Shown: positions 1-30,630 of the stretch, in pieces | How the letters are laid out: each line of letters begins with the position of its first letter | How positions within the stretch are numbered: position 1 is the first letter of the stretch | Source of the DNA: a virus | Reading direction: 5' to 3' (one strand) | Length of the DNA: 30,630 nucleotides | IMG/VR virus record: IMGVR_UViG_3300050014_000225 | Span: 1 to 30,630 of that record | Position numbers and translations under genes: made by a program | Notes under the pieces: generated by a model | The model's input: the letters and a program-made list of their open reading frames with translations, nothing else | Told to the model about the DNA's origin: nothing | Databases searched by the model: none

Positions 1-1
1 G

Positions 2-31
2 AATGGCAAAGAAAAAGATGGTGGTAAATAA
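2..31 (+). CDS. 3' end of an upstream gene (partial)
   Basis: An open frame enters from the left edge and ends in a TAA that overlaps the next start as TAATG. Only nine residues are visible (NGKEKDGGK), a hydrophilic lysine- and glycine-rich tail. Nothing can be said of its function. The tight junction suggests it is co-transcribed with the HNH gene that follows. Confidence 0.4.
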   Translation, partial: NGKEKDGGK

Positions 32-393
32 TGGGATATTACAGAGTCGCAATTAGATCAACAGATAGAAACTTTTCACGATACATCAGAAGACGTGGAG
101 CTTGTGAAATATGCGGCAGAACAGACTTAAAACTTGAAAATGCTCATTATTTTGGAAGAGGCAGAGAAGCTACAAGATTTGACGATAAAAACTGCCACTG
201 TTTGTGTTTTACTTGCCACAAGAAGAGCCACGAAGACAAAGACTACTATAAGAACTGGATGATAGAAAAATACGGTCAAAACGGATTAGATAGGTTAGAA
301 CTTGAAAGCAACCAACGCAAAGACCGAGACGACGTGATGGATAAAATTTACATAAAAGCATTATTAGAAAGCGTGGGAATGAAATGGCAATGA
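31..393 (+). CDS. HNH-type nuclease, NinG-like zinc-binding
   Basis: A 120-residue protein, probably a DNA endonuclease of the HNH (beta-beta-alpha metal) fold. Seen in the sequence: a first zinc pair C25-x2-C28, the motif-start His39 in an AHYFGRG segment, Arg49 and Asn54, then a second pair C59-x2-C62 followed directly by His63. This CxxC, AH, N, CxxCH spacing matches phage HNH proteins related to the lambda NinG group, which act in recombination or DNA processing. The C-terminal half is charged and helical. The start overlaps the stop of the gene before (TAATG), with GGTGG upstream as a weak ribosome site. It could be a free-standing homing nuclease or a recombination accessory; the sequence does not decide. 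Confidence 0.75.
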   Translation: MGYYRVAIRSTDRNFSRYIRRRGACEICGRTDLKLENAHYFGRGREATRFDDKNCHCLCFTCHKKSHEDKDYYKNWMIEKYGQNGLDRLELESNQRKDRDDVMDKIYIKALLESVGMKWQ

Positions 394-467
394 GAGTAGA
401 AGCATTAAATAAAAGGGAATATTACCAAAAAAAGAAATTAGAGAATCTAGAGAAATTAGATCAATAA
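384..467 (+). CDS. very small ORF, lysine-rich peptide
   Basis: A 27-residue open frame that overlaps the end of the HNH gene by 10 bases. GGGA lies five bases before the ATG at 384. A second ATG at 390 would give an ATGA overlap with the preceding stop. The peptide is highly charged (lysine, glutamate, tyrosine) and would form one amphipathic helix. It fills the gap between two genes of the same operon, which is the main argument for it being translated. No family is recognised. Confidence 0.35.
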   Translation: MAMRVEALNKREYYQKKKLENLEKLDQ

Positions 468-478
468 GAAGGCAAGCA

Positions 479-790
479 ATGAAAACAATATTTATAGTTG
501 GAGTATCTGATTGCGAAGCAAATAGTGTAGTTCGCCTTTGCTTGACTAAGAAAATAGCTGAAAGAGAGATTTTGAAAGAGCGAGACCGTCTAGTTGAAGA
601 CTGGAAAAAATTAGACGAGAGTTACCGCAATCAGATGAAAGAATTTTGCGATAGAGAAGGTCTGAAATGTGAAAACGATGATATGTATTCAAAGATGATA
701 GAAAACCTGTCAAGTGATGATTACGAAAGTTGGGACAACTATCCACACAAAGTGCCATACATTGAGGAGAGAGAAGTGATCGAGAAGTAA
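479..790 (+). CDS. hypothetical phage protein, 103 residues
   Basis: No family is recognised with confidence. The N-terminus (MKTIFIVGV) looks like a first beta strand. It is followed by a long charged helix (about residues 22-60) and an acidic tail with a WDNYPHKVPYIEE segment. That tail resembles small phage proteins of unknown role in early operons. There are cysteines at 12, 21, 57 and 64 but no CxxC pair. The start is supported by AGAAGG six bases upstream. It lies in the rightward operon between the HNH gene and the RNA ligase. Confidence 0.6.
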   Translation: MKTIFIVGVSDCEANSVVRLCLTKKIAEREILKERDRLVEDWKKLDESYRNQMKEFCDREGLKCENDDMYSKMIENLSSDDYESWDNYPHKVPYIEEREVIEK

Positions 791-826
791 CAAACATACG
801 GGCGTTTAAACAAAATAATTAGAAGC

Positions 827-837
827 CTCAAGGAATG
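827..837. repeat. left arm of an 11-bp inverted repeat flanking the RNA ligase gene
   Basis: CTCAAGGAATG lies 23 bases before the ligase start codon, and its exact reverse complement CATTCCTTGAG is found at 1505-1515 just after the ligase stop codon. The two arms could pair in the mRNA and close a loop around the whole coding region. They could also be borders left from insertion of the gene. Confidence 0.5.
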
Positions 838-859
838 TGGCAATTATAAAAAGGAGTAG

Positions 860-1498
860 ATGAAAACTTATCACAAAATTCAAAGTATGTTCAAAAGAGA
901 TATGGAAAATAAGGGAGTAATGCTTTTCGACCAATGGACTATTCCAGAGTTCGAGTATCTGAAAAACAACATTTGGGTGTTCACCGAGAAAGTAGATGGC
1001 ACAAATATCCGAGTAATGTTTGATGGAGAAAAGATTGATTTTAATGGCAAGACAGATAACGCCCAGTTGCCAGTGGATTTGATTAAAAAACTCCAAGAAA
1101 TGTTTGAGCCGAAACTCCAGTTATTCAAAGACACTTTCCCGCCCAAAGAAGGAGAAGAAACCCAAGTTTGTTTTTACGGTGAGGGATACGGAGCAGGAAT
1201 ACAAAAGGGCGGTTGCTACCGAGAAGACAAGAGTTTTGTTCTGTTCGATATTTTAATCGGTGATATGTGGCTTCAAAGAGAAGATGTAGAAGAAATTGCT
1301 AATAAGTTTGAGATAGACATTGTGCCAATAGTTGGCGAAGGAACACTTCAAGAAGGCATTGATTTAGTCAAAGAAGGATTTACCTCAAAGTGGGGAGACT
1401 TCATCGCAGAGGGCATTGTGGCAAGACCCAAAGTAGAAATGAGAACACGCAGAGGCGACAGAATGATTACTAAAATTAAACACTGTGATTTTAACTAA
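860..1498 (+). CDS. RNA ligase (nucleotidyltransferase superfamily, Rnl2-like)
   Basis: A 212-residue ATP-dependent polynucleotide ligase, most like the RNA ligases. In this superfamily the motif I lysine takes AMP from ATP and passes it to the 5' phosphate of the strand to be sealed. Visible motifs in order: motif I K44-VDGTN, with Lys44 the expected nucleophile; motif III around residues 105-110 (CFYGEG); motif IV A183-EGIV; and motif V near the end, K205-IK. There is no C-terminal domain beyond motif V, so this is a catalytic core only, shorter than T4 Rnl2 (about 330 residues). Phage RNA ligases commonly repair host-cleaved tRNAs. The start has AAAAAGGAG at ideal spacing. The gene is bracketed by an 11-bp inverted repeat. 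Confidence 0.85.
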   Translation: MKTYHKIQSMFKRDMENKGVMLFDQWTIPEFEYLKNNIWVFTEKVDGTNIRVMFDGEKIDFNGKTDNAQLPVDLIKKLQEMFEPKLQLFKDTFPPKEGEETQVCFYGEGYGAGIQKGGCYREDKSFVLFDILIGDMWLQREDVEEIANKFEIDIVPIVGEGTLQEGIDLVKEGFTSKWGDFIAEGIVARPKVEMRTRRGDRMITKIKHCDFN

Positions 1499-1504
1499 CC
1501 CTAC

Positions 1505-1515
1505 CATTCCTTGAG
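1505..1515. repeat. right arm of the inverted repeat flanking the RNA ligase gene
   Basis: CATTCCTTGAG is the perfect reverse complement of 827-837. It lies seven bases after the ligase stop codon and 38 bases before the next start codon. Confidence 0.5.
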
Positions 1516-1552
1516 ACCTCTGATTAACAATTTAAACATTAATAAAGGCACT

Positions 1553-1939
1553 ATGAACAAAGAAACAATCGAACTTATCAAACGAATTGAGAGAATTGAG
1601 AATAAACTCGATCTTACAACCCTAGAGATCGGCTGGACAAAAATTGGCGATCTTGAATGGTCTGATAATTTAGGAGAGATGAATTGGAACGAGGCAATGG
1701 CAAAAGCTAAAGAAATCGGCGCTCGACTTCCAAAAAGGTGGGAGATAGTAAAAGCAGTCGATGAAAATTATGACGATATCCAAGAATTGATTAAAAACGA
1801 CCCTTCCAACACCTTTTGGGCGTCTACTGAGTACTCTGCCACGAATGCTTGGTACGTGAGCCTGTTCAATGGCACCACGTACACCAACACTAAGTCGACG
1901 AACAGCAGCCAGGTGCGTGTGGTTCGAGATGTCAAATGA
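1553..1939 (+). CDS. C-type-lectin-fold protein (DUF1566/Lcl-like), candidate DGR variable protein
   Basis: A 128-residue protein starting with a short helix of coiled-coil character (residues 2-20). A DUF1566-type domain follows, with a W...W..A...A pattern, RLPKRWE, and FWASTEY then AWYVS and a final VRVVR. DUF1566/FGE-like C-type lectin folds are the usual displayed targets of diversity-generating retroelements. In those systems adenines in a variable 3' segment are mutagenised by reverse transcription of a template repeat. The last 100 bases or so here are GC-richer than the rest and full of codons ending in C (AGC, TTC, ACC, TAC, AAC), as expected from AAC codons in a template. GTG, CTG and CGT codons, which hold no adenine, interrupt them. 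AAAGG lies five bases before the ATG. No reverse transcriptase is in the window, so DGR status is inference. Confidence 0.8.
   Translation: MNKETIELIKRIERIENKLDLTTLEIGWTKIGDLEWSDNLGEMNWNEAMAKAKEIGARLPKRWEIVKAVDENYDDIQELIKNDPSNTFWASTEYSATNAWYVSLFNGTTYTNTKSTNSSQVRVVRDVK
1842..1939 (+). other. putative DGR variable region at the 3' end of the lectin-fold gene
   Basis: This segment encodes AWYVSLFNGTTYTNT and onward to the stop. Codons that could derive from AAC by changes at the first two positions (AGC, TTC, ACC, TAC, ACC, AAC, AGC, AGC) are interspersed with adenine-free codons GTG, CTG and GGC. It ends in a GC-rich GTGCGTGTGGTTCG, the position where an initiation-of-mutagenic-homing site is expected. 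The matching template repeat was not found by eye in this window on either strand. Confidence 0.5.
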
Positions 1940-2361
1940 AAATAATTAAACTTACAAAGGGGTATGAGACAATAGTCGATGATGAAGATTATAAGAGTTT
2001 GTCTGGTCACAAATGGTATTTTAACAGATATGCGTACACTTCTATAAAAGGTTGTGAAGTCAGCATGCATAGGATGTTGCTCGGGTTAGAAAGAGGAGAC
2101 AAGTTGCAAGGAGACCATATCAACCATAATAAATTGGATAATCGCAAGGAAAATCTAAGAATAGTTAACCAAACTCAGAATATGGCGAATACTCGTGCCA
2201 AAGGTTGCCACTGGTCTAAAGAGAGAAAAATGTGGCGCGCAATGATAAATATAGACGGGAAAAGATGCCATATTGGGTATTATCAGGACGAAGACGAAGC
2301 CATCAAGGCACACGATGAAAAAAATAGAGAATTGAATGGGAAATATGCGTTCATGCGGTAG
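1936..2361 (+). CDS. HNH homing endonuclease with C-terminal AP2 DNA-binding domain
   Basis: A 141-residue protein with the arrangement of phage free-standing or intron homing nucleases. The N-terminal beta-rich part (residues 1-50) leads into an HNH core, GDHINHNKLDNR at 59-70, with His61 as the catalytic histidine and NLRIV after it. An AP2/ERF-like three-strand DNA-binding domain follows: KGCHW at 89-93, WRAMI at 100-104, HIGYY at 112-116, then a helix rich in A, K and H. Such enzymes cut a target allele and so spread their own gene. The ATG overlaps the stop of the lectin-fold gene (ATGA), so translation is coupled. Its position directly at the 3' end of the putative variable region is notable. 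Confidence 0.88.
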   Translation: MKIIKLTKGYETIVDDEDYKSLSGHKWYFNRYAYTSIKGCEVSMHRMLLGLERGDKLQGDHINHNKLDNRKENLRIVNQTQNMANTRAKGCHWSKERKMWRAMINIDGKRCHIGYYQDEDEAIKAHDEKNRELNGKYAFMR

Positions 2362-2406
2362 TTCGGGTTATTTTATTATTAAGGAAGTAATAATTAAGGG
2401 TAAAAA

Positions 2407-2592
2407 ATGAGTAATTTTTGTTCAGAAGCCTGTAGACCAAGAAGCATAATATTTGAAAAAGTAGAAATGCTTGATGACTACTACGGCAGGCACGAATATG
2501 GGGTAAGATTCCCCGACGGTAAGGTTTACCCAGATGATAAGTGCACATTTAAGAAAGAAGTCCCCAGCGAAATGCCAGAGACCCTTAAATAA
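2407..2592 (+). CDS. hypothetical small phage protein, 61 residues
   Basis: No family is recognised. It begins MSNFCSEACRP, with cysteines at 5 and 9 and a third at 46, too few for a clear zinc site. The middle part (YYGRHEYGVRFPDGKVYP) looks like a beta hairpin. AAGGG lies five bases before the ATG. It is the last gene of the rightward block and ends about 50 bases before the stop of the convergent minus-strand block. Confidence 0.55.
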   Translation: MSNFCSEACRPRSIIFEKVEMLDDYYGRHEYGVRFPDGKVYPDDKCTFKKEVPSEMPETLK

Positions 2593-2600
2593 GAACCATA

Positions 2601-2629
2601 ACTAGAACTTGTTACTAAAACAAACTAGT
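2601..2629. terminator. hairpin between convergent transcription blocks, possible bidirectional terminator
   Basis: ACTAG at 2601-2605 pairs with CTAGT at 2625-2629, and TTGTT at 2609-2613 pairs with AACAA at 2619-2623 around an ACTAA loop, with small asymmetric bulges. It sits in the only gap between the converging gene blocks. A T-rich tract follows on the plus strand near 2640, but it is not immediately adjacent, so termination is a guess from position and shape. Confidence 0.35.
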
Positions 2630-2642
2630 CGAAGTTACTATT

Positions 2643-2834
2643 TTATTCCTTTGTTGTAGCTTTATCAATAGTTCCTACACCAGCCACAACACCAAGCCAA
2701 ATAGCCACAGCATTTAATAGACTAGACCAACTGAATCCGTTTAACTCAACGTACGCCATATAAGCAGAAGCAGACCCGAACGTAATCATGTAAAAACGGA
2801 TACTTCCTAAAATTTCCTTAATTTTACTCAACAT
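2643..2834 (-). CDS. small two-span membrane protein, candidate holin
   Basis: A 63-residue protein with two hydrophobic stretches, roughly residues 13-30 (FYMITFGSASAYMAYV) and 38-57 (LLNAVAIWLGVVAGVG), and charged ends. Size, two-span topology and position a few genes after a CHAP endolysin fit a phage holin, which forms the membrane lesion that releases the endolysin. No holin family was recognised by sequence. AAGGAG precedes the ATG at good spacing. It is the last gene of the long leftward transcript. Confidence 0.6.
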   Translation of the reverse strand: MLSKIKEILGSIRFYMITFGSASAYMAYVELNGFSWSSLLNAVAIWLGVVAGVGTIDKATTKE

Positions 2835-2860
2835 ATATTCTCCTTAATTAATTGTATGGT

Positions 2861-2888
2861 CGGGTGAAGGGCTCTTGCCGCTCACCCG
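2861..2888 (-). other. GC-rich stem-loop upstream of the candidate holin gene
   Basis: CGGGTGA at 2861-2867 pairs perfectly with TCACCCG at 2882-2888, and an inner GGC/GCC pair closes a four-base loop. It lies between the zinc-ribbon gene and the ribosome site of the candidate holin. No T run follows in either direction, so it is not a standard intrinsic terminator. An RNA-processing or translational control role is possible. Confidence 0.45.
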
Positions 2889-2893
2889 TGTTG

Positions 2894-3019
2894 TTAAATC
2901 GGTTCAAGTTCCATTGACTTGATAAGGAATTTCTTGCCGCAATGGGCGCACCGTAGGATGACGTTATTGCCCTTATACCCCCAGAATACTAGGAGTCCCT
3001 TACAATGTGGACAATCCAT
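2894..3019 (-). CDS. 41-residue zinc-ribbon protein
   Basis: A very small protein with two zinc knuckles, CPHC at residues 3-6 and CAHC at 24-27, separated by a short beta-rich linker, so a single-zinc ribbon. GGAG lies nine bases upstream of the ATG. It follows the 54-residue gene after one base. Phage zinc ribbons of this size usually have unknown roles. It belongs to a set of several small zinc-binding proteins in this window. Confidence 0.55.
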   Translation of the reverse strand: MDCPHCKGLLVFWGYKGNNVILRCAHCGKKFLIKSMELEPI

Positions 3020-3020
3020 T

Positions 3021-3185
3021 TCATTTCTCCTTCATCTTTGGTTTGAACGATTGTTCAATCCGTTGGGAATGACGGTTGTAATAGATTACTGTGCCCCCAC
3101 GATACCATATCTCACAGTGTCCGATCATATCTCCCGTGTTCTTCCAGCCCGTGTTACACAGAGCTGTTGGTGTGATAACTTTCAT
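3021..3185 (-). CDS. hypothetical 54-residue protein
   Basis: No family is recognised. The start codon overlaps the stop of the HNH gene upstream (ATGA), and its own stop is one base from the next ATG, so it is probably translated by coupling. The content is mixed: a GHCEIWYRGGTVIYYN segment suggests a beta hairpin, and the tail is lysine-rich. Confidence 0.5.
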   Translation of the reverse strand: MKVITPTALCNTGWKNTGDMIGHCEIWYRGGTVIYYNRHSQRIEQSFKPKMKEK

Positions 3186-3538
3186 TCTATTCTCCCCTTG
3201 CAGTACTCTCTAAATGCATAGTTTTCATCAAAAATCAGTAGATTTACATTTAGTTGTCGGCGGTCGCTCCGAAGTTTCTTTTTGTTGGCTTTGATTTTTT
3301 TCGGAGGACGGTAGTCGTCGTTGAAGGTTAATCCTGTTGGATTACCGTAAGAAAAGTTCTTATGCGCATACTGTTCACAATGTGAATGTCGCGCTTCTAA
3401 ATTGTGAGCCCCACTTGAACCACCTTGACAGCGGTTCTTAATGTGGTGTAATATGAAACTCCCGTTGAGTCGGCAGTGACAGATGGTGCATACGTGACCT
3501 TGTCTTTCGAGTATGGCTCGTCTGGTTTCGTCGCTCAA
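3182..3538 (-). CDS. HNH endonuclease
   Basis: A 118-residue protein with an HNH fold: C17-x2-C20, the paired histidines H31-H32, then CQGG at 37-40, Asn46 (HNLEARH), Cys54 and His59. The C-terminal 50 residues are strongly basic and may bind DNA. The start is TTG at 3538, a few bases after the endolysin stop, with GGGGG and AAGG upstream. HNH enzymes near phage packaging genes can aid terminase, but this one sits in the lysis region far from the terminase, so a selfish homing role is as likely. Confidence 0.8.
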   Translation of the reverse strand: MSDETRRAILERQGHVCTICHCRLNGSFILHHIKNRCQGGSSGAHNLEARHSHCEQYAHKNFSYGNPTGLTFNDDYRPPKKIKANKKKLRSDRRQLNVNLLIFDENYAFREYCKGRIE

Positions 3539-3543
3539 TAACC

Positions 3544-4335
3544 TTACCCCCTGTGAAAAATTCTCCCTATTAAGTTTTTCAAGTATTCGATACAGATTGC
3601 TTTCTTTTGTTCGTCGGTTAACGATTTTGAAAGATCACCGACTTGATTCATTAACTCGTTTTTTCTGATTTCCAGTTCTCCAAGGTTTTTCTTCTGAGAG
3701 TCAATGGTATCGTTTAATTCATTTATCGTTTTGTTGGCGGCAGCAAGTTGTTTACTTAAATCTTCAATTTTTAAAACTTCATTGGCGGACTCAGCCATAA
3801 GCCGTTTAACTGTCTCGTTGCGCTCTTCTCTGATGGAAGTTATCTGATTGTTCAAATCGACTATTTGCTGGTCTCTTGGGTCAACCTGTGGGGTCGGAGG
3901 AGTAACTACAGGTTCTGGGTCATTAATGTTTTTAGCTCTTAAGCCACCTAGAACATTCTTATATGAATGATTAACAAAATGGCAAGGTGTTCCAAGCGGA
4001 AAATTTTGGTCGAATGAGTCAAATTTATTGGTGTCTCCGACTCCTTTGGCGATTGCTATGTGACCGTATTGTCCTATTCCAGTCCCCCACACAATAATAT
4101 CACCTTTTTGAGGGACATAACTTGGAGTGTTGGGTATTTTTTCTAGTTCTGGGCAAGCGTTCCAATAATCAACAGCGTTTCCTCTAGCTTTTCCAGATAT
4201 ACCGACAACCTCAGTGAAGAAAGCCTTAACAACATCAACACATTGATTGCCGTAAGCTCCGTCGGCATCTAAAAACTTTCCATCATATTTGCTGAAAAAT
4301 TGGTCAGTTTTGTTATAAAAATCTGATCGTGTCAT
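3544..4335 (-). CDS. CHAP-domain endolysin with C-terminal coiled coil
   Basis: A 263-residue murein hydrolase. The N-terminal CHAP domain (about residues 1-135) shows catalytic Cys32 in GNQCVD, GDIIVWG at 78-84, catalytic His92 in YGHIAIA, and a SFDQN segment typical of the end of the fold. CHAP enzymes cut peptidoglycan as amidases or endopeptidases. A proline-rich linker follows (near 143-150), then a long heptad-like charged region (about 155-240) where a wall-binding domain would normally be. That arrangement is unusual; the coiled coil may oligomerise the enzyme. No signal peptide is seen, so release depends on a holin. AAAGGA precedes the ATG. Confidence 0.88.
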   Translation of the reverse strand: MTRSDFYNKTDQFFSKYDGKFLDADGAYGNQCVDVVKAFFTEVVGISGKARGNAVDYWNACPELEKIPNTPSYVPQKGDIIVWGTGIGQYGHIAIAKGVGDTNKFDSFDQNFPLGTPCHFVNHSYKNVLGGLRAKNINDPEPVVTPPTPQVDPRDQQIVDLNNQITSIREERNETVKRLMAESANEVLKIEDLSKQLAAANKTINELNDTIDSQKKNLGELEIRKNELMNQVGDLSKSLTDEQKKAICIEYLKNLIGRIFHRG

Positions 4336-4794
4336 TTATTCCTTTCCATCAGACGCTATGACCGTAAATTCCTCGGTTTCGTAAGTCGTCGTGACTGTTC
4401 TTAGTTGATTAACTACTACTTGAGTAATGTTGCGAATTTTGTATTCCCCTGCAGGTAGAGTTTCAGGAATTATTACTTTAACGTCTCGAACGTGGCAACC
4501 AGGCTCTAATTGAGCTAGAGCTGGCTCTGTTCTGAAAATAATACCGTCTACAAAATCTCTTTGTATGGAAAGAGGATGATCGTAATATTTGCAATAATCG
4601 TATCTGTAAGTAACATATTCACCATTTTTGAGAACCTTACTCCCAATAATTGGCATTGGAGAGTTTTTAACTACCAGAGTTTTAACAGGAGCAAATAAAA
4701 GATAACAAATATATCCTATTAGAGAGATGCCTAAAATTATCGTTACCCACACAGTCCACACTAATAATTTATGATTTTTCATCTCTTCTTTCAT
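4336..4794 (-). CDS. membrane-anchored protein of the lysis region
   Basis: A 152-residue protein with one strong N-terminal membrane span (about residues 10-33, LVWTVWVTIILGISLIGYIC). A beta-rich outer domain follows, holding cysteines at 68 and 100 and ending in VTTTYETEEFTVIASDG. Type II or signal-anchor topology is expected, with the domain outside the membrane. The ATG overlaps the preceding stop (ATGA), and the endolysin starts right after its stop. Position suggests a role at the cell envelope in lysis or exclusion, but no spanin or exclusion family is recognised. Confidence 0.6.
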   Translation of the reverse strand: MKEEMKNHKLLVWTVWVTIILGISLIGYICYLLFAPVKTLVVKNSPMPIIGSKVLKNGEYVTYRYDYCKYYDHPLSIQRDFVDGIIFRTEPALAQLEPGCHVRDVKVIIPETLPAGEYKIRNITQVVVNQLRTVTTTYETEEFTVIASDGKE

Positions 4795-4970
4795 TTTCTA
4801 ACAACGAGAGCGATCCAAGCCACCGCTACAGCCGTTAAAATTAATGATACCATACCAAAAACTATTACTTCGACTAGTTTAATAGCATAAAGTTTGTCCG
4901 AAGTAACACGTTCCTGTTTTGTTACTTCGGTACAGCGAAGCTCTTCGGATAATTGTTCTTTTGTTTTCAT
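4791..4970 (-). CDS. 59-residue single-span membrane protein, lysis-cassette candidate
   Basis: The N-terminal half is hydrophilic and charged (MKTKEQLSEELRCTEV and on). The C-terminal half is one hydrophobic helix (about residues 33-57), with a short RK end. GGAG lies before the ATG. The stop overlaps the start of the next membrane protein (ATGA). A small tail-anchored protein beside an endolysin could be a holin partner, antiholin or anchor. No family is recognised. Confidence 0.55.
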   Translation of the reverse strand: MKTKEQLSEELRCTEVTKQERVTSDKLYAIKLVEVIVFGMVSLILTAVAVAWIALVVRK

Positions 4971-4971
4971 T

Positions 4972-5811
4972 TTATTCTCCAGCTATCCAACCACCACCAA
5001 TATCGGCGGAAGTTCTGTTAATTATATTTGTTGTCCTAGTAAGTGTTTGTCCGTACCAGTTATCTATTGCTCGGGCTGAGCCAGAGGCGTCAACATCAGT
5101 AAAAGTTGTTTGAACTAATTTGCAGTTTGCAGGTGTTCCTAAATAATTTAAGTAAAAAGGGGAACTCGCAGTTACAGCAGAAAAAACGAAATATTGTAAT
5201 ACTCCCTGACTGGTTGCGTTTGACGATATGTTTAAACTTGTATTTACATTTAATGTTTGACCAGAAACCATTGTAAATACTCCTGCTCCACTACCAGTTG
5301 TGCAAACGAGGTTATCGCAAGTAATACCAAATGGTCCAGCAGTAGTAATATTTCTAGCTAAGATACATAATTTTCCACAAGTTAAAAGATCTGCCAAAGT
5401 TAAAGTAGCATTAGATAGGTTCATTGCAATAGTCCCAGGATAACTAAATCCTGCTGAGGTGAATGTTTGACTAGCAGATAAATTTAAAACTGGTAAAGTT
5501 CCTGTTGGAGTTCCAGCTAACGTTACTCCACCAGCAGAAGATAAAACTCCTGATGTATTTGTCATCGCTCCTTGTAAAGTTGCTCCACCGCTTACGGTTA
5601 AAGTTTGACTACCAAGGGCTAAAGTACCAGCGTTTCCAGTCATATCCAAAGTAGTACAAGCCGAGGCAGCATCAACAGTTACAGTATTTACCATTGTAGC
5701 GTTTATAATAGCAGTATCACCAGCAACAGGGTGACCAGCACCACCCCAAGTGACGTTAGACGACCAGTTCCCACCAAGAGCCACCGCCGTGTATGAAGCT
5801 ATAGTACACAT
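4972..5811 (-). CDS. beta-solenoid tail or receptor-binding protein
   Basis: A 279-residue protein made of short threonine-, glycine- and asparagine-rich strands with repeated LxLS, TVSGGATLQG and TLTLADLL patterns. This is typical of right-handed beta-helix virion proteins. Early lines (ALGGNWSSNVTWGG, GDTAIIN) resemble the start of secreted or tail beta-helix proteins. Cysteines appear in the second half. The start has GAAAGG upstream and overlaps the 50-residue gene. It lies at the end of the tail module, next to the lysis genes, where host-binding proteins are common. Confidence 0.6.
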   Translation of the reverse strand: MCTIASYTAVALGGNWSSNVTWGGAGHPVAGDTAIINATMVNTVTVDAASACTTLDMTGNAGTLALGSQTLTVSGGATLQGAMTNTSGVLSSAGGVTLAGTPTGTLPVLNLSASQTFTSAGFSYPGTIAMNLSNATLTLADLLTCGKLCILARNITTAGPFGITCDNLVCTTGSGAGVFTMVSGQTLNVNTSLNISSNATSQGVLQYFVFSAVTASSPFYLNYLGTPANCKLVQTTFTDVDASGSARAIDNWYGQTLTRTTNIINRTSADIGGGWIAGE

Positions 5812-5951
5812 CCTTTCTTGGACATATTATGCCCCCATACCAAATTCTGGGGTATGAGCCGTTTAAAAGTTATATAATGAGGAATTATTCCCTTTTTAAA
5901 CTCTGTTTCAGGAGATAACCTCTGTCCTTTTTTAATTCTGGTATCCGCCAT
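5799..5951 (-). CDS. hypothetical 50-residue basic protein
   Basis: The start follows directly on the upstream stop (TAAATG), with GGAG in front. The product is basic (MADTRIKKGQRLSPETEFKK) with an aromatic middle, and its end overlaps the next start by 13 bases. No family is recognised. Tight packing on both sides is the main evidence that it is a gene. Confidence 0.5.
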   Translation of the reverse strand: MADTRIKKGQRLSPETEFKKGIIPHYITFKRLIPQNLVWGHNMSKKGCVL

Positions 5952-6215
5952 TTATTCTCCTATCGTTTCATTGACTGGTACTTTTTTTTCTATTGTTGCA
6001 TCAATTTCGGCTTTAATATCTGAAAGAGCTTTTAATTTGCTATAAGTTTCTTGTTCTCCAATCTCACGATTTGAAATTTCATTAAGTACATCCTCTTTTG
6101 ACTGGGGAGTGTCTATCGCTACATCTTTTGTGACTTCTGTTCCATCTTCTAAAGTGTAGGTTACATTTGCCCAGAACATTGTTTCTTTGATTTCTGTTGA
6201 ATTGATTTTGTACAT
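5952..6215 (-). CDS. hypothetical small tail-module protein, 87 residues
   Basis: The first half is beta-rich (TMFWANVTYTLEDGTEVTKDVAI). The second half is a charged helix (about residues 40-80) ending in a TIEKKVPVNETIGE tail. Similar short proteins are often seen among tail-fibre genes and may be chaperones or minor virion proteins, but nothing specific is recognised. AAGGAGATAAA precedes the ATG. Confidence 0.5.
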   Translation of the reverse strand: MYKINSTEIKETMFWANVTYTLEDGTEVTKDVAIDTPQSKEDVLNEISNREIGEQETYSKLKALSDIKAEIDATIEKKVPVNETIGE

Positions 6216-6224
6216 TTTATCTCC

Positions 6225-6698
6225 TTAAATTTCGTAATAACTAATTAAAATAGATCCAGCGGCGTTACTCCCACTCGTGTATTTTAAAACATTATCTGCT
6301 GCCGAGGCTGTAAATAACGCTCTACGACTCTTGGTTACTCCGCTATTTGCAGCTAAAGAAAGAGTAGGAGTTAATCCTGTTGTTGCAGAATCAGTGTTAT
6401 CAAATAAGTAAATTGTTCCTGCTGCGGATGAAGAAATTGTGTAGTCTGTGATGACATACTTTTTACCAGCAGTAGGAGTAAGAACAGTTGCGGCTGTCTG
6501 AGAGGCTGTGTAAGCCACTTTTACGGTCTTAATAGTCTGAGAGGCTACGGAGTCAGTTACTGGAATTGTGGTGGTTGCTAAAGACTCTGCACCAGCTCCA
6601 CCCAAATCTAAAACTACAACTTGAGTTAGTTTGCTACTTTTGTCTATCGAGCGGACTGTTGCCCCTGATCCTGGAGTTACCGCAATATTGTCTGCCAT
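6225..6698 (-). CDS. virion-associated beta-sandwich protein, 157 residues
   Basis: A small protein rich in Ala, Thr, Ser and Gly with alternating beta strands. The second half (KKYVITDYTISSSAAGTIYL and onward) looks like a carbohydrate-binding or decoration-type beta sandwich often found in phage head or tail-fibre proteins. There are no cysteines and no membrane span. AGAAGGAAT precedes the ATG. A function beyond a likely structural role cannot be given. Confidence 0.55.
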   Translation of the reverse strand: MADNIAVTPGSGATVRSIDKSSKLTQVVVLDLGGAGAESLATTTIPVTDSVASQTIKTVKVAYTASQTAATVLTPTAGKKYVITDYTISSSAAGTIYLFDNTDSATTGLTPTLSLAANSGVTKSRRALFTASAADNVLKYTSGSNAAGSILISYYEI

Positions 6699-6713
6699 TA
6701 TTCCTTCTTTCTT

Positions 6714-6950
6714 TTATGAATATGTAATTGATATTAATAAACCCATAGGTTGACCAGTTAATGCAGGTGTCAATGTAATTCCTGTTGATTGCCACGAACC
6801 CCAATATAAATACATTACACCACTTACTGAATTGACATACAACATCCCGTTCGTCGCAGGAGACGGCGCAGAAGAAGCAATTAATACGTCGCTTTGGTTT
6901 TCAACTATTTCTTCTAGGTATTTATCGTATTTTGGGTCTTGTTTAGACAT
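6714..6950 (-). CDS. small tail-fibre-like protein, 78 residues
   Basis: It starts with a charged helix (KYDKYLEEIVENQ). A segment of the kind used in phage fibre proteins for short displayed strands follows (APSPATNGMLYVNSVSGVMY), with a tryptophan-containing LYWGSWQSTG turn. It overlaps the upstream gene by eight bases. The role is inferred from context and composition only. Confidence 0.45.
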   Translation of the reverse strand: MSKQDPKYDKYLEEIVENQSDVLIASSAPSPATNGMLYVNSVSGVMYLYWGSWQSTGITLTPALTGQPMGLLISITYS

Positions 6951-7158
6951 AATTTAATCCTGTCGGGTCAGTTGCGATGTTATCAAAATTATCGTCGCCA
7001 TCACACCACATTATTTTTGCTCCATTAGAAGAATCAACTCTTTTGATTTGCCACACGGCGGTTGCCTCGTCAGCCCCTGGAGGAGCAGAACAAATATAAG
7101 TGTATGCACCGTCAGTGATAATCTTCTTTGATAAATTTATTCTGTCTTGGTTTCTCAT
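6943..7158 (-). CDS. small conserved-type phage structural protein, 71 residues
   Basis: The pattern YTYICSAPPGADEATAVWQI, then KRVDSSNGAKIMW and DGDDNFDNI, resembles a short protein type found in many phage tail modules. Those proteins have an AYTY...APPG...WQI signature and a D/N-rich loop before the end. Its function there is not known to me. The ATG overlaps the stop of the 1115-residue gene (ATGA). Confidence 0.55.
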   Translation of the reverse strand: MRNQDRINLSKKIITDGAYTYICSAPPGADEATAVWQIKRVDSSNGAKIMWCDGDDNFDNIATDPTGLNYV

Positions 7159-10100
7159 TTTCCTACCTTTGATTTTAACGCTTTTAGTTGTGCTGATCTA
7201 AGTTTTACTGGTGCTGATACTTTGCTAGACGTAGTATAATTTGTTGATCTGGGAGCAGTTAAGTTGTTGAACTTCATCTTTAAAAAAGACAGATTGGGCG
7301 AACTGCTGGAAGAACTATAGGTTGAGGCTGGGAGTCCAGGAAGACCCATCTCAGATCTTACGGAGTTAGTGTTTGCTGTACTTCTGTTCCAGTAAGCGAC
7401 TAATTGAGGATGAGCTTTACTAAATCTCGTTCTTGCTCCAGTTCCTGATGGCAAAGCGTAATATTGGTCTAAAAGAGATTGCTCAAAAGGTGTAGCTGAA
7501 AAACCCGTGTTTTGCGCTGCTCCAGCGTCTTTCCAGAATTTGGAACTGGTATCCCAATAATCAAGAAGCCATTGGTTGTCTTTGAGAATGACACTCTTCG
7601 TTTCATCTCCCTTAGGAAGTGCTTGATAAGTTAAAACAGTTTTCTGTTGGTCGTCAGGCAACATATAGAAGGGATCAATCGGGTTGCCTGTTTTTAAAGC
7701 TAACTCTCTTTGCATTTCATTCTGAGTTTGCAGTATTTGTGGATAAGCCAAAAGAGTTGATGATTTTTCTATCGTCTTCCAATTAGTGTTGTCAGAAGTC
7801 ATCTTATTGCCATAAATAGCAGTGTAAGTTGCTTGCTCTGAAGGATTCATACGAGCAAAATATTGATCTCTTGTATCATAGTAGATTTGAGAGTCTATTT
7901 GAGAGTTTTTACTTTTAAGACCAGTCAAAGACTGAACAACATCTGTTGAATCCTTTGATCCCAATACTTGATTGGCAGTTGAATAAAATCTTGAAAATGG
8001 TGGTTGCCGCATAATCCACAAAGCCCAAGGATTTGCTGTTTTTGTAACCTTTTCTGCTCCAGTAAAATCTGTAGAAGTAGTCTCGTTATACCCAATTAAT
8101 TTTGCGATAGACGGACTAAGTTTAGCAAGATTTTCAGCAACTCCAGTTGCATTAGTAATGTCCTTAATATCTTTGTTCTGATACAAGTCCTGACCAGATT
8201 TTGCCTCGTATGGAATCTTAATCAACGGAGAAAGCATATTCTCAGCGACGCTAGTTGGACTGGCAAGAGTTTGAGCAAAGTTCTCTAATGGGTTTCCTAA
8301 TCCCGAAGCATAAATAGGATTACCTTTTTCATCGTTGCCTGTTTTAATGTTAAAAGTGTTGTTTAGAAATTTTGGTCTGTTGGCTTTTTCTTTGTCCGTT
8401 TCTGGAACTCCGACTTCTCCTTGTAAAGCATTTTGTGTTTTGAATAATCCAGCATATTTTCCTGGCTGTCTGAAAAGTTGTTCAGCTTGAAGAACCATAT
8501 TCTTTGAAGTCCAAGTGTAAAAAGGAAACAAGCGTTTAAGACCAGCTTTCTCCATATCACTCAAATTTTCATAGTCGAAGAGAAATTTCTTAGTTCTCTC
8601 GGCTGCGGTGATGGGATCGCCAATCATATCTAAATTAGCAATAAAATTAAGCGCTCTATCGGAGTTTTCAATGTAACTACCAACTCTTTTGCCAACATTC
8701 GCTTTGCTTATGATATTGTTAATGTCGAAATAACCAGCACTACTCAGAACGCCGTTTTCTTTCATCATTGTTCTTAATGAGTCGATGGTGTAATCTTTGC
8801 CGCCAAGGTTTACGACTTCATCTCCGAACTTACTACTCATTATCTTGTTGGCTATTAAGTTCTTCTTTGGACTTAAGGTCTGAAATAGCCCAACATCAAG
8901 AATATTAGACCAAATATTACTCATCTTGTTGCGAGTATGAAAACTTGGGAAATATGTTGTTACTGATGTTTTAAAGATATTTTGCAATTTATCATAGATT
9001 GAAGCTATTTTTCCCAACGCTTCGTGTTTTGTTGCAGGAAGTGTTTCAAACATTCTGGAGACATAAGAAGCAACATTATCAGGAATACTTATTCCGCTTA
9101 ATTCTTTGACACCTGGAGGTTCAGTCCAAGTTCGTGATGAACGAGTGATGGCAGGATTTGGGATTTCTTTAGTTACTGGTGCAAATTTCTCCATTCCAGG
9201 AAGAATACCATTTGTGTCTCTGATTTTGATAGTCGATTGTCTGCCCTGAACTTGACCAACATCCATTAAGAAGTTGTGTTTAGCGATAGCTTGCTCTGAT
9301 GACATTCTGCGAGTAGCAAGAATCTTTTCAATGTCGTACTCAGGAGTTAAACCAAGTTTTTGTTCTATCTCTGTTAAAGTTCCTTCTAAGGTACGCTCTT
9401 TAGCAAATTTAGTCTCCGTTCCGCTGGCTATTTGGTTGAAATATGACTTAATTTTAGCTTGGTCGTTCTTTCCTGTATAAAGGTGAGTAACATAATCTTT
9501 CATCGCCTCAGTACTTAATCCAGACGCTTGCTCTTTAGCTAGAATATCAGCGAACTCAGCTTTGGCTGCTTCGTGTGCTGCCCTAAGTTTATAAGGCATA
9601 GCGGCAGCCATTCTGCCTGTTGAATCTTCCAAGGATGTAGTAATAAGTTTTCTTTCTTCTTTTGAAAGACCTTTGAACATAGCATTATAAGTATTGGCTA
9701 TCTCAAGGTGTTTTTCTTTAGTCAAATCACGAAAAGCCTGCTGTTGACGCTTGAAAGTTAAATTGTCGACAATGCTGGCATCTCTACCAACTTTGCTTGT
9801 TGCAGTTTTGATAATCTTTTCTACAGGATTAGTAATTTTATCAGTTAAAGGAATTGTGCGACCAGCGATTTTAATTCCACCCCTATCCACTAGATCTGGA
9901 GCTTTTTTAATGGCTTTTTCCATCGCCTGTTCTACTAAAGTTCTTTCCGCTACTTTATTCACATCTTTGCCCATTGACTCAGCAAGTTTGAGAAACTCTG
10001 TTCCGCCTTTTTGGGTAAGGACTTTTTCTCCGCCCTTGGTAGCGATGGTAATTCCTTTTCCAGTTCCAAGTGTTAAGTATGTAGTTGGATCTAAAACAAT

Positions 10101-10502
10101 GTCCCCAAGAAGTCCCAAAGCGCCTTTACCTGATATTTGTTTGCCACCAGTAAAAGGGACGGTAACGTGACCAAGATCACCAACTCCAGCCGTTGTTAAA
10201 ACGTCTTTTGTGGTGGTTTTCTTTTTTCCGCTAAATCCTTCCCATAATGCAGAGAATGGATTGGTATTAAAGGTTTGACCCTTTGCTGATTTAGCAGCTT
10301 CATTATAAAGATTCGAAACAGCATAACCTGGACGAGAAACTTTATCACCGATCCAACTGAGAGTTGGCAAGGTCGCTCCCTTTATCTTGTCCCACAAAGA
10401 AGGAGTGTATTTGGGAGCAACAGGAATAGTCGGCTGTTGCGCCGATTGTGCCTGTTGATTTCTGAGTTGCAACATTCTTTGATTGAATTCTGTTTGATTC
10501 AT
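7155..10502 (-). CDS. very large virion protein, candidate internal or ejection protein
   Basis: At 1115 residues this is the largest gene in the window. The N-terminal 100 residues are glutamine- and proline-rich with a WIGDKVSRPGYAV segment. A long helical, charged middle follows. Around residues 500-700 come TYFPSFHTRNKMSNIW and then LFPFYTWTSKNMVLQ and LFRQPGKYAGLF. The FYTW...N..LQ...QPGKY pattern recurs in large proteins of phages encoded near tail genes, whose biochemical role I do not know. The C-terminus is serine-rich, then basic (KLRSAQLKALKSKVGK), as in proteins packed with DNA. No protease, lysozyme or polymerase motif was seen. Position among adaptor and tail genes suggests a particle component delivered with DNA. 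Confidence 0.6.
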   Translation of the reverse strand: MNQTEFNQRMLQLRNQQAQSAQQPTIPVAPKYTPSLWDKIKGATLPTLSWIGDKVSRPGYAVSNLYNEAAKSAKGQTFNTNPFSALWEGFSGKKKTTTKDVLTTAGVGDLGHVTVPFTGGKQISGKGALGLLGDIVLDPTTYLTLGTGKGITIATKGGEKVLTQKGGTEFLKLAESMGKDVNKVAERTLVEQAMEKAIKKAPDLVDRGGIKIAGRTIPLTDKITNPVEKIIKTATSKVGRDASIVDNLTFKRQQQAFRDLTKEKHLEIANTYNAMFKGLSKEERKLITTSLEDSTGRMAAAMPYKLRAAHEAAKAEFADILAKEQASGLSTEAMKDYVTHLYTGKNDQAKIKSYFNQIASGTETKFAKERTLEGTLTEIEQKLGLTPEYDIEKILATRRMSSEQAIAKHNFLMDVGQVQGRQSTIKIRDTNGILPGMEKFAPVTKEIPNPAITRSSRTWTEPPGVKELSGISIPDNVASYVSRMFETLPATKHEALGKIASIYDKLQNIFKTSVTTYFPSFHTRNKMSNIWSNILDVGLFQTLSPKKNLIANKIMSSKFGDEVVNLGGKDYTIDSLRTMMKENGVLSSAGYFDINNIISKANVGKRVGSYIENSDRALNFIANLDMIGDPITAAERTKKFLFDYENLSDMEKAGLKRLFPFYTWTSKNMVLQAEQLFRQPGKYAGLFKTQNALQGEVGVPETDKEKANRPKFLNNTFNIKTGNDEKGNPIYASGLGNPLENFAQTLASPTSVAENMLSPLIKIPYEAKSGQDLYQNKDIKDITNATGVAENLAKLSPSIAKLIGYNETTSTDFTGAEKVTKTANPWALWIMRQPPFSRFYSTANQVLGSKDSTDVVQSLTGLKSKNSQIDSQIYYDTRDQYFARMNPSEQATYTAIYGNKMTSDNTNWKTIEKSSTLLAYPQILQTQNEMQRELALKTGNPIDPFYMLPDDQQKTVLTYQALPKGDETKSVILKDNQWLLDYWDTSSKFWKDAGAAQNTGFSATPFEQSLLDQYYALPSGTGARTRFSKAHPQLVAYWNRSTANTNSVRSEMGLPGLPASTYSSSSSSPNLSFLKMKFNNLTAPRSTNYTTSSKVSAPVKLRSAQLKALKSKVGK

Positions 10503-10518
10503 TGTTTTTGTTTGTTAA

Positions 10519-11364
10519 TTACCAGCCTCTGCCACCGCCACCACTTTTAGGTATTAAATTTAAGACATCTTTTTTAGGAGCAACATCTTTTTTAGGAGCA
10601 ACCGCTTTTTTAGGCGGATTTATATCAGGGAATTGACGGTAAACAGTATTTGGATCAATTCCAACAAACTTAGCATAATCTTCTCTGGACATTCTTGTTC
10701 CATTAAACATAATGTCGTCAGTTCCAGGGACTCTTTTCGGGGCAGGAATTTGTTCACTACCGCTTCCGCTACCTGAGCCACCGCCGTATTGAGCTTTGAA
10801 GACAGCTTCTTGTAGAGTTGCCATTTGAGCATTTCTTTCTGCTGTTTTTCTTGCCTCTTCTGCTGCAAATGCGTCTTTGCGTGCTGCTTCATCTCTCTGT
10901 CTTTGCGCCTCTTCTGCTGCAAGTCTGGTTTGTTCAGCGTTGAAGTCGTTTTGATCTCCTCTTTGTTGATTTGTACCGTAGGAGTTTATTAAGGTGTTAT
11001 ATTCTCCGCTACGGGCTTTTTCCAGGTCTGTAAGACGAGTTGAAGTATCACGGGCAACACCAGCCATTGAGCCAGTGTAAGTGTCTCCGTACATTCCGCT
11101 TCTTAAAAGTCCTTTATTGGAAAATTCCTGAGAGACTTTATCTGCTAATAACCTTGAAGTATTTGCTCCCTCGGCGGTTGCGTTGGCTTTAGCTGTATCA
11201 TAGTAAGGAGAAAGCTGATTGTTAGCATCAGTAGCATAAGCGTCAGTGACACTTCCGACCTTGGCAGCATCGGCAGCTGGGGTTGCTATCTTTTTGTAGT
11301 AACCGCTGGGTTGAAGTTGGTAACCTACTCCAGCAGAGTCTACGATGTTACTAGCTAATGGCAT
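10519..11364 (-). CDS. virion protein with helical charged core and lysine-rich repeat tail
   Basis: A 281-residue protein. Residues 30-120 are helical and Ala/Asn-rich (YYDTAKANATAEGANTSR). Residues 125-190 form a charged coiled coil with repeated AAEEAQRQRDEAARKD-type heptads. A GSGSGS linker follows near 200, then a globular stretch, then a PKKAVAPKKDVAPKKDV repeat and a GGGGRGW end. The coil and basic tail fit a core or ejection protein binding DNA, as does its place directly before the 1115-residue gene. The ATG at 11364 is chosen over an in-frame GTG at 11367: it overlaps the preceding TGA (TGATG) and has GAAAGGA upstream. Confidence 0.55.
   Translation of the reverse strand: MPLASNIVDSAGVGYQLQPSGYYKKIATPAADAAKVGSVTDAYATDANNQLSPYYDTAKANATAEGANTSRLLADKVSQEFSNKGLLRSGMYGDTYTGSMAGVARDTSTRLTDLEKARSGEYNTLINSYGTNQQRGDQNDFNAEQTRLAAEEAQRQRDEAARKDAFAAEEARKTAERNAQMATLQEAVFKAQYGGGSGSGSGSEQIPAPKRVPGTDDIMFNGTRMSREDYAKFVGIDPNTVYRQFPDINPPKKAVAPKKDVAPKKDVLNLIPKSGGGGRGW
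10565..10614 (-). repeat. 18-bp tandem repeat coding for APKKDV units
   Basis: Two exact 18-base copies lie at 10565-10582 and 10583-10600, followed by a diverged third. They encode the KKxVAP repeats near the C-terminus of the coiled-coil virion protein. Copy number is likely to vary between related phages. Confidence 0.7.
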
Positions 11365-11585
11365 CACATTCCTTTCTTTATTCTTTTCTTTAATTCTTCT
11401 TCAGTTCTCATTCTTGTTTGAGCCCTTTCGCTTTGTTCTGCGGTTGGATAACCAGATTTAGGAGTAGGTGCTTCGTCCCACTTTTTGTAAGCATTTTTAG
11501 CTACTCCAGTTACTTTACCAACAACCTTTTTGGTTGTGTTTCTGGCTGAACTTAGTGTAGCTTTCAATTTGTCTTTTACATTCAT
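11364..11585 (-). CDS. small basic protein, 73 residues
   Basis: Basic throughout (KDKLKATLSSARNTTKKVVGKV and RMRTEEELKKRIKKGM) with an N-terminal amphipathic helix and no cysteines. It overlaps the next gene by one base and directly precedes the two candidate internal virion proteins. A DNA-associated minor virion protein is a reasonable guess, but no family is recognised. Confidence 0.5.
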   Translation of the reverse strand: MNVKDKLKATLSSARNTTKKVVGKVTGVAKNAYKKWDEAPTPKSGYPTAEQSERAQTRMRTEEELKKRIKKGM

Positions 11586-11617
11586 TTTGTTCCTTATATT
11601 AATTAATTGGAGTTTTT

Positions 11618-11788
11618 ATGAAAAAGTTTTTAATTGTTCACCGTTTCATTCTCCTTATTGCAGTTTTATCGATTGCAGTAATTATTCTTTCAGTAATTGT
11701 TTCTATGATGTCTAAAGGTGATTTAAATCTCGATGGCAGGGTTAATATTGAAGATTTATCCAAGATTTCTTCTTTCTATAAGTTCTAA
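11618..11788 (+). CDS. membrane-anchored dockerin-like peptide on the opposite strand
   Basis: A 56-residue plus-strand gene in the middle of the minus-strand operon. It starts with a basic N-terminus and one long hydrophobic span (about residues 9-30). A calcium-loop motif of dockerin type I or EF-hand form follows, D35-x-N37-x-D39-G40-x-V42-N43-x-x-D46-L, and the protein ends ten residues later. One such loop is half of a classical dockerin, which has two. GGAG lies seven bases before the ATG. Its stop overlaps the stop of the convergent fibre gene by three bases. It could display a calcium-binding or cohesin-binding tag at the cell surface. It also matches the motif seen in many host surface proteins, so horizontal capture is possible. 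Confidence 0.6.
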   Translation: MKKFLIVHRFILLIAVLSIAVIILSVIVSMMSKGDLNLDGRVNIEDLSKISSFYKF

Positions 11789-12537
11789 CCGGCTGTTTCT
11801 CTAACTAGGTATATCTTATAGTTAAACGTAACTCCGTTTGCTCCGAATTGGGATAACCCCAAAAGTGACAGAATGTCCAACTTAATCGATATGGTTGTGT
11901 TTGTTATGTCTATTAGTTGCATAAATGCACCCATTTCCTGATATGTACCGCCGAATCCGATGAATCCTGTCGGGAGTGTTCTTAGCGTGCTATCTGCAGA
12001 ACTAATAACGGATGCGAAAGCCATTGGTTTATATCCTAGATCGTGAGTCTTTGTGTCGGTATAAGAGACTGCTACTCCGCCAGTTGTTATTGTCCCCGTT
12101 ATGATAGGAGTTATTTTGAAGGTATTAAACTCAGAACTCATCACTAGCTTGTCATCGGTTGTAGTATCGGCATCGTAACCCGCTTGAGATACCTTCATTG
12201 ATGTTCCGTTCATAACCACACGGTTGTTTGCACCGTCGTACATCACAAGTTTGTCACCGTCCAAATCGAAGTATGTTTTACCGTCTTTAGATCTTATCTT
12301 TCCAGAAGTGATGTTATCTGCGTTCAAGTTTTTCAGCGTCACTTCGGTAGCATCAATTGAACCCGAGGTTATTTTAGAAGCATCGAGATTTTTTAAGGTA
12401 ACTTCGGTAGCGTCTATGCTTCCAGATTTGATAAAATCAGCGTTTTGTCTCAAACGATCAGTAAAATTCTGCTGGTCTAAGTTTCCGTTGACCAGTTTGA
12501 ATAACGCTTCTAAATCTCCGTTTGGTATAAGTGGCAT
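11785..12537 (-). CDS. tail-fibre protein with repeated linker segments
   Basis: A 250-residue protein. Residues 38-77 are two near-identical 20-residue repeats (SGSIDATEVTLKNL...), followed by SGKIRSKDGKTYFDLDGDKL. This pattern is typical of phage fibre or baseplate-tip proteins before a receptor-binding end. The second half is beta-rich, with LGYKPMAFASVISSAD and a C-terminal FNYKIYLVRETAG strand as in trimeric fibre tips. It converges tail-to-tail with the dockerin-like gene. Confidence 0.72.
   Translation of the reverse strand: MPLIPNGDLEALFKLVNGNLDQQNFTDRLRQNADFIKSGSIDATEVTLKNLDASKITSGSIDATEVTLKNLNADNITSGKIRSKDGKTYFDLDGDKLVMYDGANNRVVMNGTSMKVSQAGYDADTTTDDKLVMSSEFNTFKITPIITGTITTGGVAVSYTDTKTHDLGYKPMAFASVISSADSTLRTLPTGFIGFGGTYQEMGAFMQLIDITNTTISIKLDILSLLGLSQFGANGVTFNYKIYLVRETAG
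12307..12426 (-). repeat. two tandem 60-bp repeats in the fibre gene
   Basis: Codons 38-57 and 58-77 encode almost the same 20 residues. The DNA copies differ mainly at third codon positions, so the protein repeat is being kept while the DNA drifts. Confidence 0.65.
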
Positions 12538-12576
12538 TTATTTCTTCTTTCCGCTACCGCATTTTTTTGATTTCAT
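12538..12576 (-). CDS. possible 12-residue peptide MKSKKCGSGKKK
   Basis: A tiny open frame with a strong AAAGGAAA ribosome site. It sits exactly between two genes, and its TAA abuts the next ATG. Lysine- and cysteine-containing micropeptides like this occur in phage operons, but it may only serve to bring ribosomes to the fibre gene. Confidence 0.3.
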   Translation of the reverse strand: MKSKKCGSGKKK

Positions 12577-12638
12577 ATTGTTTCCTTTATTGTTTAGTTA
12601 TGGTTTAGATTTATATCTCTAATCTATGGGGGGAGAGT

Positions 12639-14051
12639 TTAGATTTTACCTGTTGTCATCCAGTGTGTTGGGGCTGTTCTGGTAGCAGCGACATTGCCAC
12701 TTCTAGTAACCAACGTAATATAGAAAGATGCATTGGTTTTTGTATTAACGTGGCTAGTCGGTTGTTCATTAATAGTTGCAAATATTGAAGTATCTGGACT
12801 ACTAAATGAAATGTTGTAATTTGCATCCAAGTAAGGTAACGGAAGGAACAATTGAGATCCAGTACCACTATCATTCCCTGAAGCAATTGTTACCGTTACA
12901 TATCCATATTGTATTAACTCTCTACCGTTCATATAAAACTTGCCTGTTGCTGTATTAAACTCTGTCGGAAACCCTACTGGAGATGAGGCTTTGGAGTAGT
13001 GAGGACTTGTTATTGTTCCGTTATATAGAGCGTAGTCAGCACCACCTGTTAGAGTAAGAAGTGTATCAGTTACAGCAGTTACATATCCTTGATAGGTAGC
13101 GGTGATGTTGGCAGTAGTCTGAGCGGTAGCAGCAGCGTATTTAGCAGCTACCCAGTATTGGTCTACTGCGTGTCCGTTGATGAAGAATAAGTCGTCTATT
13201 TGACCGTTCATCCAAGCAGTATTCGCTCCTCCAGCAACTTGAGCACAGCCTATTCGGACATAATTAGTAGCGGCATAAGTCGGTGTAGCGGTATATCCAC
13301 TTGCCTCAAGAACTCCGTCAACAAATAATTTGGTGTGATTCCCTTGTGAGGAAACAATAACATAGTGCCAAGCGTTATTTGTCAGGGTAGTTGTACCAGC
13401 CAAAGTATTCTGAGCATCGGCAGCGTTTGCCCCGACATCGAATGAGATATGATTGGCAGAGTCTATGTAAACACGAATACCATTGGCGTTTGTGTTGTCT
13501 GAATAGGATTGGAATAACCACTTATTTGCTCCTGCACTTGCTGACTTTACCCACATTCCTAATGTAAAAGCCCCTGTTGGTTTGAAGACTGTTGCGTCTG
13601 TTATTGCAAGTGCTTGGTCTGTACCGTTTAGAGTAAGAGCATTATTAAACTTACCTGCGGTGTAAGTAGGAGTACCGATATTAGCTGTAGTTGCAGGGAT
13701 AATATCGTCATCTTTATCTTCCATTGGCCAGTAGGCAGAGAGGGGGATTGATTGGTTGGCTTTGTACTTGTCACTGACTGCGTATTTGAGTAGTCCGCCA
13801 GCAGGTATGGTGATTGTAGTTTCGGACGCACGAGTATGAGTTTCAGTAATTGGATTCCAGCCATTTAAAAACATGTTCTGTATTTCAACAGCAAGTTTAT
13901 CTCGATTTACACCAAGAAGTGCGATGTTGTCATTGTCGATGTTTCCGTTAATTACATTAACAATGGCATTTGTTTGATCGTTGACATCTGCGACAGCGAT
14001 TGGTGAATCTCCATCAACTGGTTGTAATCCTGCAAGTGATACTAATCCCAT
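12639..14051 (-). CDS. tail protein with LamG/concanavalin-like domain
   Basis: A 470-residue protein. The N-terminal part (MGLVSLAGLQPVDGDSPIAV, then NVINGNIDNDNI) is of the kind used to attach to the tail. Residues about 100-300 form a LamG-type beta-sandwich: WPMEDKDDD, GKFNNALTLNGTDQAL, FTLGMWVKS, NNAWHYVIVSS, LFVDGVLEASGY and GQIDDLFFINGHAV. LamG domains bind glycans. The C-terminal 120 residues are again beta-rich. The role is probably recognition of the host surface. Confidence 0.75.
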   Translation of the reverse strand: MGLVSLAGLQPVDGDSPIAVADVNDQTNAIVNVINGNIDNDNIALLGVNRDKLAVEIQNMFLNGWNPITETHTRASETTITIPAGGLLKYAVSDKYKANQSIPLSAYWPMEDKDDDIIPATTANIGTPTYTAGKFNNALTLNGTDQALAITDATVFKPTGAFTLGMWVKSASAGANKWLFQSYSDNTNANGIRVYIDSANHISFDVGANAADAQNTLAGTTTLTNNAWHYVIVSSQGNHTKLFVDGVLEASGYTATPTYAATNYVRIGCAQVAGGANTAWMNGQIDDLFFINGHAVDQYWVAAKYAAATAQTTANITATYQGYVTAVTDTLLTLTGGADYALYNGTITSPHYSKASSPVGFPTEFNTATGKFYMNGRELIQYGYVTVTIASGNDSGTGSQLFLPLPYLDANYNISFSSPDTSIFATINEQPTSHVNTKTNASFYITLVTRSGNVAATRTAPTHWMTTGKI

Positions 14052-14067
14052 ATTTCTCCGTTTCTTT

Positions 14068-15600
14068 TTATCTTAATGAATGTTTAGTTATAAAGTTTAC
14101 CGTAGTAGCATAATGAACAAAGGTTCTATCAACAATATAATTTCTAACCCTGAATTGAAAAAATCTACCACGGGTTACTGGCGGTCGAAACCACTCCTCT
14201 ATGTATTGCTGTCCGCCCCAAGGAGTTGAAGTTCCCCAAACTGTTCCAGCTCCACCCCAAGAAAGTTCATTTCCATCGAGAAATATATTAGTATCGGAAA
14301 AAGACGATGACAGTATTGATTTTATACCAAACTGAATATTGTAATTTCCTTCTGCTGAAAACTCAGTAAATATCTTTTTAATATTTTTAAGTTGATCTGG
14401 CACTGATAAATATGATCCCCAAACAGCCCACGAATTTATTGCTCCGTGAATAATGTTATGACTTCCGTCGTAAACTTCATCATAGCCAGATAATTGATTT
14501 AATATTCTCACACTGGAGTCTACGGCTGAACCAGCAATTACAGATACTTGTCCATTGGACTCGTACGGAGCGTAGCAAGAGAAAACACCAGTTTGCTTTG
14601 GAAGCCATTGATTTGTCGTCACATCAAATATTATTTCAAAAGAATTTGTAGTTTGTCCACTTAGAGTTAAAGAAAAACGAACATATCTTCCATCAAATCC
14701 TCCAGCAGAATTTACAATAGCACTCGGCAACACACTGTCTAAATCTGGTTGAATGTCATTGCCTATTGGTTCTGGTTTAGCGTAACCTGTTGTTCTGTAA
14801 ACTTGAACTTTTTGATATTGGTCTTGACCGAGGAAGTAAATGACTCCGTTGGCGTTTACAATGGATTTGTCGTAAATTGCCCCAAAGGTTACTCCCATAT
14901 CAACAACTGCTTCAGGCCCTGATACTACACCGTTAAATGAGAAGTTTTGCAGTTTATAAAGTTTTCTTTTGGTAAATATTAAGACCATATCATCACCGAC
15001 TACCTGTATTCCTGTAATTTGACCATCAACAAAAAAGTAGTTTCCTACAGAAAAAGTGTCAGCTCCGTTATCTGTGTACCAGAACTGATCGTTAAGAGCC
15101 ACTAGTAATCTGTTCTTGTACGAAGCGATGTATTTACCTTGTTTGAAGGCGGAATCTGTTTGATCTGCCGAAGTACCAGAAGTATATTTGACCACATTAT
15201 CAGTTCCATTGACCATATAAAACTTATTATTAAAAGGAAAGTAGCATCCATCGGTTGGCTTATTTGAGGTAAATGTAACACCAGTTATTGCTGTCCACGT
15301 CGCTCCTACAAGACGATATAACGCAGTGTCGTATACTTTTAAAGTTTCAACAACCTCAGTAGAATTTGCAAACTGAAATAATCCATTTACTTTAGTAGAA
15401 TTACCTGTGTAATCTCCTAATATTTTGTGACCTTTTCTCGGTTCAAAAGTTCCTGGCGCATCGATTATGACATCACCTCCTTCAGTAAAAAACTGATCTC
15501 CAACAGTAAAAGGACTAACTCCGCTTTTATAACCTTTGAAGTTAATGAATTCCTTTTTTTCCTTTGGTAAGGCTTTAATTTTGGGAAGTGATCTTTTCAT
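14068..15600 (-). CDS. tail hub or nozzle-like protein, possible beta propeller
   Basis: A 510-residue beta-rich protein. It begins with a basic leader, then FINFKGYKSGVSPF and a PGTFEPRKGHKILGDY segment. Repeated blade-like strands follow, such as GLFQFANSTEVVETLKVYD, KFYMVNGTDNVVKYTSG, RLLVALNDQFWYTDNG and GVIYFLGQDQYQKVQVYR. Proteins with this opening and repeat style lie after the head-tail adaptor in podovirus-like phages and form the tail nozzle or stabilising hub. This assignment rests on pattern and gene order, not on a precise family match. Confidence 0.6.
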   Translation of the reverse strand: MKRSLPKIKALPKEKKEFINFKGYKSGVSPFTVGDQFFTEGGDVIIDAPGTFEPRKGHKILGDYTGNSTKVNGLFQFANSTEVVETLKVYDTALYRLVGATWTAITGVTFTSNKPTDGCYFPFNNKFYMVNGTDNVVKYTSGTSADQTDSAFKQGKYIASYKNRLLVALNDQFWYTDNGADTFSVGNYFFVDGQITGIQVVGDDMVLIFTKRKLYKLQNFSFNGVVSGPEAVVDMGVTFGAIYDKSIVNANGVIYFLGQDQYQKVQVYRTTGYAKPEPIGNDIQPDLDSVLPSAIVNSAGGFDGRYVRFSLTLSGQTTNSFEIIFDVTTNQWLPKQTGVFSCYAPYESNGQVSVIAGSAVDSSVRILNQLSGYDEVYDGSHNIIHGAINSWAVWGSYLSVPDQLKNIKKIFTEFSAEGNYNIQFGIKSILSSSFSDTNIFLDGNELSWGGAGTVWGTSTPWGGQQYIEEWFRPPVTRGRFFQFRVRNYIVDRTFVHYATTVNFITKHSLR

Positions 15601-15607
15601 TTATAAC

Positions 15608-16288
15608 CTAATTATTAAAATGATTTGGGTCTAATCTTGCTTGAGGTGTTCTATTAACTTTCCCGAACGGTCTGAATCCTTGTCTCGTGTCCTCAGAACC
15701 CGACATCAGATCTTTTTTCATATCTTCTATCGCATTATCGTATTGTGTCCAATAAGTTAAACTGGAGGGATCTTGGTCGTAATCATAGCACTGTGCAACC
15801 GCCCCGAGGTAAAGAAGTCGGTGATATTGAACTGGGATTATCGAAAGGCCAGTGTCTCCCGATAAATCAACTGATAGTTTTCTGTAATTGTAAGTTAAAG
15901 CGACAACGCCAGTTGGAACTGGATAAAGTTCAACTTGCATATATCCAGTTGCATCACGACCTGCTTCTGTCCAGTAATACGCAGTTCCAGAAGATGATCT
16001 TGCTGGATCTAAGTTATCAAGTTCTTCTCTGGTGACGTGACCGAGAGGAATCCTTGAAGCAGGATTGAGAATATCAATAACTTTGCCAACGGTTGAAGCC
16101 AAAGAATAAACTTTAGTTGCATTGGCGGTGTTAAAAGTTGTAGTAGCATACATAAAATCAGCGGTGTCTAGCTTGGAACAAATATCTTGCTGACACCAAT
16201 TTATGTATCTTTTGATACGAGTTACCATCGCAGCAGAAGTATCTCCGAACTGGTCTGATACTGCTGTTTGTATTTCTAAAAACTGCAT
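15608..16288 (-). CDS. head-tail adaptor (connector) protein
   Basis: A 226-residue protein with the layout of podovirus-type adaptors that bind below the portal. An N-terminal helical part has VTRIKRYINWCQQDICSKLD at 22-41, followed by a beta region (LASTVGKVIDILNPA, YMQVELYPVPTG, ALTYNYRKL). A long final helix (QYDNAIEDMKKDLM) and a polar tail with Arg and Pro complete it. The pattern of an RYIN.....I......F start and a PVP...Y.YRK strand is common to this group. It directly precedes the putative nozzle gene in transcription order. Confidence 0.68.
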   Translation of the reverse strand: MQFLEIQTAVSDQFGDTSAAMVTRIKRYINWCQQDICSKLDTADFMYATTTFNTANATKVYSLASTVGKVIDILNPASRIPLGHVTREELDNLDPARSSSGTAYYWTEAGRDATGYMQVELYPVPTGVVALTYNYRKLSVDLSGDTGLSIIPVQYHRLLYLGAVAQCYDYDQDPSSLTYWTQYDNAIEDMKKDLMSGSEDTRQGFRPFGKVNRTPQARLDPNHFNN

Positions 16289-16296
16289 ATTTCTCC

Positions 16297-18228
16297 CTAA
16301 TTTATTTTAGTTTGATATTCTATCGCACCACGATCAAACGCTCCTATTCTTGGATTTCCATAGAAATCTGAGTATATTCCAGTGTCTACTCCAGAATTTA
16401 TTGCAGGCGAACCAGCAGACAAACTCATATCAGTTGGGGGGCTGACTAAAAGAGGATTGGTTGTTAAATCGTTCGCTCCAGCGGAGATTCCACTTACAGC
16501 ACCAGTGGCGTAGCCGTAAATAGTGTTGTAGTCCTCGGTCAGTGTGGCTGTGCCTGCTTCTACTATTCCGTAATTAAAACCCTGAATAATATTATTTCTC
16601 ATGTCGACTGTGACAGTATTTCCAGTGGCGAAGTTTACTGCGTTTCCAGTTTGAGCAGCCGAGTAAATTGTATTATTCAAAAGTGTATATGTCCCAGTCT
16701 CTCCTAAATAAACCAAGGCTATCGTTCCGTTGGTAGTGTGAGAAAAAAGGTTGTTATACATTTGAACTTGTGCTCCTCCGACGTGAGCCACAGCTGATTT
16801 CTTATTATTTTTTGAGATACAGTTTTTAATTACTCCAGTCGTGGTGTCGTGGTAGCTAAATCCGTCTCCGTCAGACGATTCTCCAGTTACACCGTTGTTT
16901 ATAGAACTACAACCGTCAAAAACTACACCAGTCCAAGTTCCGTGGACGTTAAAACCGTCTCCGTTGGAATCTGAGATATAAATATTCTTGCCTGTGAATC
17001 TGTCGCCATCTCCAAATAATGTAATGCCGTTGTAAGCAATTAAAGGGTCTCTCGAGGCGTTGATAAACCGAGCATTGGTGAGGGTTAAATCAGTCGAACG
17101 AACCGTTGTACTATTAACGATATACATTCCATCTTGTTGGGTATCAGTTGAATAGATTTCGGACATTGTGACATTGGTACAACCTTCTAATTTTGTACCT
17201 GCTAGGTAATCTCCGTCAGTCGTACAGTTTTGCATAATTAAAGTATCGCTTAAAATAACGTGTATTCCATTGCCACCAGATGAGTCGCTGGCAGTGATAT
17301 TCTTAAGAGTTATGCCCGTAGGTAGATTAACACCTGAAATATTGAATAATATATTATCTCCACCGTTACCACTAGCCGCAACTCCGTCAAGAGTAACATT
17401 TTTACAACCTAAGAATCTAAACCCATAGTTAGAAGTTCCAGCAGCGTTATTACTTGCGGTACTATTAGTAATCGTCATTCCATTTGCAAGTGTCCAGTCA
17501 AATCCCTTAGCTGTTCCGCTACTAAACGATGAACCTGATATATTAACATTCGTGGCTAATACTCCAGGAATTCCTAAAAGTCCATACTGAACATTACTAT
17601 TAAATGTACAATTTAAAATTGTAAAATTATTTAACGATGTACAAGTCCCGACACTAACTCCTCGATTCATACCACTAAAATTACAATGATCTAAAGTGAT
17701 ATTTGAAAGATTACCACCTGAAATTGACGCTCCAATCGCAGAAGCAGTAGCCGTACTGTTGTAAATATAAATATTCACATTACTTGTCGTTATATTGAAA
17801 GCGGAGGTAGTCGCCCCAGTGACATCTATATTTCTGATTGAGATATAACTTCTTCCTGCTAAGTTGAATCCTCTGGTTTGTCCTGTAGCGTCAATTATAG
17901 GATTCGCTCCAGTTCCATAAGCGTCAAACTTAACAGGTAATCCAGCTGTTCCCGACATCCCTACCGTTACTATCCCAACATAAGTTCCGCCTCTTTTAAA
18001 GAGAACATTATCTCCAGCATGTATTGTCCCATCTCCTGTAGCAGCACTGACTTTAGTGGTTGTTTTCCAAGCTGTCGCAGGAGTTAGTCCGTTACCAGTG
18101 TCATCGGCGGAGGCTGCATCAACATAATAAATAACTCCTGTCCTTTTATTGACAAAACTTTTGAACATTCCACTAATTTTTCCGAAGATACCTGATGAAG
18201 GAGTTCTTCGTCTAAAATTGTTAAACAT
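16297..18228 (-). CDS. right-handed beta-helix tailspike, candidate depolymerase
   Basis: A 643-residue protein. After a short basic head segment (about residues 1-30) comes YYVDAASADDTGNG and GDNVLFKRGGTY, the usual entry to a pectate-lyase-like parallel beta helix. From about residue 100 to 600 short strands repeat (NITLDHCNF, NVNISGSSFSSG, VTLDGVAASGNGG, IVNSTTVRSTDLTLTNARF). The end, GNPRIGAFDRGAIEYQ, is a typical close of such bacterial or phage right-handed helices. Tailspikes of this fold cut or bind surface polysaccharide. Active-site residues cannot be named from sequence alone. Confidence 0.8.
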   Translation of the reverse strand: MFNNFRRRTPSSGIFGKISGMFKSFVNKRTGVIYYVDAASADDTGNGLTPATAWKTTTKVSAATGDGTIHAGDNVLFKRGGTYVGIVTVGMSGTAGLPVKFDAYGTGANPIIDATGQTRGFNLAGRSYISIRNIDVTGATTSAFNITTSNVNIYIYNSTATASAIGASISGGNLSNITLDHCNFSGMNRGVSVGTCTSLNNFTILNCTFNSNVQYGLLGIPGVLATNVNISGSSFSSGTAKGFDWTLANGMTITNSTASNNAAGTSNYGFRFLGCKNVTLDGVAASGNGGDNILFNISGVNLPTGITLKNITASDSSGGNGIHVILSDTLIMQNCTTDGDYLAGTKLEGCTNVTMSEIYSTDTQQDGMYIVNSTTVRSTDLTLTNARFINASRDPLIAYNGITLFGDGDRFTGKNIYISDSNGDGFNVHGTWTGVVFDGCSSINNGVTGESSDGDGFSYHDTTTGVIKNCISKNNKKSAVAHVGGAQVQMYNNLFSHTTNGTIALVYLGETGTYTLLNNTIYSAAQTGNAVNFATGNTVTVDMRNNIIQGFNYGIVEAGTATLTEDYNTIYGYATGAVSGISAGANDLTTNPLLVSPPTDMSLSAGSPAINSGVDTGIYSDFYGNPRIGAFDRGAIEYQTKIN

Positions 18229-18229
18229 A

Positions 18230-18595
18230 TTATCCTAAGAAGTTAATTTGGACGATACATCCAGCTGAAGCTGATCTTATATACAAAACTCTGTCAGGCG
18301 AGGCTGGGAGTTGTCTGGCTACAATTACAGTTCCTATAACAAAATTTCCTTCTGTTAAATTTCCAGCAACGGAGTCTGTATCAGCGACACTTCCTTTGGC
18401 TGCTAATCCTGAACTTAATGACATTCTAAAATCAGTACTTCCGTAAACTTCAACAAAAGAGGCAGTATTAGGAATTGGTATTGCTCTGTTTGTGTCAGCT
18501 GTTGTGAGGGTAACTTCTACGCCAGTTGTCACCGTAATGTCAGAGTATGAGTCGTACTCCTTGTCGAACTTTGAGACTCTGCTTGCTTTAGCCAT
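18230..18595 (-). CDS. hypothetical virion-associated protein, 121 residues
   Basis: The sequence is beta-rich (DITVTTGVEVTLTTAD, FVEVYGSTDFRMSL, RVLYIRSASAGCIVQINFLG) after a charged start (MAKASRVSKFDKEYDSY). It overlaps the end of the dehydrogenase-like gene by eight bases and precedes the tailspike. The shape fits a small jelly-roll or decoration domain, perhaps an attachment or chaperone for the spike. No family is recognised. Confidence 0.5.
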   Translation of the reverse strand: MAKASRVSKFDKEYDSYSDITVTTGVEVTLTTADTNRAIPIPNTASFVEVYGSTDFRMSLSSGLAAKGSVADTDSVAGNLTEGNFVIGTVIVARQLPASPDRVLYIRSASAGCIVQINFLG

Positions 18596-19337
18596 TTTTC
18601 TCCTTAATTAATTTATCGTTATATTTTAATAATTCTTCGGTAAGTTCTGGTTTACCAGCCCATTCAGACCACGCATACACGTCTTTTGGGATACATTTTG
18701 ATTTGAATCCCCGTTTATCAGGATATATGTGGGTGAACCATAGTGTGAATCTTGGGTCATCTCCGTAAACAGCTTGTTGAATTGTGTAATAGTCAACCCC
18801 GTTTTTTTCACAGGCATCATATAACTCCTGACATTGTGCTACTTTAAAGGCAATAGCACGATTTTCACTTAATTTAATTACTTCAGCTTCTCTGTTTGTA
18901 ACTTGTCTAATCGAAATATTAGCGTTATACACGGTCTGGTAAAGTTCTATCAATTTGCGGCGATTCTGCGGTCTACCTCCTATTATTAAGAAACTTCTAT
19001 CAGTTTCATCTAAGAGAGGATGTGCAACTGTCTCGCCAAGGTACTCAGGCTGCATCACAATGTTCTTTTTGTATTTATCCTCTAAATAATCACAAGTTCC
19101 TGGTTGAACCGTTGATCTGATGACAATCAGAGGGGAATTACAATTTTTCACAACGTCTTCAACTATTGAAGTATCAAGCGAACCATCTGGGTTATTTGGT
19201 GTTGGGACACAGACGAAACTTACGTCAGCATCGTTGTTTGAAAACAATCCTTCGTTTGGGTCTTGTATCACTGATTCTGGGAACAAATAGTACATCGCTT
19301 TTCCAACCCATCCAATTCCTATAATTTCTATTTTCAT
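18588..19337 (-). CDS. shortened nucleotide-sugar (UDP-glucose/GDP-mannose type) dehydrogenase
   Basis: A 249-residue protein of the UDP-sugar 6-dehydrogenase family, which oxidises a nucleotide sugar to its uronic acid with two NAD. Visible: a Rossmann start G7-IGWVG12; CVPTP at 43-47; STVQPGT at 75-81; PEYLGE at 97-102; ENRAIAFKV at 158-166 in the middle helix; and CIPKDV at 215-220, holding the catalytic cysteine (Cys215). The family usually has another 120-150 residues after this cysteine forming the third, sugar-nucleotide-binding domain; here only about 34 remain. It overlaps the glycosyltransferase by an ATGA. The protein may act on an unusual substrate, pair with another subunit, or be a non-catalytic relative. 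Confidence 0.8.
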   Translation of the reverse strand: MKIEIIGIGWVGKAMYYLFPESVIQDPNEGLFSNNDADVSFVCVPTPNNPDGSLDTSIVEDVVKNCNSPLIVIRSTVQPGTCDYLEDKYKKNIVMQPEYLGETVAHPLLDETDRSFLIIGGRPQNRRKLIELYQTVYNANISIRQVTNREAEVIKLSENRAIAFKVAQCQELYDACEKNGVDYYTIQQAVYGDDPRFTLWFTHIYPDKRGFKSKCIPKDVYAWSEWAGKPELTEELLKYNDKLIKEKNG

Positions 19338-20059
19338 TTTTTCTCCTTAATAGCTTCAACATAAATCTTATTTTCTTCTAAAGAGGCGTAACAATCTTCT
19401 TTTCCGATTAATGGTGTTTCTCCCAAGTGTTTTAGGTCTATTGTCGGGTCTGCCCAAAGCTGAAATCCTTTTTTGGCGGCACTGACAAAGAAGTAAAAAT
19501 CTTCTGAACATTTTCCTGGAATAAACTGAAAGTAGGGGTAATCCATCAGTTCTAAAACCTCTCGGTGGATTAAGGCACATCCAAATCCTGCGGTACTGAC
19601 TTTAAAAGGTTTGACTGCATCCATTCCTGGAAGTGCGTACATTCCAATATAGTCGTTTTGGTTATATTCGTTGGGATTTTCGTGAACTACTTTTGATCCG
19701 TTCTCTAATTCTGGGTCTCTAAGCCATAAAACAGGGAAATGTTTGCCCCCACGTTGGTAATAAATTCCTGTAACCATTTTGCTTTTTTGCTTTTTTGCTA
19801 CATCAAGCAATTTAACCAATGTGTCTTTTGGAAAGGTCATATCTGAATCTATCCAAAATGCCCACTCGTTGTCTGTTTTTAAAAAATCACAAGCCAATGA
19901 ATTTCGGGCTGAATCAATTAAAGTTCTTTCTGTAACTCCGATGTGATTTATTTTAATTTTTTTGGAAACTGAATAACCAACCATCGCCGCAACACTTTGA
20001 AAAGTTCTCGGAGAAACCGATTCTGCTATCGGACATAAAAGCGCAACGGTGTTATTCAT
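19334..20059 (-). CDS. GT-A fold glycosyltransferase (family 2-like)
   Basis: A 241-residue protein. It starts with a nucleotide-binding strand (NNTVALLCPIAESVSPRTF) and has the metal-binding DSD motif at residues 71-73 inside EWAFWIDSDMTFP. The acceptor side follows (VSTAGFGCALIHREVL, CSEDFYFFVSAAKKGF), with a SEDF acidic pair in the usual catalytic-base position. There is no membrane span. It would transfer a sugar from a nucleotide donor to a glycan, glycoprotein or lipid. It lies between a zinc-ribbon gene and the dehydrogenase in a glycan cassette. Confidence 0.82.
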   Translation of the reverse strand: MNNTVALLCPIAESVSPRTFQSVAAMVGYSVSKKIKINHIGVTERTLIDSARNSLACDFLKTDNEWAFWIDSDMTFPKDTLVKLLDVAKKQKSKMVTGIYYQRGGKHFPVLWLRDPELENGSKVVHENPNEYNQNDYIGMYALPGMDAVKPFKVSTAGFGCALIHREVLELMDYPYFQFIPGKCSEDFYFFVSAAKKGFQLWADPTIDLKHLGETPLIGKEDCYASLEENKIYVEAIKEKK

Positions 20060-20264
20060 CTTTTTTTCCCAATATTAACTTAATGCAGTATGGATTTGTC
20101 AGAATAAAAAACCACAACTGAAAGAAATTTAAATGTGTTGGTCTGTATCTGCGACCGCCGCAAGAACAATAAACGTCTCTAATCATTTTCTTTTCTTCTG
20201 TTACTTTCTTGCAATCAAAACACCTGTAAAACTCAAATAATGGCTTTTCTTCAATTTCTTCCAT
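20052..20264 (-). CDS. small zinc-ribbon protein with hydrophobic C-terminus
   Basis: A 70-residue protein with knuckles CFDC at about residues 15-18 and CSC near 33-35, followed by a hydrophobic segment (LNFFQLWFFILTNPYCIKLI) that may be a membrane or hydrophobic dock. The ATG at 20264 is preferred over an in-frame ATG at 20294, because AAAGGAAA lies in front of it. It overlaps the methyltransferase by 14 bases and the glycosyltransferase by eight. No known function. Confidence 0.5.
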   Translation of the reverse strand: MEEIEEKPLFEFYRCFDCKKVTEEKKMIRDVYCSCGGRRYRPTHLNFFQLWFFILTNPYCIKLILGKKDE

Positions 20265-20934
20265 CTGTTTCCTTTGGTAATTTAATAAATTCATAACCTA
20301 ATTCTTGAACTGTGTTTCTAAGATAATTAGCCATCCAAATTTGAATATTTTGTGGCATTATCTGAATCCACCAAAAATTCATCATTTTAACCGCTCTGTT
20401 TCTAGTCATTTGAAGATCAACAACTCTTCCTAAGTTTTTTCTCTCTTCTATCTCCCAAGAATTGGCATAATTTCTCATTGTTCCTCTAATTCCGTAGAAA
20501 GAAAAATCATTTATGATATTAATGTGATCTCTATAACCAAGTTGCGACGATCCGCCATCCCCAGGCAACCAAATTTCTAATATTCCGCCAACTTTTAAAA
20601 CTCTAGCTAATTCCTTAAAGCACTCAAACCAGTTCGGAACGTGCTCCAGAATCATATTGGCAATTATGAAGTCGAACTCATTGTCTTTAAACGGAAGTGG
20701 TTTTGTTAAGTTGTGTACACAATCTATACCTTCTCCTTTGAACATATCCAAGTTGACTACGTTCTTGAATTTATAGACTGTTGTGCCGCAACCAAGATTT
20801 AAAACTTTTCTACCATTGAAATCATAATTTGGCGGATACTTCACATAAGTTGACGACGAAGTTCTGCCAGGATTTTTTATGGAGTATTTTACTGAATTAA
20901 TCTTGTCTTTTAATCCTTTAAGCACTTTTCCCAC
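20251..20934 (-). CDS. SAM-dependent methyltransferase (type 11)
   Basis: A 227-residue protein with a class I methyltransferase core. Motif I is VLNLGCG at 44-50, and an acidic end of strand 2 is seen in NLDMF at 61-65. PLPFKDNEFDFIIANMILEH at about 79-98 is the strand-4 and catalytic loop typical of type-11 enzymes. FKELARVLKVGGILEIWLPG follows. The final 100 residues are helical. Within this cassette it likely methylates a sugar or glycan end. It starts at GTG with AGGAG close in front, overlapping the upstream glycosyltransferase by 25 bases. Confidence 0.85.
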   Translation of the reverse strand: MGKVLKGLKDKINSVKYSIKNPGRTSSSTYVKYPPNYDFNGRKVLNLGCGTTVYKFKNVVNLDMFKGEGIDCVHNLTKPLPFKDNEFDFIIANMILEHVPNWFECFKELARVLKVGGILEIWLPGDGGSSQLGYRDHINIINDFSFYGIRGTMRNYANSWEIEERKNLGRVVDLQMTRNRAVKMMNFWWIQIMPQNIQIWMANYLRNTVQELGYEFIKLPKETDGRN

Positions 20935-21953
20935 CTTTCTCCTATCTCATTCCAGTCTAGGATGCCTTCTGGGGCATTTTTAGATATCTGGTAGTGTAAA
21001 TCATCGTCTTTGCAAAGATTTACGGTTGCTTCGACGTATTTTTTAACCCATAACCAAATATCGTGAGGATAATCTTCTGTGATTACTCCAGTTTCGTTGT
21101 GACGGATAAATTCTGGGTTTGCCCCAATGTTTGACGATACAACTGGAAGTCCACACGCCTGAGCCTGCAACAGAACATTTGAACAAATTTCTGGATAAGT
21201 ATTTGGCATTAAAAGAATCCATGAAGTTCTCATTATTTCTGCTAAAACTTCCTGTCTGACGGGCTGCATCACTCTTGCGCCTAAAGATTCCATTCCTGAC
21301 AAGAAACCATTCTGTTCTTTGTTGTTTTCTTTGTCGTGAAGAGTTTGGCTTGAGTAAATATAAAGCTCGGAATCTGGGAATTGTCTTTTAATGTTATTCC
21401 ACGTCTGTTCTACAGGTAATACTCCTTTAATAAGAGCAGAAGCCATCACAATACGATACTTCTTTCGTTTCTTATAATCTCCTGGGTAAAACATTTTTTT
21501 ATCAACTCCGTTTGGGATGACAACAAACTTTTCTTTTGGAATGTCATAAAACTCGGAAAATGATTTTTTGCAGTAGTTTGATAACGCTATTATTTTGTCA
21601 ACGTGCTGGTATGAAGAATCTTGTAAGTACCTAAAGTCTACAATGTCGTGCAACCACCAAACTACTTTTGCTCCGATACTTTTTGAATAACCTACAATTT
21701 GATTGTTCAACCCGTTTCTATTGATTACAATTACATCCCATTTGGGAATTTTCTCAGTCCAGTCAAGAGGAAGATAAGTTACACCTTTCGTGACTATTTT
21801 CTTCTTACAGTCACAACTGACGTAAACTTCGTGTCCCTTACTTGCTAGAAACTGAGGAATAATCGTAAGACTGTTTAATATCCCACCAGTCGGCTTTTTT
21901 GATATGCGATCTGGCGAGAAATTACTTGTCGCATCTGTAAATAAAATCTTCAT
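20910..21953 (-). CDS. GT-B fold glycosyltransferase (family 4-like)
   Basis: A 347-residue enzyme with two Rossmann-like halves. The N-terminal half opens MKILFTDATSNFSPDR with a GGILNSL glycine-rich acceptor loop and has VVWWLHDIVDF near 103-113. The hinge FVVIPNGVDKKMFYPG is typical of GT4. The donor half includes LLQAQACGLPVVSSNIGANPEF near 265-286, whose final Glu is the phosphate or ribose contact expected in the family. AAAAGGAG precedes the ATG. It is the first gene of the glycan cassette in transcription order. Confidence 0.86.
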   Translation of the reverse strand: MKILFTDATSNFSPDRISKKPTGGILNSLTIIPQFLASKGHEVYVSCDCKKKIVTKGVTYLPLDWTEKIPKWDVIVINRNGLNNQIVGYSKSIGAKVVWWLHDIVDFRYLQDSSYQHVDKIIALSNYCKKSFSEFYDIPKEKFVVIPNGVDKKMFYPGDYKKRKKYRIVMASALIKGVLPVEQTWNNIKRQFPDSELYIYSSQTLHDKENNKEQNGFLSGMESLGARVMQPVRQEVLAEIMRTSWILLMPNTYPEICSNVLLQAQACGLPVVSSNIGANPEFIRHNETGVITEDYPHDIWLWVKKYVEATVNLCKDDDLHYQISKNAPEGILDWNEIGERWEKCLKD

Positions 21954-21979
21954 CTGTTTCTCCTTTTTAACATCTAGCG

Positions 21980-21999
21980 ATAACTCCCGAAGGAGTTAT
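21980..21999 (-). other. stable cUUCGg tetraloop hairpin before the glycan cassette
   Basis: On the minus strand ATAACTCC and GGAGTTAT form an 8-bp stem closed by a C(UUCG)G tetraloop, one of the most stable RNA loops known. It lies between the small virion gene and the ribosome site of the GT4 gene. No T run follows, so it is not a normal terminator. It could stop exonucleases and split the head mRNA from the cassette mRNA. Confidence 0.6.
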
Positions 22000-22009
22000 A
22001 CGTCAGTCG

Positions 22010-22480
22010 TTAAAGAGCTCGAATGAAAGCCGCAGTATTGCCAGTTGAACTTTTACCATCAGCTGAAGCAATTGTTTCCATTGCAACAACGAAGTTATCA
22101 AGAGAAGCAATCAATAGAGCTTCAGTAGTAATACCAGCTGAAAGCATTGATCCATAAGCCAAGTAAGCAGCACCAGCTGCGCCGACAAGACGAGTTCCAG
22201 GAGTGGCGGAGTAGGAAGAAACTACTGCAGAAGTTACAACAGAAGTTCTAGCTCCGTAAACTTGTACTAATCCGTAACCATCGTCTGCCAAAGTAGCGTT
22301 GTTGATACCAGCGAAAAGCAAGTTTCCACTAGTAATCATCTGAGAAACACAAAGACCATCTGATTGTTCGTCTGTCTCGAAATAGACAGGCAAGTTAGCA
22401 GCTAAAGAAGCACCAGAAGTGTTCTTAGCGATGATGAAGACTTTTTCAGCATCACTTTTGTTAATTCTTTGAAAGAGCAT
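22010..22480 (-). CDS. small virion protein downstream of the capsid gene, possible decoration protein
   Basis: A 156-residue Ala/Ser-rich beta protein without cysteine pairs. It has FIIAKNTSGASLAANLPVYF at about 15-34, a GNLLFAGINNATLADDGYGL segment, then GLVQVYGARTSVVTSA and an AAGAAYLAYG stretch. Short proteins of this kind following the major capsid gene often coat the head. AAAAAGGA precedes the ATG. The assignment is by order and composition. Confidence 0.5.
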   Translation of the reverse strand: MLFQRINKSDAEKVFIIAKNTSGASLAANLPVYFETDEQSDGLCVSQMITSGNLLFAGINNATLADDGYGLVQVYGARTSVVTSAVVSSYSATPGTRLVGAAGAAYLAYGSMLSAGITTEALLIASLDNFVVAMETIASADGKSSTGNTAAFIRAL

Positions 22481-22526
22481 TTTAATCCTTTTTACATAAC
22501 AACCGTAACAGAATGTTTTTTTACTG

Positions 22527-22556
22527 TCTGAGGAGAGGGTCGATTCTCTCCACAGA
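22527..22556 (-). other. RNA hairpin with AATCGACC loop, copy 2
   Basis: On the minus strand an outer 4-bp stem TCTG/CAGA, one A.A mismatch and an inner 6-bp stem GGAGAG/CTCTCC close an 8-base loop AATCGACC. The same loop on a different, fully paired stem is seen at 25028-25047. It lies in the leader of the small virion gene that ends at 22010. In plus orientation a T run follows, but no plus-strand gene would use it. Confidence 0.55.
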
Positions 22557-22568
22557 AGTTTTTTTAAA

Positions 22569-22832
22569 TTATTTTCCGAAAGCTATCCACGTTCCAGCTT
22601 TTCCAGATGTGAATATAATGGTTATTGCACTACCAGCTAGAGGAAAAGTTTCGTTTATTGTTACAGAGTCGGCAACAACCGAAGAACCTCCAGCATTAAC
22701 AGCCATTGTAAACACTGTTCCAAGACCAGTATCTATGTCTCCAGTAGTAACTCCAGAACCATCAAATGTTCCGTAAGTCACTCTCAAATTACCGAATACT
22801 GTTTGACCAGATACTACAGAAGTAAAAGCCAT
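22569..22832 (-). CDS. small structural beta protein, 87 residues
   Basis: A short, glycine- and threonine-rich protein with alternating strands (VFGNLRVTYGTFDGSG, IDTGLGTVFTMAVNAGGS, SAITIIFTSGKAGTWIAFGK). It directly follows the major capsid gene. This type is commonly seen near phage head genes, perhaps as a head fibre or decoration. No catalytic or metal motif. AGAAAGGA precedes the ATG. Confidence 0.5.
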   Translation of the reverse strand: MAFTSVVSGQTVFGNLRVTYGTFDGSGVTTGDIDTGLGTVFTMAVNAGGSSVVADSVTINETFPLAGSAITIIFTSGKAGTWIAFGK

Positions 22833-22862
22833 ATTAATCCTTTCTTTATATTAATTGATTAA

Positions 22863-24202
22863 TTAGGCTGCCGTGATGGTCATTACGCCCTGTTTCTGAC
22901 AGTTGGAAGCTGTAAGCTCACCCATCCAGATACATTTGGCGACCTTAGCATCTTGATTCTCTGGTTCTTGGAATTCACCAAACTTCATATCAGCCTGAGT
23001 GTGAACATTCAAGTCAATATAATTTGTGTTCAAGAAGTACATTCTAAGAGCAGTACAGTAGTAATCCCAAGTGATTGGAACACCCTTGAACAAAAGATTC
23101 TGGAAACCAGCATCAGCGGTCTTTGAGTCTTGGAATCTCTCTTGAGGAAGAAGAACTTTCTCATAGTATTCAAAAACTGTCTGAGTCGTGACGATAAGGT
23201 TTGGCTTGTCAGCCTGATCTTGCAAGGTACAAGAGTTGAAGATGGTTCTCATCGTATCAACACCATTAGCCGCAAAGGATGCAGCCGTACCTGTTTGTGG
23301 CTGCCACCAAGAATAAGTTGTCTTTGAAAGACCACCGAAAGTAGCAGTTGTTGACATTATATCAGTGATGGAGTGAATCTGAGAACCTGAGTCTGAAGAT
23401 GCTGTAAACAGAGCCTGACCAAGAGTCTGAGTAAGAGTTTTCTGAAGTTGGTCAGTTTTAGCTTTCAAAAGATCTACAATCTTTGAAGCGCCGTTGTTTT
23501 GTCGAGCCTCTTTACCAGAGATTGTGACAGTTCCGCCCAATTGTTTCCCAATTTTGTTATCGTAGGCTTTCTATTTCCTACCTCACTCTGTTCCCAGAGT
23601 GTTCAGATCATATCTTCCCTTTCGGGTTCCGCGCTTGTTGAGGATTATATTTATTCACCTCTGATCGTTACGGTGTCTAAGAGCCTTGCGTAATCTCTTA
23701 GCTAACCTCGGTATTGCCCACTATCTGGCGAAGATGTTGGGGTGTTCACCGATTCCACGGAATATTTTTTACCTAGTCGGAGTGCCTTACTTCCATAGTT
23801 ATCAGTTTTACGATGACATTGGACACATAAGGTCTGGCCGTTGTTGAGTTCAAATCGCATTTTTTCGTTTATAGTCCCTGCGAGTTGAATTGTCAATGTA
23901 CTAGGCTAACCAGACTTTTGACGCTATAAAGCGAAAGCGTAGTTATAAGAAGCCGCAGTGATACCATCTTGAGGAGTAGTATCAATTATACCGTAACCTG
24001 AGTACCAACCCACTGTGGAGTTTGTACCGTACATCAATGGTTTAACAATTTGAGTTCCACCATCAATCATTTTTTTGTTACCAGTAGAAAGTAACTTAGA
24101 CAAAAGCGGAGTTGATTTGAAAATGTTGTCAGACAACTTTTTCTCATAATTCGCTAAGGTTGTGCTAAGAACTGAATCTGGTACTGCAAATGTAAGTGCC
24201 AT
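22863..24202 (-). CDS. major capsid protein, gene split by a group I intron
   Basis: Exon 1 (24202 down to 23935 or 23929) encodes the N-arm and first part: MALTFAVPDSVLSTTLANYE, then KKMIDGGTQIVKPLMYG. Exon 2 (23548 down to 22863) encodes KQLGGTVTISGKEARQNNGA, AKTDQLQKTL and the rest. Joining YNYA or YNYAFA to WKQLGGTVTISG across the gap restores a continuous HK97-fold-like capsid protein of 317 or 319 residues. The x-W-K-Q...VxISG...N.G segment is common in such proteins. Without splicing the product stops after 92 residues. AAGGAT precedes the start. Gene order (scaffold before, small head proteins after) supports the call. The exact 5' splice base is one of two positions six bases apart. 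Confidence 0.85.
23549..23934 (-). other. group I intron inside the major capsid gene
   Basis: An insertion of 380 or 386 bases. The exon before ends in T and the intron ends in G, as group I introns require, and removal restores the reading frame with a tryptophan codon across the joint. Core elements on the minus strand: GATCA at 23666-23662 pairs with TGATC at 23610-23606 (P7). Between them a CCC-GAAA-GGG hairpin at 23626-23617 fits P8, and GAAGATATGATC resembles the conserved S element. After P7 come CACTCTG/CAGAGTG at 23601-23584 (P9) and GTAGG/CCTAC at 23581-23562 (P9.1). A CTAAGAG/CTCTTAG stem lies at 23701-23677 before P7. P1 and P3 were not settled by eye. Confidence 0.8.
23702..23896 (-). 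pseudogene. remnant of an HNH homing endonuclease inside the intron
   Basis: An open frame of 64 residues from a TTG carries only the second half of an HNH domain: NNGQTLCVQCHRKTDNYGS, with the CxxCH zinc and histidine unit, followed by an unrelated end overlapping the intron core. The first zinc pair and the catalytic histidine that precede this in intact enzymes are absent. No good ribosome site is seen. It is best read as the decayed nuclease that once carried the intron into the capsid gene. Confidence 0.6.
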
Positions 24203-24237
24203 TTTAATCCTTGAAATTTACATCTGTATCAGTGTTA

Positions 24238-24975
24238 TTAAAAACCTAATGTTGTTTTAGCCGCCTCAAATGCTTCCTCAAACGAACCAGCATCTTTTTT
24301 GGTGACTACATTAGAACTTGACGATGAAGCAGGATCTGAAAACTGACTTTTGCGAGCTATTTTAGCTTTAAATTCATCAGCACCAATTTGTTTAGCTTTC
24401 TGGAAAAGGATGTTTGATACAACATAGTCAAGAGGAATGTTCGGATTTTGTTTAGCCGATTCTTCAATCTCGTCATAGTTCTGTTGAATCAATTCTTCTC
24501 CGTACTTCGCAACAACCTGAGAAACTTCTTTTTCAATTGTCTGAGCTTGTACCTGTTGAGGTAAAGTTCCAAGTTTCTCGGTCACGATACTATCGAATAC
24601 TTCTTTTAAAGCCGCTCCCTCTGGCGAGTTCATATACTGCTGAACTTTAGATTTTGAGTCTTCAAGTTGTGGATCAGTCTGAACTGGAGGAATTGGTTTA
24701 TTAGCATCTAGCTGGTCTCCGACTTTAGTAATCGCTTGCATCTTTTTTGTGAAAGAAGATTGCATTTTCTTAGCTACTTTTTCAGCAGCTGCACGATACT
24801 TTTCGGGGACACTGTCTAAATTCTCGAAGTCGATAGCATCAAAATCGTAATCATCATCACCTGTTGATGCAGGTTCATTGTTTGGTTTTGCAGGTTCTGA
24901 ACCGACTGGCATCCCCGAAGCACCAATGGGGCTACCGCCGACAGGTTCTGTTCCACCTTCAAATGGTTCTGGCAT
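24238..24975 (-). CDS. capsid scaffolding protein
   Basis: A 245-residue acidic and helical protein. The N-terminus is proline- and glycine-rich with FEGGTEPVGGSPIG. Next comes an acidic patch (DDDYDFDAIDFENLD), then helices (PEKYRAAAEKVAKKMQSSFT) and a long coiled region. It ends in a short positively charged helix after SSSSNVVTKKD, as scaffolds do for binding the capsid protein. It sits between portal and capsid genes, the usual place. The ATG at 24975 is chosen over a TTG two codons earlier. The leader holds the three-way-junction RNA element. Confidence 0.78.
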   Translation of the reverse strand: MPEPFEGGTEPVGGSPIGASGMPVGSEPAKPNNEPASTGDDDYDFDAIDFENLDSVPEKYRAAAEKVAKKMQSSFTKKMQAITKVGDQLDANKPIPPVQTDPQLEDSKSKVQQYMNSPEGAALKEVFDSIVTEKLGTLPQQVQAQTIEKEVSQVVAKYGEELIQQNYDEIEESAKQNPNIPLDYVVSNILFQKAKQIGADEFKAKIARKSQFSDPASSSSSNVVTKKDAGSFEEAFEAAKTTLGF

Positions 24976-24997
24976 TTTCAACTCACTTTCTAATTGT

Positions 24998-25015
24998 GAC
25001 TGCTAAATTGCAGTC
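24998..25015 (-). other. short hairpin in the scaffold gene leader
   Basis: GACTGC and GCAGTC form a 6-bp perfect stem with an AATTTA loop on the minus strand. It lies between the three-way-junction element and the scaffold ribosome site, so it would stand just upstream of where ribosomes load. Confidence 0.45.
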
Positions 25016-25019
25016 TTGT

Positions 25020-25082
25020 ATCTGGAGGGATTGGGTCGATTCAATCCTATTGTGTTTCTTACTCGAAGAAACGACTCCAGAT
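25020..25082 (-). other. three-way-junction RNA element with AATCGACC loop, copy 1
   Basis: An outer 8-bp stem ATCTGGAG/CTCCAGAT (25020-25027 with 25075-25082) encloses two hairpins. One is 25028-25047, GGATTG/CAATCC around loop AATCGACC. The other is 25054-25072, GTTTCTT/AAGAAAC around a 5-base loop. All three stems pair perfectly. The first hairpin shares its loop with the hairpin at 22532-22551 while its stem differs. It lies between the small gene ending at 25095 and the scaffold start. It is likely a leader or processing structure of the head mRNA; no known riboswitch class was recognised. Confidence 0.6.
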
Positions 25083-25094
25083 AAAAGACAAAAA

Positions 25095-25280
25095 TTAAGC
25101 GCCACCAACTGGTTCACTCTGTCGATCTAATCTCTTTTTAAGCAAATTCATCATTTCTACAACTTTAGGAGAAACCATATCTTTTACTTTTGAAGTTACT
25201 TCTGATTCTCCAAGAGATTTTTTCAATCTTGTGCCGACGTTTTCTTTGTCGTCTTGAATTGTAATTGTTATTGTACTCAT
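25095..25280 (-). CDS. hypothetical small protein between portal and scaffold, 61 residues
   Basis: It begins with a beta strand (STITITIQDD). Charged helices follow (NVGTRLKKSLGESE, VVEMMNLLKKRLDR). The start overlaps the portal stop (ATGA). It lies between portal and scaffold, so it may be a minor head-assembly factor. No family is recognised. Confidence 0.5.
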   Translation of the reverse strand: MSTITITIQDDKENVGTRLKKSLGESEVTSKVKDMVSPKVVEMMNLLKKRLDRQSEPVGGA

Positions 25281-27199
25281 TTGTTTCCTTCAGTTTTTAT
25301 TGGTGTTGGCTCTGTCATTGGGGTTGCCGCCATTTGTGATGGCTGCAGTCCAGCTTCCGCCTCTATCTGTCTTTTAACATCCTCAGGTAAATCTTTGTAA
25401 GAAATTGATTCAGATATTTTTTGTAATGGAGATGGTTCTGGTGGAGCAACTGGAGCAGGTGGTGGAGGAGGAGTGCCAGCAGAAACAGCATCGATTGGTT
25501 GACCATTTTCATCTACTGTTGGTTGATTGCCATCTAACCCTGATGTTTCATCAATCTGAGTATCAAATAAACTGTCATCCTTTTTATCGAATGATTCCAA
25601 AACCCATTTACGAAGTTGGTTTCTACCTTTAACTGGAATTGTCAAATCCTGATTAAAAGTTTTGTAAAGCAAAATATTGTCCTGACGAAGTTGGTTTTTG
25701 TTTACTGGAGAAGCTGAGTTTGGTTGAATGTCAAAATCATATTCACCTTGAATTTGTTCTGGAGTTTTTGTGATCCAGTCGGCAGGAGTTTTACCCTCAC
25801 CAGCGATTTGAATACAAATATCTTCAGTCATATATTGTTGGACAACTTGGAATAATTTGTTCATAACTCTTCTAACAAAATCTTCAACTTGGCGTTTGTC
25901 GTCTTCTTTTCTGTTATTGGCAGAACCCTGAACCATCTGGGCTTCGCCGAGAGTTGTTTCAGTTTTAGGAATTACCGATGTGTCGTACTCAGAAACTCCA
26001 GATATTTTTGTCATATCTTGAATTATTTGGCTTGTTGTCATTGGGACAGTTTGATTTACTGTCGGATTTTCCAACGCCCTTAAGCCTGATTCTTCGTCAA
26101 GTTCAACCAAAGTATTATTTGGATCAGTTAGTTGAGATTTTTGAGTAGCAGTCATTTTGCCTTTATTGTAGGTGAACTTCTGGACAAAACTTCTAGCGTG
26201 GGTTGTTTGAATTGACTCCATTAAATCAAGTTCTTTTTGTTGGGTTTCCATCGGCTCAATGTCACCTATTGGAAAAAGACAATCTGGAACATTATATCCG
26301 TCAAGTTCCTCGTAAGGAAATTCTTTGTGGTCATATGGATTACTGCGAGTATTTAAAACAATATCCTGATCTGGAACGATGTACATTGAGGTTGTAACAA
26401 CGCCGTAACGATTCTTTTCCCAGTATTGGTAGTATTCTAATCTCTGTTCGTCTTCTTCGTCGTTTTCTGATTTTTCAAGTTTAATATCTTTATCAATTGT
26501 GGCATTTCCTTTTAAATTACCAGTATTTTTAAACTTTGGATTTGATTTTACATCTGCCAAAGGTTCAACTATTTTTTCTGCGCACCATCTTGAACCGTTT
26601 AAACCGTCGGTTGACTCTGGGTCGTAAATGAAAAAACCACGAGGATAAGCAACTCGTTTAATATAGAACCTATCAACTAATATTTTTACTTCTTCTTCAT
26701 TGGGAGTTTCTTTTCCAGTAACAAAGTTTTTAACTTTATCAATAGTTTTGTTAATGATTCCCTTTTTCTTGTTATCTTTCTGGTTATCTTCAATCTCGTA
26801 CTCAAACCCGATTTTAACAATACCACGACCAAAGGCGACTTTATCCAAAACAGCCTTTTTAATTTCATATTGCATCCCAATTTCTTTAGGTAAATATTCC
26901 ATCGTTGCTCGAACTGAATCGATATTAGCCAAAGTAATCTCTAAGGCGTCTGGAGTTATTTTTCTTTTAGGAGAAACAATTACTTCTGGATCTCTGAAGT
27001 AAAGAAATGGTAGTTTAGCTCGTATAATTGCGTGAATATATGGAACGGTGATTTGATCTAATCTAATATCATCGTCGTCGTAGTGTTTAATTTGTAAATA
27101 ACGTCTAAATTTCTCGAATTTAGTCTTATTTTCTTTTTCCCAGAATTTTTTACCTCTGGCAATTCTATTTTTAATGACTTTTGTGTCAGTTTTTGTCAT
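25277..27199 (-). CDS. portal protein
   Basis: A 640-residue protein with portal features. A charged N-terminal part (RGKKFWEKENKTKFEKFRRY) is followed by TVPYIHAIIRAKLPFLYFRDPEV, typical of the region where podovirus-like portals begin their wing. Later come PYEELDGYNVPDCLFPIGDI and METQQKELDLMESIQTTHA, a long helix as in the stem and crown. NNTLVELDEESGLRALENP comes near the loop that touches DNA. The C-terminus is proline-rich (GTPPPPPAPVAPPEPSP). It follows the terminase in the usual order, apart from the three small genes between. It forms the 12-fold ring through which DNA passes. Confidence 0.88.
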   Translation of the reverse strand: MTKTDTKVIKNRIARGKKFWEKENKTKFEKFRRYLQIKHYDDDDIRLDQITVPYIHAIIRAKLPFLYFRDPEVIVSPKRKITPDALEITLANIDSVRATMEYLPKEIGMQYEIKKAVLDKVAFGRGIVKIGFEYEIEDNQKDNKKKGIINKTIDKVKNFVTGKETPNEEEVKILVDRFYIKRVAYPRGFFIYDPESTDGLNGSRWCAEKIVEPLADVKSNPKFKNTGNLKGNATIDKDIKLEKSENDEEDEQRLEYYQYWEKNRYGVVTTSMYIVPDQDIVLNTRSNPYDHKEFPYEELDGYNVPDCLFPIGDIEPMETQQKELDLMESIQTTHARSFVQKFTYNKGKMTATQKSQLTDPNNTLVELDEESGLRALENPTVNQTVPMTTSQIIQDMTKISGVSEYDTSVIPKTETTLGEAQMVQGSANNRKEDDKRQVEDFVRRVMNKLFQVVQQYMTEDICIQIAGEGKTPADWITKTPEQIQGEYDFDIQPNSASPVNKNQLRQDNILLYKTFNQDLTIPVKGRNQLRKWVLESFDKKDDSLFDTQIDETSGLDGNQPTVDENGQPIDAVSAGTPPPPPAPVAPPEPSPLQKISESISYKDLPEDVKRQIEAEAGLQPSQMAATPMTEPTPIKTEGNK

Positions 27200-27200
27200 T

Positions 27201-27440
27201 TTATTTAGGATTTATTTTAATACAAACATTTTTATTAATCTTATACCCGAATGTGTGCATAATATTTCTTAAGGAATTGGCCGTTGTACCTTTTTTACCA
27301 ATTATCTGTGAAATATCTTCTTTTCCAGCATAGACATTGATTAAAACACCTCGATCGTCGATGGTTCTAATGAATGATAATTCTTTGGGATTACTAATAA
27401 GTGGTTCGATAATCATTTTCAAGTATGTTACTTCATCCAT
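27201..27440 (-). CDS. KH-domain RNA-binding protein, KhpA-like
   Basis: A 79-residue protein with a KhpA/YlqC-type KH fold: an N-terminal helix (YLKMIIEPLISNPKEL), two strands (LSFIRTIDD, VLINVYAG) and the RNA-contact helix-turn-helix IIGKKGTTANSLRNI at 46-60, with the G-x-x-G signature at Gly48-Lys-Lys-Gly51. KhpA is a bacterial RNA chaperone that works with KhpB. Its place between terminase and portal in a phage operon is unusual. AAGGAT precedes the ATG, with a terminator hairpin directly before that. Confidence 0.8.
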   Translation of the reverse strand: MDEVTYLKMIIEPLISNPKELSFIRTIDDRGVLINVYAGKEDISQIIGKKGTTANSLRNIMHTFGYKINKNVCIKINPK

Positions 27441-27454
27441 AATATCCTTAGATT

Positions 27455-27485
27455 AAAAAAAGAACCCAAAACAACGTGGGTTCTT
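27455..27485 (-). terminator. intrinsic terminator or attenuator before the KhpA-like gene
   Basis: On the minus strand AAGAACCC (27485-27478) pairs with GGGTTCTT (27467-27460) around a 10-base loop, followed by a run of T. This is a textbook intrinsic terminator. It lies between the DUF2292-like gene and the KhpA-like gene in the middle of the morphogenesis block, so genes further on need read-through, antitermination or another promoter. Confidence 0.75.
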
Positions 27486-27499
27486 CCCTTATTAGTTAT

Positions 27500-27528
27500 A
27501 TTAAACTCCGACTAAAAGGAGTTGTCAA
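27500..27528 (-). promoter_or_regulatory. candidate sigma-70 promoter overlapping inverted repeats
   Basis: Minus strand TTGACA at 27528-27523, 17 bases, then TTTAAT at 27505-27500. The spacer holds an inverted repeat AACTCC/GGAGTT (27504-27509 with 27518-27523), which could be an operator. Predicted initiation falls a few bases before the terminator hairpin, so the first product would be a short RNA of about 40 bases unless the hairpin is bypassed. Confidence 0.4.
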
Positions 27529-27531
27529 TAC

Positions 27532-27693
27532 CTACAACTGGATACTTTTAATAATCTCTTTTGCAATCACTGGAACACCATTTTTAACTACAATTTCAAC
27601 AGATCCATATCCGACTTGGCGGATAAGATTAATCAAGGCAATTTCTTCTCGTTGAAGAGAAACTATCTCAATTTTACTGTTGAATGTGACCAT
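27532..27693 (-). CDS. DUF2292/YezD-like small protein
   Basis: A 53-residue protein matching the DUF2292 pattern: a helix EEIALINLIRQVGYGSVEIV, then VKNGVPVIAKEIIKSIQL. The LI..I.YG.V...V.NG.PV pattern is characteristic. The family is widespread in bacteria and its role is unknown; it has been thought to bind nucleic acid. The ATG overlaps the stop of the C2H2 protein (TAATG). It ends right before the promoter and terminator elements. Confidence 0.7.
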   Translation of the reverse strand: MVTFNSKIEIVSLQREEIALINLIRQVGYGSVEIVVKNGVPVIAKEIIKSIQL

Positions 27694-27992
27694 TATTTAT
27701 GAGTTCTCATATGAGAGCCTAATCCAGCTTTTGAATCACAAACTTTTCCACAAACAGGACATTGAAATTCTGATGTTGGTTCAACAACTTCTTCAACTGG
27801 TTTACTTGTTGGCGCAACTGAGGGTGTTACCTCTTTAAAATAAATCTTGCCTTCACCATTGTAGCGCTGCATAAAATGAATTCCTTCTTCTTCTGTGACT
27901 TGTTTCTCTTCCTGTGGTTGGAAGTTAGTTACTACTTTTCCATCAATACCAACTGCATTTACCTCAACGAACGAATTGTTTTTGATTAACAT
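27693..27992 (-). CDS. protein with C-terminal C2H2 zinc finger
   Basis: A 99-residue protein. Residues 1-55 form a beta-rich domain (NSFVEVNAVGIDGKVVTNF, GEGKIYFKEV). A proline/valine/glutamate-rich linker leads to a classic C2H2 finger, C78-x2-C81-x12-H94-x3-H98, with the conserved leucine at 91 and the RTHK end. C2H2 fingers bind DNA or RNA and are rare but known in bacteria and phages. It directly follows the large terminase in the operon and could touch packaging DNA; that is inference. Confidence 0.72.
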   Translation of the reverse strand: MLIKNNSFVEVNAVGIDGKVVTNFQPQEEKQVTEEEGIHFMQRYNGEGKIYFKEVTPSVAPTSKPVEEVVEPTSEFQCPVCGKVCDSKAGLGSHMRTHK

Positions 27993-28001
27993 TGTTCTCC
28001 T

Positions 28002-29852
28002 TTATTTACTAATATATTTACTTCTTCTACTTTGAATCTCTGCTAAAGTTCCTGGAACTGAGTTTCTCGGAATATAACTTGGATCGACCGACACAGTATA
28101 TTCTCCCTTAAGTCCCCAATAAGCTAAAGCTGTAGCCATTATTAAGTCATCGTGGTAACCAGTCACCGCCCCGAAACCATTCTTAGAAGCGTCTTCAGTG
28201 TAAACGAATGTTCTAAGTTCTGAAATTATTCTTTCATCGTTCAGTTTGGCTTTGTTCTCACGCATCTTTTGAAGAAACGAATCTAATAATGTTTGTTTGT
28301 TGGCGTGGGTTGTTTTCCAGCCGTACTTCTCAATCTTTTTTCTGGAAACTGAATCAAACACTTCCCGCTTATAAATATTGGAATAACCAGCATCTCTTAA
28401 TTTTGTGAGTGTTGCCATTCCAGCGGCGTTGACTTCAATATTGGCTTTGGCGTTTCGGTACATTCTGCCAATTTGAGTAATCTTACTCGCTAGTTTATCG
28501 GCTGGTAATCTGTCTGTCCAAACCGCTACAACTTCTCCAGTTGCTTTTGAAACAACTACAATTCCTGATGGATCAACTACTCCCTCTGACGGATCAATTC
28601 CCATTTGGTATTCATCCTGAGTGTCCATTTCTTTAAAGATTGTAATTCCCTCAGTTACTCGAATCGGTTTGTTCTTAAGAAGATTCTGTTCTTGAATGTA
28701 CTCAACAGGAAAGTATGCTCCCTGAGCTGTGAATGTAGTTTCATCCCATATCCCGTAAACATATTGACGTTTCCAGGTTTCTGTTGAACCTTTTAAAAGA
28801 TTGTCGATGTACTCTTGACCCAAGTGTTTGGCGTTGTCCAAAGTGGAAGATTCGAAAACGTGATAGTCTGGATCAGATTCTTGTTTGTAAACTCTATATC
28901 CCCAAAACAAAGCTGGATTACAGGTCATCATAATCTGATGGACATACTTCGGTTCTCCTGGAGCTGTTTCGACTTTTCTTCTAAGACGACCACGAAGTCC
29001 GTGGAATACTGCCTCAGGAATTTCTTCAACCTGATCGATGGCGGCGAAACCCAAGTTAAGTGATTTAATTTCATTCTCTGAAACAGTGTCAAGGTGACGG
29101 AAAATTAACTGAGAGCCATTCTTTAAGTAAAGTCTCTGTTCTGAACGTGAATAGCTCTGAATCATATTCGGTGGACAGACTTCAAAAAAAGTTTGTTGGG
29201 TTGAGTCCTGAAGTTCCTGATAAGTTAAACGACCAAGTAATCCATAATTTCCAGGATAAGAAAGGTGCTGCATTATTTTGTGGCAAAGAATTAAAGTTTT
29301 ACCACTGTTACTGACAATGAAATCATTAGCATAAAACATATGGCTAATACAGTTTACTGTAATATCATAAACATTCTCTATTCCAAGTTTTTCATACTTT
29401 GTTATTGGGTGATAAGAATCAAATTTAATAAGTCTAATATTTTTTCCACCACCATCTAAATAATCAATTATTTTTCTTACAGACCAGAGTTCGTTTCTAT
29501 CAGGGTCGCCACTATCAACTAAATACTCGTGCTCTTCGCTGCCGTCTATATAAAAACCAAGTTCAGTTATTATACGATAAACTTGTTTTTTGCCACTATC
29601 TATTTTTCGTATAACGGTTGTCGGAATTGATCTACCACCATAATATACTCCCCAAATCACATCCCCAACTTTTACTTTTCCCATAGTTGTAGTTCCGCTG
29701 GGTGTTGCAATAATTGTTCTAGCTGGCAAACAACCAAAACCTCCTGAAAGTAATGGAAAACGAACATTTGTTTTATAAAAGTCCTCCTGCATCTTGGAGA
29801 GTTCCCATTCTTTTTCAACTGTGCCATCTTTTGCTTCGTAACTAATTTTCAA
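28002..29852 (-). CDS. terL: terminase large subunit carrying an in-frame intein
   Basis: 616 residues as encoded, 474 after removal of residues 41-182. It is the ATPase and nuclease motor that packages DNA through the portal. The joined Walker A is GGFG+SGKT. The Walker B equivalent is AAIDQVEEIP with Asp273 and a catalytic glutamate. The C-terminal RNase-H-like nuclease has an acidic GIDPSEGVVDPSG strand (about residue 435) and the DD pair in GYHDDLIMATALA near 580. Order (small subunit before, portal after) agrees. Without protein splicing the P-loop is broken, so the enzyme should be inactive until the intein leaves. The start ATG lies two bases after the stop of the small subunit. Confidence 0.95.
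   Translation of the reverse strand: MKISYEAKDGTVEKEWELSKMQEDFYKTNVRFPLLSGGFGCLPARTIIATPSGTTTMGKVKVGDVIWGVYYGGRSIPTTVIRKIDSGKKQVYRIITELGFYIDGSEEHEYLVDSGDPDRNELWSVRKIIDYLDGGGKNIRLIKFDSYHPITKYEKLGIENVYDITVNCISHMFYANDFIVSNSGKTLILCHKIMQHLSYPGNYGLLGRLTYQELQDSTQQTFFEVCPPNMIQSYSRSEQRLYLKNGSQLIFRHLDTVSENEIKSLNLGFAAIDQVEEIPEAVFHGLRGRLRRKVETAPGEPKYVHQIMMTCNPALFWGYRVYKQESDPDYHVFESSTLDNAKHLGQEYIDNLLKGSTETWKRQYVYGIWDETTFTAQGAYFPVEYIQEQNLLKNKPIRVTEGITIFKEMDTQDEYQMGIDPSEGVVDPSGIVVVSKATGEVVAVWTDRLPADKLASKITQIGRMYRNAKANIEVNAAGMATLTKLRDAGYSNIYKREVFDSVSRKKIEKYGWKTTHANKQTLLDSFLQKMRENKAKLNDERIISELRTFVYTEDASKNGFGAVTGYHDDLIMATALAYWGLKGEYTVSVDPSYIPRNSVPGTLAEIQSRRSKYISK
29307..29732 (-). mobile_element. mini-intein in the P-loop of the large terminase
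   Basis: 142 residues (41-182 of the precursor) with no endonuclease domain. Block A: Cys41 first, CLPARTIIATPSG, then GKVKVGD. Block B: IDGSEEHEYLV, where the histidine of the usual TxxH is kept and the threonine is Ser. Block F: ENVYDITVNCISHMFYAND. It ends FIVSN, so the last residue is Asn182 and the next, first of the C-extein, is Ser183. The residue before the Asn is Ser instead of the usual His, a variant known in some active inteins. Removal restores GGFGSGKT exactly. Confidence 0.93.
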
Positions 29853-29854
29853 TT

Positions 29855-30190
29855 TTACTCCCTGATTACAATTCTTAAATCCTGATTAATACGAGCATCA
29901 ACTTCACTTCTTTCGATGTAGCCACGGGACTTTCCTTTGGTTTTTAGAAAGAAGATCAGAGCCGCTGTGTTGCCCTCTGCGATCTGTTTATGCAAAACAC
30001 TCTCGGCATCATCTAAAAGTATCTCCTGAACCTCGTCACAGGCTTTAGCGAACTCTTTATCAGTATTATATAGACGGTCGTAAGTAGAACGGGATATTTT
30101 TAAGTGACGGCAGGTTTGAGAAATATTCCCCTGATTCAAATCAAGAATGGTAGGAAACTTTTTAAGTGCTCTTTCTACATATTTAGCCAT
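29855..30190 (-). CDS. terS: terminase small subunit
   Basis: A 111-residue protein with a helix-turn-helix N-terminus: LNQGNISQTCRHLKISRSTYDR at about 18-39 has the spacing of phage DNA-recognition subunits. A helical oligomerisation part follows (EFAKACDEVQEILLDDAESVLHKQIAEGN), then AALIFFLKTKGKSRGYIERSE. The FxLKTKG pattern is typical of small terminases. It recognises the packaging site and regulates the large subunit. The ATG overlaps the upstream zinc-ribbon gene's stop by one base. Confidence 0.88.
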   Translation of the reverse strand: MAKYVERALKKFPTILDLNQGNISQTCRHLKISRSTYDRLYNTDKEFAKACDEVQEILLDDAESVLHKQIAEGNTAALIFFLKTKGKSRGYIERSEVDARINQDLRIVIRE

Positions 30191-30426
30191 TATCCTGCCT
30201 CCCTCATTCCTTTTTCTTTTAATATTCTATTTAAGTGAGATTTGTTCTGGACGTACTCACCGATTCCTTCGTTGTAACCAGCGGTGGTGTAACCTGGCAT
30301 CCCCTGAACTGGAACGTGGTCGTCAAGTGCCATTCCACCGCACTCACATCGAATCCAATGAGAAAACTTCTCACAAGCTAGTGTGACTTTGCCGCAATCC
30401 TCACAAGTAAATTCTGATTCATTCAT
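30190..30426 (-). CDS. small zinc-ribbon protein upstream of terminase
   Basis: A 78-residue protein with knuckles CEDC (about 8-11) and CECGG (near 27-31), so one zinc ribbon. A glycine- and tyrosine-containing middle (VQGMPGYTTAGYNEG) and a basic helix (SHLNRILKEKGMRE) follow. Phage zinc-ribbon proteins of this layout often precede the terminase genes; their role is unknown. The ATG at 30426 is preferred over a GTG two codons earlier, though neither has a strong ribosome site. Confidence 0.6.
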   Translation of the reverse strand: MNESEFTCEDCGKVTLACEKFSHWIRCECGGMALDDHVPVQGMPGYTTAGYNEGIGEYVQNKSHLNRILKEKGMREAG

Positions 30427-30432
30427 ACGCAC

Positions 30433-30630
30433 TCACAATCGATGATGTGTTGGACACAAAATGCTTTTACCTTTTTTGCAGCCACACCCGTAAGTTAATT
30501 TTTCTTTTTCTTCTTTGAACTTTTCTAACTTTTGTATAACCCCGTGTTTTTCGACACCACTTAATTTTGCTTTTGGTTCTTTTATCTTCTCTGGGACTAC
30601 ACTATTTGTCATGACATTGGTATCTTCGAC
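30433..30630 (-). CDS. partial gene with C-terminal Cys/His cluster
   Basis: An open frame enters at the right edge and ends at TGA seven bases before the next start. 65 residues are visible: a charged lysine-rich helix (EKFKEEKEKL), then YGCGCKKGKSILCPTHHRL, a CxC...C...HH cluster likely to bind zinc. An internal ATG at 30612 lacks a ribosome site, so the true start is probably outside the window. Function unknown. Confidence 0.55.
   Translation of the reverse strand, partial: VEDTNVMTNSVVPEKIKEPKAKLSGVEKHGVIQKLEKFKEEKEKLTYGCGCKKGKSILCPTHHRL

Follow-up and report, generated by a model that had tools for sequence, protein, structure and literature searches.

To our knowledge, operators that act at the level of translation have been little described for the capsid genes of double-stranded DNA phages. 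The MS2-type coat-protein operator belongs to an RNA phage, and its contacts lie in the loop and at a bulged A. By analogy, the closest well-studied systems for the locus described here are the autogenous leaders of T4 gene 43 and T4 gene 32. In the gene 43 (DNA polymerase) operators of T4 and RB69, a hairpin lies about 40 bases upstream of the start codon, and its protein ligand blocks the ribosome-binding site; the top 10 bases, loop included, are identical in the two phages (PMC3014915). The leader of T4 gene 32 diverges among related phages and has been lost in RB49 (PMC3014915).

The locus was studied in the window, that is, the whole stretch of DNA that was analysed (a 30.6-kb virus record), and in its relatives, all of which are uncultivated. 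In these relatives, an undescribed covarying RNA precedes a predicted capsid-cementing gene. The existence of this RNA, its covariation, its link to a single gene family and its pairing with the Shine-Dalgarno (SD) sequence were all computed here. Like the gene 43 operators, the cement leader is a hairpin in phage mRNA upstream of a start codon, but its fixed sequence forms an internal and not an apical loop, the SD itself is paired, and the gene behind it encodes a predicted capsid cement protein instead of a DNA polymerase. With the gene 32 leader it shares a folded structure upstream of the ribosome-binding site and apparently also divergence among relatives, as it seems worn in the window and in the related locus L003. 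The gene 32 leader consists of a pseudoknot and unstructured A+U-rich sequence, neither of which is evident in the cement leader. The MS2-type operator likewise joins a capsid gene product with a hairpin at a ribosome-binding site, but it differs in phage type, position and gene.

The Window and Its Head-Gene Operon

The head genes of the window are encoded on the minus strand. They begin with the terminase, a zinc-finger protein, a KH protein, the portal and a 61-aa protein, and continue with the presumed scaffold, the capsid (interrupted by an insert), an 87-aa gene and a 156-aa gene, followed by glycosyltransferase-like genes. The features needed for the argument are as follows.

27201..27440, minus strand: KhpA/KhpB-type KH-domain protein (PF13083, E 8.8e-13)
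25028..25047, minus strand: site B hairpin, GGATTG-AATCGACC-CAATCC, 6 perfect pairs, an arm of a three-way junction
24238..24975, minus strand: presumed scaffold gene (from ATG), behind site B
22569..22832, minus strand: 87-aa gene, flanked by the capsid and cement genes and lying upstream of site A
22532..22551, minus strand: site A hairpin, GGAGAG-AATCGACC-CTCTCC, 6 perfect pairs
22010..22480, minus strand: 156-aa gene ('MLFQRIN...'), behind site A; relatives match Pfam Phage_cement_2

Two related loci, L003 and L097, are syntenic with the window across the whole region. Their 156-aa proteins are 85% identical to that of the window, the 87-aa gene is kept in both (62-64% identity), and the presumed scaffold is 32-36% identical to its counterparts there. 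No family match was obtained for the presumed scaffold protein, and its name is positional, given for its place between the portal and capsid genes. One relative is contained in a Candidatus Gottesmanbacteria MAG contig, which as to the host is a hint and not evidence.

Two members of the protein alignment of the 156-aa family matched Pfam Phage_cement_2 (best E 1.3e-6), and two weakly matched a PHROG of head decoration. The window's own protein had no direct family match, so the term "cement" is assigned by family, and the product is a predicted capsid cement or decoration protein. The cement proteins of L097, L110 and L111 are 68-85% identical to it. A predicted structure of the cement protein had a mean pLDDT of 39.5 and was set aside.

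The capsid gene is in two exons (23924-24202 and 22863-23540). The insert between them (23541-23923, about 380 bases) contains a short HNH-like reading frame and is probably a mobile intron; a search of Rfam gave no match for it. In L097, an HNH endonuclease-like frame separates the 87-aa gene from the hairpin of site A (L097:5525-5929). The large terminase frame of the window (28002-29852) has an extra, intein-like block after GGFG (CLPARTIIATPSG...VSNSGK), and a long terminator-like hairpin, TAAGGGAAGAACCCA/TGGGTTCTTTTTTTA, stands between the zinc-finger gene and the KH gene at 27441-27692.

Two Hairpins with the Same Loop

The preliminary description had pointed to two perfectly paired hairpins that carry the same 8-base loop, AATCGACC, on the transcribed (minus) strand. 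Both are real and exactly as reported. Site A is located in the 88-base gap preceding the 156-aa gene, and its stem is extended by an outer TCTG/CAGA pairing that had been overlooked; site B is located in the gap of roughly 113 bases preceding the scaffold gene. Both leaders fold better than their shuffles (z -3.0 at site A; -4.6 to -6.2 at site B).

How unusual the shared loop appears depends on what is counted. The window contains two copies of AATCGACC, each in one of these hairpins and on the transcribed strand. Shuffling gave at least two copies in 15 of 100 cases, so the 8-mer taken by itself is nothing unusual. Hairpin pairs with a common 8-base loop and stems of at least 6 pairs were found once in the window and in none of 300 dinucleotide shuffles, which makes the coincidence notable but based on a single pair. 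When the loop length was relaxed to 6-12 bases, a loop-sharing pair appeared in 4/100 shuffles. The shared loop is thus above chance within one window, although not extreme given the many features that a reader could choose. When 39 related genomes were tested by permutation, loop 8-mers shared within a genome were not enriched (1 observed, 0.4 expected).

Pairing of the loop in trans was also considered, and the window has no complement, GGTCGATT, on its transcribed strand. On the minus strand, neither hairpin is followed by the U run of an intrinsic terminator. Site A could in principle serve the opposite strand, as a terminator against antisense transcription. Read on the plus strand it is CTCTCCaCAGAaGTTTTTTT, a stem followed by TTTTTTT. 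This role is very improbable: there is no annotated-looking plus-strand gene nearby, a terminator scan of the window did not return site A and showed no excess of terminators (7 vs 9.6 expected), and the T run is the complement of an A-rich 5' flank that is common in the cement-leader family.

Conservation of the Loop and of the KH Protein

Hairpins are present at both homologous sites in L003 and L097, and their stems and loops are unrelated to those of the window. The site A homologue is CCCC-UUCG-GGGG in L003 and has a GGCGGG..CCCGCC stem in L097; the site B homologue is a long GACCAC/GUGGUC hairpin in L003 and a CUCUCAUGAGGGC/GCCCUCAUGAGAG hairpin in L097. Elsewhere in these two virus records AATCGACC occurs, with two copies per whole record, not far from chance level, and none of them is at either leader site. 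A search of 84 contigs that share the capsid protein turned up no hairpin with a AATCGACC loop. The loop was therefore rejected as the conserved unit, as no relative examined retains it. The 20-base pattern GGANNGAATCGACCCNNTCC had 10 matches across viral contigs; the inspected matches that had a paired stem fall inside long reading frames belonging to unrelated genes and were set aside as chance.

The KH-domain protein had been put forward as a binder of the hairpins. Its gene is present in 3 of 17 virus records tested, namely the window and its two closest relatives, L003 and L097. Several of the 14 records that lack it carry the cement leader element, and on this distribution the KH protein was rejected as a general partner.

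A loop-specific operator would require one phage protein to bind AATCGACC in both leaders and so coordinate scaffold and decoration, with loop and binder co-evolving fast enough for each phage to have its own loop. An identical loop on compensated stems within one genome is what such an operator would leave, and the T4 and RB69 gene 43 operators do share their top 10 bases, loop included (PMC3014915). A parallel is provided by L121 and L124, in which three tandem cement paralogues each have their own leader copy: the stems of these leaders differ yet remain paired, while the flanks and the loop core GGAA-TGGAACC are kept across all three. Here, however, the same signature of an unchanged loop on changed stems is reproduced through tandem gene duplication. 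Against such an operator, L003 and L097 conserve the KH and head genes but show unrelated loops in their orthologous leaders, loop sharing is not enriched over the 39 genomes, and site B lacks the cement leader element. We consider a loop-specific operator rather doubtful. The preliminary description had itself proposed searching relatives for further copies and aligning the leaders for loop conservation. By that check the loop operator fails, since the relatives do not conserve the loop; the leader at site A is not refuted by it. The shared AATCGACC is best seen as a genome-specific resemblance, acquired by copying or coincidence, and not as the conserved recognition element.

Recurrent loops were seen in other phages as well. 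Loops of GATAGGG or GTAGGG recur on different stems within the same phage in L146, L131, L134 and L152; they resemble an SD and may be a ribosome standby feature. In L024, the loop TTGTCC is common to two hairpins of one capsid leader, again on different stems (L024:5627-5736).

A Leader RNA of Predicted Cement Genes

Inspection of the region upstream of the 156-aa gene in related viral loci and in one Gottesmanbacteria MAG contig revealed a common pattern, (pyrimidines)-AACAAARCG-(variable hairpin)-GWCAGYSACAAA-(Shine-Dalgarno). The flanks AA(C/A)AAARC and AGYSA surround the variable hairpin, and in most relatives carrying the element the upstream pyrimidine tract pairs with the SD. The fixed internal loop sequence is AACAAAACG/GUCAGUSA. 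In the columns of alignment A6, it comprises the pairs R14-Y52, C15-G51 and N16-N49, together with a bulged A50 and GW.

In alignment A6 (11 leaders), 93.7% of cells are paired, both sides have changed in 10 of 13 pairs, and the covariation is 0.706 (0.261 when shuffled and at most 0.18 when slid). Alignment A7, of the inner part of 13 leaders, is 99.0% paired, with a covariation of 0.902 against 0.167 when shuffled. The leaders of both alignments were picked by their motif flanks, so three tests that involve less choice carry more weight. The first is a pattern scan with only the flanks specified, set out in the next paragraph, in which every element stood before a gene of the cement family. 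In the second, the inner stem could be formed in each of 21 distinct leaders, though it was no part of the regular expression; most of these leaders have an upstream tract that pairs with the SD, and the pairing of each pyrimidine tract with its own SD beats pairing with swapped SDs, only 1 in 2000 permutations being as good. Thirdly, model R1 matched leaders outside its build, in L146, L147, L148, L149, L151 and L152, with E values from 4e-7 to 3e-14. The L125 element was also found by a model not built from it. Model R2 found site A of L097, which had not been used in its building, at 30.2 bits (E 3e-5; 2.5e-6 for that record), as well as L110 and L111, both partly used in its building. When virus records were searched whole, R2 matched each at a single site or at two units side by side.

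The element is tied to one gene family. A DNA-only pattern scan of 2.9 million viral contigs, with the flanks fixed and the stem left free, gave 13 elements spread over 12 contigs, 6 of which were new. A gene of the cement family lies after every one of the 13 elements (11 by profile; L147 and L148 by reading frame). A looser pattern for a second subclass matched 7 contigs. Two of these have a real stem, L160 (the contig of L114) and the new L162, and in both the element stands before a cement gene; the other matches do not precede a cement gene and were taken as chance. The single R1 match in 286 genomes from the phylum to which the host genome of L144 belongs had no cement gene nearby and was likewise discarded as chance. 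In L147, the cement frame behind the leader ends after about 37 codons and appears to be broken by an insertion (L147:6842 onward).

The Rfam 15 covariance models gave no match in the window and, in six relatives, matched only a group I intron. Among cultured phages, no relative of the cement protein of L121 was found, and no earlier description of the cement leader RNA was found in the open-access literature. The earlier expectation of a selected RNA element, with changed stems and kept pairing, holds before the decoration gene in this phage group, whereas the expected conserved loop does not.

A Probable Worn Copy at Site A

The window contains a homologue of this element by position.

22516..22563, minus strand: position-homologue of the cement leader, AAAAAC-(hairpin)-AGUAAAAAAA, weak R2 match

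As with the element in the relatives, site A falls in the gap that separates the cement start codon from the head gene ahead of it (the gap before 22480). Model R2, in whose building the window, L003 and L097 had no part, scored it at 10.3 bits, rank 2 in the window, with an E value of 1.5 window-wide and 0.0059 for this leader alone, and most of this score comes from the A-rich flanks. Taken by itself, the match is not significant, and in the whole-record search it was below the threshold. Where the family has the flanks AA(C/A)AAARC and AGYSA, the window reads AAAAAC...ACAGTAA. The fixed internal loop is absent, being replaced by a near-continuous helix with one bulged C. There is no pyrimidine tract upstream of site A to enclose the element, such a tract being absent in L097 too, and the SD of the window stands some 25 bases downstream of the element. 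At site A of L003, which is as close a relative as L097, R2 gave no score; neither L003 nor L109 has a recognisable copy. In contrast, L097, L110 and L111 fit the internal-loop model, and their copies place the element in the ancestry of the window. With moderate confidence, site A can be regarded as a decayed copy of the ancestral cement leader, of which only the flanks AAAAAC...AGUAAAAAA remain. As the fixed internal loop has decayed, regulation in the window may be altered or lost.

The Presumed Scaffold Leader at Site B

The predicted structure at site B is larger than the single hairpin that had been described.

25013..25089, minus strand: predicted three-way junction of the scaffold leader (-30.1 kcal/mol, z -6.15, 0/200 shuffles)
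25054-25072, minus strand: second junction arm in the predicted fold, GTTTCTT-CGAGT-AAGAAAC
24998..25015, minus strand: small hairpin GACTGC-AATTTA-GCAGTC, separating the junction from the ribosome-binding site of the scaffold gene

This predicted junction had been missed in the preliminary description. Model R2 does not match site B, which also stands before a different gene, the scaffold. That the two hairpins are copies of one element, as had been supposed, is thus not supported, and site B is a separate scaffold leader outside the cement-leader family. In L097, a hairpin of the scaffold leader (L097:3441-3455) contains GGATCACCTCCTTTC, which could pair with the leader's own AAAGGAG. This sequence is the same as the 3' terminus typical of bacterial 16S rRNA, and hence an anti-Shine-Dalgarno sequence; among the loci compared, it is confined to L097.

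Stable hairpins of unrelated sequence are present at both sites in the relatives, with scaffold leaders reaching z values of -5.3 in L097, -4.8 in L109 and -4.1 in L003, and further hairpins occur in the window, e.g., at 21954-22009 and 27441-27692. Both sites might therefore be generic intercistronic hairpins that protect or process the mRNA and adjust expression ratios, needing neither a specific ligand nor a constrained sequence. The scaffold leaders of L110 and L111, however, are not unusually stable, and generic hairpins would leave unexplained the fixed internal loop, the SD pairing and the association of the cement leader with a single gene. We regard this account as possible but unlikely. 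On balance, we lean towards a different reading, in which site A is a worn member of a new family of translation-control leaders, site B is separate, and the shared loop is a genome-specific resemblance.

Proposed Mechanism and Significance

In the mechanism that we propose, the operon runs leftward, and each hairpin belongs to a folded leader that precedes the ribosome-binding site of one of its head genes. In most relatives with the element, the stem between the pyrimidine tract and the SD encloses the fixed-sequence internal loop and the variable hairpin. With the SD paired in this outer stem, the expected default is low translation, which would be relieved or enforced by something reading the fixed internal loop. 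Translation would be held down until the internal loop was bound or the stem opened, and cement output would thereby be matched to capsid assembly. We infer repression and a protein ligand, perhaps the cement protein itself, which suggests itself since every paralogue has retained a leader copy. The earlier idea of an operator that controls decoration levels is supported insofar as the cement leader is placed to control translation; its specific form, with the AATCGACC loop as the conserved part and the KH protein as the binder, is not supported.

A more speculative extension, to which we give little credence, is that this RNA family senses the state of capsid assembly by its fixed internal loop beside the occluded ribosome-binding site, with the cement or another head protein as the ligand, and that the apical loop of the window was reused in the scaffold leader for joint regulation of scaffold and decoration.

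A correct local observation, such as the same loop on changed stems, can point beside the conserved element and not at it. Double-stranded DNA phages need head proteins in fixed ratios, and a covarying leader that is tied to one cement family and has an SD-occluding stem is a directly testable candidate for their control.

Follow-up and report, generated by a model that had tools for sequence, protein, structure and literature searches.

By sequence comparison and structure modelling, the terminase large subunit gene (terL) of the virus record IMGVR_UViG_3300050014_000225 is interrupted by a class 1 mini-intein exactly in its Walker A loop. In our preferred reading, to which we give a probability of about 0.88, this element restores GGFGSGKT through constitutive and fast splicing, descends from a LAGLIDADG homing intein and is now a near-neutral parasite. 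We analysed the whole 30,630-nucleotide stretch of this record, hereafter the window, and compared its terminase and intein with those of related viral contigs (designated by L numbers).

The interrupted terminase gene

The window reads SGGFG / C...SN / SGKT, with the insert lying between GGFG and SGKT of the Walker A motif (Table 1). Two relatives have an empty site: L002 (55% identity over 477 amino acids) reads SGGFGCGKS with no insert and L095 (52% identity) reads SGGFGCGKT, gap-free at the insertion position. Many further relatives read GGxG-xGK without insert, so that we are dealing with an in-frame insertion that has uninterrupted homologues. Since the site is empty in a homologue whose exteins are 55% identical, the intein boundaries are exact. 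The alignment with L002 and L095 thus confirms the first-pass annotation, which had placed a 142-residue intein at 29307-29732, splitting the Walker A loop into GGFG and SGKT; the spliced length of 474 residues that it named agrees with the sum of the two exteins. From the sequences of the window and of the empty-site relatives, splicing would yield GGFGSGKT and with it a proper Walker A loop. We considered an assembly artefact and rejected it: the homologues with exact empty sites, the unbroken frame and the residues present all speak against one. A run of 142 codons without a stop has a probability of about 3e-6 at the local composition.

Table 1. Position of terL, of its intein and catalytic residues, and of flanking packaging genes in the window
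Feature	Position	Strand	Remarks
terL, terminase large subunit precursor	28002..29852	-	616 aa, TTG start, intein-interrupted
N-extein	29733..29852	-	residues 1-40, C-terminal ...FPLLSGGFG; GGFG (first half of Walker A) at 29733-29744
Mini-intein	29307..29732	-	residues 41-182, 142 aa, predicted class 1
Cys1	29730-29732	-	
Block B, Ser65 (SxxH, here SEEH)	29538-29540	-	
Block B, His68	29529-29531	-	
Block F, Asp123	29364-29366	-	
Block F, His131	29340-29342	-	
Ser141	29310-29312	-	penultimate
Asn142	29307-29309	-	C-terminal
C-extein	28005..29306	-	434 aa, remainder of ATPase and nuclease domain; starts SGKT (29295-29306)
terL stop codon	28002-28004	-	
Probable terminase small subunit (HTH)	29855..30190	-	directly upstream of terL; phrog_309 E 4e-5, phrog_4044 E 7e-5
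Portal protein	25277..27199	-	downstream of terL; phrog_156 E 1e-9

Identification of the host protein as a terminase large subunit relies on its Walker A motif, its terminase profile (the C-extein matches the PHROG families phrog_2, E 8e-26, and phrog_979), its alignment with L001-L005, and its small subunit and portal neighbours; portal homologues also occur in the L001 and L095 records. The other conserved TerL residues are intact, and the intein is in frame and stop-free inside this essential-type gene. At the TTG start, the N-termini of relatives L001 and L002 co-align, and GGGAG lies just upstream.

Elsewhere on the minus strand, a 99-residue reading frame directly after terL (27693-27992) has a C2H2 zinc finger at its C-terminus (PF00096, E 3e-6, above cut-off), an unusual placement between the terL and portal genes. 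Sugar genes span 18588-21953: a UDP-glucose/GDP-mannose dehydrogenase (18588-19337, where the match is confined to the later part of the NAD-binding domain), a glycosyltransferase of family 2 (19334-20059) and another of phrog_2170 (20910-21953). Also on this strand are a right-handed beta-helix protein, possibly a tail spike (16297-18228; PF13229, E 3e-22), a CHAP-domain protein, possibly a lysin (3544-4335), and an 1115-residue protein (7155-10502) for which neither Pfam nor PHROG gave a significant match.

Intein sequence models match the insert weakly (TIGR01443, E 0.05; PF14890, E 0.009), and we therefore turned to BLAST, fold prediction and catalytic residues. BLAST matches the insert to the intein that L123 carries at this position (E 8e-18) and, over its full length, to a terminase intein of Caudoviricetes sp. 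vir335 in the phage collection (E 3e-5). AlphaFold run on the single intein sequence gave a pLDDT of only 35; a 16-sequence alignment was needed for a usable model, which is a confident HINT fold (pLDDT 93.6, pTM 0.86). The top structural matches of this model are the Ssp DnaB, Npu DnaE, gp41-1, Mtu RecA and Prp8 inteins and hedgehog autoprocessing domains, with Z scores of 15-19 against solved inteins over 122-135 of the 142 residues. The two BLAST matches and the fold make its homology to inteins secure.

Under the published class 1 residue scheme (PMC4031507), all catalytic positions are filled save the penultimate His, which is common in this class and not obligatory. The nucleophile at +1 is Ser, the first residue of the C-extein. 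In block B, His68 is conserved and Ser65 replaces the Thr usual in its kin, a conservative change. Ser precedes the final Asn (VSN), as the first-pass annotation had noted in pointing out a residue other than His. This leaves class 1 membership intact, because published class 1 phage inteins vary at that position: Ser, Gly and Lys are on record there, with Ser reported for class 1 mycobacteriophage inteins (PMC5050341).

The same annotation had found no endonuclease, which our searches bear out: Pfam and intein models gave no endonuclease family match in the intein, and blocks B and F are separated by only about 45 amino acids, against about 240 in L123. At 142 residues, the element fits the usual definition of a mini-intein (no endonuclease domain, about 130-200 amino acids). 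Of the window ORFs that we ran against Pfam, none encoded a free-standing homing endonuclease either.

Lineage of the intein and occupancy of the P-loop site

Scanning viral contigs with the window intein alone returned no relative, and its relatives were reached through the terminase and through L123. With the TerL alignment, a genome-contig scan gave only four distant matches. The plasmid collection gave one weak match. One relative is L123 (IMGVR_UViG_3300023257_000962), whose TerL carries, at the same site, a 339-residue intein of the same lineage in which a LAGLIDADG_3 domain scores above the Pfam cut-off. Identity to the window intein is 39% over the N-terminal 114 amino acids and 47% over the C-terminal 34; in the alignment, the splicing halves of L123 correspond to the opposite ends of the window intein, with the endonuclease falling in the gap. 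Unlike the window intein, that of L123 keeps its penultimate His (HN/C) along with the endonuclease and has no block F His.

A third member of the lineage, in L174 (IMGVR_UViG_3300028276_000040), is a 161-residue mini-intein that resembles the window intein in its GGFG/SGKT site, its Ser+1, its block F His and its lack of both endonuclease and penultimate His (replaced here by Lys). However, it resides in a terminase of another family: the L174 protein aligns with the window TerL over only 26 residues, and its matches are terminase large subunits from phages of Rhizobium and Vibrio. A separate reading frame downstream of the L174 terminase looks like the nuclease part. Since the L174 terminase is divergent and the register is the same, we conclude from these alignments that the lineage has been transferred between distant terminases, entering the P-loop at an identical position.

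As L123 carries a LAGLIDADG intein of the same lineage at the same site, the window intein probably descends from an endonuclease-bearing form, which is the most economical reading and agrees with the view that mini-inteins arise through endonuclease loss (PMC8966425). The ancestor would have been a LAGLIDADG homing intein aimed at the P-loop site of phage terminases, its endonuclease since lost. The opposite direction, with the endonuclease gained later in L123, is conceivable where two or three sequences form the basis.

The distribution of histidines in this group is reciprocal. L123 ends in ITHN and its block F (NESSCF) has no His; the window and L174 have a block F His (CISHMF and NESHTF) and end in IVSN and LCKN, without a penultimate His. 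A block F His and a VSN end also occur together in the vir335 intein, which occupies another site. This pattern agrees with the published idea that a block F His can stand in for an absent penultimate one (PMC5050341); with only three to four sequences, we take it as a lead rather than a rule. One could go further and propose that the His assisting Asn cyclisation moved to block F in the endonuclease-free forms, slowing or tuning splicing into a packaging timer once the homing drive was lost. We consider this extension quite unlikely.

A different picture emerges at the same site in L001/L094, the closest relative by extein (57%). Its 280-residue intein occupies exactly the same position and shows no significant match to the window intein (E 0.05-0.15 over about 44 amino acids); it matches instead those of L104, L128, L130 and L149, all at this site. 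We therefore rejected the idea that the L001 insert is the window intein enlarged. Because an unrelated second type sits there in L001 and others, the insertion site is, by these comparisons, a hot spot for two unrelated intein types. Related viruses differ in both presence and type of intein at the TerL P-loop: at least six changes are needed to explain where inteins are present on a tree built from 48 TerL C-exteins, or seven when the two types are distinguished.

Several other contigs deserve mention. L170, a contig partial at its 5' side, contains a partial intein of the L001 style (match from 566), and its C-extein starts with SSKT, not SGKT, so that the restored P-loop would be without Gly before Lys. 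The inteins of L128 (1063-1593) and L130 (542-1105), 177 and 188 amino acids long, are 94% identical and differ mainly by an 11-residue gap between blocks B and F, which is perhaps a size reduction in progress. In L178, a helicase-like reading frame (2542-5496) apparently holds two inteins, a LAGLIDADG one at GK/T of the P-loop and a second that starts after VDE (CLDGDTLITMENG...).

Splicing and its possible control of packaging

How would the window intein leave its precursor? We infer that it splices, and in what order, from the class 1 pathway. It would remove itself from the TerL precursor and join GGFG to SGKT: Cys1 would attack the Gly-Cys bond (N-S shift) with the aid of block B Ser65-x-x-His68, the N-extein would pass to Ser+1, Asn142 would cyclise and an O-N shift would complete the extein bond. 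Cyclisation would most likely be aided by His131, given that the penultimate His is replaced by Ser. Splicing is probably constitutive and fast, by analogy with five mycobacteriophage TerL inteins that all spliced quickly when tested (PMC5050341), and either the loss of the penultimate His or the block B change from Thr to Ser could slow it. Because a folded domain of 142 amino acids separates the two halves of the Walker A motif, TerL should require splicing for its ATPase activity, and the unspliced form should be inactive. The first-pass annotation had likewise held that packaging cannot start before splicing, and the P-loop-splitting site supports by inference a need for splicing in ATPase activity.

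Does this dependence make the intein a regulator? The same annotation had suggested a timer or stress-sensitive switch, and one may imagine a TerL that stays unspliced until a signal arrives (redox state, time after infection, binding of ATP or DNA), packaging being delayed until capsids are ready. Such a device would exploit an insertion that should block ATP binding until it is spliced out, and a changed penultimate residue does alter the splicing rate of a phage RDF intein (PMC5050341). Moreover, a mini-intein that lacks an endonuclease cannot drive its own homing, and its persistence could hint at a benefit. Control of packaging by an intein has been proposed for the TerL of cyanophage Mic1 (PMC7156551), and splicing as regulation is also in print for mycobacteriophage TerL and other phage inteins (PMC5050341). 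Nevertheless, we find a conditional switch unlikely in the window. In relatives whose TerL is 52-57% identical, the site is either empty or filled by an unrelated intein; the insert not being conserved among them, regulation would not be a shared need. Such patchiness argues against regulation as an obligatory function and, to judge from the empty-site relatives, the packaging motor can apparently do without the insert. The quick splicing of the tested TerL inteins also weighs against a switch, as does the N-extein near the junction (FPLLSGGFG), which has no Cys for a simple redox trap. Besides, homing endonucleases may favour P-loop sites simply because their DNA is conserved. No sequence feature that we examined indicates conditional splicing, and the timer or stress switch of the first-pass annotation is left without support.

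Two other readings concern the nature of the domain itself. A decaying or dead intein would splice poorly, leaving a non-functional gene or mostly N- and C-cleaved fragments, and the two departures from canonical positions (penultimate His and block B Thr) could be seen as its marks. However, the reading frame and the remaining catalytic residues are intact, and loss of splicing in terL should kill the virus. In addition, the block F stand-in is present in the window, L174 and vir335, all of which lack the penultimate His, with the reverse in L123, and natural inteins without that His do splice (PMC5050341; see also Chen 2000, as cited in PMC4031507). A dead element is thus very improbable. 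The fold alone is common to hedgehog and bacterial intein-like (BIL) domains, so that an autoprocessing HINT domain other than an intein might be considered; this is hardly credible for an exact insertion in a conserved motif that has empty-site homologues, Ser as +1 nucleophile, Asn as its last residue and, at the same site, a relative with an endonuclease. We thus favour the constitutively splicing mini-intein, most likely a near-neutral parasite at present, any regulatory effect being secondary. It would be retained because exit is possible only by exact deletion.

Known inteins at comparable sites

P-loop inteins in TerL, inteins without an endonuclease and phage inteins with a penultimate Ser are already on record; new in our comparison is the 339-residue LAGLIDADG intein of the same lineage at the same TerL site in L123, together with the occurrence of this lineage in the divergent terminase of L174 and the second, unrelated intein type at the site in L001 and others. 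The mycobacteriophage inteins TerL1-a and TerL1-b (Kelley et al. 2016, PMC5050341) also lie in the Walker A loop, the former between the invariant Lys and Thr (GK/T) and the latter one residue away. The window insertion, GGFG/SGKT, is three residues upstream of K/T and corresponds to neither allele, and it lacks the active LAGLIDADG endonuclease of TerL1-b. In Acinetobacter phage vB_AbaM_ME3 (L189, KU935715, 2001-2411), we found a 137-residue mini-intein-like TerL insert, also without endonuclease, at the homologous P-loop position (GRR/CIPG...CHN/TGKT); unlike the window intein, it has a penultimate His and Thr+1. This insert is not annotated as an intein in the ME3 record, and none of the papers on ME3 that we searched mentions one.

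The intein of vir335, a methanogen virus (BK063680), is 132 residues long and 27% identical to that of the window over the full length, sharing its penultimate Ser and block F His; however, it is near the C-terminal (nuclease) end of TerL and has Cys+1. Mic1 TerL also has an intein in the ATPase domain, but with a second one in the nuclease domain (PMC7156551). Archaeal VMA-b inteins likewise interrupt the P-loop of an ATPase, in their case the V-type ATP synthase A subunit, a cellular host protein unrelated to terminases, and their endonuclease may be active or inactive (PMC8966425).

A single packaging-ATPase site thus holds, in related viruses, two unrelated intein types, full-length and endonuclease-free forms of one lineage, or nothing at all. 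The class 1 mini-inteins described here, with Ser or Lys as the penultimate residue, add natural examples that are useful for splicing chemistry. The site lends itself well to tests of how homing inteins decay, and of whether P-loop mini-inteins are tolerated parasites or tuned switches.
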